Source: a virus
DNA length: 64,000 nucleotides
IMG/VR virus record: IMGVR_UViG_3300025879_001499
Coordinates: 1-64,000 of that record
Reading direction: 5' to 3' (one strand)
In this document: positions 1 through 64,000 of the stretch, piece after piece
Numbering within the stretch: the first letter of the stretch is position 1
How the letters are laid out: every line of letters begins with the position of its first letter
Notes under the pieces: generated by a model
The model's database searches: none
Told to the model about the DNA's origin: nothing
The model's input: the letters and a program-made list of their open reading frames with translations, nothing else
Position numbers and translations under genes: made by a program

Positions 1-156
1 CTTATCCTCATCAGCGTACATCATAATATCCGAATCAATCGGCATTTGAAAGGTGTGTCCACCTTTTGGTTTCCAATGTGGAACTTCACCAAATCCGTTG
101 ATATCAACGTTGTAGTTCTCAAAATACTGACAGTGTACTAATACTTTAGAATTCAT
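1..156 (-). CDS. Conserved phage hypothetical protein, C-terminus cut off by window edge
   Basis: The start codon lies at 154-156 and the frame stays open to base 1, so only about the first 52 residues are visible. The product begins MNSKVLVHCQYFENYN and contains PHWKPKGGHTFQ, a pattern I associate with small conserved phage proteins of unknown function. No catalytic motif is visible. It follows the 65-residue membrane-protein gene at 177-374 in the direction of transcription and probably shares its transcript. Confidence 0.6.
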   Translation of the reverse strand, partial: MNSKVLVHCQYFENYNVDINGFGEVPHWKPKGGHTFQMPIDSDIMMYADEDK

Positions 157-176
157 AATTTTATAGTTTTAAGGGT

Positions 177-374
177 TTAAATTAATGCTTTTAAAATCTT
201 TTTGTAATCCATTCCAACGATACCACCCAATAGAATCATACCACCTAAAATGGTGAAGATAATCTCATTCAACACATCGGCAAATCCAATGTAGTTCTGA
301 ATAGTTCCGTTAACCATTCCGATAACCAATCCAACACCGGCTATAATCATTAAAAGGGCTTGATAATTTTTCAT
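177..374 (-). CDS. Small two-helix membrane protein
   Basis: This 65-residue protein has two hydrophobic stretches (about residues 5-20 and 36-54) joined by a short polar loop, and ends in a Lys-rich tail. It should be an inner-membrane protein. It is the first gene behind the promoter and conserved leader at 375-450. No family was recognised; a holin-like or superinfection-related role is possible, but nothing in the sequence decides this. Confidence 0.6.
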   Translation of the reverse strand: MKNYQALLMIIAGVGLVIGMVNGTIQNYIGFADVLNEIIFTILGGMILLGGIVGMDYKKILKALI

Positions 375-450
375 TTCGTTTCGTTTAAAGGGGGTTTAAC
401 TCTCACTCATTAACAGTACTAACATACGAAAAATAAATGAGAATACCAAA
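375..450 (-). promoter_or_regulatory. Promoter and conserved leader upstream of 177-374
   Basis: On the minus strand TTTG lies 20 nt before TATGTTAG (419-426), matching the Bacteroidota TTTG/TAnnTTTG layout. It is followed by GTACTGTTAATGAGTGAGAG and TTAAACCCC before the ATG. The same order of blocks recurs ahead of about ten genes in this window. Confidence 0.7.
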
Positions 451-480
451 TTATTTCTTACTTTTTTTTACACTAATATT

Positions 481-822
481 TTAAAATTGCCCATCATCTT
501 CAAATGATACCAATTCTGATTCAGTATATTTGTATTCTACTGATAAAGTTGGATTGAATACCGTTTGATATCCACTTTTATTATAAACACTATTAGTGAA
601 GTTACTAATAACTGTATCGATAAAATCTTTCAACATATAAGTTCCATCAGATGAACCAAATCCATGTCCTTCATCCCAATCGGAACTCCACTCTTCAACT
701 ATCTGAGTTGCTACATCTACTAATTCAGAAAATTGGATTTGTTCTTTAGAAAACATCGAAGAAAATGATGGGATTCTAATTGCTCTATCGATAAGAGACT
801 GTGGTTGTACTAAATAATTCAT
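481..822 (-). CDS. Hypothetical protein (113 aa)
   Basis: The product is soluble and acidic, with no motif I recognise. It contains an aromatic-rich segment (EEWSSDWDEGHGFGSSDG) in the middle. The ATG at 820-822 was chosen as start because the longer frame (to 870) runs through the conserved leader hairpin and has its upstream ATG inside that structure. It is the only gene between its own leader/promoter (823-928) and the promoter at 419-450. Confidence 0.65.
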   Translation of the reverse strand: MNYLVQPQSLIDRAIRIPSFSSMFSKEQIQFSELVDVATQIVEEWSSDWDEGHGFGSSDGTYMLKDFIDTVISNFTNSVYNKSGYQTVFNPTLSVEYKYTESELVSFEDDGQF

Positions 823-928
823 AGTTTTAAGGTTTAAAGGGTTTAACACAGTGGGAACATCCCCACTCATTTACTATGTAAATATACAAAAAAAAGTTGA
901 GACTTCCAAATAAAATCCCAACTTTTTT
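823..928 (-). promoter_or_regulatory. Composite terminator, promoter and structured leader
   Basis: A hairpin with an AAGTTG/CAACTT stem at about 889-928 lies just after the 46-residue gene upstream and is followed by a T-tract. The promoter is built into it: TTTGG (906-910) sits in the loop and TATATTTA (879-886) follows 20 nt later. The leader then forms GTGGG-6nt-CCCAC (851-866) and continues with GTTAAACCCTTTAAA. Terminator and promoter therefore share bases. Confidence 0.65.
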
Positions 929-947
929 CAAAAAATTTAACCTTAAT

Positions 948-1088
948 TTACTTCTCCTCTTTTTGAGTTTCCGTTACCAACTCATCATACTTTTGTTGTA
1001 GTTGTTGAATAGCTCCCTTCATATGTTTGGTAGCTGAGTTCAACTTTAATTCTAAGATTTTCTTTGCGATTTTCTCCTTTAGGCTCAT
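948..1088 (-). CDS. Small coiled-coil protein (46 aa)
   Basis: An ATG at 1086-1088 opens a 46-codon frame ending in TAA at 948-950. The product is Lys/Glu/Gln-rich and predicted to be fully helical (KEKIAKKILELKLNSATK followed by QQLQQKYDELV). It ends the operon that begins upstream of 4297, just before the terminator at 889-928. Function unknown. Confidence 0.55.
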   Translation of the reverse strand: MSLKEKIAKKILELKLNSATKHMKGAIQQLQQKYDELVTETQKEEK

Positions 1089-1119
1089 AGTAGTTTGGTT
1101 TTAATATAAATATAATAGA

Positions 1120-1683
1120 TTATTCGTAATCTTCCGGATTTTCTTCTTTATCTGTTAGGTATTCTAAATAAAAAGACTCCAACTCATCTCTGAGTTCGTT
1201 AAAGTTTTCATACAACTCATCTCGATATTCATCATCTTCCCACATTTTATCATAATCAATCTCACCATCCCAATCTTCGATATCATCATAATCATCAGCA
1301 TACACAAATGCTCCACATGGGTCATACGATTCATCTTCATACGTTCCAATGATATAACAATCTTCTTTTACTTCAGAAAGAACCTTTGCCAATCGTTCCA
1401 ATAAACCTTGTGGTACACTCCAAGCTGATGTTGTATGTAGGTGTATGTATTCGCAATTATCATCGTATTCAAATTCTGAGTATATCCACTTTGCTCCGAT
1501 ATTATCAATACACCAACCTCTATCGTATTCTTCGGGTGAATCTTCACCAAAGATTCTCTTAACCAAATCTTCAGTATCAACTTGATACTCTCCTTCTTTT
1601 GGTGTGAAAATCTCCTTTAATTTTTCTGCTACTTTGATATCACCATTCTTAATAGTGATATAAGTTTCCATATGATTTGCCAT
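1120..1683 (-). CDS. Api92-like hypothetical protein, tandem paralog A
   Basis: The 187-residue acidic protein shares a clear pattern with the next gene upstream (1694-2272): a MAN start, WCIDNIGAKW, TTSAW and YEDESYDPCGA, matching WSYDNLGSKW, LTSAW and YEDEGYDPIGA. The spacing of an N/W-rich block, an SAW-P block and a Y-E-DE-G/S block resembles the ferredoxin-like Api92/DUF1281 domain of phage and plasmid proteins; that placement is tentative. The 10-bp gap between the two genes points to tandem duplication and co-translation. The role is unknown. Confidence 0.7.
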   Translation of the reverse strand: MANHMETYITIKNGDIKVAEKLKEIFTPKEGEYQVDTEDLVKRIFGEDSPEEYDRGWCIDNIGAKWIYSEFEYDDNCEYIHLHTTSAWSVPQGLLERLAKVLSEVKEDCYIIGTYEDESYDPCGAFVYADDYDDIEDWDGEIDYDKMWEDDEYRDELYENFNELRDELESFYLEYLTDKEENPEDYE

Positions 1684-1693
1684 AACTTATTTA

Positions 1694-2272
1694 TTAATCT
1701 TTATATTCATCAATCGGTTCACCATCTGTATTAACCAAATAATGACACTCTTTTAACATTTCTTGCTGACGTTCGTAGATTGATTCCATAAACTCCATCT
1801 GAACTTCATCGTATCCTTTATCTTCCCAATCCATATCGATTGTCGGGTCTTCCATCTCATCTTCTTCAACCCAAATACAAGGTGTACCATCACCATCTTT
1901 TTTGATAACAATTGCCCCAATCGGGTCATACCCCTCATCTTCATACACAACTTCTATGAATACATCAGAATCAATCTCTACTAACATTTTATAGAGGTGA
2001 ATGAAAAACTTAGTAGGTGGATACCATGCAGATGTTAGTGTGAAACTACCATCACCATTGTTATCTTCTAAATATGTCCACTTAGAACCTAAGTTATCGT
2101 ATGACCAATTGTTCATTACACCACCACCTTCAGCTACTTCTACATTATCGTAAAAGGTTTGAGCAAATGAAGTGATATTTCCTGTTTTTATATCATCCAA
2201 AATTCCATCAATATATTTGATAGCTTCTTCGTTTGCATGAACTTCAATAATACTCTTTAAGTAATTTGCCAT
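1694..2272 (-). CDS. Api92-like hypothetical protein, tandem paralog B
   Basis: This 192-residue acidic protein is the paralog of 1120-1683. It has the same MAN start, W-DN-G-KW motif, an SAW-PP motif and YEDEGYDPIGA. The C-terminus is helical and Glu/Met-rich. Conserved aromatics suggest a shared ferredoxin-like fold (Api92/DUF1281-like, tentative). The start is preceded by AATAAGTT directly before ATG, the usual initiation context in this genome, rather than by a Shine-Dalgarno sequence. Confidence 0.7.
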   Translation of the reverse strand: MANYLKSIIEVHANEEAIKYIDGILDDIKTGNITSFAQTFYDNVEVAEGGGVMNNWSYDNLGSKWTYLEDNNGDGSFTLTSAWYPPTKFFIHLYKMLVEIDSDVFIEVVYEDEGYDPIGAIVIKKDGDGTPCIWVEEDEMEDPTIDMDWEDKGYDEVQMEFMESIYERQQEMLKECHYLVNTDGEPIDEYKD

Positions 2273-2289
2273 AACTTATTTTATATTGA

Positions 2290-2652
2290 TTATAATCTAT
2301 CGGCTGGTTGGAATCCCCCATAACGTGTCCATTCTTCATTTGGTACACCTAATTGTAGGAATGAATCCTCTCCTTTATTACGAGAATCGAAGAACTCTTC
2401 CATATCGTAAACTTCTTCCATACATAGTTCATATGATTCATCTTCACCATATTCTCTGATGTTGGTTTCATTCTCATACCATTCGTAATTGTAATACACA
2501 TGCTCAGCTAGGTACTCTTCTAACTCATCATTAGTTGTTCCCTCATATGGTGGTTCACACTTACGAAGTGCTTCTACGTTTACTTCAATAGGTTTACTTG
2601 CTGCTGAAACAGTCCAAGTTTCAACTTTTCTAACATAAATTTTATCACTCAT
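2290..2652 (-). CDS. Hypothetical acidic protein (120 aa)
   Basis: The product is rich in Glu and Tyr. It begins with a probable short beta segment (KIYVRKVETWTVSA) and continues with helical acidic sequence. I recognise no family. It sits in a compact run of genes separated by gaps of 3-18 bp, so it is probably co-transcribed with the Api92-like pair. Confidence 0.6.
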   Translation of the reverse strand: MSDKIYVRKVETWTVSAASKPIEVNVEALRKCEPPYEGTTNDELEEYLAEHVYYNYEWYENETNIREYGEDESYELCMEEVYDMEEFFDSRNKGEDSFLQLGVPNEEWTRYGGFQPADRL

Positions 2653-2655
2653 AAC

Positions 2656-2898
2656 TTATTTGATTGCTTTATGGTACATTGTTCGTACCTTATTACCCAA
2701 TTCCGAATCATTTGGAGTATCCTTAATCATTGATTCGGGAACAAAGTAGATTCTATCTTCACCACTACCACTTAAATCACCCCAACATTCTTTACACATC
2801 TGACCTGCTCCCTCTACATAGTGAGAACGATATTCAATGTTTACATCTTTGTGATATGGTGTTTCAACACCACAACTAATACAATTATCCTTTGCCAT
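2656..2898 (-). CDS. Small zinc-ribbon protein (80 aa)
   Basis: Two Cys pairs, CISCG near the N-terminus and CKECW about 30 residues later, make a likely treble-clef or zinc-ribbon site. The central part (EYRSHYVEGAGQM) resembles the loop of small zinc-binding phage proteins. It overlaps the end of the upstream cytidylyltransferase-like gene by 14 bp, indicating coupled translation. A nucleic-acid or protein-binding role is plausible but not shown. Confidence 0.65.
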   Translation of the reverse strand: MAKDNCISCGVETPYHKDVNIEYRSHYVEGAGQMCKECWGDLSGSGEDRIYFVPESMIKDTPNDSELGNKVRTMYHKAIK

Positions 2899-3358
2899 AA
2901 TCTTCTATGTTTTTGTTTACTATTTCTGGATTTTGTTTTATGGTTTGTAGAGTAATCAAATCTTTTAATTTAGTTGTACTCCAACCATGTGAGCGGGTAG
3001 TATAAACCACTTTGATATTTAGATGGTCTCCTGTAAATCGTTTACCTATATAATCATCACCCAATATTCTAACATCAGGAGTATAGAATTCTATTAATTT
3101 TAATAAGTCAGCTTCATCATCATATGAAACAACCTCATCTACATATCTACAAGCCATTAGAGTTTTATATCTCTCATATAATGGTATTACCGGAGTGTAT
3201 TTATTATTCCTATAAGCTGATGGGTCTCTCTGAAGGAAAACTATAAGGTGGTCACAATGCTTCTTAGCTTCTTCAAATGTGTAGATATAACCCGGATGTA
3301 ACAAATCAAAGTTACCAGCAGTAAATCCCACAATATTTTTACTATCCTTTACAAACAT
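2885..3358 (-). CDS. Cytidylyltransferase-like nucleotidyltransferase
   Basis: The sequence GFTAGNFDLLHPGY near the N-terminus is the nucleotidyltransferase HxGH signature in the variant HPGY. Further on come RDPSAYRN, RILGDDYIGKRF and a GWSTTKLK motif in place of the usual ISTTxI. This is the glycerol-3-phosphate/phosphocholine cytidylyltransferase type, which couples CTP to a small phosphorylated alcohol for lipid or wall-glycan precursors. The longer frame starts with TTG at 3388 inside the promoter box (3386-3393), so I chose the ATG at 3356-3358, giving 157 residues. The exact substrate is not evident. The last catalytic His of HxGH being Tyr is unusual and may alter activity. Confidence 0.75.
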   Translation of the reverse strand: MFVKDSKNIVGFTAGNFDLLHPGYIYTFEEAKKHCDHLIVFLQRDPSAYRNNKYTPVIPLYERYKTLMACRYVDEVVSYDDEADLLKLIEFYTPDVRILGDDYIGKRFTGDHLNIKVVYTTRSHGWSTTKLKDLITLQTIKQNPEIVNKNIEDYGKG

Positions 3359-3385
3359 ATTTACTATTATTTTCCAAACTTTTTT

Positions 3386-3418
3386 CAAATATACGAATAA
3401 TTTTTTATATCACCAAAT
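3386..3418 (-). promoter_or_regulatory. Bacteroidota-type promoter for 2885-3358
   Basis: On the minus strand TTTG (3414-3417) and TATATTTG (3386-3393) are separated by 20 nt. It drives the cytidylyltransferase-like gene and the run of genes downstream to position 948. Confidence 0.7.
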
Positions 3419-3763
3419 TTATTTCCAAAAGATTTGAACTCCTATCAATATAATTGCCAACAATAAGGAAATACCTGTCTTTGTAGTGATACCTTCATTC
3501 AAAAATAAGAAGGTCATTACAGCGAATATCACAATCCCAGTTGCCTGTCCTAAGAATCGACCTGGCCACAATTGCCCATCGAAGTGGTGGGCTACTAAGT
3601 ATGTACCTTTGATGAAAATATATGAAATGAAAGTACCACCTATCATAGATAACAATAATGGATTTCTCTTAAACCAAGGCCAAACAAATTGTCCGTTAGT
3701 TTGTATCCAAATTAGTGCCTGTGCAATAGTGAATAGGAGTACACCTACTATGAGATTTTTCAT
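3419..3763 (-). CDS. Four-helix membrane protein of a conserved family
   Basis: The 114-residue protein has four hydrophobic helices (about 1-20, 34-53, 68-88, 95-112) with conserved-looking loops such as NGQFVWPWFKRNP and FDGQLWPGRFLGQATG. I have seen this type in phages and bacteria as an uncharacterised small membrane family; no transporter motif allows a substrate call. It overlaps the next upstream gene (3760-4065) by 4 bp. Confidence 0.65.
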   Translation of the reverse strand: MKNLIVGVLLFTIAQALIWIQTNGQFVWPWFKRNPLLLSMIGGTFISYIFIKGTYLVAHHFDGQLWPGRFLGQATGIVIFAVMTFLFLNEGITTKTGISLLLAIILIGVQIFWK

Positions 3764-4065
3764 CTATCTTTTTTAAATCCTTTTATAGTACTTGCATCCT
3801 TATCCATTTTCTCTTCGATATCATCCAACCTTTTATTTAATAATTCCAAATCTGATGCGAAATCTGAAAATGCTTTATTCACATCATCTGCAATTTGATA
3901 ATCATTTTGTTCTAATTGTTCCAACTTTACCTTATTCACAGGTGCTTTTGGTTTGCTAGTTCTTACAATCAATATTGTAAGTAACACAATTGGTGTACAT
4001 ATCACCAATAGTAGTAAAAACGCAACTACGATAGTTGCTATCATATTCATATCCATATTTCCCAC
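3760..4065 (-). CDS. Membrane-anchored coiled-coil protein (101 aa)
   Basis: One long N-terminal transmembrane helix (about residues 8-34) is followed by a Lys/Pro linker and a heptad-like helical region (about 47-92). The topology recalls small phage anchor proteins or spanin inner subunits, but there is no partner lipoprotein gene beside it. Three Met codons (residues 1, 4, 6) leave the exact start open. Confidence 0.6.
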   Translation of the reverse strand: MGNMDMNMIATIVVAFLLLLVICTPIVLLTILIVRTSKPKAPVNKVKLEQLEQNDYQIADDVNKAFSDFASDLELLNKRLDDIEEKMDKDASTIKGFKKDR

Positions 4066-4129
4066 TTATTTATGTGATTAAACTTACATTAACCACCATT
4101 ACTACTATAAATACCTAATACAAAAAGTA

Positions 4130-4297
4130 TTAACGTGTCCTACTTCTGATTCCTTTGTTCTTACCATCTATAATCATCTGCAACTTACGTTCCAAATCAC
4201 TAATTATTTTGATATTACCTCCACCTGATTTTGCCTTTTCTGATGCTATTGTTGATTCTAAATTTGCAATAACTTCTTTTTTACGTTTTTCGCTCAT
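4130..4297 (-). CDS. Small basic helical protein (55 aa)
   Basis: ATG at 4295-4297 opens a 55-codon frame ending at 4130. The product starts MSEKRKKEVIANLEST, has a GGG break and a second amphipathic helix, and ends in a basic tail. The start context and spacing (3 bp from the next gene) match its neighbours. Function unknown. Confidence 0.55.
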   Translation of the reverse strand: MSEKRKKEVIANLESTIASEKAKSGGGNIKIISDLERKLQMIIDGKNKGIRSRTR

Positions 4298-4299
4298 AA

Positions 4300-4593
4300 C
4301 TATTTATTTAAATATTCAAATATACCATCGTAGATTAACTTACTATACACATCAGAACCTACCTCAGATTGTGTAACTTGTACCGAATCAAATGCGTAAC
4401 ATACTGCTTCACTAACATCTGAGTTGGAGTATTTTACTTTACTGTTTTCAATTTCATCGTTTACCAATTGAACATAACCAACACTATTTAACCAATCTTC
4501 GTATTCTGCATCTCTTAGATGTCTATTGTATAGATAAGCCTCTATATCGTATGAACTCATATCGTTTATAAGAGCCTCTTTAATTTTTGCCAT
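4300..4593 (-). CDS. Hypothetical protein (97 aa)
   Basis: This is a soluble acidic protein with a Tyr-rich N-terminal half and probable helices throughout. No family was recognised. Its start overlaps the stop of the small membrane-protein gene 4580-4708 by 14 bp. Confidence 0.6.
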   Translation of the reverse strand: MAKIKEALINDMSSYDIEAYLYNRHLRDAEYEDWLNSVGYVQLVNDEIENSKVKYSNSDVSEAVCYAFDSVQVTQSEVGSDVYSKLIYDGIFEYLNK

Positions 4594-4708
4594 TTTTATC
4601 TTTGTGATTTAATATTAACATTTTTATAAATTCATATCCTACATAGATAGCTATTACGGGCATACCTACATACATAATACCATTCTGAAATATTTCTCCG
4701 AACTCCAT
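4580..4708 (-). CDS. Single-helix membrane micropeptide (42 aa)
   Basis: The frame opens with ATG at 4706-4708 and stops at TAA 4580-4582, within the start of the next gene. One hydrophobic segment (about residues 10-32) spans the membrane and is followed by a short Lys/Asn-rich tail. The tight overlap with 4300-4593 supports expression. Function unknown. Confidence 0.5.
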   Translation of the reverse strand: MEFGEIFQNGIMYVGMPVIAIYVGYEFIKMLILNHKDKNGKN

Positions 4709-4731
4709 AATCTTTAAGTTTCTTATAACTA

Positions 4732-4950
4732 TTAACGGTAAAGGGTAACGATACTACCGAAGTTCTTATCGAACACCTCTAATAGATTTTCGTAATCACC
4801 ACTTCTCATTTCTTCCATAATCTCAGTACCATTCAATCCTAATTGTTTAGCGAGGTTTTTTGCAGTACCTAAGAGGTAGAAAGCGTTTCCTTGCGGACCT
4901 GTTAAATCAATTGTAATTCCGTTTTGTTTTGGTTTTTCTAAAATTGCCAT
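4732..4950 (-). CDS. Conserved phage hypothetical protein (72 aa)
   Basis: The sequence ITIDLTGPQGNAFYLLG followed by LAKQLGLNGTEIMEEM and SGDYENLLEVFDKNFGS is a pattern I recall from small conserved proteins of diverse large phages. The layout of one strand and two helices is compact and well conserved, but no function is known to me. It is first behind the promoter/leader at 4951-5045. Confidence 0.7.
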   Translation of the reverse strand: MAILEKPKQNGITIDLTGPQGNAFYLLGTAKNLAKQLGLNGTEIMEEMRSGDYENLLEVFDKNFGSIVTLYR

Positions 4951-5045
4951 TTTGTTTATTTGTTTTAGGGTTTAACTCTCACTCATTAACAGTACTAATA
5001 TAATAAAAAAAGTTGGAACTACCAAATGTAATCACAACTTTTTTT
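4951..5045 (-). promoter_or_regulatory. tRNA-cluster terminator fused to a promoter and leader
   Basis: A hairpin (AAAGTTG/CAACTTT stem, about 5005-5045) lies 17 bp after the last tRNA (Gly) and is followed by a T-run. TTTGG (5022-5026) is in its loop and TATATTAG (4995-5002) follows at 20 nt. The leader then reads GTACTGTTAATGAGTGAGAG and TTAAACCCT before ATG. Confidence 0.65.
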
Positions 5046-5060
5046 AAATTATTATATTTG

Positions 5061-5133
5061 AGCGGTAGATGGGACTCGAACCCACAACATTCAGCTTGGA
5101 AGGCTGATACTCTACCGATTGAGCTACTACCGC
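5061..5133 (-). tRNA. tRNA-Gly (UCC)
   Basis: The full cloverleaf reads on the minus strand from GCGGTAG to CTACCGC. It has the D-arm AGCTCAATCGGTAGAG, the anticodon loop CTTCCAA in a TCAGC/GCTGA stem, and the T-arm GTGGGTTCGAGTCCCAT. The anticodon is UCC. It is the last tRNA of the cluster. Confidence 0.93.
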
Positions 5134-5159
5134 TTAACTATCGTTCCTTAGTTTGTTAT

Positions 5160-5546
5160 TTAGATATTTTGGTAATTTCGAATGAATTTATCTAACCTTT
5201 CATTCAAATCTTTAATCTCATCCAATGCCCTCTTTACTTCTTTACCAGAAGCAATTTGGTCTTTGAACTGAGATTGTAATTTATCATTACGAGAATCAAT
5301 GTAACGATAAATTTCGTTCATATTATTCTCTGATATGGTGTGGAGTGAATCCACATAATCAGTTAACCTTTCGGTTTCTTTATCCAAATTCTGATTCAGA
5401 ATCTGAACTTCACTATGGATATCTCTATCCAGAGTATCCAATTGTTCTTTGAGTCTTTTCACACTCATATAATTCACAAACGTACCCACAACCATCGCTA
5501 CAACGATAACTGCACATACACCTAAAATAAATGATGTTATTTCCAT
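5160..5546 (-). CDS. Membrane-anchored coiled-coil protein inside the tRNA cluster
   Basis: The 128-residue product has an N-terminal transmembrane helix (about 4-24) followed by a continuous charged helical region with heptad spacing (about 28-125). It lies between tRNA-Gly and tRNA-Met, so it interrupts the tRNA array and shares its transcript. An anchoring or scaffolding role is likely from topology. No family assignment. Confidence 0.65.
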   Translation of the reverse strand: MEITSFILGVCAVIVVAMVVGTFVNYMSVKRLKEQLDTLDRDIHSEVQILNQNLDKETERLTDYVDSLHTISENNMNEIYRYIDSRNDKLQSQFKDQIASGKEVKRALDEIKDLNERLDKFIRNYQNI

Positions 5547-5590
5547 AATTTTCTTTTTAAAATGTTAATATTTCAAAGAACGATAGTTGT

Positions 5591-5663
5591 GGACCTTATA
5601 GGGCTCGAACCTATGACCTACTGATTATGAGTCAGGTGCTCTAACCAACTGAGCTAAAAGTCC
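5591..5663 (-). tRNA. tRNA-Met or tRNA-Ile2 (CAU)
   Basis: The 7-bp acceptor stem is GGACTTT/AAGGTCC with one G-U pair. The anticodon loop is CTCATAA (CAU) and the T-arm CATAGGTTCGAGCCCTATA. The anticodon stem has a mismatch at the outer pair. CAU could be elongator Met or a lysidine-modified Ile(AUA) tRNA, which would suit this AT-rich genome; the sequence alone does not decide. Confidence 0.88.
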
Positions 5664-5686
5664 AAAAGTACTTAACTACGAATCGA

Positions 5687-5759
5687 GCTTCCAGAGGGAC
5701 TCGAACCCACGACCTGCTGATTACAAATCAGCTGCTCTAGCCAGCTGAGCTATGGAAGC
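5687..5759 (-). tRNA. tRNA-Thr (UGU)
   Basis: The acceptor stem is GCTTCCA/TGGAAGC, the D-arm AGCTCAGCTGGCTAGAG, the anticodon stem GCTGA/TCAGC with loop TTTGTAA (UGU), and the T-arm GTGGGTTCGAGTCCCTC. Confidence 0.93.
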
Positions 5760-5766
5760 AATGTTG

Positions 5767-5838
5767 TACTCCGTAGGGGAATCGAACCCCTCTTTTATGG
5801 ATGAAAACCATAGGTCCTAACCGATAGACGAACGGAGC
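5767..5838 (-). tRNA. tRNA-Glu (UUC)
   Basis: The cloverleaf begins GCTCCGTTCGTCTATCGG, a typical Glu D-arm start. The anticodon stem is TATGG/CCATA with loop TTTTCAT (UUC), and the T-arm GAGGGGTTCGATTCCCCT. The first acceptor pair is G-U. Confidence 0.92.
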
Positions 5839-5842
5839 AAAA

Positions 5843-5967
5843 TGAGAGAGGGTTCGGGTCTTTCAAGGTTTCTGATTGGGTGCAATTAGAGGCGTCTAGC
5901 TACTACAAACCTTTTTTCGCTAATTAATTCTCTCTACTTCCCAATTACAGCTTCACTACCTCTCTCT
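5843..5967 (-). ncRNA. Candidate structured RNA with closing helix and crossing stems
   Basis: This ORF-free stretch between tRNA-Glu and tRNA-Ser is closed by an 8-bp helix (5844-5851 with 5959-5966). Inside, 5865-5871 can pair with 5907-5913 (AAGGTTT/AAACCTT) and 5875-5880 with 5940-5945 (ATTGGG/CCCAAT). These two helices cross, as in a pseudoknot. It does not fit a tRNA. It is probably processed from the tRNA transcript. Confidence 0.4.
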
Positions 5968-5974
5968 AAATAAT

Positions 5975-6052
5975 GAGAATAGATATTTGCAACTACCTAT
6001 TCTCGGAAAAACTTACCCTAAGCGCCCTATTCTAATGGGAAGGGGGATAAGT
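5975..6052 (-). ncRNA. Two further stem-loops in the tRNA spacer
   Basis: GAGAATAG (5975-5982) pairs with CTATTCTC (5997-6004) around a 14-nt loop. ACTTA-CCCT (6011-6019) pairs with AGGG..TAAGT (6041-6052). There is no ORF. They could be part of the same RNA as 5843-5967 or act as processing signals for the neighbouring tRNAs. Confidence 0.35.
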
Positions 6053-6066
6053 ACTATTAACATAAA

Positions 6067-6136
6067 AAAGTAGGTGACCGGGGACACCCCAATCCTTAAC
6101 CCCATGAAGGAGTATGTATTCTTTCGAACCTACTTT
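6067..6136 (-). ncRNA. 70-nt tRNA-sized structured element, not a canonical tRNA
   Basis: A perfect 9-bp closing helix (6067-6075 with 6128-6136, AAAGTAGGT/ACCTACTTT) encloses two hairpins: GGGG-3nt-CCCC (6080-6090) and TCCTT-9nt-AAGGA (6093-6111). The size and the acceptor-like closing stem recall a tRNA. The T-loop-like GGTTCGAA falls at the wrong end and no anticodon arm can be drawn, so this is either a strongly decayed tRNA or a tRNA-like RNA. Confidence 0.4.
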
Positions 6137-6137
6137 G

Positions 6138-6219
6138 CGGAAGAGACAGGATTCGAACCTGCAAAGCTTTAACACCCGACGGTTTTCAAGACCGTTTGAC
6201 AACCATTGTCCACTCTTCC
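6138..6219 (-). tRNA. tRNA-Ser (UGA)
   Basis: The acceptor stem is GGAAGAG/CTCTTCC with discriminator G. The anticodon stem is ACGGT/ACCGT with loop CTTGAAA (UGA). A variable arm of class II type (CGGGTGTTAAAGCTTTG region) and the T-arm GCAGGTTCGAATCCTGT follow. Confidence 0.9.
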
Positions 6220-6223
6220 TATT

Positions 6224-6366
6224 TGGTAAATGAAAAGGAAGCTACCCTTATGAGATGATACGTCTATCATTTTTATCTCCCTAATGGGAACTCAGTTACG
6301 GCCAGACCTTATAGTAGCTGCAGACTACAAGGGTTTTACTTTTTCCTCAACCTTTTCATTTTACCA
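6224..6366 (-). ncRNA. Candidate 143-nt structured RNA with long terminal helix
   Basis: A 15-bp helix with one bulged base joins 6224-6238 and 6351-6366 (TGGTAAA.TGAAAAGG with its complement), closing an ORF-free interval between tRNA-Ser and tRNA-Arg. Inside, ACCCTT (6244-6249) can pair with AAGGGT (6329-6334), and GATGATA/TATCAT (6255-6270) forms a local hairpin, as do short GGGA and GTAG/CTAC elements. It looks like a discrete RNA excised from the tRNA transcript. No known family was recognised. Confidence 0.45.
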
Positions 6367-6372
6367 ATAATA

Positions 6373-6387
6373 TGTTAGCTACTAACA
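6373..6387 (-). other. Small perfect hairpin in the tRNA spacer
   Basis: TGTTAG pairs with CTAACA across a 3-nt loop, between the 143-nt structured RNA and tRNA-Arg. It could be a processing or pausing signal. Confidence 0.3.
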
Positions 6388-6407
6388 ACTACGTTGTGTT
6401 CACCGGT

Positions 6408-6479
6408 GACCCGAGAAGGATTCAAACCTTCGACCGTTGCATTAGAAGTGCAATGCTCTATTCGCTGAGCTATCGGGCC
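6408..6479 (-). tRNA. tRNA-Arg (UCU)
   Basis: The acceptor stem is GGCCCGA/TCGGGTC with one G-U pair, the D-arm TAGCTCAGCGAATAGAGC, the anticodon stem TTGCA/TGCAA with loop CTTCTAA (UCU), and the T-arm CGAAGGTTTGAATCCTTC. It decodes AGA, a codon favoured in AT-rich genomes. Confidence 0.92.
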
Positions 6480-6491
6480 AATTTTACTTTG

Positions 6492-6577
6492 TACTACGGG
6501 CGGGAATCGAACCCGCACGAGCATTACTGCTCATCAGGGCTTAAACCTGACGTGTCTACCAATTCCACCACCATAGC
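6492..6577 (-). tRNA. tRNA-Leu (UAA)
   Basis: This is a class II tRNA with acceptor GCTATGG/CCGTAGT, D-arm GTGGTGGAATTGGTAGACAC, anticodon stem TCAGG/CCTGA with loop TTTAAGC (UAA), a long variable arm (TGAGCAGTAATGCTCG) and T-arm TGCGGGTTCGATTCCCGC. It is first in the cluster. Confidence 0.93.
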
Positions 6578-6639
6578 CTCATTCTTTCATTATTGGTATA
6601 CATCATTTCAAAGAACACTTCTATCTCTCTTTTACTTCG

Positions 6640-6671
6640 TAAAGATACGAAATAAATTTGATTCTCACAAG
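6640..6671 (-). promoter_or_regulatory. tRNA-cluster promoter, proximal copy
   Basis: On the minus strand TTG (6668-6670) lies 20 nt before TATCTTTA (6640-6647). The -7 box sits inside the perfect inverted repeat TTCGTA-TCTT-TACGAA, which the protein-gene promoters of the window lack. It could be an operator or a tRNA-specific variant. Confidence 0.6.
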
Positions 6672-6722
6672 CTTTATTTCAAATTATTTTGAGGTACGTT
6701 TACCTCTCTCTCATTTACTCCG

Positions 6723-6754
6723 TAAAGATACGAAATAATTTTAATATTACCAAA
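6723..6754 (-). promoter_or_regulatory. tRNA-cluster promoter, distal copy
   Basis: A second promoter has TTTG (6751-6754), a 20-nt spacer and TATCTTTA (6723-6730). It shows the same but imperfect inverted repeat (CGTA-TCTT-TACG). The two copies share about 25 bases of identical sequence around the -7 box, suggesting duplication for strong tRNA expression. Confidence 0.6.
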
Positions 6755-6776
6755 TGGTATAATAAGTATTTTTAAA

Positions 6777-7547
6777 TTATTTTTTAGAAAAGGTTACAGT
6801 TCGTAAGTCACCACCAGAGTGATATAATACAAATGAGTTAAATCCAAGCTTATCCATCCTATCTATAAATGATTTCTGAAAATCTTCAAATTCTTCATAG
6901 GTTTTATGGAATTCTGCAGCTAAACATCTAATTGATTGTAGGTTCTCATCAGTTATTGCTTCCAATACTTCAACCTCACCACCTTCGATATCTATCTTCA
7001 TAAAATCGATAGTGTTATCATACGCTTTGAATACTTCATTGATTCCAACAACGAATACTTTCTCCGAATGGATTTCATTTTTAGTATCCATCAGTTTATC
7101 TTGTGCTAACGTAGTTGCTCCACCTGTATTATTGTTTGATGTATGTATGGTAAATGTTTCTATTTTATTATCACCACCTACCGCATTCTTATGAGCTATA
7201 CACTTACTATCTAAATTTCTTACTAAACAATTGAATGTATTGGACATTGGTTCAAAACAAATAACCTTAGATGCACCTCTTTGAATCGCACGATGTGCAA
7301 ATACACCAATATTAGCCCCCAAATCCAATACAACATCATCTTCTTTTATATAACAATCATATCTCTCATAATCACATCCAATATCATTGTGGATGTAACT
7401 ATTGAAGTTTTCTTGCCATTGATAATTGTATGAATCGAACTCACCATTCACAAATTTCTCAAAAGTAAAGTGCTTTCCTTCTCTTTCTAAATCCCTTAAC
7501 TCAACCAATCCATCAGAATCAATTGTGTAAAACTTTTTTGTTCTCAT
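6777..7547 (-). CDS. FkbM-family SAM-dependent methyltransferase
   Basis: The 256-residue protein has the SAM-binding motif I VVLDLGANIGVFAH (about residues 72-85), motif II CFEPMSNTF and the family-typical FMKIDIEGGEVEVLEAI (about 182-198). FkbM enzymes O-methylate sugars or small metabolites. The gene directly follows a glycosyltransferase (7556-8563), so the likely substrate is a sugar in a phage- or host-surface glycan. The start at 7545-7547 has the usual AAGTT-ATG context, 8 bp after the upstream stop. Confidence 0.85.
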   Translation of the reverse strand: MRTKKFYTIDSDGLVELRDLEREGKHFTFEKFVNGEFDSYNYQWQENFNSYIHNDIGCDYERYDCYIKEDDVVLDLGANIGVFAHRAIQRGASKVICFEPMSNTFNCLVRNLDSKCIAHKNAVGGDNKIETFTIHTSNNNTGGATTLAQDKLMDTKNEIHSEKVFVVGINEVFKAYDNTIDFMKIDIEGGEVEVLEAITDENLQSIRCLAAEFHKTYEEFEDFQKSFIDRMDKLGFNSFVLYHSGGDLRTVTFSKK

Positions 7548-7555
7548 AACTTAAT

Positions 7556-8563
7556 TTAAAATTGTCTCCAATCAAACTTACCCAATGTAGGTTGTGGTGG
7601 GTTTAACACTTCATCTATTGCTGTGTTTATGTATTTAAAACGTTGTTTTAGTGGTTCACTCACACCATTGTTGTGATTACCTTCAACGTTTACATCTACC
7701 ACATTAGATAAATAATCTAGTCCAATAGGTCTTAGTTCCAAATCTACCTTTTCCCTAATTCTCATTATATCATCCCATAGAGTTGTACCATCAATAGTTC
7801 TACCATCGGTAATACTACCATCTTTATGCTCATGCTTCCTAACATAAGTGAGTACTCTTTTCAAACTTTGAAATCCCAATCCCAAATAATCCAATGAAGA
7901 TAAGAACTCCAAATCATCCACAAAGTTTGAAGTCATTGTAATCTTATCCGATACTTTAAGAACAGATGATGTTCTCATTATATATGGGTGAAATACACAC
8001 ATAATATTCAGCTTAGATGCATGTATTATAGATGTAATATGTTGTGGCTCATCATAGTAGTTTTGAGTAAATGTCCAAGGAGTATTCCAAGGTTTCTCAA
8101 CATAACCAGCCCATATATCCCTGCTTTTTGGAATATCCAATGGAGTTATGGTTGGCATTATTTCAGTTAACTCTTTACTTTTATCTTTAAATAATACAGA
8201 CGAACCATATGCAAAATCCAAATCAGGTGTTTCTGAAAACACTTTATCTATGAATGATAATGAATCAAAATCCAATAAATCATCATCATCCAATCGAATC
8301 ATAACTTCACCATTAGATACTTTGGGAGCAATCTTCCAACTCTCTTTAAATAAATGATATGAACCACCTGAATTAATATATGTTATAGTATGGGTTGGAA
8401 CTCTTTTTTTGAATTCATTTACCACCTTTTGGTTCTTTGGATTATCACCATCATCAAATACAATCACTTCCCAATCTTTGTGGGTTTGTAATTGTATTGA
8501 TACTAATGATTGTTCTAAGAAATCAGGCCTATTACAAGTTCTAACTATAACCGATATTTTCAT
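7556..8563 (-). CDS. Family 2-type glycosyltransferase
   Basis: The protein opens with KISVIVRTCNRPDFLEQSL, the GT-A start with a nucleotide-binding strand, and has VIVFDDGDNPKN and MIRLDDDDLLDFDS (DxD metal site) at about residue 90. The length of 335 fits GT2 with a C-terminal extension. It would transfer a sugar from a nucleotide-sugar donor in the cytoplasm, probably onto a surface glycan or modified base or protein. It lies immediately before the FkbM methyltransferase in the transcript and probably acts in the same modification. Confidence 0.85.
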   Translation of the reverse strand: MKISVIVRTCNRPDFLEQSLVSIQLQTHKDWEVIVFDDGDNPKNQKVVNEFKKRVPTHTITYINSGGSYHLFKESWKIAPKVSNGEVMIRLDDDDLLDFDSLSFIDKVFSETPDLDFAYGSSVLFKDKSKELTEIMPTITPLDIPKSRDIWAGYVEKPWNTPWTFTQNYYDEPQHITSIIHASKLNIMCVFHPYIMRTSSVLKVSDKITMTSNFVDDLEFLSSLDYLGLGFQSLKRVLTYVRKHEHKDGSITDGRTIDGTTLWDDIMRIREKVDLELRPIGLDYLSNVVDVNVEGNHNNGVSEPLKQRFKYINTAIDEVLNPPQPTLGKFDWRQF

Positions 8564-8567
8564 TTAC

Positions 8568-8735
8568 CTATTTTAGATTCATCATAGATGTAATCTCATC
8601 TATCAGCTTTTGTTCGTTTTCTTTACATTCACTTACATATTGTAAATCACCTTCATTAATTGCAGCCAATTTTTGCTCACCCCACCATTGGAGTTCATTC
8701 TGCATTTGTTCTACTTCTGAGTAATTCTTAATCAT
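8568..8735 (-). CDS. Small helical protein (55 aa)
   Basis: The product (MIKNYSEVEQMQNELQWWG...) is Glu/Gln-rich and helical. A longer frame reaches 8792 but lies inside the thioesterase gene, so the ATG at 8733-8735, which overlaps the thioesterase stop by a few bases, is preferred. It is 4 bp from the glycosyltransferase gene. Function unknown. Confidence 0.5.
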   Translation of the reverse strand: MIKNYSEVEQMQNELQWWGEQKLAAINEGDLQYVSECKENEQKLIDEITSMMNLK

Positions 8736-9135
8736 TACTATATTTTTTTCTAACCCTTTCCGAAATTGGTATAGGGTCATTGTTTTCATCAATTCTAACG
8801 AACTTTATGTTCGTAGATAGTATAACCGATTGTTGGCCAGAATACACATTATGTGCTCTAGCTTCTAAGTATAAGGTAAGTGAAGTATGACCTATATCAG
8901 CAACTCTACCATAAATCTTCAGAAGTTGTCCCTCTTTAGCAGGTTTCTTAAAGATACATTCATCAATTTTCACCGTTACCATTCGAGGTGTATCCGCTAT
9001 TTGAGTTGCCAAAGCGGCTCCAGCAGAATCAATCCATAGCATTAAATTTCCTCCAAATAGATTACCATGAAACCCCAAATCACTTTTCTTAACTGGGTGA
9101 GTACTAATTAGTTCAAAATCATCTATTACTTCCAT
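8728..9135 (-). CDS. Acyl-CoA thioesterase-like hot-dog protein
   Basis: About 135 residues with the hot-dog signature of the YciA/Acot family: HPVKKSDLGFHGNLFGGNLMLWIDSAGAALA, in which N/GG and D are the expected active-site surroundings. VTVKIDECIFKKP and a strand-rich C-terminal half (ARAHNVYSGQQSVIL) follow. The family hydrolyses acyl-CoA thioesters. A cytosolic acyl-CoA thioesterase is an uncommon phage cargo and may change host lipid pools. The ATG at 9133-9135 was preferred over a GTG six bases upstream; it overlaps the HNH gene end by 10 bp. Confidence 0.85.
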   Translation of the reverse strand: MEVIDDFELISTHPVKKSDLGFHGNLFGGNLMLWIDSAGAALATQIADTPRMVTVKIDECIFKKPAKEGQLLKIYGRVADIGHTSLTLYLEARAHNVYSGQQSVILSTNIKFVRIDENNDPIPISERVRKKYSND

Positions 9136-9806
9136 AACCACTTATATGTTTTTCTATGTTTAATTTGGGATATTTGGGCTTGGGATATATCATACTTTTC
9201 TGATATGATTCTATACCTAACTCCATCCTTAATCATCTTATCTATTTCCAATACAACCTCATCGGAGTGCTTAGCATTGTGTCTAGCTAATTTCTCTTTG
9301 GTTGATTCGCTCAATACCTTACCTTTATGAGCTTCGGATATTCTGCGCCTTACATCCTTTCTAAACTCACTATCTCTATCATATTCCTCTTCATAATATC
9401 TTCGAATACCAGCAATCCTAGCTTCAATATCTTCCTTTGTAGGTTTCTTACCTTTTTTTCTACCCAACTTAATAGCTTCAATTCGTTCTTTGGAATGTTT
9501 AATCCCCTTTAACTTATTACTAATCTTTTTTCTTTGCTCCAATGGTATTGTATACCCTCTTAACTCATCAGCTTCCTTACCCAACTTTCCAGCCAACATT
9601 CTTGCTGCTGCTAAGTCTTTCATATTACCAGTTTCAATATATTGTTTGGAATGTATTTCATAGTGTTCATCCAATGATACACACATTAAATTACTTAGTT
9701 CGTTGTTCTTACGATTTCCATCTTTGTGATGTATCTCATAGCTTCTACCTTTATCATCTTTAGGTATATCACCATAGGTAGATTCCCACAGTTTTCTATA
9801 ATTCAT
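9126..9806 (-). CDS. HNH homing endonuclease with NUMOD and HTH modules
   Basis: The N-terminal catalytic core contains YEIHHKDGNRKNNELSNL and DEHYEIH, the HNH beta-beta-alpha metal site of the HNH_3 type. The middle has NUMOD3-like repeats (KGIKHSKERIEAIKLGRKKG and RISEAHKGKVLSESTKEKLA), which contact DNA in the minor groove. The C-terminus (YRIISEKYDISQAQISQIK) is a helix-turn-helix. This is a free-standing homing nuclease of 226 residues; no intron is seen around it. Overlap with the thioesterase gene suggests insertion into an existing transcript. Confidence 0.88.
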   Translation of the reverse strand: MNYRKLWESTYGDIPKDDKGRSYEIHHKDGNRKNNELSNLMCVSLDEHYEIHSKQYIETGNMKDLAAARMLAGKLGKEADELRGYTIPLEQRKKISNKLKGIKHSKERIEAIKLGRKKGKKPTKEDIEARIAGIRRYYEEEYDRDSEFRKDVRRRISEAHKGKVLSESTKEKLARHNAKHSDEVVLEIDKMIKDGVRYRIISEKYDISQAQISQIKHRKTYKWLWK

Positions 9807-9881
9807 AATAAGTTATTTTATTATAAATATAAGAGTTTACCACCAAACATCAGTTTTCTACCAAATTATTTTAAGTATTTT

Positions 9882-10118
9882 TCAAGATACATCATCTAAA
9901 CTTACACCATTCTCCTGCATCAACTCAAAGAGTTTCTCTCTAGCCTCAACATACGCATCATACTTATCTGAATTGTATTCTTCATCAGACATATATTTGT
10001 ACTTCTTTCTCAACCATTGGTCCATCTGCCAACAAACATTCCACCAATCTGATGCTTTGGTTGCTAGTTTGAACTCTTGGTTATCTTCAGGTAGATTAAA
10101 AGTTAAAGTTGCTTTCAT
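9882..10118 (-). CDS. Conserved phage hypothetical protein (78 aa)
   Basis: The sequence KATLTFNLPEDNQEFKLA followed by WWNVCWQMDQWLRKKYKY is a pattern I recall from many phages (a short beta segment, then a helix that pairs with its own C-terminal part). It overlaps the upstream gene by 4 bp. Function unknown. Confidence 0.7.
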   Translation of the reverse strand: MKATLTFNLPEDNQEFKLATKASDWWNVCWQMDQWLRKKYKYMSDEEYNSDKYDAYVEAREKLFELMQENGVSLDDVS

Positions 10119-10399
10119 TTCTCTTTGGTGTTAAAGGTTTCTAATATATGCAGAGCAAAGTCTGCCATCATATCATAATGGTAGTGTGCATAGGTTTGTC
10201 CTTCACTACGATTAGACTGAACAAAGTCATCAGTCATAGATAGAATCTTGTCGTATGTATCAGTACCATATTCTGCTAATACTTTATCCCATTCCTCCTT
10301 CAGCACCTCTTTAGGTGTTGTTTCAACGATGTATGCCATCTCTTCACCAAAGTTCTTGAAATCTGCTTGTGGATTGTAATTTGGATTTACTTCACTCAT
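10115..10399 (-). CDS. Hypothetical acidic protein (94 aa)
   Basis: A helical, acidic protein containing TTPKEVLKEEWDKVLAEYG and a His/Tyr-rich patch (YAHYHYDMMADF). It overlaps both neighbours by 4 bp (ATGA type), indicating translational coupling. No family recognised. Confidence 0.6.
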   Translation of the reverse strand: MSEVNPNYNPQADFKNFGEEMAYIVETTPKEVLKEEWDKVLAEYGTDTYDKILSMTDDFVQSNRSEGQTYAHYHYDMMADFALHILETFNTKEK

Positions 10400-10566
10400 T
10401 TCTCTTTTGTTTTAGTTCTAAACCTAAACGGATAATACGGATAACTAGACATCCATTCTACGCCATACTTGTCTTTATAGAAGCAAACTTGTGTACCGCT
10501 TACAACATCTGTAAAAGAAGTTCTAAGAGTCCTCTTCATCGTGAACATACTGATTAGTCTTTTCAT
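10396..10566 (-). CDS. Small hypothetical protein (56 aa)
   Basis: ATG at 10564-10566 opens a 56-codon frame whose TGA overlaps the next ATG. The product is basic with a possible beta-rich centre (TSFTDVVSGTQVCFYKDKYG) and an aromatic C-terminus. The ATGA coupling supports it. Function unknown. Confidence 0.5.
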   Translation of the reverse strand: MKRLISMFTMKRTLRTSFTDVVSGTQVCFYKDKYGVEWMSSYPYYPFRFRTKTKEK

Positions 10567-10579
10567 TTCTCTTTGGTGT

Positions 10580-10975
10580 TTAACGTTTAACTCTATTTCT
10601 TAGACTGAACCAATTTGATATCGATAATGTCATAAATGTATAAGAAAGTATTGTTCCTACTATCCATAATCCAGCATATCTATGTTCAATTGATGTATAG
10701 ATACCCATTACTAATATACATAAACCCAAAAACCAAGCCAATACCCATCCAGTTAATGGGACTTTACTTATAACTTTTGATTCTAATTTTTGAACCCTCT
10801 CATCATGCACAACTCTACTAAGAGCATCTTGTAAATCCTTACCATATGCTGGTACTACTTCTGTAGTTCCATCGGTATTTTGGATAGTTATTTCATACTT
10901 TAGCCAACCATCGAACTTCTTACTTTCCTTTCTCAGTTCTACATGAATTGCTTTCCTCTTCATCTTCATCTTCAT
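10580..10975 (-). CDS. Membrane protein with two transmembrane helices (131 aa)
   Basis: A charged N-terminal domain of about 70 residues with strand-like segments (WLKYEITIQNTDGTTEVVPA) is followed by two hydrophobic helices (about 77-95 and 103-121) and a basic tail. It is probably an inner-membrane protein with both ends in the cytoplasm. No family recognised. Confidence 0.6.
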   Translation of the reverse strand: MKMKMKRKAIHVELRKESKKFDGWLKYEITIQNTDGTTEVVPAYGKDLQDALSRVVHDERVQKLESKVISKVPLTGWVLAWFLGLCILVMGIYTSIEHRYAGLWIVGTILSYTFMTLSISNWFSLRNRVKR

Positions 10976-10984
10976 CTTAATTTT

Positions 10985-11131
10985 CTATTCTACAATTTCC
11001 CAACTAAATGGGTTACGATTACGTTGATATTGTTCCATTGACCAATCAATATTATCAGTACTTAACTCAATGAGTTCAGGTTGAACATCATCGGCGTTTA
11101 AATAAGTTATTTTTACTTTATATTCTTTCAT
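10985..11131 (-). CDS. Small hypothetical protein (48 aa)
   Basis: ATG at 11129-11131 opens a 48-codon frame ending in TAG. It starts MKEYKVKITYLNADDVQPEL and looks like a small beta-alpha protein. It lies only about 6 nt after a full promoter -7 box (11137-11144), so its transcript would be nearly leaderless. Confidence 0.5.
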   Translation of the reverse strand: MKEYKVKITYLNADDVQPELIELSTDNIDWSMEQYQRNRNPFSWEIVE

Positions 11132-11136
11132 AGTTA

Positions 11137-11168
11137 CAAATATACGAATTATTTTTTACATTACCAAA
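11137..11168 (-). promoter_or_regulatory. Promoter with nearly leaderless start
   Basis: TTTG (11165-11168), a 20-nt spacer and TATATTTG (11137-11144) precede the ATG of 10985-11131 by only about 6 nt, so transcription should begin at or next to the start codon. Confidence 0.65.
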
Positions 11169-11730
11169 TTTCAAACCCACCACATTCTCTTAAAAATGAG
11201 ATAAAGTTATTAACATGTCTTAGAGGTGCTGAATGCGATGGTTGTACTATCGTGCCATCATCCATTATCACACTACCATATAGGATTGAACCATATGGAT
11301 ATTGTTCATTCAATACCTCATTGATTTCTTCACCTAAGAACTTACCATCCATACTTGCCCAACTTCCTAAGTTGAGGTAAATGGTATCTACTTCATCTTC
11401 CAGCTCAGTTTGAGTTTGGACAATCTCTTCCAAGGCTTCAGCCAATCGGTTACAATCTTCTTGATTGTCTAAACCAGCTCCATCATTAGAACCCCAATTA
11501 CTCAAATCAAATCCCAACTCATAATCATCATTGGCAAAATCCACCAACATTACAATAGGTCTCCATCCCCACCAATTGGAACGGAAGTAATCGCCGGGAT
11601 TTTCCTCTTCCCATTTATCCAAATGTTTGAAGAACATTTCTTTTTCTTCCTCATCAGTATCTTTCCAATTTGGATATTGAGGTTTTGGTGAACGAATAAT
11701 TGGATTTATTCCTGAAATATCTACTCCCAT
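11161..11730 (-). CDS. Conserved phage hypothetical protein (189 aa)
   Basis: The product starts MGVDISGINPIIRSPKP and contains YFRSNWWGWRPIVMLVDFA and GLDNQEDCNRLAEALEEIV, a set I recall from uncharacterised proteins in large phages and some bacteria. The Trp/Asn-rich centre is distinctive. The start has the AAGTT-ATG context, 4 bp after the SWIM gene's stop. Function unknown. Confidence 0.7.
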   Translation of the reverse strand: MGVDISGINPIIRSPKPQYPNWKDTDEEEKEMFFKHLDKWEEENPGDYFRSNWWGWRPIVMLVDFANDDYELGFDLSNWGSNDGAGLDNQEDCNRLAEALEEIVQTQTELEDEVDTIYLNLGSWASMDGKFLGEEINEVLNEQYPYGSILYGSVIMDDGTIVQPSHSAPLRHVNNFISFLRECGGFEIW

Positions 11731-11733
11731 AAC

Positions 11734-11919
11734 TTAAATTGCTAAATGTGTTAATTTTTCGTTTAATCTTTTCATATGTTTACAAGGTGCGAACTTACGA
11801 AACTCCCTTGCTTTACATTCACAATCTACGATTTTCCAATCGGTAACTGTTACGTTGTAGTAGGATAACTTACCAGTCTTTTTACTCCTACTTCCCATTT
11901 CTCTATATTTCCAAGTCAT
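11734..11919 (-). CDS. Small SWIM zinc-finger protein
   Basis: Within 61 residues the motif CECKAREFRKFAPCKHM gives the SWIM pattern CxC...CxH, which binds zinc and DNA or protein. The N-terminal half has strands (YYNVTVTDWKIVD). Free-standing SWIM proteins this small are typical of phages and may act as DNA-binding adaptors. It sits 2 bp from the upstream gene. Confidence 0.75.
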   Translation of the reverse strand: MTWKYREMGSRSKKTGKLSYYNVTVTDWKIVDCECKAREFRKFAPCKHMKRLNEKLTHLAI

Positions 11920-11920
11920 A

Positions 11921-12277
11921 TTAATCGAACCATTGTTTACGATTAGTCTTAATGTTCTTTATACCTTCATCTTTGTACTTAGGATTATCCTTTTCCATCT
12001 CATCAAATCGTTCTTTAATCTTTTCAAATGCGATTTGTTCGTTCTTCTTACCAATCTCATCAGCTCTCTTTAACTCTTCATCAGTAAGTTGTTTACCTTG
12101 CGTTGCGGCTGTTATGGATGCATATCGTTTAGTGTGGTATGAACTTAGCGGTTTACTGAATTGTTTCAGATACTCAGCTTTTTGGTCTAAGTAATCTAAG
12201 AAAGCATCAAAGTTTTCTTTACCTAACGTATCCAACTCCTCATCGGATAGTGGGTTGTTTGGGTCAAACTCTACCAT
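11921..12277 (-). CDS. Hypothetical helical protein (118 aa)
   Basis: An acidic N-terminus (FDPNNPLSDEELDTLGKENF) is followed by long charged helices. No domain recognised. It overlaps the upstream gene by 7 bp. Confidence 0.6.
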   Translation of the reverse strand: MVEFDPNNPLSDEELDTLGKENFDAFLDYLDQKAEYLKQFSKPLSSYHTKRYASITAATQGKQLTDEELKRADEIGKKNEQIAFEKIKERFDEMEKDNPKYKDEGIKNIKTNRKQWFD

Positions 12278-12543
12278 GCAGTTTCAACTAATCCAATTGA
12301 ACTTAACTCTGCTTTTACTTTCTTAGAACCTTTCGTAATAAGGTCAACAGCCATCACAGCTTCAATAACTGCTTGTGCTTTTTGTGGATTGATATACTTC
12401 TTACCAACTAAGTTTTTAACTCTAGCGGGAGCTTTATCAATCTGAACCATAGTTGGAAACTTATCGGTTCCAACAGGAATTACCGTTACATTTTTATAAC
12501 GAACTTTCTTTTCTAACTTTTCTACTGCTAATGGTGAACTCAT
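12271..12543 (-). CDS. Hypothetical protein (90 aa)
   Basis: A basic Lys/Val-rich protein with strand-like stretches (YKNVTVIPVGTDKFPTMVQI) and a helical C-terminal half. It might bind nucleic acid but has no diagnostic motif. It lies between the KOW-like gene and 11921-12277 in one transcript. Confidence 0.6.
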   Translation of the reverse strand: MSSPLAVEKLEKKVRYKNVTVIPVGTDKFPTMVQIDKAPARVKNLVGKKYINPQKAQAVIEAVMAVDLITKGSKKVKAELSSIGLVETAW

Positions 12544-12556
12544 ATCTTTTATAATT

Positions 12557-12829
12557 TTAAACGTTAACTGAAATCATATTCATAGGAACTGTGTAAGTTC
12601 CATATCCATTCAATACTTTTAGAACGGCCTTAGTTCGGTTGATTTTCTCAACTCTGAGTTGTTTACCACTCAACTTAGGGTGATTCACACTCACATTAGC
12701 CCCAACATAAAGGGATTCCTTCACATTAAGAGCAGTTTCACTCTTTTTAATCTTAATCACTTCAACTACTTTCTTATTTAAGATTCGTAGTTCTTCAATA
12801 CTCAATTTAGTTAATTCTGAATAATTCAT
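12557..12829 (-). CDS. KOW-like small protein (90 aa)
   Basis: The C-terminal half (VGANVSVNHPKLSGKQLRVEKINRTKAVLKV with YTVPMNMI) matches the small KOW/SH3-like barrel found in many short phage proteins. The N-terminus is helical (NYSELTKLSIEELRILNKKV). The ATG at 12827-12829 was chosen because the longer GTG-started frame passes through the conserved leader hairpin. KOW domains bind RNA or ribosome partners; the target here is unknown. Confidence 0.7.
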   Translation of the reverse strand: MNYSELTKLSIEELRILNKKVVEVIKIKKSETALNVKESLYVGANVSVNHPKLSGKQLRVEKINRTKAVLKVLNGYGTYTVPMNMISVNV

Positions 12830-12915
12830 TTTATTTGTTTTAAAGGGTTTAACACAGTGGGAACTCACCCACTCAATTACTATACTAACTTACGAAATTA
12901 ATTTGACATACACAA
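12830..12915 (-). promoter_or_regulatory. Promoter and structured leader
   Basis: TTG (12913-12915) is followed by TGTATGTCAA and, at 20 nt, TAAGTTAG (12885-12892). The leader then carries AATTGAGTGGG, a GTGGG/CCCAC hairpin (about 12858-12873) and GTTAAACCCTTTAAA before the ATG. Confidence 0.65.
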
Positions 12916-12927
12916 GCTTTTGTTGAA

Positions 12928-13044
12928 TTATTTTTCAACTTTTTTGTGTTTCTCTTTTCGAGTGTACTTCTTTTTGTTTTTGTAGATATTAGGACGGGTA
13001 GCCATCTTAATCTCTTCTTGCGTTACTATTATCTTCTTTATCAT
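12928..13044 (-). CDS. Small very basic protein (38 aa)
   Basis: The product contains KMATRPNIYKNKKKYTRKEK, a Lys/Arg/Tyr-rich sequence similar to short basic proteins I recall from other large phages. It should bind nucleic acid. It is monocistronic between two promoters (12885-12915 and 13064-13094). Confidence 0.55.
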   Translation of the reverse strand: MIKKIIVTQEEIKMATRPNIYKNKKKYTRKEKHKKVEK

Positions 13045-13063
13045 CTCTTTCTCAATTACAGTA

Positions 13064-13094
13064 CTAACATACGAAAAAGATTTGATATAAACAA
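13064..13094 (-). promoter_or_regulatory. Promoter for the small basic protein
   Basis: CTTG-TTTATATCAA (TTG at 13092-13094) and TATGTTAG (13064-13071) have a 20-nt spacer, followed by GTACTGTAATTGAG, the first part of the conserved leader but without its hairpin. The -33 region overlaps the end of 13096-13611. Confidence 0.6.
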
Positions 13095-13095
13095 G

Positions 13096-13611
13096 CTATT
13101 TCTTACTTTTTTTCCAAAGTTCGTAATCTTCTTCGTTTACTTTGTATCCCCAGTGGATTAAAGATTGTCTAGCTCCCAACGAATAGGATTCATCTGAGAT
13201 ATCACCACCTCTTTTATGAATCTGAGTGTAGATGTAGTTTCTCCATCTTCCAGTCTCACCACAAAAGTTTAACCATCTACGAATCTGCCTTTCATCATCC
13301 TCACATCTTCGACCCATATAGTATCTACAATACCATTGAAACCAACCACGAGGGTCTATTGGGTTTATCCAACCCATCTTTTCCCATTCTTCTTGTGATT
13401 GTCCGCATTTGGTTTTAAAGTAGTTTACCTTACGAAGATACTTCTTTGAGTAATAGAACTCAGTAGGTAATCCCTCAAACCAATCTGATGGGAACTCATT
13501 TACATCTATATCGATATTTCTATCAGTTGGATGAAAGTAAGTACCACCAAACGAACCCATTTGGATAATCTCTTTGGGTGTTAAGTTAGGTTTAAACAAT
13601 TCGTGCATCAT
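13096..13611 (-). CDS. Conserved uncharacterised protein with DPRGWFQWYCRYY motif
   Basis: The 171-residue protein contains NPIDPRGWFQWYCRYYMGRR, then DDERQIRRWLNFCG and a basic tail. I recall this Trp/Tyr/Arg-rich family from phages, giant viruses and some eukaryotes, always uncharacterised. Conserved Asp, Trp and Arg residues suggest an enzyme or a nucleic-acid binder. It overlaps the upstream gene by 20 bp. Confidence 0.75.
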   Translation of the reverse strand: MMHELFKPNLTPKEIIQMGSFGGTYFHPTDRNIDIDVNEFPSDWFEGLPTEFYYSKKYLRKVNYFKTKCGQSQEEWEKMGWINPIDPRGWFQWYCRYYMGRRCEDDERQIRRWLNFCGETGRWRNYIYTQIHKRGGDISDESYSLGARQSLIHWGYKVNEEDYELWKKSKK

Positions 13612-13792
13612 CTATTTTATCACATAAATAAAACATCCCATCCTTAGCTCTAAGGATAGTTTCACAATGATAGTTATCACATACCACTTTTGCCCCAAAC
13701 TCCTTTATAATAGGTTCAAATTGGGTTATAGGAAAGGTTCTCTTAACTATGTATAGCTCATCTCCAACTGGCAATACTTGCTTATTAAACAT
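13592..13792 (-). CDS. Hypothetical protein (66 aa)
   Basis: A short protein with alternating strand-like segments (LYIVKRTFPITQF, AKVVCDNYHCETILRAKDG). It has two Cys but no zinc motif. Overlaps with both neighbours (20 and 8 bp) support a coupled operon. Function unknown. Confidence 0.55.
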   Translation of the reverse strand: MFNKQVLPVGDELYIVKRTFPITQFEPIIKEFGAKVVCDNYHCETILRAKDGMFYLCDKIDDARIV

Positions 13793-13979
13793 ATCTTTTG
13801 AATCCTTTGATTTCTACTTTGTTAGATAAATCGATTATTGATTTGATTTCAGTTTCCTTTGTTTGAATCAAAGAACGAGTCATTGCTAACAACTCCAAAT
13901 CATATTCTTTATCAATCCAACGCATGAATAATTTGGTTAGGATTTTTGATTCAACTTTTTGTAGTAAGTTTTTAATCAT
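13785..13979 (-). CDS. Hypothetical helical protein (64 aa)
   Basis: Mostly helical with a basic amphipathic N-terminus (MIKNLLQKVESKILTKLFMR). The ATG overlaps the stop of the HExxH protein. Function unknown. Confidence 0.55.
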   Translation of the reverse strand: MIKNLLQKVESKILTKLFMRWIDKEYDLELLAMTRSLIQTKETEIKSIIDLSNKVEIKGFKRYV

Positions 13980-14368
13980 TATATAAATAATTTATAGTTA
14001 TTTTCTTCTTTGTATGCTGCAATCTCATATGGATGGTCCGAATAACCATATCCCATATTATAGTACCTCTTCATCCAAGATGGTGATTGTAGGTAGTGTT
14101 GGTATTCGTGAACCAATGTTTGAATAACATGCTCTTTATCTTCCATCTTAGGATAGTAAATGATAATCTCATTGTTCATATTACAATACTCAGCATCAGG
14201 GTTTTGTTCACCCATTGTACCATCATCTTCTTCACCACTATAATGAGAGTAGATGGATGTATCATAATCTACATATGGAGTAGATGGTTGGAACTTAGAA
14301 AGTCCATAATGTTCTACAATCTTAGGAAAGGTTTCTTCTACTATTTTTTGTATTTCGTTTAGCTTCAT
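13979..14368 (-). CDS. Small HExxH metallopeptidase-like protein
   Basis: The 129-residue protein has HVIQTLVHEYQHYLQSP (HEYQH zinc site) and, about 25 residues later, HPYEIAAYKEE, whose Glu can be the third zinc ligand. This is the compact minigluzincin/ImmA-like arrangement. Such small zincins act on proteins in anti-repressor or processing roles. It is the first gene after the promoter-like region at 14388-14415 and is coupled to 13785-13979. The substrate is unknown. Confidence 0.7.
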   Translation of the reverse strand: MKLNEIQKIVEETFPKIVEHYGLSKFQPSTPYVDYDTSIYSHYSGEEDDGTMGEQNPDAEYCNMNNEIIIYYPKMEDKEHVIQTLVHEYQHYLQSPSWMKRYYNMGYGYSDHPYEIAAYKEENNYKLFI

Positions 14369-14435
14369 ATCTTAATCAATTACTTTGTAAACATACGAAA
14401 TTTATTTCATATATCCTAATCTTTTTTGAATTATT

Positions 14436-14744
14436 TTACTTACCAAATACAATATTCGATATAACCTCCTCTACTACATTTCTGTATTTTTCTATTTGTT
14501 GTTCCATACTCAATCCAATTAGAGAAATATTACCAATATGAGTATAATCGCCAGTTTCAACATTTGAATGTGCTATTGGAAACTGACCTTCTTCTTCCCA
14601 ATTTGGAGTAGCATATACTACCATATCAGAACTTTCTTTGTACCATTCAATTGTTCCACTTCGTTCATCCATTGTAGGAGAGTATCCGTATAATGGCTTC
14701 ATTGATTCAATTTGTTCTGATTGTAAATAAATTTGATTTTTCAT
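14436..14744 (-). CDS. Hypothetical protein (102 aa)
   Basis: A soluble protein with a Tyr/Ser-rich start (YGYSPTMDERSGTIEWYKE) and helical C-terminus. The start ATG at 14742-14744 was chosen over a GTG-started frame that runs through the leader hairpin. It is alone behind its own promoter. No family recognised. Confidence 0.6.
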   Translation of the reverse strand: MKNQIYLQSEQIESMKPLYGYSPTMDERSGTIEWYKESSDMVVYATPNWEEEGQFPIAHSNVETGDYTHIGNISLIGLSMEQQIEKYRNVVEEVISNIVFGK

Positions 14745-14831
14745 TTTGTTTGTTTTAAAGGGTTGACGTTGGTGAGAACTCACTCACTCAATTACAATGT
14801 AAACATACGAAAAATAATTGAGACTGCCAAA
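14745..14831 (-). promoter_or_regulatory. Promoter and structured leader
   Basis: TTTGG (14827-14831), a 20-nt spacer and TATGTTTA (14800-14807) are followed by ATTGAGTGAGTGAG, a GTGAG/CTCAC hairpin with 6-nt loop (14772-14787) and CAACCCTTTAAA. The stem differs from other leaders by paired changes (GTGGG/CCCAC elsewhere). Confidence 0.65.
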
Positions 14832-14844
14832 TTTTTGGCAAGAA

Positions 14845-14873
14845 AAAACCCAACTTTTTTTAAGTTGGGTTTT
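14845..14873 (-). terminator. Intrinsic terminator after 14907-15734
   Basis: A 12-bp stem AAAACCCAACTT/AAGTTGGGTTTT with a 5-nt loop is followed by a T-rich run on the minus strand. Confidence 0.8.
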
Positions 14874-14906
14874 CTTCACATTCAATCACTTTGAATTACG
14901 ATTGAA

Positions 14907-15734
14907 TTAAAATTTGAATTTCTTTTTTAGTTTCTTTCCAGTTTTACTAGCACCCTTAGATACCGATTTACCAGCATTAGATGCTGTGTTAGAAACATTG
15001 TTGACTACTTTGGTAGTTTCTTTAGCAACTGTTTTTGCATCATTACTAACTGTATTAGCAACTGAATTAGCCGAATCCTCTACGAACTCTTGAGCTGGTT
15101 TAGTATCTACACTAACTGAAAGGTCAACATCTACACCCACTCCTAATGCAAGTTCACCATCAACACCAACAGTTGCAACACCATCATCCATTGTAGCACC
15201 TCCACCAACTTCAGCACCTACTTGTGCTCCAACCGATACTCCAGCACCGGCTTCAGCACCATTACCATTTTTATCGTAAGTACTATTAGATGCTCCCACA
15301 CCTACTGATACTCCAGCCATTGCTCCTGCATGTCCTTCGGCACCATCTTTACCAACTTGTCCACTTGCACCAACATAAGCTTTAGCTTCTGCTCCAGCGT
15401 GAACTTCAGTTGTATTAGTTACTCCACCATACTCTACTGAATTGGATGCTCCTACTTCAGTTGATGCTCCCACTTCCGCATGTGCATCAACATATGCGTT
15501 TCTACCATCCCAACCAGCTTCAGTTGTTGCTTCAGCATGAACTTCAGCTTCAGCATGTGCTTCTTGTGAAATGGTTACATCACCAATTTGGTTTGAATTT
15601 TCTACTCCAGCATGAACTTCTGCCCCTGCTTCTACACCAGCACTTACTGATGTGTTTGTAACTTCAGTTCCAGCAGATGCTCCTACTGATGCTCCGGCGT
15701 TTTCGTTACCTACCGATTTTGATTCATCTACCAT
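14907..15734 (-). CDS. Repetitive Ala/Gly/Val-rich protein with Lys-rich tail
   Basis: Residues about 10-210 of 275 are built of irregular short repeats such as GASVGASAG, AEVHAE and EVGASTEVGAS, with Ala, Gly, Val, Glu and His alternating in a pattern suited to a beta-helix or solenoid. The C-terminal 60 residues form a helical Asn/Thr/Lys segment that ends in KKLKKKFKF. There is no signal peptide. The gene lies next to a holin-like gene and a capsid-tagged protein and ends at a strong terminator, so a virion or late role is plausible. The composition differs sharply from its neighbours. Confidence 0.7.
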   Translation of the reverse strand: MVDESKSVGNENAGASVGASAGTEVTNTSVSAGVEAGAEVHAGVENSNQIGDVTISQEAHAEAEVHAEATTEAGWDGRNAYVDAHAEVGASTEVGASNSVEYGGVTNTTEVHAGAEAKAYVGASGQVGKDGAEGHAGAMAGVSVGVGASNSTYDKNGNGAEAGAGVSVGAQVGAEVGGGATMDDGVATVGVDGELALGVGVDVDLSVSVDTKPAQEFVEDSANSVANTVSNDAKTVAKETTKVVNNVSNTASNAGKSVSKGASKTGKKLKKKFKF

Positions 15735-15741
15735 AATTTAT

Positions 15742-16071
15742 TTATTTTCCTGTATCGGATAAGGATTCCCCATCCTCTTCATCCATTTTCTGCACCAACA
15801 TTTTATCTTTATCGGTATCACTAAACCAATAATCTATAATCTTACCATACGAACCTATCAATGCTCCTAAAAGAAGTAGTAATAGTTCTTTCCACTCCCC
15901 ACTTACTTCGGATTCCGAATGGATGGATAGTAGGATTCCCATTGTAATTGCCATAAAAGTGATTAAGACTACTAAAGTCATTAACCACCTTCTATTCATC
16001 ATTGATAAGAGTAATTTCTGAAATCCTCTTTCTTCTGGCTGTTCTTCGGGGTTGGGTTTATTTTCTAACAT
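15742..16071 (-). CDS. Holin-like membrane protein
   Basis: The 109-residue protein has two transmembrane helices (about 30-51 and 62-80). The second is followed by GSYGKIIDYWFSDTDKDK, which resembles the conserved loop of a holin-like phage membrane family (a glycine turn, YWF and a charged C-terminus). The tail is acidic. It could be a holin or another late membrane protein; no lysin gene is adjacent. It lies 1 bp from 16072-16707. Confidence 0.55.
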   Translation of the reverse strand: MLENKPNPEEQPEERGFQKLLLSMMNRRWLMTLVVLITFMAITMGILLSIHSESEVSGEWKELLLLLLGALIGSYGKIIDYWFSDTDKDKMLVQKMDEEDGESLSDTGK

Positions 16072-16707
16072 TTATTTCTTTTTCTTTAATCTACTCTTTT
16101 CTTTTCTACCTCTATTCTTACTTTCAGATTCGAAACCTACAATCTTACCACCTTTGTGTGAAGCATCTTTACCATCACCATTTCCGTAAGTACCTTTATC
16201 TCTATTGTACTTATTTAATTCAGCTCTATACTTCTTTGCTTTAGTTGATGATTGGAATTTCTTATACTCAGCTTTGTAATCTCTCTTAGCTTTCTCATCC
16301 AATTCAACTCTATCACTTTCGGTGAATTTTATGTTAGATTTTCCACCAAACTTCTCAGCTTCCTTTTCTCTGAATGCTGGTAAGTATTTGAATCGGGCTC
16401 TTTTTAGAACTTTCTTTTTCTTCTTAGCTACCCACTTTTCAATTTGTTTCCTTTGTATGATTGTTAGTTCCGATTTTGGAACATCTGGAAATAACTTATT
16501 CCTAAAGAATTCGTACACATCTCTATAAGCTGCTTTGTATGCTTTCTTATAAAGTTGTTCACTACCTTTCTTTCTCAACATTGTACGTTGACGTTTACGT
16601 TGAATCAAACGTTGCTTACCAGCCATCGCTCGTTTACGAGCCAACTTCTGCATCGGAGTTAGAGCTTCCGTTTCAATTTCGGATAATATTTCAGTTAGTT
16701 TAATCAT
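16072..16707 (-). CDS. Basic protein with capsid-targeting-like N-terminus
   Basis: The first ten residues MIKLTEILSE have the form of a T4-type capsid-targeting propeptide with a hydrophobic-x-Glu cleavage site. The rest is extremely basic (KRAMAGKQRLIQRKRQR, KKKKKVLKRARF, SRLKKKK), as expected for a DNA-associated internal head protein. The Arg/Lys-rich block LARKRAMAGKQRL resembles basic phage head proteins I have seen. It overlaps the tail-type gene 16704-17183 by 4 bp. Packaging and cleavage are inferred. Confidence 0.65.
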   Translation of the reverse strand: MIKLTEILSEIETEALTPMQKLARKRAMAGKQRLIQRKRQRTMLRKKGSEQLYKKAYKAAYRDVYEFFRNKLFPDVPKSELTIIQRKQIEKWVAKKKKKVLKRARFKYLPAFREKEAEKFGGKSNIKFTESDRVELDEKAKRDYKAEYKKFQSSTKAKKYRAELNKYNRDKGTYGNGDGKDASHKGGKIVGFESESKNRGRKEKSRLKKKK

Positions 16708-17183
16708 ATTCTACAAAATTCTAATCTTGTGGGACGTGCACCATCCCAATAGATTGCTTCTCCTGATTCTTGTGCATAAAAACCAGCGGGCGGTCTAATT
16801 GTTCCAGCTGAATTAGCCCAAAATTGAAGTTCACTTGCGGAAACAGTCATACGTCCATCATTACCCCAATATTGACCCGGAGAACGGAATGAGTTTTGAC
16901 AAGCTAAGTCTAAACTTCGTGTACTGGTATCGGAATTACCAGCCCAACCAACATTTCGTAAAGAAACAAAAGTTGGAACAGGTGGACGTGCACGGTGATT
17001 ATATCCATACCATTCAGATATTGCAGCAGGATTACTACTATTTGGCCTTCTTGAACTATTTTGATTTATAGTAGCATAACCCCCATTCTCCGCTGTATCC
17101 AATGATATATACGATGATGAAACTCTACGAAGTTCCGTATTTATTTGAGACATTCCAATTTGTCCTGATGTGGGTAATGCCAT
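16704..17183 (-). CDS. Tail-tip or adhesin-type structural protein
   Basis: The protein begins MALPTSGQIGMSQINTELRR, a start I recall from tail or fibre-tip proteins of many marine myoviruses and pelagiphages. It continues with a Ser/Asn-rich stretch and SEWYGYNHRA, and ends in a Trp/Gly-rich half. Such proteins often form the receptor-binding end of a fibre. It is separated from groEL by a terminator and has its own short leader. Confidence 0.75.
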   Translation of the reverse strand: MALPTSGQIGMSQINTELRRVSSSYISLDTAENGGYATINQNSSRRPNSSNPAAISEWYGYNHRARPPVPTFVSLRNVGWAGNSDTSTRSLDLACQNSFRSPGQYWGNDGRMTVSASELQFWANSAGTIRPPAGFYAQESGEAIYWDGARPTRLEFCRI

Positions 17184-17217
17184 AGTTTATTACTTTTCTA
17201 TAAATATCAAAAAACAA

Positions 17218-17241
17218 AAAACCCCACCGAAGTGAGGTTTT
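17218..17241 (-). terminator. Intrinsic terminator after groEL
   Basis: On the minus strand AAAACCTCAC-TTCG-GTGGGGTTTT forms a 10-bp stem with a UUCG-type tetraloop followed by a T-rich tract, 27 bp after the groEL stop. Confidence 0.85.
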
Positions 17242-17267
17242 CTTATCAATGATTCACAAATTGAGAA

Positions 17268-18905
17268 TTATCCCATCAACATTTGTGGTTGTTGAGGTTG
17301 GTTATTCTTTTCAGCCTTATCAACCACCATACATTCGGTAGTTAAAATCATACCCACAACTGAACTTGCGTTTTGTATTGCGGTACGAGTAACCTTCTTA
17401 GGGTCAATAATACCATCAGTAAACATATCCACAAATTCTTCACTCTTAGCGTTGTAACCCAAATTATTACCTCCTTCAACATCCCAATGGTCAAATAGAG
17501 CTTTGATGATATCATCGGAACGTTGTCCAGCATTTTCCAAAATCTGAGTGATTGGTGCTCTCAATGCTTCTCTAATTACATCAACTCCATCTTCTTCCCA
17601 TTGGTCCAAATCTGCGGTATTTGCAAATTCGGTTACGGCTTTCAAAGTACGAAGTAGAGCGATACCACCACCTTCAACAACACCTTCTTCAATTGCCGAT
17701 TTGGTAGCTTGAAGTGCATCATCTACTCTATCTTTCTTTTCCTTCAACTCTACCTCAGAACCAGCTCCGATGTAAAGAACTGCAACTCCACCAGCTAACT
17801 TAGCCAATCTCTCTTGCATCTTTTCCTTTTCGTAATCTGATTGCGAATCTTCAATTAGAGTTTTAATTTGTTGAACTCTCTCAGCGATTTCTTCACTTTC
17901 ACCAGCTCCGTTTACCAAAGTAGTGTTATCCTTAGATACGATAACTTTCTCAGCTACACCCAACATATCCAATGTTGCATCTTCTAACTTCATACCCACT
18001 TCAGGTTGGATGAATGTACCACCAGTTACCACAGCGATATCTTTCATAATCTCTTTCTTTCTATCACCGAAAGCTGGTGCTTTAACTGCACATACATTAA
18101 GAGCTCCTCTGAGTTTGTTTACTACTAATGTACCTAACACTTCACCTTCCACATCATCAGCGATAATCACTAATGGTTTTGAGGTTTGAGCAACACCTTC
18201 CAATAGAGTAAGGATATCGTTCATATTTGAGATTCTACCATCGTATAATAAGATGTAAGGATTCTCTAACTCAGCCTGCATCTTCTCTTGGTTGGTAGCG
18301 AAGTGAGTTGAAAGGTATCCCTTATCAAACTGCATACCATCTACTACCTCCATATAGGTTTGCATACCTTTGGATTCTTCAACAGTAATCACACCATCTT
18401 TTCCAACTTTCTCAAACGCATCAGCGATAAGTTTACCGATGTTCTCATCACCATTTGCTGATACTGTTGCGATTTGTTCTACCTTATCACCAACTTTGAT
18501 TGCTTGGTTTGATAGTTCGTTTACAATAATATCCACTGCCTTATCCATACCTCTTTTGAGGAATACTGGATTTGTACCAGCTTCTACCATTTCAAAACCT
18601 TTCTTAGCGATAGCTTGTGCTAAGACTGTTGCTGTTGTTGTACCATCACCAGCAGAATCGGCTGTTCGTTGTGATACATCCTTTACCAATTGTGCTCCCA
18701 TATTAAGGTATGGATTTTCCAAATGGATTTCCTTTGCTACACTCACACCATCTTTGGTAATGTGTGGTTGACCTGGTCCTTTTTGGAGTAGAACATTTCT
18801 ACCCATCGGTCCAAGTGTTACTTTTACTGCATCCGCTAGGATATCTAATCCGGTTTTCAGAGCTTCTCTTGCTTCTGAATTGAACTTCAATTGTTTACTT
18901 GCCAT
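17268..18905 (-). CDS. groEL: Chaperonin GroEL (60 kDa, Hsp60)
   Basis: The full-length protein has 545 residues. It has the ATP-site motifs TLGPMGRNVLL and DGVSVAKEI, the DGTTTATVLAQAI hallmark with the catalytic Asp, GGVAVLYIGAGSEVE and EEGVVEGGGIALLR. The C-terminus is NNQPQQPQMLMG instead of a GGM repeat, a common phage deviation that changes the cavity floor. It forms a double-ring folding chamber with GroES in the cytoplasm, probably for phage virion proteins. The gene follows groES by 9 bp. A phage with its own full groESL operon is unusual but known in large phages. Confidence 0.97.
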   Translation of the reverse strand: MASKQLKFNSEAREALKTGLDILADAVKVTLGPMGRNVLLQKGPGQPHITKDGVSVAKEIHLENPYLNMGAQLVKDVSQRTADSAGDGTTTATVLAQAIAKKGFEMVEAGTNPVFLKRGMDKAVDIIVNELSNQAIKVGDKVEQIATVSANGDENIGKLIADAFEKVGKDGVITVEESKGMQTYMEVVDGMQFDKGYLSTHFATNQEKMQAELENPYILLYDGRISNMNDILTLLEGVAQTSKPLVIIADDVEGEVLGTLVVNKLRGALNVCAVKAPAFGDRKKEIMKDIAVVTGGTFIQPEVGMKLEDATLDMLGVAEKVIVSKDNTTLVNGAGESEEIAERVQQIKTLIEDSQSDYEKEKMQERLAKLAGGVAVLYIGAGSEVELKEKKDRVDDALQATKSAIEEGVVEGGGIALLRTLKAVTEFANTADLDQWEEDGVDVIREALRAPITQILENAGQRSDDIIKALFDHWDVEGGNNLGYNAKSEEFVDMFTDGIIDPKKVTRTAIQNASSVVGMILTTECMVVDKAEKNNQPQQPQMLMG

Positions 18906-18908
18906 AAC

Positions 18909-19199
18909 TTATACTATCATTAAAATTTCTGATTCTCTTACTAAGAAGTAATCCTCACCATCCAATCGAACCTTCTGTCCACTTCCATTGTTGATAAGAA
19001 CTTTATTACCTACTTCTACACTTAATTTAATTAGTTCACCATTACCACCAATGAATCCATCGGATACTGAAACTACTTCAGCGGTTTGAATGGTTTGAGT
19101 GGATTGATTTAAAATAATACCACCAGTTGATTTTTTCTCAGATACCTCTTCTAATTTAAGAAGAACCCTATCTGCAAGGGGTTTGCCATAAACTACCAT
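18909..19199 (-). CDS. groES: Co-chaperonin GroES
   Basis: At 96 residues it has the family length, with KPLADRVLLKLEEV at the N-terminus, a mobile-loop region (EVSEKKSTGGIILNQST) that contacts GroEL, and VGNKVLINNGSGQKVRLDGEDYFLVRESEILMIV at the C-terminus (strand positions as in GroES). It caps the GroEL chamber. It lies directly upstream of groEL and 10 bp after the small gene 19210-19467, under the promoter at 19473-19504. Confidence 0.95.
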   Translation of the reverse strand: MVVYGKPLADRVLLKLEEVSEKKSTGGIILNQSTQTIQTAEVVSVSDGFIGGNGELIKLSVEVGNKVLINNGSGQKVRLDGEDYFLVRESEILMIV

Positions 19200-19209
19200 A
19201 AACTTATTT

Positions 19210-19467
19210 TTATTTTATTTGTTCGTAATCATTTACTAAATCTCTGAAGATAGCACATAATTCGTACTCTTCTATATCTTCATTATACTTCATTAATAAC
19301 TCAATCCAATCCACACCGAAACCTTTTACTAATTCAATAGGGTCAACTTCATATCTATGGTATGCTTCCATAAACTCCTGAGTTAAATCCATCAACATAG
19401 CTTCTTTAGGTTCACCAAAGTGTTTTATGAATCCTTTAACTGTCTTTATATCTTCTAATTCAAACAT
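19210..19467 (-). CDS. Small acidic protein leading the groESL transcript (85 aa)
   Basis: The product (MFELEDIKTVKGFIKHFGEP...) is acidic and helical with Tyr and Leu-rich ends. It starts about 6 nt after the -7 box (19473-19480), so the transcript would be nearly leaderless. A longer frame starting at 19503 runs through the promoter and was rejected. Its place as first gene with groES-groEL hints at a chaperonin-related or regulatory role, but no family is recognised. Confidence 0.6.
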   Translation of the reverse strand: MFELEDIKTVKGFIKHFGEPKEAMLMDLTQEFMEAYHRYEVDPIELVKGFGVDWIELLMKYNEDIEEYELCAIFRDLVNDYEQIK

Positions 19468-19472
19468 AGTTA

Positions 19473-19504
19473 CAAATATACGAAAAATATTCCAATTATA
19501 CAAA
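19473..19504 (-). promoter_or_regulatory. Promoter of the groESL transcript
   Basis: TTTG (19501-19504), a 20-nt spacer and TATATTTG (19473-19480). It separates groESL from the bilin genes, so chaperonin expression does not depend on read-through. Confidence 0.7.
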
Positions 19505-19523
19505 TACTGACAAATCGTCAGTA
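19505..19523 (-). terminator. Hairpin at the 3' end of the bilin reductase gene
   Basis: TACTGAC pairs with GTCAGTA across 5 nt and spans the TGA stop codon of the bilin reductase; TTTGT follows. It is short and may be a weak terminator or an mRNA 3' stabiliser. Confidence 0.4.
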
Positions 19524-20186
19524 CATTTTTATTTTAGGGAACAAAACTTCCTTCATAAAGTACTCTGCTCTCTCTTTTCCAATGTTTGCCGTTAATGCTC
19601 CCATTGTTCTTTTGTTGGATGCTTGGTGTTCACAATATGTATTCTGATTTTCTATGATGGTTTCAATATCATTTACATCATCAGTAATATCCTCATCCGA
19701 ATTTACCTTATCCATCCACTTTTGAAATGCTTCAAATCCAACTTCGAAGATTTTCTCATATTCATCCTCAGTAGGTCTTACTGCAATGAAACTCTCAGAA
19801 AATACAGTTGCCCAAACGGGTAACTTTCTATCTTTATTCCAAGTTGAATCGTGCCATTTCTCTTCGTACATCACAGGAGACCAATCTATGAATACTCCAC
19901 TAATCTTCGATGTACCCTTTTCTTCATCTTCATAACCTACTACATCAAACCCAAAGATAGGTGCCTTAGAATTCTCAGTTGGGAAAGCAGTAATGTGTAC
20001 CACTTGCAATCCTTTGTGAGAATATCTTTCAACATGAGCCAATCTGAATTTATCATTTTCATAGCGATAATTTTCCCATCCGTAATCATCAGTTGGTACT
20101 TCAGTAACCCCACTCTGAGATTCTATCAGTTCTTTGAACTTCTCTGAGTGGTAGTATATCCTATCTTTTAGTTTGTAGTAACTCAT
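19518..20186 (-). CDS. Ferredoxin-dependent bilin reductase (PcyA/PcyX/PebS family)
   Basis: The 222-residue protein aligns by eye over its length with PcyA-type enzymes: KFRLAHVE, LQVVHITAFP, APIFGFDVV, ISGVFIDWSPV, VWATVFSESFIAVRP and YCEHQASNKRT..EVLFP. These enzymes reduce biliverdin with electrons from ferredoxin to give phycocyanobilin or phycoerythrobilin. Positions equal to PcyA Glu76, His88 and Asp105 are kept (Glu53, His64, Asp81). The position equal to PcyA Asp220/PebS Asp206 is Lys192, so the reaction outcome may differ. The gene overlaps the heme oxygenase gene by 4 bp (ATGA), which provides its substrate. The phage metagenomic PcyX enzymes are the closest precedent I know. The bilin product cannot be told from sequence. 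Confidence 0.88.
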   Translation of the reverse strand: MSYYKLKDRIYYHSEKFKELIESQSGVTEVPTDDYGWENYRYENDKFRLAHVERYSHKGLQVVHITAFPTENSKAPIFGFDVVGYEDEEKGTSKISGVFIDWSPVMYEEKWHDSTWNKDRKLPVWATVFSESFIAVRPTEDEYEKIFEVGFEAFQKWMDKVNSDEDITDDVNDIETIIENQNTYCEHQASNKRTMGALTANIGKERAEYFMKEVLFPKIKMY

Positions 20187-20695
20187 AGTGTTTTTTCCAA
20201 TTCTCCCATGATATCAATCATAAAATCAAAACCTCTATTCACTTCATCAGCCCACTCATCTTTTTGGATTGCTCTAATGTGTGCAGCAGATTCGTTCATA
20301 TCTTCGAACTCATACATATTACCATCACCTGGCGTAACTCTCTTCATCATCTGCCCACCAAACATAATGGCTAGGTAGTTAAGATAGATGTGAGCATTTA
20401 CAGTCTCTTGGTCTAAATCTTTGAGGTAGTTTACATATCGTAGAGTAGCCTCATCAGTTTTGATAGTTCTACCAATGTTCAATGAACTGATATCTTTACT
20501 AACTGCATACTTTCGTTTCAATCCTTCATGTGGCATCTCAAAGTTATCTTCGATAATTGAGAATATTCCCAACTGAGATGTTAGGTATTGTGCATATTGT
20601 TCGTTGGTTAGTTCACCTTTAAACATTTTCACATTGAATGGCATTCTTTCTACCTCTTTGTGTTTATCGTGTGTTGCTTCTTTTAGTGGTTTCAT
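20183..20695 (-). CDS. Heme oxygenase, short form
   Basis: The N-terminus LKEATHDKHKEVER carries the proximal heme ligand (His12, in place of HO-1 His25). FKGELTNEQYAQYLTSQLGIFSIIE and AHIYLNYLAIMFGGQMMKR follow, the latter matching the distal-helix GGQ motif. It opens heme to biliverdin, CO and Fe2+. At 170 residues it is much shorter than cyanobacterial HO1 (about 240). The distal Asp (Asp140 of human HO-1) is Ile110 here by a gapless alignment, so the proton-relay network must differ. The stop overlaps the start of the bilin reductase, giving a heme-to-bilin operon. Confidence 0.87.
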   Translation of the reverse strand: MKPLKEATHDKHKEVERMPFNVKMFKGELTNEQYAQYLTSQLGIFSIIEDNFEMPHEGLKRKYAVSKDISSLNIGRTIKTDEATLRYVNYLKDLDQETVNAHIYLNYLAIMFGGQMMKRVTPGDGNMYEFEDMNESAAHIRAIQKDEWADEVNRGFDFMIDIMGELEKTL

Positions 20696-20928
20696 AATTT
20701 TGTTATTTCTATTACTATTTCAGTTTTGTTACGATGGAGTTCATACCCAGTCCATCTATTATCTAATTTGAATATCTTTGAAAAATTAAATACCTCAATC
20801 TCATTACCATCTACCCACCCCATAAGTGAATTGGGTGCATAATCTATACCTAAACTGGTTATTTTATTTTCCAAATATAGTTTTCTTATGTGTGGTTTTA
20901 AATTTAATATTGGTATGTGTATTGTCAT
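20692..20928 (-). CDS. Hypothetical protein upstream of heme oxygenase (78 aa)
   Basis: It has strand-rich segments (THIPILNLKPHIRKLYLENK, TEIVIEI) and a GWVDGNEIEVFNFSKIF centre. It overlaps heme oxygenase by 4 bp and the next upstream gene by 4 bp, so it is part of the bilin transcript. No heme or ferredoxin motif is visible. Function unknown. Confidence 0.6.
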   Translation of the reverse strand: MTIHIPILNLKPHIRKLYLENKITSLGIDYAPNSLMGWVDGNEIEVFNFSKIFKLDNRWTGYELHRNKTEIVIEITKL

Positions 20929-21119
20929 TTTTTATTTATGTTTGTCAAAATTTCACCCAATTCATAAATAGTATCTACTGCCCAAACGCACCCACAATCG
21001 TTAGGTCTAAATACCCACTCATTCAATCCATCTAATATAATGTTTCCTGCATGCTTGCCTGTATTTTTGGATACTACTTTGATATTTCTATCATCTATGG
21101 GTTGTATTTCTAATCTCAT
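20925..21119 (-). CDS. Hypothetical protein (64 aa)
   Basis: A small beta-rich protein (MRLEIQPIDDRNIKVVSKNTG, WVFRPNDCGCVWAVDTIYE) with a CGC motif. It is translationally coupled to the next gene by a 4-bp overlap. It could be a small DUF-type adaptor; no family recognised. Confidence 0.55.
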   Translation of the reverse strand: MRLEIQPIDDRNIKVVSKNTGKHAGNIILDGLNEWVFRPNDCGCVWAVDTIYELGEILTNINKK

Positions 21120-21123
21120 CTTT

Positions 21124-21291
21124 TTACCCAGTTATCGTTTTCTTTAATTCTTTATACTTCTCTTTCCAATCATAAACATTATCCCTCTCTTCCAAAAGTT
21201 CGTTCATAATCTTCTCATTTTCTTCTTTGAGTTTAACAATCTCCTTTTCCAAAGATTCTATTTTAATCTCATATAGTCTTGAATAATCCAT
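21124..21291 (-). CDS. Small coiled-coil protein (55 aa)
   Basis: ATG at 21289-21291 opens a 55-codon frame. The product (MDYSRLYEIKIESLEKEIV...) shows heptads of Ile/Leu with Glu/Lys over most of its length. It lies 3 bp after thymidylate synthase. Function unknown. Confidence 0.6.
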   Translation of the reverse strand: MDYSRLYEIKIESLEKEIVKLKEENEKIMNELLEERDNVYDWKEKYKELKKTITG

Positions 21292-21294
21292 ATC

Positions 21295-22311
21295 TTAATT
21301 ACTTAGAGGTGCTTTAATTGTTGGGTGATATTCATAATCGTTGATTGTGTAATCAAACTCACCATTAAGTATATCCACATTTGAGAACTCGGCTGTTGGT
21401 AGTTTGTATGGGTCTCTACCAATTTGTTCTTTGGCTTGTTGGATGTGGTTCTTATATAGATGTACATCACCTAAGTTACCAATCAACTCACCAGCAATCA
21501 TATTACATTCATCAGCTATGAGTTGTAGTAACGTACCATATGATGCGATGTTAAATGGTAATCCTAAGAATGTATCCACACTTCTCTGATTCCACATTAG
21601 TGATACCACTTTGTATTTACCAGGATTTACAATCTTTTCTTCTCTCGTAGAATTCCTCGTATAGAGTTGGAATCCATAATGACATGGGGGTAGAGTCATT
21701 TCGTCTAACTCACCCACATTCCAAGCTGATACCATCAATCGTCTACTATCAGGATTGTTTTTTAAATCTACAATCACCTTAGCAATCTGGTCAATTTGTA
21801 GTAGGTAACCTTCACCCTTAGCAACATTAAACTTTTGTGATTTCCAATCTCTCCATTGCTTTCCATAGATAGGACCTAACTCACCCCATTTACGAGCAAA
21901 CTCATCATCGGTTTTGATTTTTTCAATGAATTCTTCTTGTGATAGAGGCCCACAATCACAAGTATCGGTATGACCACAATAACAATCTATATAATTATCC
22001 CAATCCCCACTTTTTGGTTTAGATTGTTTACTAATATAGTTCTTATACGCATCACCATTCCAAATGTTGCATCCGTTATCAACCAAATATTTGATGTTGG
22101 TATCTCCCTTTAAGAACCACTTCAATTCAGTCATCATAGTTTTGACTGCCATCTTCTTTGTAGTTAGGAGTGGGAATCCCTCACTCATATCGTGTCTGAT
22201 TTGTTTACCAAACACACTAATAGTACCAGTTCCAGTTCTATCTTCCTTTTCTACACCTTTACCCAAAATGTGTTGTAGTAATGCTTTGTACTTTAAATCT
22301 AAATTATTCAT
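21295..22311 (-). CDS. thyA: Thymidylate synthase with Cys-rich insertion
   Basis: ThyA converts dUMP and methylene-tetrahydrofolate to dTMP. The folate/phosphate-site start (KEDRTGTGTISVFGKQ), LPPCHYGFQLYTR with the nucleophile Cys210, WNQRSVDTFLGLPFNIASYG and GDVHLYKNHIQQ are all present. At 338 residues it is about 70 longer than the E. coli enzyme. The main insertion (about residues 91-145) contains CYCGHTDTCDCG, four Cys in a CxC...CxC arrangement that could hold zinc or an iron-sulfur cluster. Phage thymidylate synthases supply thymidine for an AT-rich genome. Confidence 0.95.
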   Translation of the reverse strand: MNNLDLKYKALLQHILGKGVEKEDRTGTGTISVFGKQIRHDMSEGFPLLTTKKMAVKTMMTELKWFLKGDTNIKYLVDNGCNIWNGDAYKNYISKQSKPKSGDWDNYIDCYCGHTDTCDCGPLSQEEFIEKIKTDDEFARKWGELGPIYGKQWRDWKSQKFNVAKGEGYLLQIDQIAKVIVDLKNNPDSRRLMVSAWNVGELDEMTLPPCHYGFQLYTRNSTREEKIVNPGKYKVVSLMWNQRSVDTFLGLPFNIASYGTLLQLIADECNMIAGELIGNLGDVHLYKNHIQQAKEQIGRDPYKLPTAEFSNVDILNGEFDYTINDYEYHPTIKAPLSN

Positions 22312-22633
22312 CTTTATTTATAAAATATATGTTATCTTTTTTCATATTGTATGATACCCCATTCTCTGAGGTAATCATTATTTCAAAACCACAACCAGAC
22401 CATTTAAAATCAGGTGTTAGTTCAACTAAATTCTCTTCAGTTATTTGTACTTTAGTGCTCATTTTACTTAAACCTACTAACATTTTTCGGTTAGTTTCTG
22501 TATCAGCATTAAGTTGATGTGTGATAGAAACTCCTTTAACAGTTCCTTTTACTTCACCACCATATTTGCTTTTGTAAACGAAATCTAAACCTACCAGGTC
22601 TTTTTGTAAACCCTTTAATATATTTTCAAACAT
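22304..22633 (-). CDS. Hypothetical protein (109 aa)
   Basis: The protein has strand-like stretches (LDFVYKSKYGGEVKGTVKGV, LTPDFKWSGCGFEIMIT) that suggest a small beta barrel. It overlaps thyA by 8 bp. No family recognised. Confidence 0.6.
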   Translation of the reverse strand: MFENILKGLQKDLVGLDFVYKSKYGGEVKGTVKGVSITHQLNADTETNRKMLVGLSKMSTKVQITEENLVELTPDFKWSGCGFEIMITSENGVSYNMKKDNIYFINKDE

Positions 22634-22647
22634 ACTAACTTTTTATT

Positions 22648-22929
22648 TTAATCACTTTTACAAGTTATTATTTCTACTTCTGTTTCTCTACTCTTTTCTC
22701 TTGGTAGTTCAGGACATAATACATCTTTAATGAAAGATTTTGCTTCTTCTATTGTTTTAAATTTTGTTCTAACTTTATAACAATCACCCCAAATCCATTC
22801 TTCATGTTTAATATCCTTCCAATAATACTCCCATAAGAATTTTTTACGTTGTTGGATGTAGTAGTATTCGTTTGCTACTTTACCACTTTCATTAAAGTAT
22901 TCGTAGTGTTTAATTCTAAAATCTGACAT
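22648..22929 (-). CDS. Hypothetical protein (93 aa)
   Basis: A Lys/Tyr/Trp-rich protein (YYIQQRKKFLWEYYWKDIKH) with a helical C-terminal half (KTIEEAKSFIKDV). TATATTTG at 22948-22955 lies just upstream of the start, but no good -33 element is visible. Function unknown. Confidence 0.55.
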   Translation of the reverse strand: MSDFRIKHYEYFNESGKVANEYYYIQQRKKFLWEYYWKDIKHEEWIWGDCYKVRTKFKTIEEAKSFIKDVLCPELPREKSRETEVEIITCKSD

Positions 22930-22982
22930 GTTTTTATTGTATTAATTCAAATATATTTCCGTTACTTGTTCTATCATTTTAT

Positions 22983-23129
22983 TTATTCTTTGTATTTTTT
23001 ATAGAAAGCCTTTTTTGCTTTCTCATTTTTTAATGCAAACTCCAAATGTAGAACGTAATCAAAGATTTCTCTGTTAACCTTATGGTGTATGATTTCGTTA
23101 TCTTTGTTTCTAATACTTAAATAATTCAT
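22983..23129 (-). CDS. Small hypothetical protein (48 aa)
   Basis: The ATG at 23127-23129 was preferred because the longer frame to 23180 lies inside 23110-23469. The product is helical and basic (EFALKNEKAKKAFYKKYKE). Function unknown. Confidence 0.5.
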   Translation of the reverse strand: MNYLSIRNKDNEIIHHKVNREIFDYVLHLEFALKNEKAKKAFYKKYKE

Positions 23130-23469
23130 AATTACTATTTTCAGTTTTGAACTTAATATAATCATCTCGTTGTTCCACAATTTCGGTGATGGTTGTGGTT
23201 TGCCAAGTAAAGAATTGATTGAATGGAGACATCATTAAGGAAAGACCAGGCGCTGGTAGTGGATGTGTTTTTTTGTATGTACCATCCGCATTCCACTCTA
23301 ACCATTTAATATCTTTGGATTGTTTAAGTAATCCATCTCTTTCTCTGATGAGTTTCCAATGAAATTCATTTTCAACGATTCCCAACAATTCAGCTTGTAA
23401 CGGGTCTAATTGTAGGTTTCCATCTTCATCAAAGGAAACTACTAATTTTGGTTGTACTCCACCTATCAT
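23110..23469 (-). CDS. Conserved phage hypothetical protein (119 aa)
   Basis: It starts MIGGVQPKLVVSFDEDGNLQ and contains PLQAELLGIVENEFHWKLIR and a Trp-rich strand region. The ATG at 23467-23469 overlaps the GT25 stop (ATGA). I have no function for it. Confidence 0.55.
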   Translation of the reverse strand: MIGGVQPKLVVSFDEDGNLQLDPLQAELLGIVENEFHWKLIRERDGLLKQSKDIKWLEWNADGTYKKTHPLPAPGLSLMMSPFNQFFTWQTTTITEIVEQRDDYIKFKTENSNYELFKY

Positions 23470-24386
23470 AAGTTTTCTTCCTTTAAATATATCGTTAACC
23501 AATCTGTAAGAACATCACCATTTGCAATTTCAAAAGATTCAAATGTAACTTTTTCATAATCTATTGCTCTTGATAATCCTAATTCAAAAATGGGTTTTGA
23601 TAAATGTTCTTCTTTTTTAATTAAATCACCATAATATGTTTTCGATTGATATTGTAAATCAAATTCATCGGTTTCATATAATATATGTTTAGCAAATTTA
23701 GATGATAAGTGTCCAATCATCCAACTATGATGATTACCATTTTTTTGTAAAAAATAAGAAACAGGTGGGCAATATACGTTGGTATCTGATGTATGGATAT
23801 TTGTATCTGCTGCAAACTGAATTGGTGTGTTATTTTCAATCAATTTACTAGCACCCCTCTTATTAATAATATATGAATGTGCAGCCCATTCGGTTGTTGG
23901 CATTTTCATCTTTTTTAAGATTTTAGTATCAATAGAATCATCATCTATCTGATTCATATGTTTACTTACTTGTCCCAATTGAATCACATCCCAATCAATA
24001 TTTTTAGTATCCTCTAAAAAATAATCATATGCAGGTGTATTTCCGATAAATGTTCTAAGAGCAGTATGTGTCAAACTTGCATCATCTTCCAATATCAATG
24101 CAGTTTCCATATCACTTTGTTTTAAAAAATCTTTGTAAATATTTTGATGTGATAATGCACATCCATATATTGATTTACTCAAAACTCCACTATAATCTCT
24201 ATACTTAGAACTAATAGTACCATCTAACAAAAGTTGATTAATATCCAATGTATTACCATCTATTGCACTTACCCATTCTATCTTATTTTCATCAAATCCA
24301 GCAGATAATAAATCATTCTTAATAGTATCTCTACGAATTGTTGCTGAATCTAAAGATATAATGTAAATTTTATCTACCCATTTCAT
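23466..24386 (-). CDS. Glycosyltransferase family 25-like protein
   Basis: The 306-residue product begins KWVDKIYIISLDSATIRRDTIKNDL, and ALILEDDASL at about residue 97 supplies the E/DxD metal site. YGCALSHQNIYKDFL is the GT25 (LPS glycosyltransferase) hallmark S-H block. The family adds galactose or glucose to LPS or hydroxylysine-type acceptors. It probably belongs to the phage glycan-modifying set, though here it sits among small unrelated genes. Confidence 0.8.
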   Translation of the reverse strand: MKWVDKIYIISLDSATIRRDTIKNDLLSAGFDENKIEWVSAIDGNTLDINQLLLDGTISSKYRDYSGVLSKSIYGCALSHQNIYKDFLKQSDMETALILEDDASLTHTALRTFIGNTPAYDYFLEDTKNIDWDVIQLGQVSKHMNQIDDDSIDTKILKKMKMPTTEWAAHSYIINKRGASKLIENNTPIQFAADTNIHTSDTNVYCPPVSYFLQKNGNHHSWMIGHLSSKFAKHILYETDEFDLQYQSKTYYGDLIKKEEHLSKPIFELGLSRAIDYEKVTFESFEIANGDVLTDWLTIYLKEENL

Positions 24387-24532
24387 AAACTATCTTCTTT
24401 ACCTGATTCTCTTGCTAATACTAACCCTACACCAATCATCATACCACCCACAAATCCCCATAGGATTCCATTGAATTGTAAAAAATAGATACCTAATATT
24501 GAAATTAATAATGCATGTTTATAAGTACTCAT
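24383..24532 (-). CDS. Small membrane protein (49 aa)
   Basis: ATG at 24530-24532 opens a 49-codon frame whose TGA overlaps the start of the GT25 gene. It has one or two short hydrophobic helices (LLISILGIYFLQFNGILWGF and GMMIGVGLVLA). Function unknown. Confidence 0.5.
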   Translation of the reverse strand: MSTYKHALLISILGIYFLQFNGILWGFVGGMMIGVGLVLARESGKEDSL

Positions 24533-24535
24533 AAC

Positions 24536-24838
24536 CTAATAAAATTCGTTGTATAAATAAAGTCCATATCCCAAAAGTAAGTTGAAATTAACTATTACTA
24601 AATTCCATTGCTTTGCTATCCATACTTGTGGTAGTGAAAGTACAGCTCCAACTAAGTAAGTCCATGCACCTAATGAATCATATTTTAGTAAATAAGGAGA
24701 CATCATAATAAATGATGTACCCATATAACCCAAACGATTTCCCAATCGTTCTAATGGAGTCAGCTTTTTATCTAACACAAAAATTTTAAGTATCCTATTC
24801 AACATAGGATATTGTGTGGTATTTTTGGATTTACCCAT
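24536..24838 (-). CDS. Small membrane protein with about three helices (100 aa)
   Basis: The N-terminal third is basic and soluble; residues about 30-98 form three hydrophobic helices with a PQVWIAKQWN loop. The arrangement slightly recalls PQ-loop/SemiSWEET half-transporters, but the defining motif is not clear. Function unknown. Confidence 0.55.
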   Translation of the reverse strand: MGKSKNTTQYPMLNRILKIFVLDKKLTPLERLGNRLGYMGTSFIMMSPYLLKYDSLGAWTYLVGAVLSLPQVWIAKQWNLVIVNFNLLLGYGLYLYNEFY

Positions 24839-24863
24839 ATCTTTATTGTTTAATTATTAATTT

Positions 24864-25025
24864 TTACAGTTCACGTTGTTGGCTAACACCACATAAATTT
24901 AATTGCTCTTTATGGTATATTTTTGCATAAGCCTTTATGTCTGCTTTATGGCACTTAAACCAATGCTTATCACTATCGTCAACATACGTAAGTATTTTAT
25001 CTAAAAACTTTTCACTTTCTGTCAT
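24864..25025 (-). CDS. Small hypothetical protein (53 aa)
   Basis: It starts MTESEKFLDKILTYVDDSDK and contains two Cys and several His/Lys (WFKCHKADIKAYAKIYHK). Only the spacing and start context support it. Function unknown. Confidence 0.5.
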   Translation of the reverse strand: MTESEKFLDKILTYVDDSDKHWFKCHKADIKAYAKIYHKEQLNLCGVSQQREL

Positions 25026-25028
25026 ATC

Positions 25029-25139
25029 TTATATTTTACGTTTTGAATAATCACATAATTTATGATAACCACATTGATAGCATAAACAATGGTTACCTAA
25101 TATCCATCTTGCTAATTTAATTTTTAATCGTCTAATCAT
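25029..25139 (-). CDS. Cys-rich micropeptide (36 aa)
   Basis: A basic N-terminus (MIRRLKIKLARW) is followed by HCLCYQCGYHKLC, four Cys close together, so it may bind zinc. It sits 3 bp from each neighbour in the run and has the AAGTT-ATG start context. Confidence 0.45.
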   Translation of the reverse strand: MIRRLKIKLARWILGNHCLCYQCGYHKLCDYSKRKI

Positions 25140-25142
25140 AAC

Positions 25143-25358
25143 TTATTTCAATTTATATTTCTTCGTATAACGTTCTATAAATGCTTCACCAACACCAATA
25201 TCCAATATCTCATAGTTATGTGGGATAGCTGGTTTTCTTTTGTTAGCATCTATAATATCATCCAATCTAATGGTACGGAATACTTCAAGATACACTTTAC
25301 CATACTTTCGTTTTTTGTAGGTAACTACAACCGGTATTTGCTGATTTAGATTTCCCAT
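25143..25358 (-). CDS. Hypothetical beta-rich protein (71 aa)
   Basis: Strand-like stretches (IPVVVTYKKRKYGKVYLEVF, YEILDIGVGEAFIERY) suggest a small barrel. It lies 1 bp after 25360-25881. Function unknown. Confidence 0.55.
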   Translation of the reverse strand: MGNLNQQIPVVVTYKKRKYGKVYLEVFRTIRLDDIIDANKRKPAIPHNYEILDIGVGEAFIERYTKKYKLK

Positions 25359-25359
25359 A

Positions 25360-25881
25360 TTAGTCCCACCATCTTTGAATATTATGTTCTATAAAATCCC
25401 ATAAGAGTTTATGTGCTCTCTTTTGTTTATCAAATGAATGAATCATCATCTCTCTTCGAACCTCATCAATTTCTTTTTGATGTTGTTCATCAACTGCATT
25501 TTCGTTCCAAACTTTCATTTCATACAACTCTTCACCAGTTCGTTTAGATACTTCACCCACATCTACAAAATCATAGTGAGTTGTACCATATAATTTATCA
25601 ATCTGAGCCATATACTCACTTGCATATTCCTCATCGTAAACTTTATCCATTAATCGGATTGCTGTTCTTATTTTCTGAGCATTGATTGGAGCTGATAAGG
25701 TATGGGCTCTATCCGATTCTAAATGTTTAGCCTGTCTTTCCAATTGTTTTTTGAAAAGTTCAATAGAATATTTGTAATCAAAATCAAACCCATTCCAAAT
25801 CATAGGTAGGAAATCAATCACTCGTTGAATCTGTCTATATTTTCTTCTAAAGAAGTATGTAAAGTTATTCCAATAATCCAT
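25360..25881 (-). CDS. Conserved phage hypothetical protein (173 aa)
   Basis: An Arg/Tyr-rich N-terminus (FTYFFRRKYRQIQRVIDFLP, then WNGFDFDYKYSIELFKKQLE) is followed by long helices (KIRTAIRLMDKVYDEEYAS). I recall this pattern from large phages, uncharacterised. It overlaps the membrane-protein gene by 17 bp. Confidence 0.65.
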   Translation of the reverse strand: MDYWNNFTYFFRRKYRQIQRVIDFLPMIWNGFDFDYKYSIELFKKQLERQAKHLESDRAHTLSAPINAQKIRTAIRLMDKVYDEEYASEYMAQIDKLYGTTHYDFVDVGEVSKRTGEELYEMKVWNENAVDEQHQKEIDEVRREMMIHSFDKQKRAHKLLWDFIEHNIQRWWD

Positions 25882-26203
25882 AAATCGAATTTAATATACC
25901 ATAACCAATTAATATAATCAATACACCAATACATGCATATGCGATTATCTTACTCGAATCTTCAATTTGTTTAGGATTCTTACCTTGAGTACTTCTATAT
26001 TGTCTAAACTTCCCTTTTTCAGAATCCCATTCTTTGGTTCTACCTTTGAAAATATCTAAATTGTTGTATCTCTTCATTTTTTCTAATTTTGAATTTTCGA
26101 TTTTGTTACCATTCTCATCACATACAGGTGCATCTAGTATTGAATAAATTATAAACAATGCTGAAACTAAAAGGTAAAATCCGAAATATATTATTAATTC
26201 CAT
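25865..26203 (-). CDS. Two-helix membrane protein (112 aa)
   Basis: An N-terminal hydrophobic helix (about 2-20) and a C-terminal one (about 87-107) flank a charged cytoplasmic or periplasmic region with YNNLDIFKGRTKEWDSEKG. No family recognised. Confidence 0.6.
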   Translation of the reverse strand: MELIIYFGFYLLVSALFIIYSILDAPVCDENGNKIENSKLEKMKRYNNLDIFKGRTKEWDSEKGKFRQYRSTQGKNPKQIEDSSKIIAYACIGVLIILIGYGILNSIYGLLE

Positions 26204-26209
26204 TTATAT

Positions 26210-26419
26210 TTACAATTTACCTGCATCTAAGTTTCCATTATCAATATCATCAATAAGAAATTTAATTCTTTCTTTTGCGATATAAGGAGAATCTTCTTCT
26301 AATAATTCTTTAATCTGATTTAGGTTTTTGATAACCAATCTCTTTGAACACATAGGGTTTTTAACTTTAAATTCCCTACCTTCACTCAACCAATCTTTTA
26401 CTGTATCTCTTAAACTCAT
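26210..26419 (-). CDS. Hypothetical helical protein (69 aa)
   Basis: A charged helical protein (VKDWLSEGREFKVKNPMCSK). The usual AAGTT-ATG start context is present. Function unknown. Confidence 0.55.
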   Translation of the reverse strand: MSLRDTVKDWLSEGREFKVKNPMCSKRLVIKNLNQIKELLEEDSPYIAKERIKFLIDDIDNGNLDAGKL

Positions 26420-26429
26420 AACTTATAAT

Positions 26430-26768
26430 TTATTTAGTGTATCCTACAAAATTAAACTTAGGTTCTTTAATGAATCCTTTACTCACATAGTAATCCAAAT
26501 CATCAGCCATCTGATAGTTTGGTAGGTATTCTAAATCACCACAAATACCTTCGTACATAGAATCCAAATCAAATCCGAAACCATAACCAGTTCCAATTAC
26601 TTTAGCGAATTTGTTCAATTCATCCATATCACCACCTTTGTATAGTTCTTCTAATGTATCAGATAAACTAGCTTTGATTAGTTTAGCAACCAAATCATTG
26701 TGGTTATACATTTCCTTATTCCAAGGCTTAGTGATTTCGATTCCGTACTTAGTTCCAATTACTTTCAT
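26430..26768 (-). CDS. Hypothetical protein (112 aa)
   Basis: An acidic soluble protein with GYGFGFDLDSMYEGICGDLE in the middle. It is first behind the promoter at 26796-26827, with a shortened version of the conserved leader. Function unknown. Confidence 0.6.
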   Translation of the reverse strand: MKVIGTKYGIEITKPWNKEMYNHNDLVAKLIKASLSDTLEELYKGGDMDELNKFAKVIGTGYGFGFDLDSMYEGICGDLEYLPNYQMADDLDYYVSKGFIKEPKFNFVGYTK

Positions 26769-26827
26769 ATCTTAGGGTTTTAATCAATTACAAGCCTAAT
26801 ATAAGAAAAATAATTGAATTAACCAAA
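26769..26827 (-). promoter_or_regulatory. Promoter and short leader
   Basis: TTTG (26824-26827), a 20-nt spacer and TATATTAG (26796-26803). The leader keeps TAATTGAT and AAAACCCTAA but has lost the hairpin block found in related leaders. Confidence 0.6.
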
Positions 26828-27721
26828 TTTTTCGGTAAGATATTTTTCTAAAGTTTTGGTGGTTAAGTTAAAGGTTTGTTTATAATACTCCAATTTTTCA
26901 GTATTAACAGTATATCTTCTATCATGCCCTAATCTATCTTCAGTATGATTATACTTAACATCTTTATTCAATATATCACCAACCATAGTTATGATATCCT
27001 TATTAGTCCAACTATCCCCACTACCAATATTCCATATTCCGATTTGCGATATCATTAAATCGTAAATCAATTTAACATTATCTTCTACCCAAATCCATTC
27101 TCTAATTTGAGCTCCATCGCCATAAAGTGGAATTGGATTACCACTCTCAATAGAACGAGCTATTGTGGGTAGGAACTTTTCTTTATGTTGATGTACACCA
27201 TAGTTGTTACAAGTTCTGGTGATTAGATATGGTAAACCAAATGTTCTACCAGCTGATTCAACCAAATGGTCTGCTGATGCTTTGGTAGATGAATAATACG
27301 ATGATGGTTGTAATGATGTTTGTTCGGTAGCAGATGCTAATCCTCTACTATCCATATCACCATACACTTCATCAGTAGAAATCTGAATGAACTTCTTTAG
27401 ATGTGGTATCTTATTTGCAACTTCCAACATATTAAATGTACCTTCAACATTTGTTTTCACAAAAGGTAATCCATTTGAAATGGAGTTATCCACATGAGAT
27501 TCTGCTGCAAAGTTTACGATATAATCTGCGTATCCAATATCATCCAACGTAATATCACAAATATCCCTTTGGATAAGTTCAACATCAGCCGGTATTGAGA
27601 ATGGGTCAGCTGCATATGTTAATTTATCTATAACAACTATCTCACAATCAACATTCTTTCTTAGGTAGTTTACAAACGATGAGCCTATAAACCCACAACC
27701 ACCAGTAACTATTACTCTCAT
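26819..27721 (-). CDS. dTDP-glucose 4,6-dehydratase-like short-chain dehydrogenase
   Basis: The 300-residue protein has the Rossmann GGCGFIGSSFVNYL, the STDEVYGD block, the catalytic YYSSTKASADHLV (YxxxK) and RTCNNYGVHQHKEKFLP, which is diagnostic for RmlB-type dehydratases. They convert dTDP- or UDP-hexose to the 4-keto-6-deoxy sugar. It is slightly shorter than bacterial RmlB (about 350). With the epimerase at 28468-29319 it should make sugar donors for the many glycosyltransferases encoded here. Confidence 0.88.
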   Translation of the reverse strand: MRVIVTGGCGFIGSSFVNYLRKNVDCEIVVIDKLTYAADPFSIPADVELIQRDICDITLDDIGYADYIVNFAAESHVDNSISNGLPFVKTNVEGTFNMLEVANKIPHLKKFIQISTDEVYGDMDSRGLASATEQTSLQPSSYYSSTKASADHLVESAGRTFGLPYLITRTCNNYGVHQHKEKFLPTIARSIESGNPIPLYGDGAQIREWIWVEDNVKLIYDLMISQIGIWNIGSGDSWTNKDIITMVGDILNKDVKYNHTEDRLGHDRRYTVNTEKLEYYKQTFNLTTKTLEKYLTEKFG

Positions 27722-27927
27722 TTATTTGTTTTAAGTGTAACTAATCTATGTATTTTTTTAATTGCATCTTCTAATGATGTGGTTTGGAATTTAGGATGCC
27801 ACCTACCCCAAACCCCAAATAGCCACTTATCATTCCACTCAACGATATAAACCGATTCTCCCCTTAATTCATGCTGAAGAATTCTATATCGTTTCATTTC
27901 TTTATTCCAACGTTTATCGCTTTTCAT
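27718..27927 (-). CDS. Small basic hypothetical protein (69 aa)
   Basis: A Trp/Lys/Arg-rich protein (RILQHELRGESVYIVEWNDK, WLFGVWGRWHPKFQ). It overlaps both neighbours (4 and 14 bp). Function unknown. Confidence 0.55.
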   Translation of the reverse strand: MKSDKRWNKEMKRYRILQHELRGESVYIVEWNDKWLFGVWGRWHPKFQTTSLEDAIKKIHRLVTLKTNK

Positions 27928-28468
27928 TATTTACGATTAATTTAATGATATCGTTAACTGTATTTTCACCTACCTTTATGGTGTGATATGGTATGTTGTT
28001 ATCAATTAAACTATTCATTATCACCTTATCCAATTCTTTGGATTCTTCTAAATTCTGATATCTCTCATCATCATTATGCTTACCATCAGCTCTTTCTAAT
28101 ACTATATTGATATTATCGTACTGATTGAATATATCCAATACCATCGTATCAAACGTTTCACCATATAAATTTGATGGATAATCGGTACCCTTATAATAGT
28201 TACGATATGTTAAAGAGAGTAGGATAGGTGAATCCAATACAATGTAATCCACCTTTCCGTAACTCTTTACAATACCCCTATGTTGATTTGCAAGAACATA
28301 GAGTTGGTCTTGGATTGCTGAGTGGTTCTCATCCCATGCTAATAACTTAGGAAACTCATAAGGTTGGTCACAATCAATGTGATTCTTTTTGAGTTTGTAA
28401 GTAATACCAGCAGCGATTGAGCTCTTACCCGCACCAGGTCCTCCAAATAAATTTATGATTTTACTCAT
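27914..28468 (-). CDS. P-loop NTPase/kinase-like protein
   Basis: Walker A is FGGPGAGKSSIAAGI at residues 8-22, followed by a DxxYEFPKLLAWDE region and VDYIVLDSPILLSL as Walker B. A lid-like RADGKHNDDERYQN segment follows. This resembles AAA_28/NadR-type or deoxynucleoside/phosphate kinase-like ATPases seen in large phages. A small-molecule kinase role is more likely than a motor, judging by the 184-residue size. The substrate is unknown. It shares a 1-bp TAATG junction with the epimerase gene. Confidence 0.7.
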   Translation of the reverse strand: MSKIINLFGGPGAGKSSIAAGITYKLKKNHIDCDQPYEFPKLLAWDENHSAIQDQLYVLANQHRGIVKSYGKVDYIVLDSPILLSLTYRNYYKGTDYPSNLYGETFDTMVLDIFNQYDNINIVLERADGKHNDDERYQNLEESKELDKVIMNSLIDNNIPYHTIKVGENTVNDIIKLIVNNEKR

Positions 28469-29319
28469 TATAGTGATAGGATATATTCTTTCAATTTATC
28501 CGATGGTGCCCAATCCAATCTCTCTAAGGTATCATCATTCTCTCTTAGAGTTTGACGGTAGTTTCCAGCTACATCAGGTAGATGTACCTTTTCCAAACCA
28601 TCGAATCGTTCGTTGAAGAATGAGAACACTTCATTGATTGAGTAGTTCATACCTGTACCCAATTCCCAAGCATCTTCGTGCTTCTTATCACTTGTACCGA
28701 TTTTGTAAAGTGCATCACAAATATCATCTACGTGTGTGAAATCTCTACGTTGTTCTCCATCTGAGATAATGGTAATTGGTTTACCTTCTTCAACTTGCTT
28801 TCTCCAAATTCCAATTACTGCTGCCCATTCTCCATCAACCAATTCGTTTGGTCCGTATACATTGTAGAATCGTGCAATCTCAAAATCACAACCATAAGCA
28901 GTTCGGTACATCTTTAAGATATCCTCACCTAACTTCTTACAAGTTGCATATGGTGATGTTTCAGGGTTACACCAACGAGATGATGAACCACTATAAACTA
29001 CCTTCACATTGTTTTGTCTTGCCCATTCTGCAACAATCATTACACCATTGGTATCCACTCTAAATGTTTCCATTGGGTCATCGAATGATGGTTGTATTCT
29101 TGCCAATGCTGCGAGGTGGTAAACTAAATCAAAGTTATCACCTTTCCAATATAAAAGAGATTCAATATCCCCATATACATAATTACAACCCTCAACCTCA
29201 TACTCTTTCAATCCAGTTGATAAATCATCCAAAGATACCACATCGTGTCCTTCGGATACCAATTTCTTAATTAGATTTGAACCGATAAATCCATTACCGC
29301 CTGTTACTAAAATCTTCAT
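28468..29319 (-). CDS. NAD-dependent sugar-nucleotide epimerase/dehydratase
   Basis: The Rossmann start GGNGFIGSNLIKKL, SLDDLSTG, YHLAALARIQPSFDDP and the catalytic region SPYATCKKLGEDI are typical of UDP-glucose 4-epimerase/WcaG-type extended SDR enzymes. RFYNVYGPNE is also present. It has 283 residues. The first strand of the catalytic triad (YSGSSSRWCNP) fits. It likely supplies a modified UDP-sugar to the phage glycosyltransferases. It is first after the promoter at 29359-29390. Confidence 0.87.
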   Translation of the reverse strand: MKILVTGGNGFIGSNLIKKLVSEGHDVVSLDDLSTGLKEYEVEGCNYVYGDIESLLYWKGDNFDLVYHLAALARIQPSFDDPMETFRVDTNGVMIVAEWARQNNVKVVYSGSSSRWCNPETSPYATCKKLGEDILKMYRTAYGCDFEIARFYNVYGPNELVDGEWAAVIGIWRKQVEEGKPITIISDGEQRRDFTHVDDICDALYKIGTSDKKHEDAWELGTGMNYSINEVFSFFNERFDGLEKVHLPDVAGNYRQTLRENDDTLERLDWAPSDKLKEYILSL

Positions 29320-29358
29320 ATTATTTCTTTTATTTCATTTACAATAACCACTTAACTA

Positions 29359-29390
29359 CAAATATACGAAATTATTTTTATTTATACAAA
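29359..29390 (-). promoter_or_regulatory. Promoter for the epimerase operon
   Basis: TTTG (29387-29390), a 20-nt spacer and TATATTTG (29359-29366). The -33 region overlaps the end of the methyltransferase gene. Confidence 0.65.
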
Positions 29391-30697
29391 TAAATCCAAT
29401 CCGAATGTTTACTATCTTTTATTTTCTGTCTTACCCTTTCCGATGATATCCCAAAGTATTCACCAGCTTCTTTTAACGAATAGAACTCTATATCATTACA
29501 TTTAATTATAGGATATTCCATTACAATCTCATATTCCCACATAGATTCCATATCTTCATAAGTAATATCCCAACCATCTACTTTCTTCCAATGTCTATAA
29601 ATTGGGTTGTTAGATTCAATTCTATTTCTACATTCCATTTCACTTAACTCACACAACTTAGATATTTGTATTGGTGATTCAAATGGAATATTTCCCACAA
29701 CATATTTTATTTTAGGTTTCGTTTCCTCACCAATGATTTGCCAATCCTTATACGATGATTTGGTACTCCTACACCTTCTCTCTACTTCAGATGCTACTAA
29801 TTTGTTTGGGTCTATATCAATTGCAGCATGGCGAAAAGTCAAGTATTTTGTACCATTTACTTGACACATTGGTTCACCACCTTTGATTTCCTCAGTTGCA
29901 ATATCAGGGTTTCCTTTTACGAATACCAATACATTTTGATGTACTGATGGTATCTTACGATTTCTATCAAAGTAAGTTTTACCAACTCGAGATGCTTGGT
30001 GTTGTGAATTAAAGAGAATCATATCGTTATAGAATGATAACCCATGCTTCTCACACATTTGAATGGTTTTGTGAACTAATCCTCTATACTTTCCAATAGA
30101 ATAATTTCCCGTAGTAGATGGTTCTCTAACTTCAGAAACCACAATGGCAAAGAAACGATTGTTCTTTAATTTAATTGAGGATTGGTACAATATAGATTCT
30201 AAGGATTCATCAAACTGAGATTCACTCATTTGAGATAAATCACTTTTATTATCCGAATACACTTCTAAATCATAATAAGGTGGACACGTAAATACAAAAT
30301 CAAATTCATCCTCTAAACCAAATACTACCTTTTTAGAATCACCGAATATCCAATTTGGTTTATCTGATTGTTCTTTGTTGGCTAAGATTTGAGATTCAGA
30401 TAAATCGATACCTGTATAACTTCTACCCATTTCCTCTGCTACGATTCCTCTAACCGAACCTCCAGCAAATGGGTCTAATACACTTCCACCCTTTGGTGAA
30501 AACCAATCGTACATTACTTCACATAAAACCGGGTCAAATATAGAAACATTAGTAGATGGATTATCCCAAAATATAGTTTTACTTTGGGTATCCTCTCTAC
30601 CTAATTCCGATTGGATACCATAAGTAGTAATCCAATGTTCCTTACGCTTCTTCCACTCCTTTGTACGTGTATCTAAGACTGAAAATGGTGTTATCAT
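29378..30697 (-). CDS. DNA methyltransferase with C-terminal HTH-like module
   Basis: The SAM site VLDPFAGGSVRG (about 74-84) with GRSYTGIDLSE and the catalytic FTCPPYYDLE (about 136-145, a variant of D/N/S-PP-Y) place it in the N4-cytosine/N6-adenine amino-methyltransferases. The order motif I first, then IV, fits the gamma-type or phage DNA-modification group. The C-terminal 150 residues carry two NUMOD-like helix-turn-helix segments (PIQISKLCELSEMECRNRIE and SLKEAGEYFGISSERVRQKI), probably for target recognition. No cognate nuclease is adjacent, so it may protect phage DNA from host restriction. Confidence 0.83.
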   Translation of the reverse strand: MITPFSVLDTRTKEWKKRKEHWITTYGIQSELGREDTQSKTIFWDNPSTNVSIFDPVLCEVMYDWFSPKGGSVLDPFAGGSVRGIVAEEMGRSYTGIDLSESQILANKEQSDKPNWIFGDSKKVVFGLEDEFDFVFTCPPYYDLEVYSDNKSDLSQMSESQFDESLESILYQSSIKLKNNRFFAIVVSEVREPSTTGNYSIGKYRGLVHKTIQMCEKHGLSFYNDMILFNSQHQASRVGKTYFDRNRKIPSVHQNVLVFVKGNPDIATEEIKGGEPMCQVNGTKYLTFRHAAIDIDPNKLVASEVERRCRSTKSSYKDWQIIGEETKPKIKYVVGNIPFESPIQISKLCELSEMECRNRIESNNPIYRHWKKVDGWDITYEDMESMWEYEIVMEYPIIKCNDIEFYSLKEAGEYFGISSERVRQKIKDSKHSDWIYLYK

Positions 30698-30720
30698 TTA
30701 TAACTTTTTGTTTGTAAATA

Positions 30721-30757
30721 CAAATATACGAAAAAAGGTTGGATATACCAACCTTTT
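30721..30757 (-). promoter_or_regulatory. Combined terminator and promoter before the methyltransferase
   Basis: A 10-bp stem AAAAGGTTGG/CCAACCTTTT (30733-30757) followed by TTTTTTC ends the exported-nuclease transcript. GTTG inside its loop-side arm (30749-30752) is the -33 element of a promoter whose TATATTTG (30721-30728) follows the T-tract at 20 nt. Confidence 0.7.
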
Positions 30758-30770
30758 CTTTAATTATTTT

Positions 30771-30836
30771 TTACTCATCATTTGTGGTGAACCACACAAA
30801 AAGAGCTAACACCACAAAAAATACAACTCCCCACAT
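30771..30836 (-). CDS. Single-helix membrane micropeptide (21 aa)
   Basis: ATG at 30834-30836 opens a 21-codon frame encoding an almost wholly hydrophobic helix (VVFFVVLALFVWF) with a polar Asp/Glu end. It lies 11 bp after the exported nuclease gene and just before its terminator. Coding is suggested only by composition and position. Confidence 0.4.
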   Translation of the reverse strand: MWGVVFFVVLALFVWFTTNDE

Positions 30837-30847
30837 AACTATAAGTA

Positions 30848-31441
30848 TTAGTTAGCTACGTGATAATCTTGCCAATCCGTTCCCTTTGTATTAGCGTTAG
30901 GGAATAGGAATACCTCTTCTCTATCATCCCATCTGATTATCTTTCTAAACCCAGATGGTACAGTTGCACCTGATGGAAGAACTTCACATTCTCCTTCAAA
31001 TAGAACTTCAATTCTTACATTCACTTCATAGAAGTTTGCAAGGTTTCTTTCAAATCCTTCTAACCTATTCCAAATCCCTCTATTCAAAGATTCGTGTTGT
31101 AGAGCAGAATTCAAATACGAAAAAGTTTTCTTTAAAGTTTCCTTATCACAATTGAATGCTGCTGCAGGAGCCATATGTCCTTTATCCCAAACATTCTTTG
31201 AGTAATCATCATCATCTGAAGTATGTACTCCATCTACCTCATAGAAATCCATTCCATGTCTTTCAGCATCTCCGTTTGGACATTGTACTTTGTACTCAAC
31301 CCACATAGGTTGTTCCAATACCTCATTGTATTCTACTGTAAAGATATCAGTTTCAATAATAACCGATTTTCTTAATCCTTGTGCTTGAGTAGTGAATACA
31401 AATAGTAATCCTACTACTAAACTTAATAATCCTTTTTTCAT
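30848..31441 (-). CDS. Exported DNA/RNA non-specific endonuclease (NUC1 family)
   Basis: The N-terminus KKGLLSLVVGLLFVFTTQAQ is a typical Bacteroidota signal peptide with cleavage probably after residue 20 or 21. The mature part carries NVWDKGHMAPAAAF, the DRGH-type active site with His89 as general base, and NSALQHESLNRGIWNRLEG with the metal-binding Asn and Trp of the NUC1 family (as in Serratia nuclease). It would degrade nucleic acid in the periplasm or outside the cell. A secreted phage nuclease could destroy competing DNA or recycle nucleotides. Confidence 0.85.
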   Translation of the reverse strand: MKKGLLSLVVGLLFVFTTQAQGLRKSVIIETDIFTVEYNEVLEQPMWVEYKVQCPNGDAERHGMDFYEVDGVHTSDDDDYSKNVWDKGHMAPAAAFNCDKETLKKTFSYLNSALQHESLNRGIWNRLEGFERNLANFYEVNVRIEVLFEGECEVLPSGATVPSGFRKIIRWDDREEVFLFPNANTKGTDWQDYHVAN

Positions 31442-31536
31442 TTTATTTCTATTTTACCGCATTTTCTACATGAATAGTACCCACCATTGGTACCATTTAT
31501 ATAACTCATTAAATCATTACAACTTTTACAAAACAT
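31438..31536 (-). CDS. Zinc-ribbon micropeptide (32 aa)
   Basis: The product has FCKSC near the start and SCRKCGK about 17 residues later, two CxxC pairs forming a minimal zinc ribbon. Its TGA overlaps the ATG of the exported nuclease gene (ATGA), supporting coupled translation. Confidence 0.5.
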   Translation of the reverse strand: MFCKSCNDLMSYINGTNGGYYSCRKCGKIEIK

Positions 31537-31542
31537 ATTTTT

Positions 31543-32391
31543 CTATAATTTTAATCCAATCCCTATTCCTATTCGTAATTCCCTACCCATCGATATCTGA
31601 GTTAGTATCTCCCATATCTCAAATCCGTATATCATTCCTACTTTAGCTGATATACCATTATACACTCTTTCATTTATTGTATACAATCCACCTTCACTTC
31701 TGGATGATAGGATATAAGTTTCATCAAAGAATGAATCCCATTCACTTATCTTATAAAATCCCATTCCTATATAAGGTGATACCCTTTTATGAGTCGTTCC
31801 TAACGCTAGAACCAATTCTCTTCTCTCCTTTGGAGTTCCCATCGGTAAATCTCCCCACTCTTCTACCTCCCATGGATAGATGTTATCATAATGAGGTATG
31901 GTATTAGGTAAGGAATAATGATATTGTATTAAGAGGAAAGTTTTTCCACCTATGGTAAGATACGGAGAAAACGTATTTGGATTTTGGGTAGTTACCTCAC
32001 TCAGGACCCCAACGGATAATCTCAGCGGAGGTGTAGGTGATGTTTTAGAGGTATCGTTGGTTAGGATGTATGTTCTACCATCCCAACTTCGATTTGGGTT
32101 CCAATATGGATTGTATCCCCATTGTTGTGGTTGGTAATAATAAGGTCGATAGGCTCTAACTCTTGGTGGACGTGGTGGAAGAATTGTATTGGTGGGTGTA
32201 GAACGTTCTCTCTTTTCTATCACCTTTCGTTGTTTTTGAGTCTTTTCCGTAGATTGTCCGTAGGTGATGTTGGTGAATAAGAAGATAAGGAGGAAGTACG
32301 GAAACCAACCCTGCTTTCTTGCTTCCCAAATGTTGTTACCGATTTCCATAATCCATTTACATAACTTTTTTTTGAACTCTATTCTATCCAT
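31543..32391 (-). CDS. Exported outer-membrane-like protein
   Basis: A basic N-terminal region is followed by a hydrophobic signal (YFLLIFLFTNITYGQ, about residues 33-47). The next part is Pro/Arg/Tyr-rich (PPRPPRVRAYRPYYYQPQQW, low complexity), and the C-terminal 190 residues show alternating strand patterns ending in LRIGIGIGLKL, consistent with an outer-membrane beta barrel. The last residue is Leu instead of Phe or Tyr. A phage-encoded surface protein might block superinfection or modify the receptor. The family is not recognised. Confidence 0.65.
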   Translation of the reverse strand: MDRIEFKKKLCKWIMEIGNNIWEARKQGWFPYFLLIFLFTNITYGQSTEKTQKQRKVIEKRERSTPTNTILPPRPPRVRAYRPYYYQPQQWGYNPYWNPNRSWDGRTYILTNDTSKTSPTPPLRLSVGVLSEVTTQNPNTFSPYLTIGGKTFLLIQYHYSLPNTIPHYDNIYPWEVEEWGDLPMGTPKERRELVLALGTTHKRVSPYIGMGFYKISEWDSFFDETYILSSRSEGGLYTINERVYNGISAKVGMIYGFEIWEILTQISMGRELRIGIGIGLKL

Positions 32392-32579
32392 CCCTTTAAA
32401 TAAGATATTCGGTTTAGATACAATTCTCTACACTTATAGGAACACATCTCTTTGGATTCCCCCCAACGCTTATACGTTTGTAAATGATAATCCGTTTCTA
32501 CCAATTCCCTTTCCCACTTCGGATGTATCCCCAATGAGGAGGTAAATTCGAATAAGGCTTTGTTGAGGTTATTTCCCAT
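32379..32579 (-). CDS. Hypothetical protein (66 aa)
   Basis: A short protein with SYKCRELYLNRISYLKGWIE at its C-terminus. It overlaps the start of the outer-membrane-like gene by 13 bp. It follows a promoter-like TTG...TATATTTG at about 32600-32632. Function unknown. Confidence 0.55.
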   Translation of the reverse strand: MGNNLNKALFEFTSSLGIHPKWERELVETDYHLQTYKRWGESKEMCSYKCRELYLNRISYLKGWIE

Positions 32580-32689
32580 ATTAATATAATTATACTTTCA
32601 AATATAAATATAGTGAAATAGAACTATCAAAAAAAAATCAAGGTTTCGACTCACCCCCCACCATAAACGATGTAAAGGAGATATCCCCC

Positions 32690-32839
32690 CTAATCCTCAA
32701 TAGATGTTATAGTTTGTTTCAATGGGATGTAATCATCAATACCATCATTAAAATCGGTATCATAATAATCTCCACGCTCATCTTTATTGGTGGTGGGTTC
32801 GTTCCATTCATCATTGAAGAACTTAAAATTCTCTTTCAT
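32690..32839 (-). CDS. Small acidic hypothetical protein (49 aa)
   Basis: The product is very acidic (RGDYYDTDFNDGIDDYIPLK) and lies in one run with 32839-33042, sharing base 32839 at the TAATG-type junction. It is the last gene of that transcript. Function unknown. Confidence 0.5.
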   Translation of the reverse strand: MKENFKFFNDEWNEPTTNKDERGDYYDTDFNDGIDDYIPLKQTITSIED

Positions 32840-33042
32840 TAGAATATGTTTACTATTATTTTAGCAATCCCATTTTGAGTCATTACTGGTACTATCATAT
32901 CACCATTCACTGGATTGAGTAATATCTTACCCTCATCCAACTTCTTTTGTTGGGATGGAGTCAACCTCTCTAATATCTTTTTAGTTACTAAAGGGTTTTT
33001 GATTAGCTCATCATCGGTTATGAACGATTCTATGGATATCAT
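32839..33042 (-). CDS. Hypothetical protein (67 aa)
   Basis: A small alpha-beta protein (TKKILERLTPSQQKKLDEGK, then DMIVPVMTQNGIAKIIVNIF). No family recognised. Confidence 0.55.
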   Translation of the reverse strand: MISIESFITDDELIKNPLVTKKILERLTPSQQKKLDEGKILLNPVNGDMIVPVMTQNGIAKIIVNIF

Positions 33043-33318
33043 TTAATATGCTGGGGATACTGTTAGGATACATTCCGATAACCCTTCGAACTTTGATTGA
33101 ACAGGTTCAATCTTTTCGATTTTCCATTTTAACTTTTGGAAAGTAATGTTTCCACCTACCGATAGAACAGGCCCACCTTCGAAATCAAACATTGTAATAT
33201 CTCCACTGTCATTCTGAGCCGTTCTCTGAAACTGAGATTCACCCATAATTCTAATGCGATTAGTATCAATCTTTTCGATTGTACGTTCTACACCATATCT
33301 ACTTTTAGAAATTTCCAT
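33043..33318 (-). CDS. Hypothetical beta-rich protein (91 aa)
   Basis: It carries alternating strands (RIRIMGESQFQRTAQND, MFDFEGGPVLSVGGNITFQK), suggestive of a small beta sandwich of the kind in structural phage proteins. It begins right after 33325-33504. Function unknown. Confidence 0.55.
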   Translation of the reverse strand: MEISKSRYGVERTIEKIDTNRIRIMGESQFQRTAQNDSGDITMFDFEGGPVLSVGGNITFQKLKWKIEKIEPVQSKFEGLSECILTVSPAY

Positions 33319-33324
33319 TTTTCA

Positions 33325-33504
33325 TTAACTCTCTTTAGTTATTTTTAATTTATCATTATAGATGGATAATAGCTCTGTATACTCCTTATCCTTACTATAC
33401 ATATTACCAAAATTATTTATAAGGTTAAGTACACTACCATTAGTTAAGTGAATGTACTGAGCCGTTCTGATTGTATTCCAAACTTTTGTATAAGCCGTAA
33501 TCAT
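33325..33504 (-). CDS. Small helical protein (59 aa)
   Basis: ATG at 33502-33504 overlaps the stop of the next gene by one base (TAATG). The product (MITAYTKVWNTIRTAQ..) is mostly helical with a Lys-rich end. Function unknown. Confidence 0.5.
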   Translation of the reverse strand: MITAYTKVWNTIRTAQYIHLTNGSVLNLINNFGNMYSKDKEYTELLSIYNDKLKITKES

Positions 33505-33776
33505 TATCGTAATCCTTTTATTCGATTTTCTTCCTCATTTCTCAAACATCTTTCGATGGAGAGTTCGGTCAATTTTGTTATTTCTTCTATTTTCTCTGGT
33601 TCATGTGGTGAATTGTAACATTCGAATCTTGGTGATTCTACTTCGTTATCTTGTAAGACAATCACATGGTAATCTTCATTTAAATCTTTCATACCATGGA
33701 TTGCCTTTCGTGATTCATTCACTTGGTTTGATGTCCAATAACCAGGTACTCTGATAATAAAAATTGGTTTACCCAT
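33504..33776 (-). CDS. Hypothetical protein (90 aa)
   Basis: An alpha-beta protein starting MGKPIFIIRVPGYWTSNQVN, with DYHVIVLQDNEVESP. It has the look of a small Rossmann-like fragment but no nucleotide motif. It is coupled to both neighbours by overlaps. Confidence 0.55.
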   Translation of the reverse strand: MGKPIFIIRVPGYWTSNQVNESRKAIHGMKDLNEDYHVIVLQDNEVESPRFECYNSPHEPEKIEEITKLTELSIERCLRNEEENRIKGLR

Positions 33777-34261
33777 TATCGTAATCCTTTTGTTGTTGTT
33801 CTACCCAATGCTATTGCAATTTCTGATGGTGTTGTTCCCATCTTAACTTGCTTTTTGTACCACCAATACATATCTTCAGTTGTACCTTTTCCTCTTTGCT
33901 TTTGTAAACATTTTTCCCACAAATCTTTTCCGAACTCAGCTTCCAACTCAATTCGTAATTGATGTAATCTCAATTCCTCTTCCTTAATACCAACTTCCAT
34001 CAACTTTTGTGCTTTGATTCGTTTCATCTTAGCATGTTGATGAGCTTCTACCTTTCTATCATTGATATCTGATATTTTGGATGTTTTCATAAATTTATCA
34101 TACATCGTATCGTACAATTCAATATTATCATCTGCTTCCAAAAAGTAAGGAGAGTATTCAAAATCCCCATTTCTAATTTTCAATAGAAGTGGTGCGTTTG
34201 ATTTTAAAGGTCTATTTCTATACTTACCTTCGGTAAAATATCGGAATGGATTGTAAGACAT
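33776..34261 (-). CDS. Hypothetical helical basic protein (161 aa)
   Basis: It starts MSYNPFRYFTEGKYRNRPLK, is helical and basic (RIKAQKLMEVGIKEEELRLH), and ends with an HTH-like segment (TPSEIAIALGRTTTKGLR). It could be a DNA-associated protein. It is first behind the promoter at 34286-34317. Confidence 0.6.
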   Translation of the reverse strand: MSYNPFRYFTEGKYRNRPLKSNAPLLLKIRNGDFEYSPYFLEADDNIELYDTMYDKFMKTSKISDINDRKVEAHQHAKMKRIKAQKLMEVGIKEEELRLHQLRIELEAEFGKDLWEKCLQKQRGKGTTEDMYWWYKKQVKMGTTPSEIAIALGRTTTKGLR

Positions 34262-34285
34262 GTTTTATGGTTTTAATTATTATAT

Positions 34286-34317
34286 GTAAATATACGAATA
34301 ATATTTGATATAACCAA
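34286..34317 (-). promoter_or_regulatory. Promoter upstream of 33776-34261
   Basis: TTTG (34314-34317), a 20-nt spacer and TATATTTA (34286-34293). It heads the small-gene transcript down to 32690. Confidence 0.65.
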
Positions 34318-34318
34318 A

Positions 34319-34459
34319 TTAATCTCTTTCTAAGATTTTCTTTAATTGCGATTCTTTTAACATTTTGGGTTGTTCGGTGTTTTTACCAACCTCTTCTTCA
34401 GTTGGGATGCGATAGTTCTCAACTAATCTCTGCATCCAATCTTTGGTTTCTTTACTCAT
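34319..34459 (-). CDS. Small hypothetical protein (46 aa)
   Basis: A charged helical product (MSKETKDWMQRLVENYRIPT...) whose ATG overlaps the stop of 34459-34785. Function unknown. Confidence 0.5.
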   Translation of the reverse strand: MSKETKDWMQRLVENYRIPTEEEVGKNTEQPKMLKESQLKKILERD

Positions 34460-34785
34460 TATCGAAATATTAAGTTTAATAGGGATAATAGTATCTTCTC
34501 TGATTTACTCAATTGACTCCATAATTCTAAATCCCCCAATTGTTCTAATAATTTTAAAGATGGGGTTCTGAGGAATAATACATCTCCACTAAATTTTAAC
34601 TTCTTATCTGCCCCATTGGGTAATTCCCAAGTCATTTTTAGTAAAGAGTATTCTCGTAATCCACTTTGAATATTTAAGATATCAAATCCCCAACCTTCCC
34701 AAGTGTTATTGATTAGGATGATTAGAGGTGATATTGTAATGTGAAGTTTTCGAAACTTCCAACTTATTTTTTGTAGTAATTTCAT
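34459..34785 (-). CDS. Hypothetical protein (108 aa)
   Basis: A hydrophobic-rich protein with strand patterns (FRKLHITISPLIILINNTWE, FSGDVLFLRTPSLKLLEQLG). No signal peptide or clear transmembrane helix. It follows the terminator hairpin at 34819-34837. Function unknown. Confidence 0.5.
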   Translation of the reverse strand: MKLLQKISWKFRKLHITISPLIILINNTWEGWGFDILNIQSGLREYSLLKMTWELPNGADKKLKFSGDVLFLRTPSLKLLEQLGDLELWSQLSKSEKILLSLLNLIFR

Positions 34786-34818
34786 ATTTTATGTTTTGGT
34801 TAAATTAAAAAGAGATTA

Positions 34819-34837
34819 GGGGAGTTGAGTACTCCCC
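34819..34837 (-). terminator. Hairpin terminator after the AAA+ gene
   Basis: GGGGAGT pairs with ACTCCCC around a 5-nt loop, followed on the minus strand by TAATCTCTTTTTAA. The T-run begins a few bases late, so it may be partly leaky. Confidence 0.6.
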
Positions 34838-34861
34838 CATTCTCAGCGTAATTGAGTAACC

Positions 34862-36073
34862 CTAAAACATCGGAATCTCATCTTCCGAATTCGTTTCGGT
34901 TTCCTGCTCAGTAAAGAGAGCTTCACCCTCATCCTTCACATACTTCTGAACTAATTGTTTAACATAAGTTCGTTCAGAATCAACCCCACCATCGTTAGAG
35001 AAGAATGGGAAGATTGAAATCTCAGCTGATTCGAACAAATCAAAACCATCATAAATCAATCCAGCCATCTCAACACTAGCACGAGTGGAAACCATTGCTG
35101 TAACTTTACCCGAATCACTCATCGATTGAGTACGAGTGTGGTGAGCGATTTCAGCCACAGCTTTTAAATCTTCTTCGTTCACTTCAGGGAACATAAACTT
35201 CAACAATCCGAACTCTTGCTCATCATTTAGAACATCCATCTCAATGGTTACGAATCGGTCAAGAATCGCTCTATCAATAACTCTAGTCGAAGTGTATTCG
35301 TTACCGATGTTAGCGGTAGCGATGAAAGTAACACCTTCAGCCACTTTCACAATTGGAGAACCTTCAGCCTCATCCAAACGTAAGTAACGTTGTCCACCAT
35401 CTAAAACGGTCATTAGGATGTTCCAAGCATCAGGGTGAGCACGAGATAACTCATCTAATAGAATCACAGCGTTTGGAGTTTTGATTGCTTTCACAAACGA
35501 TGATTCAGAGAAGTAAGTTCCGTTATCTTTGGAGAACTGAGTGTTCCCAATCAAAGTAGCACGAGGGTCTTGCGTTGCTCCTAAGTTGAAGTAAAAATCA
35601 GGACGGTCAAGTGCTTTAACCAAAGCCTTAGCAGCCATAGTTTTACCACAACCAGCAGGTCCGGTCATCATAATGTTTTTAGCTCGAACTGCTGAACGAA
35701 CTAAGTACTTCCACTTTAGTTCAGTCATCACCAACTCAGTTGGTTTTAGATTGAATGAACCATTGTGGATAAAATCTTTAATAGCCGTATGGTCCGTTTT
35801 ATCCTCAAATTGAACTTCACCTTTATCGGTGTTCATTGGGATAACTAAGTTGTTGTAAACATCCATACCAACTTTTCGGTAAACTTTCTTACCATTCTTT
35901 TGAATGTAGGCTTGAATAGCATCACCATTCTCATAGGCCCCTTTACGAGTACCAGTAGTAACACCCATTGTACCAACTTTAGTACCTTTGGTGTCAATTA
36001 ACTTAAATGAGTTTCCAAACTTTTCTACTTTGTAAACTTCATTTTTAACGAATCCGATTTTGAAATCTGTCAT
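34862..36073 (-). CDS. MoxR/CobS-like AAA+ ATPase
   Basis: The 403-residue protein has an N-terminal KOW-like or beta region (about 1-90) and an AAA+ core with Walker A GPAGCGKT (138-145), Walker B AVILLDELSRAHPDAW, sensor 1 FIATANIG and arginine-finger region VIDRAILDRFVTIEMD. This is the AAA_5/CobS type that acts with a VWA-domain partner in metal insertion or complex remodelling. The VWA partner is encoded just upstream (36508-38619). The ATG at 36071-36073 was chosen; the longer TTG-started frame runs through the structured leader. Confidence 0.87.
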   Translation of the reverse strand: MTDFKIGFVKNEVYKVEKFGNSFKLIDTKGTKVGTMGVTTGTRKGAYENGDAIQAYIQKNGKKVYRKVGMDVYNNLVIPMNTDKGEVQFEDKTDHTAIKDFIHNGSFNLKPTELVMTELKWKYLVRSAVRAKNIMMTGPAGCGKTMAAKALVKALDRPDFYFNLGATQDPRATLIGNTQFSKDNGTYFSESSFVKAIKTPNAVILLDELSRAHPDAWNILMTVLDGGQRYLRLDEAEGSPIVKVAEGVTFIATANIGNEYTSTRVIDRAILDRFVTIEMDVLNDEQEFGLLKFMFPEVNEEDLKAVAEIAHHTRTQSMSDSGKVTAMVSTRASVEMAGLIYDGFDLFESAEISIFPFFSNDGGVDSERTYVKQLVQKYVKDEGEALFTEQETETNSEDEIPMF

Positions 36074-36164
36074 AACTTTTAACATTTTAGGGTTTAAACA
36101 TTTGGGGAACATCCCCACTCTCAATTACTATACTAATATACGAAAACTATTTGAGACTACCAAA
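36074..36164 (-). promoter_or_regulatory. Promoter and structured leader of the AAA+ gene
   Basis: TTTGGTA (to 36164), a 20-nt spacer and TATATTAG (36133-36140). The leader has ATTGAGAGTGGGG, a GGGG/CCCC hairpin (36104-36116) and TTTAAACCCT. The TTTGGTA lies in the 3' arm of a TACCAAA/TTTGGTA hairpin that ends the previous transcript. Confidence 0.65.
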
Positions 36165-36192
36165 CTTTTTTGGTACTTTTTTTAAATTATTT

Positions 36193-36417
36193 TTAATAAT
36201 CATACGATGGGAACATATCTTCCCAACCATCTACGGCGTTGTTGTTAGAATATCTAACCTCTTTTGGTTCTACATATGTATCAGGCCAAATTGAGTATTG
36301 TTCATCTGGAAACATTCCTTCCAAATCAGATACCAACTCATTAGCTTCATCTAATGAAAGTTGAGTTGTATGTTCTTCGGGATAATTTGTTTCATTCATT
36401 ACTTTGTATAATTCCAT
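36193..36417 (-). CDS. Hypothetical acidic protein (74 aa)
   Basis: An acidic protein (EEHTTQLSLDEANELVSDLE, IWPDTYVEPKEVRYSNNNAV). It lies alone between two promoter/leader blocks, between the AAA+ and VWA genes. Function unknown. Confidence 0.6.
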   Translation of the reverse strand: MELYKVMNETNYPEEHTTQLSLDEANELVSDLEGMFPDEQYSIWPDTYVEPKEVRYSNNNAVDGWEDMFPSYDY

Positions 36418-36495
36418 AATTTTAACGGTTTAAAGGTTTAACTCTCTCTCTCTCAATTACCCCACTAATATACAAAATCCATTTGGATTACACAA
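36418..36495 (-). promoter_or_regulatory. Promoter and short leader upstream of 36193-36417
   Basis: CTTG (TTG at 36493-36495), a 20-nt spacer and TATATTAG (36465-36472), then GGGGTAATTGAGAGAGAGAG and TTAAACCTTTAAA. The hairpin block is replaced by a GAGA run. Confidence 0.6.
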
Positions 36496-36507
36496 GCTTT
36501 TCTTCAA

Positions 36508-38619
36508 TTATTTTTGAAGAAAAAGCCCGTTAATAGTTTTAGTGATTTGTGAAACATTGGTTACGTCTATCAAACGTGCCCCCTTACCATACATTGTTTT
36601 GAATCCTTCAGATGGTTCACCATTTGTTGGTATCCATTGTTCAACATAGTAAGAAAGAGTCTTAACTCCCATTCCTTCAATCTTCTTCACCATCTTACGA
36701 GTGTGTTCGAAGGCTGATTGACCTGAGTAATACATCTCACCATTTTCGAAGTAAGGTTCACCATCTGAGATGTTAAGGAAGTAAGAATCCATATCGTTAT
36801 TGGCTGGTAAGAAGTTATCCATAATAGCTTCAAAACACAATCCCTCAGGAGTAGTACCACTCACATTAAGTGCTGGGAACATTTGTTTTACCTTTGAGAA
36901 CTTATCACTACGAGAATCATAAGCCATCACAATGTAAGGTTTACCATTTGAAGTAGTTCGGAACGATACCTGAATCGATAGGTTCTGAATCATATCAACT
37001 GCTTTACAAAGTGCAACCACATTAGTCATTGTCTTATTCCACTTATCACCATTCATAGAACCACTAGCATCGATTGAGATGTGTAGGTTAGCTTTTTTGT
37101 AAGAATCAGTCTCCATATATTGGAACACATTCTCATTTCCAAATCCTAATGAAGAAATCATTCTTCTATCAATCTTACCATGCTTTTGGCGATTGAAGAT
37201 GGTGTTTCTATCTTCACCACGAACTTGAAGTTTCTTACCTAAGATGGTTCCGATTCGAACACCTTCAGCAACTTCTTTTTCATTGTATCGTTTGATTGGC
37301 CCATCTTCAGAGATATTCCAATAGTTGTTTGAGGTCATTGGGAACATCTCAGATTCCAAAAGTGATTGAGTTAATTTCTTAACTACAATACATTGAGTAC
37401 CTTTCATAATTCTACCCCAATAGTTTTGAACACCATCACCAACAGTTTTCAACTCAGAACCACTCTCATCGATTGCAGAAACGTTATCGTTATCTTTTTT
37501 AGAAATGGTTTTCTTACGAACATCACCATCCATAAACTTCTTCTGCTTCTCAATTTTCTTTTTAAGTAACTCCTTTTGTCTATCTGAAAGAGTAACTTTT
37601 TCAGAACCATTAGAATCTGATTGAGATGGTTGTCCACCTTCCATATTTTGAGGAAGATTATCTACATCCATTCCACCACCACCAGTTGGTTGAGAATCCA
37701 TATTACCACTAATTGAAGATGAACCATTCATTTGGTTTGAGAACTCTTCAAACTCTTCATCAGTCATTTCACGAGATTCGTTCGAATCAGAACCACCACC
37801 TTGTCCGTTTTGAGATTGTGAATTCTCACCATTCTCACTTTGCCCATCACCTTCACCTTCACCATTTTCAGATGATGGTAGGTTAGCCATAATGATTTGA
37901 AGTACTTTAAGAGCGATATTAAACGAATCTAAGGAACTCTTTAATCGGTTGATAGTACCTAACCCAATTACCTTATAAATCTCTCTTAAACCCTTTAGTT
38001 TAGAGAGTTCAGTATTTTTGTTGTGAAGGTTGATGATTCGGAACATATAAGAATCAACACACTCTTCAGTATGTTCATCAGAAAGAAGAGCTTTATCAAT
38101 CAACTTATCATTGAAGTACTTATCGTACATTGCTCGGTAGTAATCACGATAGCCAGGAGCCGAATCGAAAACGAAACGGTCAATACGTCTATCTTCAATC
38201 ACATTCCACAAATCTTTTACAACTGAAACTGGATTAGTGATACCCTTCTTAATAGCCCCATCCTTAATGTGTTGAGGAACTAAGTTGTAAATGTTGTGAA
38301 GGTGTTCGAAATCAGTTAGTTTGATGTGAGAACCCTCATGCAATGCCAAACCAACAGCAATATCGAAATCTTTTGGTTCAACTACATTAGAACCAATTAC
38401 AACTGCTTTACCATCCGTATAAGAATCACCTCTTTGGTTAAAGGTAACAGGGATAGAATCGTTGGTTACAATGTTTACGAAGTTAGAGATAGCTCGTTTA
38501 GAAGCGGCTAACTTATAAAGGTCATTTGATTTTCTTTCAACATCGGTTAAAGTATCTGAGATGATATCATCATCTTCCCAATCTTTTAGCCAATAAGAAG
38601 AATTTCCGTACTTACTCAT
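36508..38619 (-). CDS. VWA-domain protein with an HExxH motif (CobT-like)
   Basis: The 703-residue protein has three parts. The N-terminal part contains GLALHEGSHIKLTDFEHL with HEGSH (about 94-98), a zinc-protease-like motif. A long Ser/Asn/Gln/Gly-rich linker (about 255-350) follows. The C-terminal VWA domain (about 510-703) has the MIDAS residues DASGSMNG, SGTTPEG and ISDGEP. It probably partners the MoxR-like ATPase at 34862-36073 in ATP-driven remodelling of another complex, as in CobS/CobT or MoxR/VWA pairs. The start ATG at 38617-38619 was chosen after the leader. Confidence 0.83.
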   Translation of the reverse strand: MSKYGNSSYWLKDWEDDDIISDTLTDVERKSNDLYKLAASKRAISNFVNIVTNDSIPVTFNQRGDSYTDGKAVVIGSNVVEPKDFDIAVGLALHEGSHIKLTDFEHLHNIYNLVPQHIKDGAIKKGITNPVSVVKDLWNVIEDRRIDRFVFDSAPGYRDYYRAMYDKYFNDKLIDKALLSDEHTEECVDSYMFRIINLHNKNTELSKLKGLREIYKVIGLGTINRLKSSLDSFNIALKVLQIIMANLPSSENGEGEGDGQSENGENSQSQNGQGGGSDSNESREMTDEEFEEFSNQMNGSSSISGNMDSQPTGGGGMDVDNLPQNMEGGQPSQSDSNGSEKVTLSDRQKELLKKKIEKQKKFMDGDVRKKTISKKDNDNVSAIDESGSELKTVGDGVQNYWGRIMKGTQCIVVKKLTQSLLESEMFPMTSNNYWNISEDGPIKRYNEKEVAEGVRIGTILGKKLQVRGEDRNTIFNRQKHGKIDRRMISSLGFGNENVFQYMETDSYKKANLHISIDASGSMNGDKWNKTMTNVVALCKAVDMIQNLSIQVSFRTTSNGKPYIVMAYDSRSDKFSKVKQMFPALNVSGTTPEGLCFEAIMDNFLPANNDMDSYFLNISDGEPYFENGEMYYSGQSAFEHTRKMVKKIEGMGVKTLSYYVEQWIPTNGEPSEGFKTMYGKGARLIDVTNVSQITKTINGLFLQK

Positions 38620-38703
38620 ATTTTTAGTTTTAGGGTTTAACATTGGGGTTCTATCCCCACTCAATTACAGTACTAATATAAGAAATGTTTTTGACATACA
38701 CAA
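38620..38703 (-). promoter_or_regulatory. Promoter and structured leader of the VWA gene
   Basis: TTG-TGTATGTCAA (TTG at 38701-38703), then TATATTAG (38673-38680) at 20 nt. The leader has GTACTGTAATTGAGTGGGG, a TGGGG/CCCCA hairpin (38644-38659) and GTTAAACCCT. Confidence 0.68.
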
Positions 38704-38720
38704 GCCATTTCTCATTTATT

Positions 38721-38984
38721 TTAGCCCAAATGTGAATTAAATTCAGCCATCTCCTGCTTTTCGTACAAATCGTAACGTTGTTCCATTCGTAGAACCGAAT
38801 GAAAATCAAAGATGTATTTTTTAAGATTGTTCAACTTCTCATCCATTTGTTCTGAAGTAAAGAAGTGTTGTTCCATATGTAAGTCCGATAGGTTACTAGC
38901 GATTCGCATTAGTACATCGGTTGTTTGAAGAGTTTCAGGTGTGTAACTCTCATTGTGCTTTTCACAAAATTCTAACTTTGTCAT
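38721..38984 (-). CDS. Hypothetical helical protein (87 aa)
   Basis: A helical protein starting MTKLEFCEKHNESYTPETLQ, with VLRMEQRYDLYEKQEMAEF. The ATG at 38982-38984 follows the leader. It precedes the VWA gene in transcription and has its own promoter. Function unknown. Confidence 0.6.
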   Translation of the reverse strand: MTKLEFCEKHNESYTPETLQTTDVLMRIASNLSDLHMEQHFFTSEQMDEKLNNLKKYIFDFHSVLRMEQRYDLYEKQEMAEFNSHLG

Positions 38985-39072
38985 ATTGTTTAATTTAATT
39001 GGGTTAACGTATTGAGTAGAACTCCCACTCAATTACCCCACTAAACTACAAAAAAGAATTGACATATACAAG
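38985..39072 (-). promoter_or_regulatory. Promoter and structured leader upstream of 38721-38984
   Basis: CTTG-TATATGTCAA (TTG at about 39069-39071), a 20-nt spacer and TAGTTTAG (39041-39048), then GGGGTAATTGAGTGGGAG and GTTAACCC. The stem here is GAGT/ACTC. Confidence 0.6.
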
Positions 39073-39089
39073 CTTTTTTTGATTTATTT

Positions 39090-39926
39090 TCAAAAATTTC
39101 TCCAGCCAATGAATTTTTGTTGAACAAATGTCTGAGTATCGTAATCCTTTTCAAAGTATGGATAGTACATAAATGAATCTATCTTAGGTTCTAATCGTTT
39201 GAATGAATTCAAATTATGCCAATACAATGATGTATTTTTAATATCATCTAATGTAGAATGCCACTTATATAAATAGAAGTTCATTTGGTATTGGTGATAC
39301 TTCAACGATTCCAAATGAGATTCCTCTCCTCTGAGATGTCCACTTTGAAAGTGGTCTGTGATTACGTTGTTATCAATTGGATTGTAAACTCTACCATGAT
39401 AGAAATCATTTATAGATGTTCTATGTGGTAAGTAACGATATGCTCTGAAGAAGTAATCCGATTCTTGATATCCGATATTACAAAATCTCTCATCCCACAA
39501 TCCTATCTTACGGATAGCATTAGATGTATAACTCATAAAGGTATCACCAGCACCTAATTGAACCAAATCATAGTTGATGTGATTCTTCATCACTTCCTCT
39601 AAGAAGTTAGGAGTAAATGTTGTATCATTCTGAGAAGTAATAACAACATCACAATCGGGTTCTTTTAGGTTTACAAATCCGTTAATGATGGCTTGATTCC
39701 AATTCCTAGTCAAATGTCCAGTTGAAAAATCAGCTCTTGTTTGGTTGTGGAGTACAGTAACTTTATTAGTGAACCAATCATCCATTTTAAAGTTGGAATG
39801 ATTGTTTATAATGAATAACTGATATTGTGTATTATCGTAACGTTCTAATGTAGGTTTAAGAGTTTGTAGACTCGTATTCAATACATCGTTATTATTGTAT
39901 GTAACTATAAAATGCTTTATTAACAT
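39090..39926 (-). CDS. Glycosyltransferase-like protein (GT-A fold)
   Basis: A 278-residue protein with the GT2-like start KHFIVTYNNNDVLNTSLQTL, FIINNHSNFKMDDW and VVITSQNDTTFTPNF as the likely acidic metal site. Position and family suggest sugar transfer to a surface glycan or phage component. The sugar is unknown. It starts the 39090-42791 glycan group. Confidence 0.72.
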   Translation of the reverse strand: MLIKHFIVTYNNNDVLNTSLQTLKPTLERYDNTQYQLFIINNHSNFKMDDWFTNKVTVLHNQTRADFSTGHLTRNWNQAIINGFVNLKEPDCDVVITSQNDTTFTPNFLEEVMKNHINYDLVQLGAGDTFMSYTSNAIRKIGLWDERFCNIGYQESDYFFRAYRYLPHRTSINDFYHGRVYNPIDNNVITDHFQSGHLRGEESHLESLKYHQYQMNFYLYKWHSTLDDIKNTSLYWHNLNSFKRLEPKIDSFMYYPYFEKDYDTQTFVQQKFIGWRNF

Positions 39927-39934
39927 TGTGTTTT

Positions 39935-40108
39935 TTAATATTCATCATCAAAGTGAGATATTGGGGAATCCATATCTAAATCTCTGATTAAGAAATTTAT
40001 CTCCTTTCTCACATCTTCAACTTGCTCCCAATCCTCATATGATATTGCTTCATCTAAAATTAGATTGAAGTTTTGTAATTTATCAATTATATTTTCCATT
40101 TTTTTCAT
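39935..40108 (-). CDS. Small acidic helical protein (57 aa)
   Basis: ATG at 40106-40108 opens a 57-codon frame ending in FDDEY and a TAA. It is acidic and helical (DEAISYEDWEQVEDVRKEIN). A second Met at residue 4 could also start it. Function unknown. Confidence 0.55.
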   Translation of the reverse strand: MKKMENIIDKLQNFNLILDEAISYEDWEQVEDVRKEINFLIRDLDMDSPISHFDDEY

Positions 40109-40142
40109 ATTTTACTTAAATATGATTTTTTCAAAAAAGTGG

Positions 40143-41612
40143 TTACATTGTAAATGTTTTTTTAATATCATTTACCCATACAACATCTTTATTTGGTATC
40201 AATTCCATAAAATCAGATAGTACAATATGGTCTTTATCTAAAGTATCACAATATCTCTCATCTGCGGTACCTTTAGATGTTCTGGTTATATTTAATCCTT
40301 CTTTCATAAATTTTATAGGTACACTTATCTTATTCATATGAGTATGCAAAAAGTGCTCATGTGGAACCATATAATGCCCCTTACCCAAATGTTCCATCAT
40401 AAAGAAATAACAAGTAGAATAATAATTCATCATCTTTGGTGAACCATACGCAAATAAATCCGATATACCATCACTATTATTATAGTTGTTTAATCTTATT
40501 CTCCCATTTGGTACCGATAATGTATTATCTATATCAATAGTTAATGGATTTGTAAAAAATATATCAGTTCTAGCACGTATTACAACATCATAATCAATAC
40601 CAAATGAGTTAGTTAACATATTAGCCCTCCAAACTTTGTACCACATCGCCATAGTACCAAAATCATTACAAGACTTCATTAAATTAGATAATATTGTATT
40701 TGGTGGATTTATATGATGTCTAAGTGGTTCTAATGTTGATTTATCAAATATATCATAACGTTCTACTTCCATCTTCTTAACGTTGTATATCTTATGGAAG
40801 TTATTTATAGTATCCCCAATTTCAACATTTTCAACATCCCAAAAGGATGCATATACATCTATATCATATTTGTTGATTAACTCCAACCAATAATCTTTAG
40901 TTCGTTCCAAATCTCTAAGGTGTCCTGAAAAGCAAATAGCCATCTTAGTTTTGGGAGTTACCTCCTTACGTTTTATTTGGATAGCCTTTCGTTTAAATAC
41001 ATCTGAGAAATATTCTAAATCATCTTTCCACAATTGAGTTAATTGTTCTATTTGGTCTGAAGTATACATATCCTCTTTACGAAAATGAGTATTAGTTATA
41101 AATTCTGAATGATTGTGTATTGTTATACCAAATTCCTTAGCCAACTCCGATATATCGTTTGATAAATCATTGTAACTTAATACAATACTATTATCATCTA
41201 ATAACCAGTTACCATCAATATCCTTTAGTTGTGAAAATAAACTAGCCCTATAAGTAGGTACATGAAATATCTGAGTTCTATCTAAGTATATGTTTAAGAA
41301 ATCATTGAAAGTATCAGTTTTATGTTGATATCTACTCCATGCCCAATTTGTGTTCCAATAATCGTACAATAACTCAAATGGGTCTTTTACTATTGTTATA
41401 ATTCTATCACCAGAGTTTATATTAAAGTTATCAACTGGTTGAAACAGCCCATGCTCTCTATCAGGATTTTCCCAGTCACCCCACCCCTTTATCCGAGTTG
41501 GGTAGTTCCATTGGTTTGAATGAGTTGTATCAATTTCAATATTTTGGGAATTTATTAAATCCCTAAGAGATGTCCATTTGGTTGTTGGTAGCCCTATTAA
41601 AATATTTTTCAT
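40143..41612 (-). CDS. Sulfotransferase-like and GT-like fusion protein
   Basis: The 489 residues appear to form two domains. The first (about 1-210) opens KNILIGLPTTKWTSLRDLIN and includes RIITIVKDPFELLYDYW, similar to the PAPS-binding strand-loop-helix and RDP block of sulfotransferases. The second (about 225-489) starts MAICFSGHLRDLERTKDYW and has YDVVIRARTDIFFTNPL, where a DxF pair resembles the metal motif of a GT-A glycosyltransferase. The product could put a sugar and a sulfate on one glycan. Both domain calls are from short motifs. Confidence 0.6.
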   Translation of the reverse strand: MKNILIGLPTTKWTSLRDLINSQNIEIDTTHSNQWNYPTRIKGWGDWENPDREHGLFQPVDNFNINSGDRIITIVKDPFELLYDYWNTNWAWSRYQHKTDTFNDFLNIYLDRTQIFHVPTYRASLFSQLKDIDGNWLLDDNSIVLSYNDLSNDISELAKEFGITIHNHSEFITNTHFRKEDMYTSDQIEQLTQLWKDDLEYFSDVFKRKAIQIKRKEVTPKTKMAICFSGHLRDLERTKDYWLELINKYDIDVYASFWDVENVEIGDTINNFHKIYNVKKMEVERYDIFDKSTLEPLRHHINPPNTILSNLMKSCNDFGTMAMWYKVWRANMLTNSFGIDYDVVIRARTDIFFTNPLTIDIDNTLSVPNGRIRLNNYNNSDGISDLFAYGSPKMMNYYSTCYFFMMEHLGKGHYMVPHEHFLHTHMNKISVPIKFMKEGLNITRTSKGTADERYCDTLDKDHIVLSDFMELIPNKDVVWVNDIKKTFTM

Positions 41613-42055
41613 TTTTTATAGTTTTGAATTATATCTGAACAAATACCTATTGTTCCTTCAATTGGTTCTTTATTAAATACTTCGGGTAATACCAAAATAC
41701 CCCTATTGTATAAGTTGGTTGACCATATGTAATTATGTGATGTAAGAACACCCATATCCACATCATGCGAAAAGTAATTGAATTGAGATGATTTGGTATC
41801 ACCATATTCATTGAAGTAGGATAATGCATCCATATTCTTACAATGAATCCAAAGTGAAGGTGAACGATTTTCCAACCATTCCAATGATACCTCATATTGA
41901 GGTTCATCATGACCTAATAATAACTTACCATCTTCATACCAAACATCAATCTCCACATCATACCCCTTTGAAATTGCTTCATCGATATAATCAGGGTGAT
42001 TTTCCCTTTCGGTATTTTTACCTTCTAAGTTTCCTCTATGTGATATCAGTATCAT
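41609..42055 (-). CDS. Glycerophosphodiester phosphodiesterase-like protein
   Basis: The N-terminus ILISHRGNLEGKNTERENHP with DVEIDVWYEDGKLLLGHDEP carries the H-R, E-x-D and H-D catalytic triad region of the GDPD family. At 148 residues it is shorter than cellular GDPDs (about 250), so one C-terminal part of the TIM barrel is reduced. It may trim teichoic-acid-like or phospholipid head groups. It overlaps the fusion gene by 4 bp and ends before 42057. Confidence 0.7.
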   Translation of the reverse strand: MILISHRGNLEGKNTERENHPDYIDEAISKGYDVEIDVWYEDGKLLLGHDEPQYEVSLEWLENRSPSLWIHCKNMDALSYFNEYGDTKSSQFNYFSHDVDMGVLTSHNYIWSTNLYNRGILVLPEVFNKEPIEGTIGICSDIIQNYKK

Positions 42056-42056
42056 A

Positions 42057-42791
42057 TTAAAATGGTGGTGGTTGTAACAATTGATTTATATTTGATAAGC
42101 TTAGATTATCCTCTGGAATGTAATTACTTTCCCATACTTTATTGTAAACATTAGCCACAACTTTATATGGTTTAAGGTTTTCCAAATCTATGATTTCAAA
42201 ATTATCAACCATCATTTGGATACCATCGTTGGAATCAAATTCATTTTGATATTTTTCCCTAAGATAAGCGTTGGTTAAATGCATTTCAGGTTCATAAAAT
42301 AACTTCATCTCACCATTAACCATATGTTTGATACTCATCATATCAAATCCAATTTTAGATGATTTAAACATAGTTTTTAAATTATCAGTTGTACCAGCTA
42401 TAATATGGTCTGATATATGGAATTTCCATTGATTAAAATGCCTAAACCATATAGGAGAACAATAAATTTTGTTTGGATGTGATTGTAGTGAATTAACTAA
42501 TGAGTTTAAATTTGAATAGTACTCATCTCCCCTAACTTTGATTGAATATTCAGTATCGGATAGCATCAACCCATTTAGAGTTGAAGTGAACTGATAGTTC
42601 ATTCGTTGTGGACCTGATTTAAGAGGTGGGTTTGTAGTTACAAACTTTACATTATGTGGGATGTACGATAAATCCAATGTATGATTAGTCCAAGTTGATA
42701 TTACAATTGGATTATATGGATATGTTTGGATGTAAAAATTGTATGATTCTTGGGTTATTAACCCTTGAACTATTATCGTAACATTTTTCAT
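42057..42791 (-). CDS. WavE-like glycosyltransferase
   Basis: The 244-residue protein starts KNVTIIVQGLITQESYNFYI and continues with YPYNPIVISTWTNH and QRMNYQFTSTLNGLMLS, then SIKVRGDEYYSNLNSL, which resembles the WavE family of LPS-core biosynthesis proteins. RGDEYYS is its likely metal site. It would modify a surface polysaccharide. It is followed within 2 bp by the GDPD-like gene. Confidence 0.75.
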   Translation of the reverse strand: MKNVTIIVQGLITQESYNFYIQTYPYNPIVISTWTNHTLDLSYIPHNVKFVTTNPPLKSGPQRMNYQFTSTLNGLMLSDTEYSIKVRGDEYYSNLNSLVNSLQSHPNKIYCSPIWFRHFNQWKFHISDHIIAGTTDNLKTMFKSSKIGFDMMSIKHMVNGEMKLFYEPEMHLTNAYLREKYQNEFDSNDGIQMMVDNFEIIDLENLKPYKVVANVYNKVWESNYIPEDNLSLSNINQLLQPPPF

Positions 42792-42797
42792 TAAAGT

Positions 42798-42977
42798 TTA
42801 TCGTTTGAACTTTAAGTTTATATAGTTTATACCACCCATTATAGTTGGTGCCCATAATCCTATGAATACCCCTAACATCTCTTGCTTTTCTATCAGAAAT
42901 AGATATAATGAGAAAATTATTGAAAACATAACACACATTAGTAATATCAATTCTGATATGGGGATTCTTCGTTTCAT
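42798..42977 (-). CDS. Two-helix membrane protein (59 aa)
   Basis: ATG at 42975-42977 opens a 59-codon frame with hydrophobic helices at about 9-28 and 35-48. It precedes the WavE-like gene by 6 bp. Function unknown. Confidence 0.5.
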   Translation of the reverse strand: MKRRIPISELILLMCVMFSIIFSLYLFLIEKQEMLGVFIGLWAPTIMGGINYINLKFKR

Positions 42978-42986
42978 AGCTAACCT

Positions 42987-43133
42987 CTAATATTCATCAT
43001 TATCGAAGTAATTTGGTTTATACTTCTCTTTACGTTTGTAGTTGGAACTTTTCTTATCCGATTTTCTCTTTCGTGCTCTATCGAAATCATCATCCCACAC
43101 ATCATTGTGGGCTGTATTCTTTCCCCTTTTCAT
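42987..43133 (-). CDS. Small charged protein (48 aa)
   Basis: A Lys/Asp-rich product starting MKRGKNTAHNDVWDDDFDRA and ending in PNYFDNDEY. It looks disordered. Function unknown. Confidence 0.5.
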   Translation of the reverse strand: MKRGKNTAHNDVWDDDFDRARKRKSDKKSSNYKRKEKYKPNYFDNDEY

Positions 43134-43134
43134 A

Positions 43135-43443
43135 TCAATCTTTAAGTAATTCTTTAGTAGATTCAGTCTTATCTATTTTACCATCTACCATCTTATTAAT
43201 ACTCTTAATAATCTTTTCTAACTTTTGTATATCATTCAAATGATTTGATGAAGAGTTAGATTGGCTGAAGTGTTGGTTTATCCTTTCCTCCAGCCTATCT
43301 AAATCCTTTTGACAATTTATCTTACCCAATTTCAGTTCGTATTTTAAATCCGATATCCGAGTGTTCAACCTAAATATAATAAAGGTTAGGGATAGTACTA
43401 CGGCTAATATTGAACCGAAGATGATAAAATAATCCATTTCCAT
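43135..43443 (-). CDS. Membrane-anchored coiled-coil protein (102 aa)
   Basis: One transmembrane helix at about 4-22 is followed by a long heptad-patterned helix with LKYELKLGKINCQKDLDRLE. It is the third such protein in the window (with 3760-4065 and 5160-5546). Function unknown. Confidence 0.6.
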   Translation of the reverse strand: MEMDYFIIFGSILAVVLSLTFIIFRLNTRISDLKYELKLGKINCQKDLDRLEERINQHFSQSNSSSNHLNDIQKLEKIIKSINKMVDGKIDKTESTKELLKD

Positions 43444-43446
43444 AGT

Positions 43447-43782
43447 TTACTTCTTATTGTATAATTCGTAAACTTTATTGATTAGGTTTGTCTTTGTTAG
43501 TGAAGAATCAAAATCTACATTGAACTCTTCTTTAGCGGTAGAAATCAATTCAGCCTTCTTCATCGCTCTAAGTGATGATTTAGTTACTTTCTTTGGTTTC
43601 TTACCAGCTTTTGCTTTTTTGTTAATCTCCTTTGCAGTCTTTGCCAATTCCTCAATAGTATCTTCTACTACATCAGGAATTAAGTCTCCATCTCTATCAG
43701 AAAGTTTTCCTTTCTTTACAAAGTAAATAACAACACCAGCTACTAATAATAGTACACCGATGATAATTAAAATTGTGTTCAT
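43447..43782 (-). CDS. Membrane-anchored protein with SAP/HeH-like C-terminus
   Basis: One N-terminal transmembrane helix (about 4-22) is followed by a calcium-loop-like DRDGDLIPD, a Lys-rich linker and a final 42 residues (LRAMKKAELISTAKEEF..SLTKTNLINKVYE) that fit a HeH/SAP-type helix-extension-helix DNA-binding module. It could tether DNA to the membrane. This is inference from topology. Confidence 0.6.
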   Translation of the reverse strand: MNTILIIIGVLLLVAGVVIYFVKKGKLSDRDGDLIPDVVEDTIEELAKTAKEINKKAKAGKKPKKVTKSSLRAMKKAELISTAKEEFNVDFDSSLTKTNLINKVYELYNKK

Positions 43783-43820
43783 AATTTAATTTAATTTACT
43801 AATAATAAATATTAATAAGA

Positions 43821-43964
43821 TTAAATAAACATATGGTAATCAGCTTCATCTTCCATTGGCTCAGATTCTTTATTATTAATCTGAGTTGGTGGATTTGTGT
43901 TTGCTAATATCAATGTTGCTAATCCTATTAATAAACTTCGAAAATACTTTTTAATACTCTCCAT
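43821..43964 (-). CDS. Small protein with signal-like helix (47 aa)
   Basis: A basic start (MESIKKYFRSLLIGLATLI) and one hydrophobic stretch are followed by an acidic tail. It may be exported or membrane-anchored. Start overlap with 43951-44214 is 14 bp. Confidence 0.5.
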   Translation of the reverse strand: MESIKKYFRSLLIGLATLILANTNPPTQINNKESEPMEDEADYHMFI

Positions 43965-44214
43965 ATAATGAATACGTTTTTTGTGGTTCGGGCTCTATAA
44001 CTTTTTCTTCTTGTTGAATCACATAAGTGAAGCCCTCTCTCGCATCCATATAGAATTGTGTATTTCCGTTCTTTTGATAAATGTACTCTAATACATCTGT
44101 CAATGAATCTAAGATAACCGAATCGTTATCCAAAGGAGTCCAACGGTCACCCGGTGGTACTCTCTTAGCAACTTTTACTTTTACTTCTTCGGTAACTACT
44201 TCAGATTCTCTCAT
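43951..44214 (-). CDS. Hypothetical protein (87 aa)
   Basis: A soluble protein (MRESEVVTEEVKVKVAKRVP...). It shares base 44214 with the DUF4494-like gene. No family recognised. Confidence 0.55.
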   Translation of the reverse strand: MRESEVVTEEVKVKVAKRVPPGDRWTPLDNDSVILDSLTDVLEYIYQKNGNTQFYMDAREGFTYVIQQEEKVIEPEPQKTYSLYGEY

Positions 44215-44423
44215 TACTCAATTACTCTTATTACTCTACTTTCCTTTGCTCCACTTACCTTATAATCAATGTTTACATTAGCATCAGTAAAGTCTTGTAC
44301 AACTCTTGCTTCCGCCTCAGTTACTGACATTGCATCAACTAAGTAGATTTCTTTTTTCAATTTTGGGTTTCCATTTTTAAGTGTTGCAACCTCAACTTCC
44401 ACTACTACTTCGAAATATTTCAT
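44214..44423 (-). CDS. DUF4494-like protein
   Basis: The 69-residue sequence YFEVVVEVEVATLKNGNPKL...EIYLVDAMSVTEAEARVV matches the DUF4494 pattern (E-V-V start, YLVDALSFTEAEARI), a small family common in Bacteroidota and their phages. It supports the host assignment. Function unknown. It is first behind the promoter at 44456-44486. Confidence 0.75.
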   Translation of the reverse strand: MKYFEVVVEVEVATLKNGNPKLKKEIYLVDAMSVTEAEARVVQDFTDANVNIDYKVSGAKESRVIRVIE

Positions 44424-44455
44424 ATCTCTCTATTTTTATATATTAATTAACTTTA

Positions 44456-44486
44456 CAAATATACGAAAAAAATCCGAAAAAACAAA
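44456..44486 (-). promoter_or_regulatory. Promoter upstream of the DUF4494-like gene
   Basis: TTTG (44483-44486), a 19-nt spacer and TATATTTG (44456-44463). Confidence 0.65.
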
Positions 44487-44498
44487 AATATTTTCAAA

Positions 44499-45065
44499 TT
44501 AATATTCATATTCTTTTTTGGGTCCTGTCAAATTCCCATTTATAAGGAATGAACAATTGAAACACAACATTCTGAGGTTATCATATTTGTGATTTTTTCT
44601 ATCACCATCTAAGAAATCCAATACCAATGGAACTCGGAAATCGGTTACCCTTCTTTCTTCAAATCCACAATTATTACACTTCTCCAACATATACCCATTG
44701 TTCAATAATCTCTTCTTTAGCTTCCACACCGGATACTCAGGGTGTTTACCAGCTAAGATATCATCTAAACCATGAGCTAATGTATTTGGGTTTGTTCCTT
44801 TTCTGATTCCAATACCATGTGGGTTTTTCAAATCATCAAATATACCATACTCCTTAGCGTACTTCTTATAAGTGTTGTATGATACTCCCAACATCCTTGC
44901 AGCCTCAGCAGCAGAACGTGCTTTTTGTTGTACATCCTTTATCTCAGATTCCATCAATGGTCTAGCACCCAATCCCCTTTTAGTTCTATTTTTAGGGGCT
45001 TGTGATAAATCAGTTGTTGGGTCATATTGGGGAAATAAAGATTCCCCATTTGTAACATCTTCCAT
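44499..45065 (-). CDS. HNH endonuclease with N-terminal HTH
   Basis: The 188-residue protein has an N-terminal HTH-like segment (SAAEAARMLGVSYNTYKKYAK) and a C-terminal HNH domain with a Cys-type zinc site: EKCNNCGFEERR, PLVLDFLDGDRKNHKYDNLR and MLCFNCSFLING. The Asp/His and Asn positions fit HNH. Such proteins are common free-standing homing enzymes of phages. Own promoter not evident. Confidence 0.82.
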   Translation of the reverse strand: MEDVTNGESLFPQYDPTTDLSQAPKNRTKRGLGARPLMESEIKDVQQKARSAAEAARMLGVSYNTYKKYAKEYGIFDDLKNPHGIGIRKGTNPNTLAHGLDDILAGKHPEYPVWKLKKRLLNNGYMLEKCNNCGFEERRVTDFRVPLVLDFLDGDRKNHKYDNLRMLCFNCSFLINGNLTGPKKEYEY

Positions 45066-45111
45066 TTTTATATACTATTTAGGTTTTTTACTATTTGTAT
45101 ATAAATATAGA

Positions 45112-45324
45112 TTAATCCTTTTTTTCTACACCAAACTTAGAAAGTTTGTACCAAGCTCTTTCGTGAAAGAAATAAAGTATCATTTTAGTAAATACCTCAA
45201 CTCCACCAATGGTTAATCCCATTTCCCAACTTCCAGTTATTAGAGCTGATAGGAGCATCGTATCCAATGTTCCTATCACTCTCCAACTTATGGTTTTTAA
45301 AAGGTGTCTTTTATAACTTACCAT
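45112..45324 (-). CDS. DUF2061 membrane protein
   Basis: The sequence KRHLLKTISWRVIGTLDTMLLSALITGSWEMGLTIGGVEVFTKM with YFFHERAW is the DUF2061 signature (two transmembrane helices, conserved K-S/T-W-R and F-HER-W). DUF2061 proteins in bacteria often lie next to APS kinase and sulfate-activation genes, and here a CysC-like gene is two genes upstream. It overlaps the nucleotidyltransferase gene by 14 bp. Confidence 0.85.
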   Translation of the reverse strand: MVSYKRHLLKTISWRVIGTLDTMLLSALITGSWEMGLTIGGVEVFTKMILYFFHERAWYKLSKFGVEKKD

Positions 45325-45712
45325 CTTTTTTCATTTGCTCTCTGATTGAGGTTGCTGAGATATCACCTATTTCCTTTGGTGGTACGTGCTCTATAATATC
45401 GTACCCCACTCCTCTACCATAGTTGATAGATTCTATATCTGGAATAATGGTTGGTAATACTTTACCCTCTTCAATGAGTTCTTTTAACTCACCTTCTTTC
45501 ACCATTTCCAAAATTTGTTCTGCTGTCCAAGGATTCTTTTCATCTGGTTCTACATCTCTGATACCTAACCATACGTTGTATCCTTCTTTAAGTCTTTCAT
45601 TGATTAACCATAGATGTCCCTTATGTAGCGGCTGCCATCTACCTGCAAAAAATGAATACTTCTTCTCCGTAGAGGAACTCTCTTTATCTGCTCGTGCTTT
45701 TATGTTTGCCAT
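45311..45712 (-). CDS. Nucleotidyltransferase-fold adenylyltransferase-like protein
   Basis: The signature FFAGRWQPLHKGHLWLINE contains HKGH, and DISATSIREQMKKDG is the ISxTxxR block, so this is an active-looking nucleotidyltransferase of the NMN/ATP-sulfurylase/cytidylyltransferase superfamily. Neighbouring APS-kinase-like and DUF2061 genes suggest a role in sulfate activation, whereas the motif alone would equally fit a nicotinamide-mononucleotide adenylyltransferase. At 133 residues it lacks extra domains. Confidence 0.75.
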   Translation of the reverse strand: MANIKARADKESSSTEKKYSFFAGRWQPLHKGHLWLINERLKEGYNVWLGIRDVEPDEKNPWTAEQILEMVKEGELKELIEEGKVLPTIIPDIESINYGRGVGYDIIEHVPPKEIGDISATSIREQMKKDGKL

Positions 45713-45729
45713 TGATTTAATTTAGCGGT

Positions 45730-46215
45730 TTATAACTTGTTTTCTTTTTTTAAATGATTTACGATTTTGGTGAACGATTGTTCAGGTGTATCTTTAGTTG
45801 TATCCACATCAAAGAAATTCTTTTGAGGTGCTACATAATCTTCCGAATGGAAGTGGTCTCTTTCTCTTGGTTCAGAACAGTGTACATAGAACTCAGAAAA
45901 ATCATCTAAACCAATTCTTTCTTTGAATTCTTCTCTTAACCATTCATAAGGTGCTACTAATGATACGACTACATCACATCCTTTATTGTAAAGATACTCA
46001 GCTATTAAATGAGCGTTTCGGATGTTGTTGATTCTTCCCTGTTCGGAATAATCTTTATTTACAGTAAGTGCTCTTAAATCATCACCATCGATGTGAAACA
46101 CTTCCTTTCTCCAATTTCGTTTTTCGGATTGGAGTAGTTCTACTAACTTTTTACCTAATACAGTTTTTCCGTGAGCCGGTTGGCCTGTAAACCAATAAAT
46201 TTTACCATTTACCAT
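45730..46215 (-). CDS. APS kinase (CysC)-like kinase
   Basis: The P-loop WFTGQPAHGKTVLGKKL (residues 8-24) replaces the usual GLSGAGKT. FHIDGDDLRALTVNKDYSEQGRINNIRNAHLIAEYLYNKG and VVVSLVAPYEWLREEFKE match CysC (the DGD and RxxNxxR APS-binding residues). It would make PAPS from APS and ATP, or phosphorylate a related nucleotide. PAPS would feed the sulfotransferase-like domain at 40143-41612. It is first behind the composite promoter at 46235-46270. Confidence 0.8.
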   Translation of the reverse strand: MVNGKIYWFTGQPAHGKTVLGKKLVELLQSEKRNWRKEVFHIDGDDLRALTVNKDYSEQGRINNIRNAHLIAEYLYNKGCDVVVSLVAPYEWLREEFKERIGLDDFSEFYVHCSEPRERDHFHSEDYVAPQKNFFDVDTTKDTPEQSFTKIVNHLKKENKL

Positions 46216-46234
46216 AACTTGAGTTTAATTGATA

Positions 46235-46270
46235 CAAATATACAAAAAAAGTTTGGATTTACCAAACTTT
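46235..46270 (-). promoter_or_regulatory. Combined terminator and promoter before the CysC-like gene
   Basis: A 9-bp stem AAAGTTTGG/CCAAACTTT (46248-46270) with a 5-nt loop and T-tract ends the zeta-kinase transcript. TTTGG in its 5' arm is also the -33 element of a promoter whose TATATTTG (46235-46242) comes 20 nt later. Confidence 0.7.
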
Positions 46271-46300
46271 TCTTGCATTTATTTTTAATTTGAGTAGATA

Positions 46301-47512
46301 TTAGTTAATAGCATATTTAGCTTCATTATCATCCCAATCTTTTTTAGACATATAACCAAATGATTCAACACCTTTAATGGTTAACATCCTATCCGTATTT
46401 TTGTTTTTAAACATATCTGCACCACGTTTTGATGCATGTACTTTTATTAATTTTTTACCCCTTCTAGTATCAACGTAACTAACATACTCATTGTTAGATT
46501 CATCTACCGATTCTTTCATATTTGAGGTAATTGATTCAGGTGCGTTATCTTTAACCCATCCAAACAATTTATCTTTCCAAATTTTTTCTGGGAAAATACC
46601 ACCCTTAGCTTTCTTAACAGGTAGTGAAAGGAAACCCTTTACTTTACCTTTAATCGTTCTACCCTCATCATCAGTATAGAATACAGTATTCTCAGGGTTG
46701 TTTAGAATAACATCTACTCTACCATTCATTCCTTTTGGAAGTGCTTTAGTTATCAATCCCCATATTGTGTTAGAAGCACCTTCATGTGTTTTTAAAAGGA
46801 TATCTTCAGGTACCATCCTAGCTCTACTCTTATTATTTACCATTGCGGTAACGTAGTTAGTAAGAACCCAAGTTAAGTGAATGTTTTCAGCTTTATATCC
46901 AGCGTTCTTTAACATAGGAAGTACTTTAGTAATATCAGTTACATCCTTTGCCGTAATATCAAATAAGATATTTGGAAGTGTTTCTGGGTTATCTTTACCA
47001 GTTAATAAGTTAGCCAATGAATTATCTTTGATACCCATTGCTTTAACTAAGATATGAAGAGCGTATACGTGGTTTGGGTTCTTTAGATTTAAATTTTGTA
47101 ATTTATACCCATCACTTTCAATTTTGTTTATCAAATCTAAATCCTTTGGTTTGATATTTTTACCATATTTTTTAATGATAGTTTTAATATCCAATTTACC
47201 CAGCCTATTTAGTACCTGAAGTTGTTTCTTCATTTCATCCACATCTCTAATTTTAAAAGATGCCGAATCTACAAAGTTTTTTATAGCGAATCCTTTACCA
47301 CTACCAGCTCCACCAGCCATAAAAACGATTTGACCATATGGTTTACGATTACCATAGGTAATCAACTTTTCATTTAATATCTCTTCTGTTATTTCTTCGA
47401 AAATCATAATTTCATTTTTTCTCTTTTTCTTTCCTGCACAATGTGCCTTTTGACTAAATCCTTTTGGGTTAGAACAATCTATTGATTTCTTATATTTCTT
47501 ACTCCAAGTCAT
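46301..47512 (-). CDS. Zeta-toxin-like P-loop protein with Cys-motif and tag-like start
   Basis: The protein (403 residues) has three parts. Residues 10-27 (SIDCSNPKGFSQKAHCAG) form a two-Cys motif I recall from the ends of many marine phage proteins. Then IFEEITEEILNE resembles a cleavable capsid-targeting tag. QIVFMAGGAGSGKGFAIKNF follows as a Walker A of zeta-toxin or kinase type, and a long C-terminal part contains KESVDESNNEY. A second possible start is the ATG at 47405-47407 (MIFEEIT). It may be a packaged kinase or a phosphotransferase; catalysis is not shown. Confidence 0.65.
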   Translation of the reverse strand: MTWSKKYKKSIDCSNPKGFSQKAHCAGKKKRKNEIMIFEEITEEILNEKLITYGNRKPYGQIVFMAGGAGSGKGFAIKNFVDSASFKIRDVDEMKKQLQVLNRLGKLDIKTIIKKYGKNIKPKDLDLINKIESDGYKLQNLNLKNPNHVYALHILVKAMGIKDNSLANLLTGKDNPETLPNILFDITAKDVTDITKVLPMLKNAGYKAENIHLTWVLTNYVTAMVNNKSRARMVPEDILLKTHEGASNTIWGLITKALPKGMNGRVDVILNNPENTVFYTDDEGRTIKGKVKGFLSLPVKKAKGGIFPEKIWKDKLFGWVKDNAPESITSNMKESVDESNNEYVSYVDTRRGKKLIKVHASKRGADMFKNKNTDRMLTIKGVESFGYMSKKDWDDNEAKYAIN

Positions 47513-47547
47513 ATTCTATAAATATATATTCAAAACCTTAAAAGTTG

Positions 47548-49146
47548 TTATTTTGTGGTGATTTTTACACCACCTTGGAAGAATCCATTTGGTACATTCT
47601 GAATTGTTGTTGGTTTATCATTTGTATTTTTATTAAACAATACATTTGGTGTACCACCCAATAAGCTTCTTCTATCAGTCCAATCATCTGCATTTGATGA
47701 TGTGTAAATAGCATCACCAGATAAACTTTCTAAGGATGCCTTTATAACCTCAGGCTTAGAACCAGGATTTTGTTGTAATAACAAAGCAGCCATACCAGCA
47801 ACTTGAGGAGCTGCCATAGATGTTCCACCAATATTACATTGACGATATGCATTATCAAAGTTATAAGGTGCATCGGCAAACTTATTTGTATTTGAAGTAC
47901 AACTCATAATATTGGTTCCAGCAGCATAGATATCAACACCAGGTCCACATTCCGATGATTGAACTTTTTGGTCTTTTGTTGCTGAGTTAGCAGTTGAATC
48001 TATATTACCAACCATTATTGCTCTATCTGAATATGGGGATGACCCTCTATGATAATAACGAGTACCAACATTAGTTACAACAAAATTATCATAATCATCA
48101 CCACCAGGTATATCTATTTTATTACCTCTATTACCAGCGGCAATAGTTACTACAATACCAGCATCAATCAATTCCTCTACATCAGTATCAACCGATGCTA
48201 TTCTTGTATTGGATACGAAATTTCTACCAGCGTTTGCACCACTATTATATACTAAACCATAATTAGATTCTCTATAAGATGAACTACTGGTTGTATTTGA
48301 ATCTGTATAGGATGTTCCTCTATAAGTTAATGAAGTTACAGAATCAAAATAAGTTCCATATCCCCAACTCATATTTACCACAGTTGGTCTTTTATATCCA
48401 GTATCAGATTGAATTGGTTTATTGTTGTGCCAACCCTTAATGACATCAAATGCATCGGATATAGAAATACCAGTACCACTATCACTACTACCTTCCAATC
48501 CATTTACTTTTACGAAGTAAACAGCAGCACCTTTAGCTACTCCATGATTCAAGCCAGCAGCGATGCCAGCTACGTGAGTCCCATGCCCATCTAAATCTCT
48601 ATTGTGATTTGCATCTTGAGTTCCACTTACCCCACTTAAATTGTACCAATCAATTGTTAGTGCTCTCTCAACACCATCAGTTCCTTTAAATTCAGGGTGG
48701 TCAAACTGTAATCCACTATCTTGAATTACAATATCCACACCACTACCATCTAAATTATAAGTATAATCTTCGGATGTAGATGTACTACTACCATAGTTGT
48801 TAGTTTTGGATTTATGTCTTATCAATCCCCAATTTAAAAATGCACCACTATCAGATGTGGTTTTAGTAAAATTTCCAGTTTGAGTTACTCTTGGTTCGAT
48901 GAAAATATCATCTCTAAATTCAGGTGGTATTTCAACAGCCATAACTCTTTCATCTTGTCTTATTAGTTCAACCTCTTCTTCTGAAAGAGTGTACCAAGTT
49001 TGACGTGGCGAGTTTGGTCTAAGATTTGGAGAATCAACTCTACGATTAGGGATATATAGTTTACCCCCATCGTTTTCGTTTTCCATATCATCCCAAAAAG
49101 ATTGATAATTTACACCTTTGTGTAATATAACGTTGTATGTTTCCAT
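47548..49146 (-). CDS. Subtilisin-like serine protease (S8 family)
   Basis: The 532-residue protein contains the full catalytic triad: VDIVIQDSGLQFDHPEF (Asp), DLDGHGTHVAGIAAG (His) and NIGGTSMAAPQVAGMAALL (Ser), with oxyanion Asn in TIAAGNRGNKID. There is no signal peptide, and the N-terminus (ETYNVILHKGVNYQSFWDDM) may be an inhibitory prodomain. Subtilases of this kind occur near tail genes in marine T4-like phages. It lies 9 bp after the 883-residue fibre protein, so it may mature tail proteins or digest host surface material. Confidence 0.9.
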   Translation of the reverse strand: METYNVILHKGVNYQSFWDDMENENDGGKLYIPNRRVDSPNLRPNSPRQTWYTLSEEEVELIRQDERVMAVEIPPEFRDDIFIEPRVTQTGNFTKTTSDSGAFLNWGLIRHKSKTNNYGSSTSTSEDYTYNLDGSGVDIVIQDSGLQFDHPEFKGTDGVERALTIDWYNLSGVSGTQDANHNRDLDGHGTHVAGIAAGLNHGVAKGAAVYFVKVNGLEGSSDSGTGISISDAFDVIKGWHNNKPIQSDTGYKRPTVVNMSWGYGTYFDSVTSLTYRGTSYTDSNTTSSSSYRESNYGLVYNSGANAGRNFVSNTRIASVDTDVEELIDAGIVVTIAAGNRGNKIDIPGGDDYDNFVVTNVGTRYYHRGSSPYSDRAIMVGNIDSTANSATKDQKVQSSECGPGVDIYAAGTNIMSCTSNTNKFADAPYNFDNAYRQCNIGGTSMAAPQVAGMAALLLQQNPGSKPEVIKASLESLSGDAIYTSSNADDWTDRRSLLGGTPNVLFNKNTNDKPTTIQNVPNGFFQGGVKITTK

Positions 49147-49155
49147 TTAGTTTTA

Positions 49156-51807
49156 TTAATATAGTGCGTTCCATTGGTTACCATCCCAAAAGTATGGTTT
49201 AATTGTATTCCCACTACCACTTGATATAATACTACCACTCTGAGGATTTGTTGGAGTTGTTGTTCTTGGTGTAAGTTGAAGAATATCATCTATTTTTACA
49301 CCTAATTCGTTACTTGAACTCAACAATAACTCACCTTCAGTTCTAAACTCCATTGCAACAGATTCAATATTGGTAGTTGTTGTAGTAATCGTATGAGTAT
49401 TGATTGTACCACCAACAGTTAAATTATCATCTAACGATATGGAACCAGTACCAATTACTGAACCAGTACCAATAGTTATTGTACCCGTTGTAGTAATATC
49501 TTCAGTTGTAATTAAAGATTCTACTGTTGCAAAATCAATATTACCAGCACCATCGGTTTTTAAAACTTGATTTGCAGATGTACCATCCGAAGTTGGGAAT
49601 TGGATAGCGTTATTAAGTATAAGAGTATCACCTTCCAATCTACCAAATGAACCAGTTGAATCAGCATTACCGGATAAAGCACCAGTATAAGTAATATTCG
49701 AAACAACTATATCATCAACTGTAAGCGTATTGGTTGCATCATTGAATGTTAAATCAGCTGAACTGGTTATATCACCAGTTGAACCGGCTATTAATACGTG
49801 TCCATTAAGTGTTGTGGCTGGTGTTATTTGTGCCGATGAAGATACAATACCAGCTCCCAATGTTTCTATCTGACCTGATGATGATATGATACCAACAGGA
49901 ACATTAGTCAAAGTAGAATAATCACCACCACTATCAGCTCCACCAGTCAATGATACCCAACTACCACTTTTATATCCTAAGAAATCATGCGAATCTAAGT
50001 TATATAATATATCACCATTTGAAACCGAAAAAGATGCAGTTACATCATTATCAAACGGAGTCAACCTAAATGGTGAATCGGTAATCACAACAGCGTTAGA
50101 TGCTGATAGGTTTAAGTTGTTATTTGAATATATAGTTGGTGTACCAGATGTACCAACTGATATTGATTCTGCTGTTATAGCACCAGATGCAGATATTGTA
50201 CTATTGAATATAGCAGGAGGTCCTACTATGAAATTACCCGTACCATCTTCAATTGATGCTGAGAATGAACCAGATGCTATCTTTTGTCCATCAACCCCAC
50301 CTTCGATTGCCGAACCAGGTATATTGAATAATCCTGCTCCACTACCACTAATAAGTGAACCACTTTGGATTACTATATTCCCATTTGCTAATATACTACC
50401 AGTTGGTGTGTTGATTGTAATACCAACTACACTATTGGCAGTTATCGAATTATCACCATCCGATAGTGATGATGCCTCAGTTGCAACAGTACCAATAATT
50501 GCGGATGATGGTATCCCAAATAATTGAGCACCACTACCACTAAATGCACCATTAGTTAGTAAAACACTACCAGTTACTTGAACATCTCTAAATTTCTGAG
50601 TTGCAGTGAAATCATTCTCATCTACAAGATTCACACCTTGAATAGCATCTATATTAGTTTGTAATGCCGAAGCTGATGCATCTAATGCACCTTGTAATAC
50701 AAAAGTTAAATCACTTATTTGTTGTGAAGATGATATGATGTTAGTACCACTTACACTAAACCCACCACCTCCAGCTGAACCTGAAAGGACTTGTAGTTGA
50801 TTTAAATAAGGTAACACTAATGAATTTGCATAATACCTATTGGTTGAACCCTCACTAATATCATCGGTAGTTAGAGTTGATAAGTCTATCTGAGAACCAT
50901 CTATTTGTGCAGATGATGATACTATACCCGTTGGTTTGTTGCTAAGAGTATTCCAATCGGCTGCTCCACCACCAGCGTTATCCAATCTAGTTGCAAATGA
51001 ACCAGAATCAGTTTCATAATCAGATAAACTAACAAAGTTACCAATATCATTTGTAGTCAACAAATTACCACCATCAGCACCACCAATGGCTAAATCTATT
51101 GTATCATTAAATGCATTACCAACGCCAGTAAATGTAAGAGTAGAATTGGATAATGTTATATTTGAGATATAATCAGTTCCACCTCCACTACCACCTCCCG
51201 CAGCGTTTAACGCATATGAGGAAGTAACAGCGTATGATGCTGATAAAACGGTCATTGATGATGTAACACTACTACCTATGAATCCCAACTCAGTAATTTG
51301 CTGTGAACCAGATACAGTTCCCGATGGAATTGATACACCACCACCACCACCGGCTCCGAACCCTGCAGCTGCAACCGATGCGGATACATCCGAATCGAAG
51401 TTGGTTATAGTTGATGAACTGATTGAACCACTTAATACATCACTACCACCCAATGCGGATAATACTGCAGTATTTAAGTTTTGTATTTGAGTAGCTTCGA
51501 CTTGTTGAGATGAAGTTATCATACCCAAATCAATAACGTGCTCAGTTACTCTAGCATTAGTATAATATAGATTTGAGGGATTTTCAGAAATATCACTCGT
51601 ATCTAATGCGTTAATTGTAGAGTTTACCGTTGATATCTGAGATGTTAATTCAGCATCAGTTGCTAAATCATCTGTAAGATATGATTGTAATGATGTTAAT
51701 GTTGTTTTTTGTGTTGTTCCACCATCTACAACGGGAAAAATCGTAGCATCTCTAAGAGAGCCCGATGTTAGTTCCGTTAGTTCCGATATTTTTACGTTAT
51801 CTGCCAT
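49156..51807 (-). CDS. Long fibre or whisker-type virion protein
   Basis: The 883-residue protein starts MADNVKISELTELTSGSLRD, a start I recall from marine phage fibre and neck proteins. It is rich in Ser, Thr, Gly, Ile and Asn with recurring blocks (GIISSSGQIETLGAG, GIVSSSAQIDGSQIDLS, SQQVEATQI) that suggest trimeric beta-prism or beta-helix repeats. The C-terminus (IKPYFWDGNQWNALY) is Trp/Tyr-rich as in fibre tips. It should be the receptor-binding or side fibre. The subtilase gene follows it. Confidence 0.8.
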   Translation of the reverse strand: MADNVKISELTELTSGSLRDATIFPVVDGGTTQKTTLTSLQSYLTDDLATDAELTSQISTVNSTINALDTSDISENPSNLYYTNARVTEHVIDLGMITSSQQVEATQIQNLNTAVLSALGGSDVLSGSISSSTITNFDSDVSASVAAAGFGAGGGGGVSIPSGTVSGSQQITELGFIGSSVTSSMTVLSASYAVTSSYALNAAGGGSGGGTDYISNITLSNSTLTFTGVGNAFNDTIDLAIGGADGGNLLTTNDIGNFVSLSDYETDSGSFATRLDNAGGGAADWNTLSNKPTGIVSSSAQIDGSQIDLSTLTTDDISEGSTNRYYANSLVLPYLNQLQVLSGSAGGGGFSVSGTNIISSSQQISDLTFVLQGALDASASALQTNIDAIQGVNLVDENDFTATQKFRDVQVTGSVLLTNGAFSGSGAQLFGIPSSAIIGTVATEASSLSDGDNSITANSVVGITINTPTGSILANGNIVIQSGSLISGSGAGLFNIPGSAIEGGVDGQKIASGSFSASIEDGTGNFIVGPPAIFNSTISASGAITAESISVGTSGTPTIYSNNNLNLSASNAVVITDSPFRLTPFDNDVTASFSVSNGDILYNLDSHDFLGYKSGSWVSLTGGADSGGDYSTLTNVPVGIISSSGQIETLGAGIVSSSAQITPATTLNGHVLIAGSTGDITSSADLTFNDATNTLTVDDIVVSNITYTGALSGNADSTGSFGRLEGDTLILNNAIQFPTSDGTSANQVLKTDGAGNIDFATVESLITTEDITTTGTITIGTGSVIGTGSISLDDNLTVGGTINTHTITTTTTNIESVAMEFRTEGELLLSSSNELGVKIDDILQLTPRTTTPTNPQSGSIISSGSGNTIKPYFWDGNQWNALY

Positions 51808-51860
51808 ATCTTACCAATGTTCTTATCTTTGTTTCTTTTATTCTTTCTTTATATAACGTA

Positions 51861-52274
51861 TTACAATCTACCCCACTCCGAAATACTTTCTTTGAGTGGT
51901 TTCATACCACCCTTAACTCTGAGTGTATTCAATTGTTTAATTACCTCTTTTTGTTTTTGAGAGTTCGGTATTGTTTTCAAAGCTTGAGTCATTAACTTAT
52001 ACATCTCAGCTTTCTCAGATGATGATAATGATTCGTTCATCTCTCTAGCATACATCTTCATCTTAACATCCATATCAACAAACCTCACTTTGATGTTTTG
52101 TTGTTTGTAGAAACGATTAAGTGTTCTTACCAAATCACTAATTACCGATTTTACCTTCTCTTTATCATTCTTATCCGTAACCCAAAAGAACTCTTGTGGA
52201 AAGAGTTCTCTAACGATGTTTGCAATCGATATGGTTAGGGATGATTCGTTTAATATATCAGTTAGCTTAATCAT
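51861..52274 (-). CDS. Putative packaged protein with capsid-targeting-like tag
   Basis: The N-terminus MIKLTDILNE|SS matches the tag form (hydrophobic-x-Glu at residue 10) seen in other proteins here. The rest is helical with two extra internal sites (REMNESLSS, LKESISEWG). The ATG at 52272-52274 was chosen because it lies right after the stop of the 620-residue gene (TAATATG). No enzyme motif is visible. Confidence 0.65.
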   Translation of the reverse strand: MIKLTDILNESSLTISIANIVRELFPQEFFWVTDKNDKEKVKSVISDLVRTLNRFYKQQNIKVRFVDMDVKMKMYAREMNESLSSSEKAEMYKLMTQALKTIPNSQKQKEVIKQLNTLRVKGGMKPLKESISEWGRL

Positions 52275-52275
52275 A

Positions 52276-54138
52276 TTAGTTGATGTATGCATTTAACTCA
52301 TATCCGTTCTTCATTCCGTAAACCTGAATGTGTAACATCTTTCTTTGTGGTTTACCATTTTTAAGAAGTTCTAACGATACTCTTGTAGTTTTACCCACCG
52401 ATGGTCTCTTTGAGTTCATTCCAACTTTGGTGAACATCTCATCATCCTCTATTTCGTATCCTTTCTTTTTAGCGTATACTTCTGCTGCCTCAATTGCATG
52501 AGTGTAAGATTTGTGATACACATCATCCGATTCGTTTACTGATTCATATTTAATCATATCAGTATTAAACTTTTCAAAATTCTTCTTTGCCCATTTTACG
52601 GCAGATTCGTAAGAATTAAATTTAATTCTGTCTTGTTTGAATCCTTTTTTCTTGTTTAAGAAATCAATGTAAACTTTTTCTTCGTTTACTAATTCAAACA
52701 GTTCATCTCTTGTAAGTTTTCTACCGAATGCCTTTTCAAATGCTTTAATCATTTTTACTTCAGTACTAGCATTTCTTCCAAGTAGTTTTAAAACTCTTTT
52801 TAATTCATCTTCAGAAAAATTATAGTTTACTTTTTCTTCGTTTACTGATTCATTTACCGAATATGAAAGGAATCCTCTATCACCAACGTTTACTTTAATT
52901 TTACCCTTAGATAGTTTTTCAACTTCTCTTTTAGTTTTCTGTGGGTCTTGATGTGCATGATAAAAGTTATTCTTAATCTTAGAAGATGAACCAGGTTTTT
53001 GATTAAAGTTTTTTACCAAATCACCACCATCATACCCAACTCCACCAATATTAACTTTATTATGACCAGAGTTATAATAAACATCATATTTTGGCTTAGC
53101 ATCTAATATTACCTGTGTAAGGTATTTGTAATCTGCCTTTTCGTTTAATGATTCATTAAATCCTTCAATATCCCATTGAATTCTTTGTAATGGATTATCA
53201 CCTCTAAAGTTTTTCTTTACCCAATCAATAAGTCCAGGTTCATTCTTAGCATTTTGAGCCATATCGAATGCGTTTCTAGCACCCCCATTACTTGCCATAC
53301 TATCCAACCATTGTTCATATTTCGTTTGAGTCCATCTTACTTTCTTAACTACTTTCTTATGTGGACCATCTCCTAATTTTGAAGTAGCTGCAGCGTAAGA
53401 ACCTGGAAGGAATACACCAACATCCTTACCATTACCATATTTTATTTTTTTTCTGAATAACCTTAGTGAATATTCTCCACTTTCTTTTTGTTTAGGTTTT
53501 GAAACTTCGCCTTGTCTTTTACCTAATTCAATTTTCTTTTCTTCAGCAGTTTTGGGATTTATTTCAAAATGTAAAGATTTTACTAAATCACCAATACCAT
53601 CAAATTTACCTTCGTTTACTGATTCATCAATTTCAAATTTAGAATATTTGTTTAAATCATTTAAACTTTTTAATTCAACTCGTTTACCGTTTGAATCCAA
53701 TCCATAGATAGTAGCGGTATATTTACCCATTCCATCGGAACGTTTACCTTTTAGTTTTTGTTTTAATTCAGCACCAGCTCTTCGTTTGTTGATAGATGAA
53801 TTAAATTCGTTTACTGATTCTAACTCAACACCTTCATATATTGATTTAAGATATTTAAGGAAGTCTTTATCACTCTTCATATCTCTAAAATCACTATTTG
53901 AAAATACTTTCTTTATAAAATCCCTAATATCTTTAGAACTTTGCTTGATTAAATCAAGTTCAGCTCCTAAACTTTCACTAACTTCATCTATGATTTTAAC
54001 TGGAACTAAGTGTGTACCAATTTTAGAATCGTATGCCATTATGTAATGAATACCATCCTTACCCATAAGTTTGAAATCCTTATGTTTCTTATTCCACTCT
54101 TTTTTAGTGATTGTATGTTTAATCTTAGGTTTAGCCAT
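52276..54138 (-). CDS. Beads-on-a-string protein with repeated VNE/LNE linkers
   Basis: The 620-residue basic protein contains at least six short acidic linkers with the pattern ES-V/L-NE: at about residues 107-111, 172-176, 329-333, 427-434 (double), 482-486 and 532-536. Between them lie basic alpha-beta segments of about 50-160 residues, some of which repeat a theme (KTIEEA-like, YESAVKWAKKNFEKF). V/L-N-E is close to the hydrophobic-x-Glu site of T4-type prohead proteases, so this may be a polyprotein cut into several internal head proteins. Neighbours with tag-like N-termini support that. No domain was recognised by name. Confidence 0.65.
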   Translation of the reverse strand: MAKPKIKHTITKKEWNKKHKDFKLMGKDGIHYIMAYDSKIGTHLVPVKIIDEVSESLGAELDLIKQSSKDIRDFIKKVFSNSDFRDMKSDKDFLKYLKSIYEGVELESVNEFNSSINKRRAGAELKQKLKGKRSDGMGKYTATIYGLDSNGKRVELKSLNDLNKYSKFEIDESVNEGKFDGIGDLVKSLHFEINPKTAEEKKIELGKRQGEVSKPKQKESGEYSLRLFRKKIKYGNGKDVGVFLPGSYAAATSKLGDGPHKKVVKKVRWTQTKYEQWLDSMASNGGARNAFDMAQNAKNEPGLIDWVKKNFRGDNPLQRIQWDIEGFNESLNEKADYKYLTQVILDAKPKYDVYYNSGHNKVNIGGVGYDGGDLVKNFNQKPGSSSKIKNNFYHAHQDPQKTKREVEKLSKGKIKVNVGDRGFLSYSVNESVNEEKVNYNFSEDELKRVLKLLGRNASTEVKMIKAFEKAFGRKLTRDELFELVNEEKVYIDFLNKKKGFKQDRIKFNSYESAVKWAKKNFEKFNTDMIKYESVNESDDVYHKSYTHAIEAAEVYAKKKGYEIEDDEMFTKVGMNSKRPSVGKTTRVSLELLKNGKPQRKMLHIQVYGMKNGYELNAYIN

Positions 54139-54139
54139 C

Positions 54140-54427
54140 TTATTTTAATTTGTTTGCTATTGAATATAAATCAAATTTGAATCCCATTCCAGCTCCACTA
54201 TATGAGTGGTCTACATCAATAGGTAGTTTTAGTTTCTTTTCTAATGCCTTTCCAACAATAACACCAATCATATCATCACCAGCTCCTCTAGCTTCAATTG
54301 CATTTTGTAATTCATCCAAATCCTTAGATGTTTTAGCAATTGCCGCTAAATGAACATCACCCTTTGAAGGCATAATTGTGAAATTAACTGAGAATTTCTT
54401 ACCACCTGATTTAATATCTATCTTCAT
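54140..54427 (-). CDS. Hypothetical small protein (95 aa)
   Basis: A basic start (MKIDIKSGGKKFSVNFTIMP) with alpha-beta pattern and IGVIVGKALEKKLKLPIDVD. It lies 1 bp from the 620-residue gene and may belong to the same virion module. No family recognised. Confidence 0.55.
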   Translation of the reverse strand: MKIDIKSGGKKFSVNFTIMPSKGDVHLAAIAKTSKDLDELQNAIEARGAGDDMIGVIVGKALEKKLKLPIDVDHSYSGAGMGFKFDLYSIANKLK

Positions 54428-54445
54428 ATCGTTTTATTTAATAAT

Positions 54446-54697
54446 TTAGGATACATCCATTGCATCATTATGAGTAAAGGTAATACCCTTCTTCTTCAAA
54501 GTTTTAGCAAGCTTTTCCATATCATCATAATCGTATCTATATGGTAACTCAATACCATATCTATCTTCAAAATCCGGTTTGTACATCTTCTTACCATCCA
54601 CAACTATCTTATATAGTTTACCACTACGGTCTAAATAAGTTGCATCAATCTTCTTTGGATTTTTTGCTTCTGAAAGTAATTCTTTTAGTTTAATCAT
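54446..54697 (-). CDS. Small protein with capsid-targeting-like tag
   Basis: The N-terminus MIKLKELLSE|AKN is the clearest tag in the window: ten residues ending hydrophobic-x-Glu followed by Ala, as in T4 internal proteins. The remaining 73 residues are Lys/Asp/Tyr-rich (YRYDYDDMEKLAKTLKKKG). It is probably a small internal head protein after cleavage. Confidence 0.65.
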   Translation of the reverse strand: MIKLKELLSEAKNPKKIDATYLDRSGKLYKIVVDGKKMYKPDFEDRYGIELPYRYDYDDMEKLAKTLKKKGITFTHNDAMDVS

Positions 54698-54698
54698 A

Positions 54699-55259
54699 TT
54701 ATTTGTGTTTGATGTGTTGTACTCTCCACTTCACATCCTTTGTTCTCAACATTTTCTTTACAGCATCCACATTCTTTAATGAATCATCTGCAAAGTAAAC
54801 ATCATCATATCCTTCGTTATCAATCTTATCCTCAATCCAATCTGCTTTTGCCTTTGGATTATTGTTTTGTAATCCAGTTACAGGTATTTTTTGATTGATA
54901 CCAATATCTTTTAAGTATTTTGCTACGTGCTTATCTACTGCTTGTGGTCTTGCCGTTAGAATGAATACACCATCACCTCTATTTTTCTGAATGATTCTCT
55001 TTAATACTTTGGTGATTCGTTTCAACTCTTGTGGTTCTTGAACCGAGTAGAAATCTCTGAAATCATACTCTTCACCTGGCTTCTCATTATAAACTGCAAA
55101 TTCGGCTGGTGTTAGTCTCTTTTCTTTACCATTAGGTTGTTTAACGTAGATATATGATTTAGTAAGAACCAACGTTTCATCAAAATCAAACACTCTTAGT
55201 TTTTTTGATTCGGAGAATAAGCTTCGTGCTATCATATCTTCTTGCTCTTTTATCATCAT
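54699..55259 (-). CDS. HAD-superfamily phosphatase, possibly packaged
   Basis: The core has KLRVFDFDETLVLTKS (nucleophile DxD-T), VFILTARPQAVDKHV (motif II T) and YFADDSLKNVDAV (motif IV DD). This is the polynucleotide-kinase 3'-phosphatase-like or 5'-nucleotidase-like HAD type with a long cap region. The N-terminus MIARSLFSE (residues 9-17) resembles a cleavable tag, and an alternative start exists at 55233-55235. The -7 box (55262-55269) lies almost on the first ATG, so that start may be missing from the transcript. Confidence 0.75.
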   Translation of the reverse strand: MMIKEQEDMIARSLFSESKKLRVFDFDETLVLTKSYIYVKQPNGKEKRLTPAEFAVYNEKPGEEYDFRDFYSVQEPQELKRITKVLKRIIQKNRGDGVFILTARPQAVDKHVAKYLKDIGINQKIPVTGLQNNNPKAKADWIEDKIDNEGYDDVYFADDSLKNVDAVKKMLRTKDVKWRVQHIKHK

Positions 55260-55261
55260 GC

Positions 55262-55293
55262 TAATATACGATTTTTATACCTAATATCCAAAT
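55262..55293 (-). promoter_or_regulatory. Promoter of the HAD phosphatase and tagged-protein transcript
   Basis: TTTG (about 55290-55293), a 20-nt spacer and TATATTAG (55262-55269), ending 2 nt before the first ATG. It heads the run 54699 to 51861. Confidence 0.6.
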
Positions 55294-55619
55294 TATTTAG
55301 AGTTAGAATTCAAAATTTGATTGTTTAATTCCAACAATCTTCGATTCTCCATCTCTAAATACTTTACTTTGATTGTCAACTCAGCAACATCCTTAGTTAG
55401 TTCCAATATCTTCTCTCTAAGTTCATCCTTTTCTTTTGAACTTTGTTGAAGTAATGATTCTAATCTATCGATTCTCTTAGCACAATCATCTTTGATATAA
55501 TCCTCCTCATCCTTTTTATCTTGCGCACGCTTCTCATAGTATCTCCAAGCCCCAGCGGACCCCAATACTGTGATAAGTGTAATAATTACTGCGTAGATTG
55601 ATTCTGGATTCATTATCAT
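55293..55619 (-). CDS. Membrane-anchored coiled-coil, holin/spanin-like topology
   Basis: The 108-residue product has one N-terminal transmembrane helix (about 8-27) and a long heptad-rich helix (ESLLQQSSKEKDELREKILE). The layout is like a spanin inner subunit or an anchored scaffold. It overlaps the 55616 gene by 4 bp. The start may be the Met at residue 1 or 3. Confidence 0.6.
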   Translation of the reverse strand: MIMNPESIYAVIITLITVLGSAGAWRYYEKRAQDKKDEEDYIKDDCAKRIDRLESLLQQSSKEKDELREKILELTKDVAELTIKVKYLEMENRRLLELNNQILNSNSK

Positions 55620-56191
55620 TTTTTGTTTTGTAAGATACTATCTGATTTTTCCATCTCAGCTCTAAGGTAGTGTTTAGCACCAACTATATAATCTTTTGCC
55701 TTTACGATTTTAGTTTGCCACCAATGTGGTAAATCTATCTCAGCGTTCATTTCATCAAATTCAGCCATCATTTCACCCAATTCTTCAGCATATCTTTCAA
55801 TAATACTCAAATCAGCTCTTAACATACCTGGCTCATTATCTTGATGTCCTAAATCTACATCTTCGAAAACGGATGTATCTAACTCAGTATCGGTTGACAT
55901 CTGAGATACATACTTATCTTCCATATCCATTAACTGAGATAGATTCTTTTGTCTATCTTTTATTTTCTTAGTCAAATCCTTTAATACTTTAAGAATTTGC
56001 TCTTTTTTCTTTGGGTCTTTTTCTGTTTTATAAGGTTGTACAGCCTTTTTTCTATCAGCTTCCAACTTTGCGATTTCTTTTTTAACCGCTTCTATTTTCA
56101 GAAATAACTTAGGTATTCCTTCGTTGATTAATTGCTCAACAGTGAACCTTCCTTCGTATTTTTCAACCAAATGTTCTTCTAATAATTTCAT
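55616..56191 (-). CDS. Coiled-coil prohead-core-like protein with tag-like start
   Basis: The first ten residues MKLLEEHLVE match the tag form, and INEG after residue 21 gives a second possible cleavage site. The middle is a long charged helix (KKEIAKLEADRKKAVQPYKT) and the end contains DLPHWWQTKIVKAKDYIVGAKHYL, a block I recall from conserved proteins of marine phages. A scaffold or core role fits the helical, charged composition. The upstream gene is the small membrane protein at 56277-56504. Confidence 0.6.
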   Translation of the reverse strand: MKLLEEHLVEKYEGRFTVEQLINEGIPKLFLKIEAVKKEIAKLEADRKKAVQPYKTEKDPKKKEQILKVLKDLTKKIKDRQKNLSQLMDMEDKYVSQMSTDTELDTSVFEDVDLGHQDNEPGMLRADLSIIERYAEELGEMMAEFDEMNAEIDLPHWWQTKIVKAKDYIVGAKHYLRAEMEKSDSILQNKK

Positions 56192-56250
56192 ATCAGTTCA
56201 ATTTTACCTTTAAGATAAATATAAGGTATTTAGATTTAAAGTAGAATAAA

Positions 56251-56270
56251 ACCCCCCAACTAAGGGGGGT
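56251..56270 (-). terminator. Intrinsic terminator after 56277-56504
   Basis: ACCCCCC pairs with GGGGGGT around a 6-nt loop, followed by TTTATTC on the minus strand, 7 bp after the stop codon. Confidence 0.85.
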
Positions 56271-56276
56271 CTTTTA

Positions 56277-56504
56277 TTATTCTCCTTTCTTAAAGATTTT
56301 AGTAGCTCCATCGATTCCAAATGAACCCAATGTGATAATTACGAATGAATTGAATACTGTATCATCGATTATTAATTCAGTTCCCAATATACCAGTTACG
56401 ATATCTGCTCCAGCGAACAATGCCATCACTGCGAATGATGCAAATCCAACGATGTTCTTTTCGTTTAAATCGTTATTGTCTTTAAAAATGTCCTTAAATG
56501 CCAT
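56277..56504 (-). CDS. Small two-helix membrane protein, holin-like
   Basis: The ATG at 56502-56504 was preferred over an upstream one at 56573 because the short form starts at MAFKDIFKDNND like related small phage proteins. Two hydrophobic segments (about 20-36 and 45-65) are joined by a short Thr/Gly loop. The composition fits a small holin or baseplate-membrane protein. It ends at a strong terminator. Confidence 0.6.
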   Translation of the reverse strand: MAFKDIFKDNNDLNEKNIVGFASFAVMALFAGADIVTGILGTELIIDDTVFNSFVIITLGSFGIDGATKIFKKGE

Positions 56505-56583
56505 AATAAATTTCTTTTTTTGTTTTAGCGTTAGCATAACGTATTGATGAAACTTATTATACATAAATATCAAATTCTTTTCT

Positions 56584-57456
56584 TTAAAGTGATTCTGAGA
56601 ACTTTTGGAGTACTTCCCTCATTATATCATTGGAGTATTTCTTACCATCGTGCTTTAAATCAAATACTTTTATTTTATCTTTATACGATGGTTCTCTATG
56701 CTCCTCATCCTTATCTTCGGTAATGTACAATCCGTTTAATACATATTGTGATATATCAACACCAACGTTCTTAGCGATACCAGATGCAAACATAGCGAAT
56801 GTATCTTCTGAACCATATCCTCCAAATTCTTCAGGTATTCCAATTTTATCCCAAAACTCCTTTGAGTATAGAGTGTGCATACCACATCCAAACTTAAACA
56901 CACTTAACTCACCCAAAGTAACTTCGGTTGGTTTTTGAGTAAATGTATTGTTCCAACATTCTTTGGTTCTAAATTGTTGCATCTCTTCATTTCTGAAATT
57001 AGGATGTACTAACGGGTCCCAACTACTATCCCACCAACGAGGAATATTCGGAGATATTACATACTTTCCACTCACTTGCTCAGATGCCATTAGTTGCATT
57101 TTCAGTTGTTGTTCGTGGATTGAGATATCAGGGTCAACAAAGATAAACTGGTCATAATCTAATTTGATTACCTCTCTCTTTTGTTGAGTTGTTCCCCATA
57201 GAGAATTATCTACTACGATTTGAAGATATGAACGAATACCCTCCATTGACTTGGTAAATTTATCAATAAACCATTGTGGTTTCAATTCACTATTTTCCCA
57301 ATCAGTCAATTCAGGATTTAGATTAAGTGTAACATACATAGTTACATCATCATTATCATCCAAATATTTGAATCCCTCTTTATAGTAGGTGATGAATCTC
57401 TCAAACATCTCCAACTCCAATGGCATTACATGAGTTACAATTAAGGTTCTTTTCAT
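56584..57456 (-). CDS. GT-A-fold glycosyltransferase-like protein
   Basis: The 290-residue protein begins KRTLIVTHVMPLELEMFERF and has YDQFIFVDPDISIHEQQLKM with a DPD metal site (DxD), followed by GGYGSEDTFAMFAS, whose EDT resembles the catalytic-base loop of GT2-like enzymes. Sugar and acceptor are unknown. It heads the 56584-64000 glycan locus downstream end and overlaps the next gene by 1 bp. Confidence 0.75.
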   Translation of the reverse strand: MKRTLIVTHVMPLELEMFERFITYYKEGFKYLDDNDDVTMYVTLNLNPELTDWENSELKPQWFIDKFTKSMEGIRSYLQIVVDNSLWGTTQQKREVIKLDYDQFIFVDPDISIHEQQLKMQLMASEQVSGKYVISPNIPRWWDSSWDPLVHPNFRNEEMQQFRTKECWNNTFTQKPTEVTLGELSVFKFGCGMHTLYSKEFWDKIGIPEEFGGYGSEDTFAMFASGIAKNVGVDISQYVLNGLYITEDKDEEHREPSYKDKIKVFDLKHDGKKYSNDIMREVLQKFSESL

Positions 57457-58613
57457 TAGTTTAGGTTTATTAGTTTGGTTTGATATTCATTCATCTGAAC
57501 TATCTCTATGGTTAGATTACCCAATGTGAATCTTCCAACCTCACCACTATCTTGTATGATTTTAGCCAATTGTTGGATGATTTTGAAATCATCATTGTTT
57601 AAAGTTGTACCATCAATCTCTACTAAGATTTCATTGTTCTTTTCGTTATCAAATGGTTTAACTCTTTCGTTCAAATCCATTAAAGTATTATCCTTTTCAA
57701 TATATAGATAATCGGTATAGTTGAAATCTACATATGATGTACTTGCCCAAGGTTCCAATACCTTTAACAAATTTAAATTACAATTTTTGATGATAAACCC
57801 AATATCATATTTAGGTGTAATGATTGGATATTGGAATGAATCATTCTCAATCCAACTTCCCCATTTTCTTAAATAGTTTCTGGCCGCCTTCTGAGATGCT
57901 ACTTTGTAGTAATCATCATCTTTCTGAATTTGGTCATTCCATCTATGTCCTCTACACGTTAAGTGATATACAAATGAATCTCTACTTTGAATCAGTTCGT
58001 AACCAGCCATTATCCATCGTTGGAAGATATCACTATCCTCATATGGGAATGGTGCGAATAATGGGTCATGTCCACCAATTCGTTGAAAATCTTCTTTATA
58101 AAGAATCCAAGGTGCAAACATACCTTTGGTAGTTTTACCTTTATTTTCACTTTGTGATTTTTTAGCAAACTCTTCAAATGCTGGAATATCTAAATCATCA
58201 AAATCCAACCCAAAGTTTTGAATAATCTTTTCATTACCAGGTGGATGGAGTGGTGGTTCGATACGAGTAGCACAAACTACCTTACCCTTATCCAAATGTT
58301 TGAGTAGGTTCTCTAAGTAGTTTTCAGTAACAATCATATCAGCATGAATGATACCAATAATCTCATTGTTAGCCATTTCTATACCTAAGTCATATAGAAT
58401 GGTATGCCCTACCCTTTCTTCACTTCGGTGGAGTATTACGTTATCATCCTCACTTTGAGTTGATTGTAACCACTCATACGTCCCATCATTTGAACCATCA
58501 TCTAATAGTACCAACTCCAATGTTGGATACCACTTTCTGATTGAAGTGTATGCGTTTTTAATATGCTGAAAATTGTTATACGTTGGTATAACTAATGTTA
58601 CGTTATTTACCAT
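57456..58613 (-). CDS. Family 2 glycosyltransferase with C-terminal extension
   Basis: The 385-residue protein opens VTLVIPTYNNFQHIKNAYTS, LVLLDDGSNDGTYEW (GT2 nucleotide-site motif), IIGIIHADMIVTENY (DxD-like HAD) and PYEDSDIFQRWIM (ED base). Residues about 275-385 form an extra domain of unknown role. It overlaps 58603-59970 by 11 bp. It should transfer a hexose to a lipid or polymer acceptor. Confidence 0.87.
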   Translation of the reverse strand: MVNNVTLVIPTYNNFQHIKNAYTSIRKWYPTLELVLLDDGSNDGTYEWLQSTQSEDDNVILHRSEERVGHTILYDLGIEMANNEIIGIIHADMIVTENYLENLLKHLDKGKVVCATRIEPPLHPPGNEKIIQNFGLDFDDLDIPAFEEFAKKSQSENKGKTTKGMFAPWILYKEDFQRIGGHDPLFAPFPYEDSDIFQRWIMAGYELIQSRDSFVYHLTCRGHRWNDQIQKDDDYYKVASQKAARNYLRKWGSWIENDSFQYPIITPKYDIGFIIKNCNLNLLKVLEPWASTSYVDFNYTDYLYIEKDNTLMDLNERVKPFDNEKNNEILVEIDGTTLNNDDFKIIQQLAKIIQDSGEVGRFTLGNLTIEIVQMNEYQTKLINLN

Positions 58614-59970
58614 AGTTTTCTAAATAATATTTTAAATCTTCAGGTGTACCCAATCCCCACATTTTTGGAATATCGAATGTACGGATTTCTTTACCACCTT
58701 CAATTGCTTGATTGAATACAGGACATACATAGAACTCATCGTTTACTCTGATATCTTTCTCAATCATTTCCTCTGCATATTTAACAAAGTCAGAACCATT
58801 TTTCCAATAGTAATATCCAACCGTTGCAATATCTGAGATTGGGTTCTTTTCAGCTACCTCAGTTACGAATCCGTTTTCATCTATTTTAGCAAATGACCAT
58901 TTTGGGTGAGTTGCTCTAAATGATACAATCCCACCATCTGCATTAGTTTCATTCATCTTATACATAAACTCAGTTGAATCCCATTCTACGAATTGGTCTG
59001 AGTTAGCGAAGAATAATGGATTATCGTTATCGATGTGTTCTTTAGCCAATAATGCCGTACATGCAGCACCTTCGGTTAAACCATCTACCTCAACAATCTT
59101 ACAATTTGGTGCAATCAAATTTAAGAGTGTATCTAAGTTGTATTTCTCTCTATGTGATTTCTGAACTACAAAGATGAAGTTTGCATCAATATTAAGATTT
59201 TCAACCACCAATTGAATCATAGGTTTACCCTCTACATCGATTAGTGGTTTTGGGAATGTATATCCTGCGGCTTGGAATCTACTACCAGCTCCAGCCATTG
59301 GAATCAATACATTCAATTTTTTATCTACCCACTTTGGAGTATCATTTAATTTTCCCATTTCTATTTCAGTTAGTTTTTTAAATATGTTTGTATAGGTTAC
59401 TTCGGATGGATTTACAACTCGCAATACATGAGCCTTAGAGCGATATGCCGCTTGTAATCCATATGGTGAATCCTCTACAATTAGAGTTTCTTCAGGTAAA
59501 CATCCCATCTTTGAGATTGCTCTCCAATACATCTCTGGATGTGGTTTGGAGTTTTGTACATCTTCGTTTGAGATGATGTAATCCATAAACTCCATAATTC
59601 CCAACTTTGAAAGTACAGTCAAAACTGTCTTTCTGATTGAATTGGAACATACTGCAATCTTATACCCATCTTCAACCAATGCGTTCATTAGGGATTGTAG
59701 AGTTTGGTTTGGTTTCAACTCTTTCAACATTTGCAAAGTCAACTTTTGTTTACCTTCCCAAATCTCTTTATGTAGTTCAGTTGGTAAACCTTTTCGTTCA
59801 CTCAACATTTCTAATTTCTGATTAGTTTTTAATCCATCATAGGTTGATAGGTGTTCGTTCCAACTAATTGCGTATTTCTCACCTAAAGCTTTATTAAGTG
59901 CATCGTAATGAATGTTTTTGGCTTCAACAAGCACACCATCCAGGTCGTAGATTATTAACTTTACTCTCAT
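58603..59970 (-). CDS. HAD phosphatase fused to a sugar-1-phosphate nucleotidyltransferase
   Basis: The first domain (about 1-205) is a beta-phosphoglucomutase-like HAD: KLIIYDLDGVLVEAKNIHYD, IAVCSNSIRKTVL and TLIVEDSPYGLQAA. The second (about 220-455) opens LNVLIPMAGAGSRFQAAGYTFPKPLIDVEGKP, the GxGxRF-KP signature of nucleotidyltransferases, with PLFFANSDQFVEW (metal Asp) and AEKNPISDIATVGYYYW. It would supply an NDP-hexose and its precursor phosphate handling in one chain for the locus. Confidence 0.87.
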   Translation of the reverse strand: MRVKLIIYDLDGVLVEAKNIHYDALNKALGEKYAISWNEHLSTYDGLKTNQKLEMLSERKGLPTELHKEIWEGKQKLTLQMLKELKPNQTLQSLMNALVEDGYKIAVCSNSIRKTVLTVLSKLGIMEFMDYIISNEDVQNSKPHPEMYWRAISKMGCLPEETLIVEDSPYGLQAAYRSKAHVLRVVNPSEVTYTNIFKKLTEIEMGKLNDTPKWVDKKLNVLIPMAGAGSRFQAAGYTFPKPLIDVEGKPMIQLVVENLNIDANFIFVVQKSHREKYNLDTLLNLIAPNCKIVEVDGLTEGAACTALLAKEHIDNDNPLFFANSDQFVEWDSTEFMYKMNETNADGGIVSFRATHPKWSFAKIDENGFVTEVAEKNPISDIATVGYYYWKNGSDFVKYAEEMIEKDIRVNDEFYVCPVFNQAIEGGKEIRTFDIPKMWGLGTPEDLKYYLENYGK

Positions 59971-60725
59971 AATACCAAATATTCTTGCTTACCACCTTTA
60001 TGAAACCAAGGTCTACTCCGTATACCAGCCCATGCATCTAACATAGCCCCAACATCAATAGCAACCTTACCATAATTGTGTTTTAAATATGAAACATAAT
60101 CTTTTTGAATCCCACAACCTACTAAAACCACATCGGATTTTATATCTCTAAATGAGTTTATGAACTCTTCCCTATTCCTTAAATTTACATTCATAGGATG
60201 TGTTGTAAATGTAACATCGGCATCAAATAACTTACTCAAATTTTTACTCTCTAATCTCTCAGTATTTGGTGATATGATATTCAAACTTCTACCTTGTAGG
60301 ATATCTTTGAAGTTTTCAGGTTTACCAAATTCTTTAGTTCTTGATAACATATGGTCACATACCTCCAATTCATACTTAATTCCATTATCTTTTAAGAAAG
60401 TATCATCAATAGACCAAACTTCCTTTGTATAATAGATACTCTTAGCTATATCATTAGTATCATCCATTATACCAATAACATCACTATGTTTTATTGCATT
60501 TAGTATGATAGAACTAGCATCAGTATATAGTTGTTCAACTTCATTTGGATATTTATATCCCCAATTTCTACAACTTCTTTCTTGATGTTGTGGAGTTGAG
60601 TTTTTGTTCAACATTCTAATTTCACCATCACCAAAACGTGATAATGCAAATGGAGTATTTGTTTTGATTTTATCTTTTATCAAATCAATTGTTTCCGTAA
60701 TGGTTATAGTGGGTTGTAAATACAT
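59967..60725 (-). CDS. GT-D-fold (DUF1792-like) glycosyltransferase
   Basis: The 252-residue protein has the signature FALSRFGDGEIRML (cf. SRYGDGE of the GT-D/DUF1792 fold) and SDVVLVGCGIQKDYVSYL with KVAIDVGAMLDAWAG (the DxG-D pattern). GT-D enzymes act in serine-rich-repeat glycoprotein and other sugar extensions. It has its own promoter (60730-60761) and overlaps the fusion gene by 4 bp. Confidence 0.8.
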   Translation of the reverse strand: MYLQPTITITETIDLIKDKIKTNTPFALSRFGDGEIRMLNKNSTPQHQERSCRNWGYKYPNEVEQLYTDASSIILNAIKHSDVIGIMDDTNDIAKSIYYTKEVWSIDDTFLKDNGIKYELEVCDHMLSRTKEFGKPENFKDILQGRSLNIISPNTERLESKNLSKLFDADVTFTTHPMNVNLRNREEFINSFRDIKSDVVLVGCGIQKDYVSYLKHNYGKVAIDVGAMLDAWAGIRSRPWFHKGGKQEYLVL

Positions 60726-60729
60726 TCTA

Positions 60730-60761
60730 CAAATATACTAAATTATTTTTAATAAAACAAA
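60730..60761 (-). promoter_or_regulatory. Promoter upstream of the GT-D gene
   Basis: TTTG (60758-60761), a 20-nt spacer and TATATTTG (60730-60737); the -33 element overlaps the end of the pyruvyltransferase gene. Confidence 0.65.
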
Positions 60762-61546
60762 TGTTTATAATCATTATCCAACCAAGGTGCTGAACTTACT
60801 AATCTATCGGGATTGAAATTGATTCTATCATTGTAGTGTATTTTACCCAACTCCTCAATTTGTGTATCTGATATCAGATTGAATCCGTAATCGATTTTAC
60901 GATTTACCGATAATGCGTAATCTATAAACTTAAAGTGCCCACCATAAAGTGTTCCTTTAATATTCACTCTAGCATTTGGAATTCCCCAAGCATCTGCCGC
61001 AATCAATCCATGTAAAGATGATGATAGGATGAATTCCACATCTAATATATCTTCGATGAACTCATGTAACCCAGCACAAATATCAATAATCTTCACACCT
61101 TGTTTTTTTAGATTTTCAACTTGAACTTCATTCTCATCTGCGTAATGAGGAATCAATCCATATTTGTACTTTGGTTCTTTTCTCTTATATTCGGTGATAT
61201 ATGGCATCAGAAGAGCAGGGTCTCCATATACATCAGGACACTCAATACCTCTCATCATAAGTTCGTTTCGAGTTAGAGGTCCTCTTACAGCAAATACCTT
61301 TTGTGGAACCCCTGATATATGATTTTGGTCAATTGCTCCACCACCCCATACTAAATCACCATTTCTTAGATGTTGTAGAACCGAACCTACTACGATTAGT
61401 TTATTGGATTCACCTGAGTTATTGGTTAGTTCTATATTCTCACTTTGAGAAATTGTCTTAACTAATGGATGTGATACTATATCTCCCCAATTCTTTGAAC
61501 GATGTGGGTGTTGTGGATTGCCATTGTTGTATTCAAATACTTTCAT
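60749..61546 (-). CDS. Polysaccharide pyruvyltransferase-like protein
   Basis: The 265-residue protein contains GSVLQHLRNGDLVWGGGAID, YGDPALLMPYIT and VEFILSSSLHGLIAADAWGIP, the conserved GDP-ALL and S-HG-I-A blocks of PF04230 (pyruvyltransferases that add pyruvate from PEP to glycan ends). The ATG at 61544-61546 overlaps the next gene's stop. Pyruvylation would make the phage-coded glycan anionic. Confidence 0.83.
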   Translation of the reverse strand: MKVFEYNNGNPQHPHRSKNWGDIVSHPLVKTISQSENIELTNNSGESNKLIVVGSVLQHLRNGDLVWGGGAIDQNHISGVPQKVFAVRGPLTRNELMMRGIECPDVYGDPALLMPYITEYKRKEPKYKYGLIPHYADENEVQVENLKKQGVKIIDICAGLHEFIEDILDVEFILSSSLHGLIAADAWGIPNARVNIKGTLYGGHFKFIDYALSVNRKIDYGFNLISDTQIEELGKIHYNDRINFNPDRLVSSAPWLDNDYKHLFY

Positions 61547-62382
61547 CAATCAAAATCTTTAATCATACCATATTCATCAAACATTGGAGGTCTACCCCAT
61601 TTTGATATCCACTTTCTCATATTAGCTTGTTCTGAGAGAATTTGTCTTTCCGAACTTCTACCACCATTTTCTTCCAATCGATGTGAACCTCTTGCTCCGA
61701 AATGCCAAACCAACGATGTGGTTGGTAGGATGAATCTAAATCCACTTTGTAACATTCGTAAAAACAAATCCATATCATCATAAGATGCCGGTGCAAATAG
61801 TGGGTCATTACCACCAATCTCATCCCAATGTTCTTTCTTAATCAACCCACTTACACCTTCACCTTTTGGAATCTCAAAATCATTCTCCGAAGTGAATTGT
61901 TCGGCATATTTATCAAAGAACTCTGAGTTAAAATCGTTATGATATGCTCCAAATACATCTTTTGGAACTACAACAGTACCTGGTCTACTTTGTGAGTTAG
62001 GAAACATCTGAGGTTCTATCCTATGTGAATTTACCCATAACTTTTCATTTGGATATTTGTTATGAGTATCCATCAAAGACTTATCCCAATTAGGTGTTAC
62101 ATAGAAATCTGAATGTAAGAACATAATGTATTCAGTTTTCACTCTATCAGCACAAAAGTTCATACCACCACCTATACCAATTGGTTGTTCGTTCTTATCT
62201 ATGTAATACTCTAAGTTGTATCTTTCTGAGTTTTCTTCTAACCACTCATCAGTTCCATCATTACAATTTTCAGCGTGAATTATGAACGGAGAATCTTTGT
62301 AGTAAGAATTCTTACGAACACTATCTACTGCTATTTTAAGATACTCTAAGTTATTATATGTTGAAATACAAAATGTTATCAT
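61546..62382 (-). CDS. Family 2 glycosyltransferase
   Basis: The 278-residue protein starts MITFCISTYNNLEYLKIAVD, and YIMFLHSDFYVTPNWDKSLM provides the metal site. APASYDDMDLFLRML is the ED/DD base loop. The ATG at 62380-62382 was preferred because the longer frame (to 62409) starts inside the upstream gene. Part of the sugar-polymer set. Confidence 0.84.
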   Translation of the reverse strand: MITFCISTYNNLEYLKIAVDSVRKNSYYKDSPFIIHAENCNDGTDEWLEENSERYNLEYYIDKNEQPIGIGGGMNFCADRVKTEYIMFLHSDFYVTPNWDKSLMDTHNKYPNEKLWVNSHRIEPQMFPNSQSRPGTVVVPKDVFGAYHNDFNSEFFDKYAEQFTSENDFEIPKGEGVSGLIKKEHWDEIGGNDPLFAPASYDDMDLFLRMLQSGFRFILPTTSLVWHFGARGSHRLEENGGRSSERQILSEQANMRKWISKWGRPPMFDEYGMIKDFD

Positions 62383-62384
62383 TC

Positions 62385-63164
62385 TTAATATTTTAAAGGT
62401 GCTCCCCAATTACTCTGCATTACCATTCCCAAATATTGTTTATGGAAGTGCTCTTCTTTCCAACCCAATTGTTTATATAATTGATATTGCCCAACAAAGT
62501 GAAATTCTTTAAATAATGGCGATGTTGGCATCATTGGAGTTCCCATTGCCAATGCACCTTCACCATACCATTTTAGTTCGTTTGGATGTTTCTTAAATAA
62601 TACATCCAATCCCCATTCAGTATCTAACCATTCCCAAACTTTAGTATCCCAAATATAAGGGGATATTCCATAATGGTATATTTTACCTTCTCTACCAAAG
62701 TGAGCCATAATAGATTTATATTCAGCTTCATGTCCTTTTCTTACATCATAAGTTTGTAACTTTGGGAATCTATCTACGAATTCATAAAAATCATCCCTCT
62801 CATGCATTATCATATACGGAATATCCTCAGTATATAAGAAATCCGTAATATAAAAATCTTTGAAGAAGTATGCATCTGAATCAATACACACATAGAATCT
62901 ACAAAGGTTAAGTTTGTAAACCAATGATTTAACGAATTGCTGACCTACCCAACCATTATGATTTGAAGTTATTGAATCATCACTCAGTATCTCGGTATAG
63001 TGTGGGATATTGGATTTAAACATTTCTACATCTTCAGGCGGTACTGAGATGTAATATGGGATGTTATCTCTGTTATATAGTTGAATACTCTTAGATAGTT
63101 CAATACATCTCCCCAAGTCTCCTCTATAACTCTTTGTGAATATTATTAGGTTTTCGTATTTCAA
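62385..63164 (-). CDS. DUF6492-like glycosyltransferase-fold protein
   Basis: A 259-residue protein with LIIFTKSYRGDLGRCIELSK and RFYVCIDSDAYFFKDFYI (DSD metal motif), typical of DUF6492 proteins found in capsule and glycan loci. GISPYIWDTKVWEWLDTEWG is in the C-terminal half. It overlaps 63124-63720 by 41 bp, a longer overlap than usual, so translation is coupled. Confidence 0.75.
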   Translation of the reverse strand: MKYENLIIFTKSYRGDLGRCIELSKSIQLYNRDNIPYYISVPPEDVEMFKSNIPHYTEILSDDSITSNHNGWVGQQFVKSLVYKLNLCRFYVCIDSDAYFFKDFYITDFLYTEDIPYMIMHERDDFYEFVDRFPKLQTYDVRKGHEAEYKSIMAHFGREGKIYHYGISPYIWDTKVWEWLDTEWGLDVLFKKHPNELKWYGEGALAMGTPMMPTSPLFKEFHFVGQYQLYKQLGWKEEHFHKQYLGMVMQSNWGAPLKY

Positions 63165-63720
63165 AATTTGGTAACTCTTTTAGTTTTTTATTTACTTTAT
63201 TGATTTTATCCATATAAGGCTTCACGTCATCAATGTATTCCGAAGTTGTTCTTTGCTTAAATGGTATCATTTCCACTTCATAAATTTCTTCAAACTCTTT
63301 TTTATAATCACCAACCACATCGGTATTGATAATTACCATTGGGAAATGTGGATTTCTTGTCCAATTATCAATTTGAGAATCGATATTATCTAACCACACT
63401 CCAATATCAAACGGAACTTCTTCACTACCTTCCATTAGTTTTTGGAAGTTGTGATACATCCCTCTTTTGATTTGAGATGAAATTGCAATCCCCACATCTT
63501 CGGTGTAACAAAATATACCACTACCTACCATCACATCTAAAGGTCTTACATAATGACAAGCCTTCATTTCATATGCCGTATTGTAAGTGGTAAATTTATC
63601 CTTTATACAATCTCTGATGTAGTTAGAACGACATCCACCAAATGAATTTATCCATACATCAATTGGCTCTCGTTGGAATAACTCTACAATGATATCCTCT
63701 GAAAAGTTATGTACTCCCAT
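63124..63720 (-). CDS. Sulfotransferase-like protein
   Basis: VWINSFGGCRSNYIRDCIKD near residues 22-41 has a PSB-loop-like sequence (a variant of the PAPS-binding S-F-G-G-R-S/T loop), followed by DVMVGSGIFCYTEDVGIAI and VIINTDVVGDYK. This resembles a small sulfotransferase fold seen in phage glycan loci. With only 198 residues it is short, and the catalytic His is not certain. It shares base 63720 with the partial gene upstream. Confidence 0.6.
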   Translation of the reverse strand: MGVHNFSEDIIVELFQREPIDVWINSFGGCRSNYIRDCIKDKFTTYNTAYEMKACHYVRPLDVMVGSGIFCYTEDVGIAISSQIKRGMYHNFQKLMEGSEEVPFDIGVWLDNIDSQIDNWTRNPHFPMVIINTDVVGDYKKEFEEIYEVEMIPFKQRTTSEYIDDVKPYMDKINKVNKKLKELPNFEIRKPNNIHKEL

Positions 63721-64000
63721 TATATAGTTTCGTATAAAGCGTTTTGTCTTTCTTGTCTATCGATATCCTTTGGGTGATACAATGCGAAATCTTCCTCTAA
63801 TGGTAGATAAGTCATTGTATTGTAACCTTTGATTCTTTCATGTACTTCACCTACCCATTCTATCTCAGAAGTTCTTCGGTAGAGTCTAGTCTGAACATCA
63901 GGCCAATTTACCCAACCCTTTTCATTTACATTCCATCTCCACTTTTGAATGTGTTCGTTTGTTAAACCTTCAACTGTGTTTACTCTGGGAACAAAGAATA
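63720..64000 (-). CDS. Glycosyltransferase family 2-like protein, N-terminus beyond window
   Basis: The frame stays open on the minus strand from 64000 to the TAA at 63720-63722, giving the last 93 or so residues. TRLYRRTSEIEWVGEVHERI is the C-terminal hallmark of TPR- or GT2-type enzymes that modify LPS cores (R-Y-R-N...W-G-VHE). It lies at the upstream end of the locus. Confidence 0.75.
   Translation of the reverse strand, partial: FFVPRVNTVEGLTNEHIQKWRWNVNEKGWVNWPDVQTRLYRRTSEIEWVGEVHERIKGYNTMTYLPLEEDFALYHPKDIDRQERQNALYETI

Follow-up and report, generated by a model that had tools for sequence, protein, structure and literature searches.

A heme oxygenase and bilin reductase gene pair, probably for bilin synthesis, in a T4-like phage with a probable Bacteroidota host

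We analyzed a window of 64,000 bases, the whole stretch of DNA considered here, out of a 71,262-base virus record. The minus strand holds 114 of the 119 called genes, among them a heme oxygenase (HO) gene followed, in reading direction, by a gene for a ferredoxin-dependent bilin reductase (FDBR). The features of the locus and the promoters of the window are as follows.

17268..18905, minus strand: groEL, a conserved neighbor
18909..19199, minus strand: groES, a conserved neighbor
19210..19467, minus strand: conserved protein of 85 aa, function unknown, between FDBR and groES and within the groES–groEL unit
19473..19503, minus strand: Bacteroidota-type promoter TTG-N20-TATATTTG, ending 6 bp short of the following gene's start codon
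19518..20186, minus strand: FDBR, 222 aa, with PcyA-type catalytic residues E53/H64/D81
20183..20186, minus strand: 4-bp ATGA overlap of the HO stop and the FDBR start
20183..20695, minus strand: HO, 170 aa, assigned by Pfam, PDB, alignment, AlphaFold2, and Foldseek
20692..20928, minus strand: ORF of 78 aa, function unknown, overlapping the HO start by 4 bp
20925..21119, minus strand: ORF of 64 aa, function unknown, overlapping the neighboring ORF
21295..22311, minus strand: ThyA-type thymidylate synthase, recognized by eye, the upstream gene
3416, 11167, 19503, 29389, 30751, 32630, 44485, 46265, and 60760, minus strand: example positions of nine promoters

The sequence-only reading had proposed that two overlapping genes encode an HO and an FDBR. 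Both ORFs lie exactly where it had placed them, and Pfam, PDB sequence matches, AlphaFold2 with Foldseek, and the trees agree on the two families; profile and structure searches put both proteins inside them. The HO matches PF01126 (Heme_oxygenase) with an E value of 4e-16 and 59.8 bits against a curated cut-off of 23, over profile positions 6–142 of 204, as a compact HO. Human HO-1 and HO-2 are its closest PDB entries by sequence (best HO-1, 1e-5), and the top Foldseek matches of its AlphaFold2 model (pLDDT 96.3) are all HOs (HmuO, HO-1, HO-2). The FDBR matches PF05996 (Fe_bilin_red) with an E value of 9e-24 and 84.8 bits (curated cut-off 31). By sequence, its best PDB match is PcyX_EBK42635 (6e-19), followed by PcyA (3e-13); the top Foldseek matches of its model (pLDDT 93.7) are all FDBRs, with PcyA first (E 1e-13). 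Relative to homologues, dN/dS is 0.06–0.16 for the FDBR and 0.16–0.35 for the HO, well below 1, and both genes are under purifying selection. The pair is seen again in dozens of viral contigs. Chance or misannotation is ruled out by the profile, fold, and conservation tests.

The ATGA overlap, which recurs at the HO 3′ end in related loci, implies that translation of the two genes would be coupled. When viral contigs were scanned with an HO-only profile, 77 loci came up, every one of them with an FDBR; this count speaks for this HO family only, because the profile was built from linked loci. The FDBR overlaps the HO 3′ end in 76 of them; in the remaining locus, L167, a truncated FDBR follows after 254 bases. 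HO–FDBR pairing is thus obligate in these data.

The gene order downstream of the pair in the window (85-aa gene, groES, groEL) is repeated in L002, L003, and L004. It is also found in L016 and L008, with one extra small gene after the FDBR, the L016 contig ending inside groEL. Upstream, homologues of the 78-aa and 64-aa ORFs precede the HO in L005 and L004, respectively, and ThyA-type genes lie near the cassette in L002, L004, L016, L071, and L076. A single operon with groES–groEL loses ground, because a Bacteroidota-type promoter intervenes and the same motif occupies the corresponding position in L005/L007 (near 10945), so that it is present in two lineages. No consensus promoter was found directly before the HO. 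With the promoter separating the FDBR from the groES–groEL unit, HO–FDBR probably closes the transcription unit of the thymidylate synthase gene upstream.

Two related loci show a further arrangement at the FDBR 3′ end, where similar GIY-YIG-type homing endonuclease-like genes are found (L023:6610-7206 and L084:5613-6206). For the L023 gene, the Pfam search yielded just a weak NUMOD3 match. Beyond this gene the FDBR C-terminus (residues 191–219) occurs a second time, as if the insertion had replaced the tail.

E53, H64, and D81 of the FDBR correspond to Glu76, His88, and Asp105 of Synechocystis PcyA in an alignment of the window protein with 51 others. The three equivalents are kept in every complete FDBR of the window's tree clade, a 27-row viral clade with support of 100/99. 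Asp stands at the Glu76 position in Mosig, PcyX (5owg), L041, and L043. One scan pattern contained that Glu and was biased to it; the earlier scans and the HO-only scan did not require it, and among the 42 further FDBRs reached through the HO-only scan, 28 read EHD, 10 DHD, and 2 SHD, with 2 unreadable. PcyX (100/100), alphaproteobacterial PcyA (100/99), and a second viral group (n = 11, 90/86) form separate clades, and a 99/99 branch parts the viral and alphaproteobacterial rows from the cyanobacterial PcyA rows. Since the window FDBR does not group with cyanobacterial PcyA, we call it PcyA-type rather than a cyanobacterial PcyA.

Three other identities were rejected. PcyX does not fit, as the window has Glu, not Asp55, at the Glu76 position and lies outside the PcyX clade; for PebS, neither clade nor residues fit. 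The pre-PcyA enzymes, which lack Glu76 and are linked to BBAG/V4R or B12-binding genes, are set aside by the Glu of the window FDBR.

The sequence-only reading had proposed phylogenies of both proteins, and these place the HO in a clade that matches that of the FDBR (26 rows, support 95/87), so the pair travels together and is co-inherited. Of the five host HOs included, four group in another branch; the cassette was thus not taken from a typical host bphO–bphP locus. Across all viral loci, the HO motif tracks the FDBR type, A[IL]xxGGQ occurring with FDBR Glu and GD(L)(S/R)GGQ with FDBR Asp. This match of motif and type suggests that HO and FDBR evolve as a pair.

A host among the Bacteroidota, which are non-photosynthetic bacteria, as first read from the DNA, is strongly supported and very likely. 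The window combines TAnnTTTG promoters bearing an upstream TTG with a near absence of Shine–Dalgarno sites. Nine TTG-N19-21-TATATTTG sites lie on its minus strand, each 5–40 bp upstream of a start codon, and they have the form of Bacteroidota vegetative promoters. Most of the nine have CG or TTTTCG just ahead of TATATTTG. With naive ORF calling and one rule for all genomes, Shine–Dalgarno-like sites precede 5 of 111 genes in the window (5%), 5 of 91 in Flavobacterium phage immuto (5%), 14 of 47 in cyanophage P-SSM2 (30%), 10 of 16 in pelagiphage Mosig (62%), and 35% in Microcystis phage Mel-JY01. In a 270-kb relative, G007, the capsid protein shares 52% identity with its counterpart in immuto, 51% with that in Mel-JY01, and 39% with that in Rhodothermus phage RM378. 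A decayed FDBR of the window clade, 54% identical to that of L069, lies in a Bacteroidetes MAG, next to an FG-GAP-repeat protein with a lipoprotein-like start:

L047:4929-5420 (contig CANHDN010000108.1, Bacteroidetes MAG): the decayed window-clade FDBR, interrupted by stops and lacking an HO

Scans of bacterial genomes gave no match with a narrow FDBR alignment and nine loci with a broader one. One of the nine, L041, lies on a 335-kb MAG contig assigned to Neomarinimicrobiota (G014, C57) that carries a PcyX-type FDBR, an HO, a CN-hydrolase, and a protein homologous to one of the window's structural proteins; given this homologue, the contig is probably a large phage binned into the MAG. Mel-JY01 (PP395634) was deposited with a cyanobacterial host; it shows 51% capsid and 57% CobS-like identity to the window lineage, and its Shine–Dalgarno share is much higher than that of the window.

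Several other features of the window were recorded. An Rfam search returned tRNAs only. Unrelated proteins at 16072-16707, 51861-52292, and 54446-54697 share an N-terminal MIKL(T/K)(E/D)(I/L)LxE motif, also found in L023 and L037, which we take to resemble a T4-type capsid-targeting sequence cut by the prohead protease. A CobS/MoxR-type AAA ATPase lies close to a VWA-domain protein (34862-36112 and 36508-38643), and the closest phage homologues of the ATPase are in Mel-JY01 and a 484-kb uncultured phage. The C-terminus of a DNA N6/N4 methylase-like protein (29378-30697) weakly matches sigma-70 region 4, and blocks of glycosyltransferase-like and other sugar-modification-like genes occupy 56584-63720 and 39090-42791.

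Taken together, we consider it probable, with good though not complete confidence, that the phage is T4-like, infects a Bacteroidota host, and has in this locus a cassette of two genes for making a bilin, converting heme through biliverdin to a reduced bilin, likely phycocyanobilin (PCB). From the sequences we infer two active enzymes in series. The HO, with host-supplied electrons, would open heme with alpha regiochemistry to biliverdin IX-alpha, CO, and Fe2+; the FDBR, with host ferredoxin, would then carry out a four-electron reduction of biliverdin, most likely to PCB. No 2Fe-2S ferredoxin was found in 17 viral records. With modest confidence, we take the wanted product to be the reduced bilin and not iron, the bilin serving as an antioxidant or as a ligand for a sensor of the host, for example a phytochrome.

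One specific form of the sensor idea, tentative at about one chance in four by our reckoning, is that phage PCB replaces biliverdin as the chromophore of a Bacteroidota bacteriophytochrome and changes its light response. In a sample of 395 genomes from the phylum of the Bacteroidetes MAG, a PHY domain scored over the cut-off in 37 and an HO in 42, mostly adjacent. None of the 395 holds an intact FDBR, the single match being the seed itself, with an internal stop, so the phage FDBR would add a step missing in the host. The PcyA of phage CB_2 moreover supplies Cph1 (PMC11480375). Against this, about 90% of the sampled genomes lack a phytochrome, bacteriophytochromes normally take biliverdin, and no sensor is seen in the phage records. 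The sequence-only reading had noted that the window lacks a phytochrome, and indeed no PHY, GAF, or phycobiliprotein genes were found in the record. Nor were PHY, GAF, or phycobiliprotein/phycobilisome domains found in the phage records searched, which are incomplete, so an acceptor could be missed; no phycobilisome-family protein was found in 17 viral records. The search for phytochromes that it had proposed was positive, together with an HO, in about 10% of host-type genomes and negative in the phage records searched.

Somewhat less probable still is that the pair serves to break down heme, whether for iron, for CO, or to detoxify it, with the FDBR only draining biliverdin. HOs do release Fe2+ and CO. 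Iron supply has been discussed for phage cassettes (PMC11480375). However, an FDBR accompanies the HO in every one of the 77 loci, and iron salvage needs no FDBR. Related cassettes also hold heme-making genes: hemA lies directly after the FDBR in L021 (GlutR_N, E 1e-35), a ferrochelatase lies near the cassette in Mosig, and alaS is found in published cassettes. These heme-supply genes weaken iron release, which had been listed among the possible uses of the bilin pair.

The L021 gene (L021:6658-7623, IMG/VR contig 3300032607_001425) encodes a 321-aa glutamyl-tRNA reductase HemA with GlutR_N and NADP domains and no dimerisation domain, a C5-pathway counterpart of the published alaS cassettes. 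A PF00745 search for HemA in the records returned nothing, as the L021 protein lacks the dimerisation domain. As a regular partner of the cassette, hemA was rejected, L021 being the only case in a close-relative scan of viral contigs.

The sequence-only reading had proposed a phycobilin product; the bilin now expected from a PcyA-signature lineage apart from PcyX is PCB, not phycoerythrobilin (PEB). Only PcyA has Glu76, which 18-vinyl reduction requires (PMC10151467), and the CB_2 phage enzyme, which lacks the PcyX Asp55, makes PCB (PMC11480375). The conserved PcyA triad and a clade apart from PcyX, together with these two results, make PCB the likely product and the best prediction. We give roughly one chance in five to the alternative that the FDBR works like PcyX rather than PcyA and makes another phytobilin (PEB, phytochromobilin, or a two-electron product). 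Its best PDB sequence match is PcyX, a PEB-maker, phage HO–FDBR cassettes characterized before CB_2 gave PEB (PMC11480375), and pre-PcyA enzymes lacking Glu76 yield phytochromobilin and PEB (PMC10151467). Nevertheless, the window FDBR and all complete members of its clade have Glu in place of the PcyX-specific Asp, this clade is separate from PcyX, and Foldseek ranks PcyA first, the 5owg model being incomplete.

The proximal His of the HO is H12 (human His25), and the distal helix, YLAIMFGGQ, keeps the Gly-Gly pair; H12, G113, and G114 are invariant in 31 of 31 aligned HO sequences. Ile110 stands at the human Asp140 position, so that the distal Asp of canonical HO-1/HmuO is absent. Most members of the window clade read YLA[IL]xxGGQ, with Ile or Leu at this position; the distal helix of PcyX-linked HOs reads GDLSGGQ. 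The lost Asp and the short length (170 aa) could mean that the protein does not work as a heme oxygenase and instead, for instance, binds heme or acts as a peroxidase. Asp136/Asp140 of canonical HOs is a mutagenesis target (D136A/N/E structures are among the Foldseek matches), and regiochemistry or activity could differ in its absence. We judge a non-functional HO improbable, given the invariant residues, the confidently predicted HO fold, and the constant pairing with an enzyme that needs biliverdin. Bacteroidota BphO-type HOs likewise lack the distal Asp; its loss alone thus does not mean inactivity, and Asp140 is not diagnostic of the whole HO family.

A cyanobacterial host, in which the pair would serve phycobilisomes in the manner of cyanophages, is very unlikely: T4-like relatives of one tail protein include cyanophages and the G007 capsid is nearly as close to Mel-JY01 as to immuto, but Shine–Dalgarno use is 5% against 30–35% in P-SSM2 and Mel-JY01, the window carries TAnnTTTG promoters, its FDBR lies outside the cyanobacterial/cyanophage PcyA branch, and no photosynthesis gene was recognized among the annotated parts.

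The bilin-making reading can be set beside several known systems. The sequence-only reading had confined known phage bilin genes to cyanophages and PcyX, a view that published work overtakes: HO–FDBR phage cassettes outside cyanobacterial hosts, one with PcyA activity, have been reported, among them pelagiphage and vAlaS cassettes and that of freshwater phage CB_2, with an HO and a true PcyA (PMC11480375). CB_2 vHemO/vPcyA resembles the window pair as a phage HO and FDBR outside cyanobacteria whose FDBR lacks the PcyX Asp, with PCB shown for CB_2; it differs in its proposed alphaproteobacterial host and in also having alaS, its three genes forming a broken cassette (PMC11480375). Comparing CB_2 by description only, we would guess that it belongs beside the second viral clade (n = 11; L024 and others), whose members use Shine–Dalgarno sites. 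The vAlaS cassette has three genes, whereas the window has no alaS beside the pair, its neighbors being the ThyA-type gene, small ORFs, and groES–groEL. PcyX and HemO of marine phages and pelagiphage Mosig likewise form a two-gene overlapping cassette in T4-like phages, but PcyX has Asp at the Glu76 position, makes PEB, pairs with a GDLSGGQ-type HO, and forms its own clade; the PcyX/Mosig-type FDBR is 31% identical to that of the window. Cyanobacterial and cyanophage PcyA share the Glu76/His88/Asp105 triad and the fold with the window FDBR, yet are only about 23–29% identical, come with cyanobacterial hosts, and lie outside its clade. The alphaproteobacterial PcyA cassettes, represented here by Falsiroseomonas/Roseomonas and in the literature by Bradyrhizobium ORS278, have an HO adjoining PcyA in non-cyanobacteria and the same triad; they differ in being chromosomal, in their BphO-type HO, and in their separate clade. 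PebS of cyanophage P-SSM2 is a phage FDBR that performs a four-electron reduction, but belongs to another FDBR branch and lacks the His/Glu pair.

A literature search, with most subscription journals outside its coverage, returned nothing on Bacteroidota phages with bilin genes. Four things are new here: the FDBR clade, the type of host, an HO partner without the distal Asp, and a relative that carries hemA.

The making of phycobilins is commonly seen as part of photosynthesis, and bilin making by non-cyanobacterial phages has been called enigmatic (PMC11480375). Here a large, well-supported, and widespread phage clade keeps HO–FDBR under purifying selection, with hosts that lack an intact FDBR or phycobilisomes. 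The two small, expressible proteins make this enigma testable in Flavobacterium-type systems, and they add a new PcyA-signature lineage for studying how Glu or Asp at one position sets PCB versus PEB. Phages of heterotrophic Bacteroidota might even load a phytobilin that the host cannot make into bacteriophytochromes, or use it as a dedicated signal, and so reprogram host light sensing during infection. We regard this as a long shot; if true, a single widespread phage lineage would be hijacking light signals outside photosynthesis.
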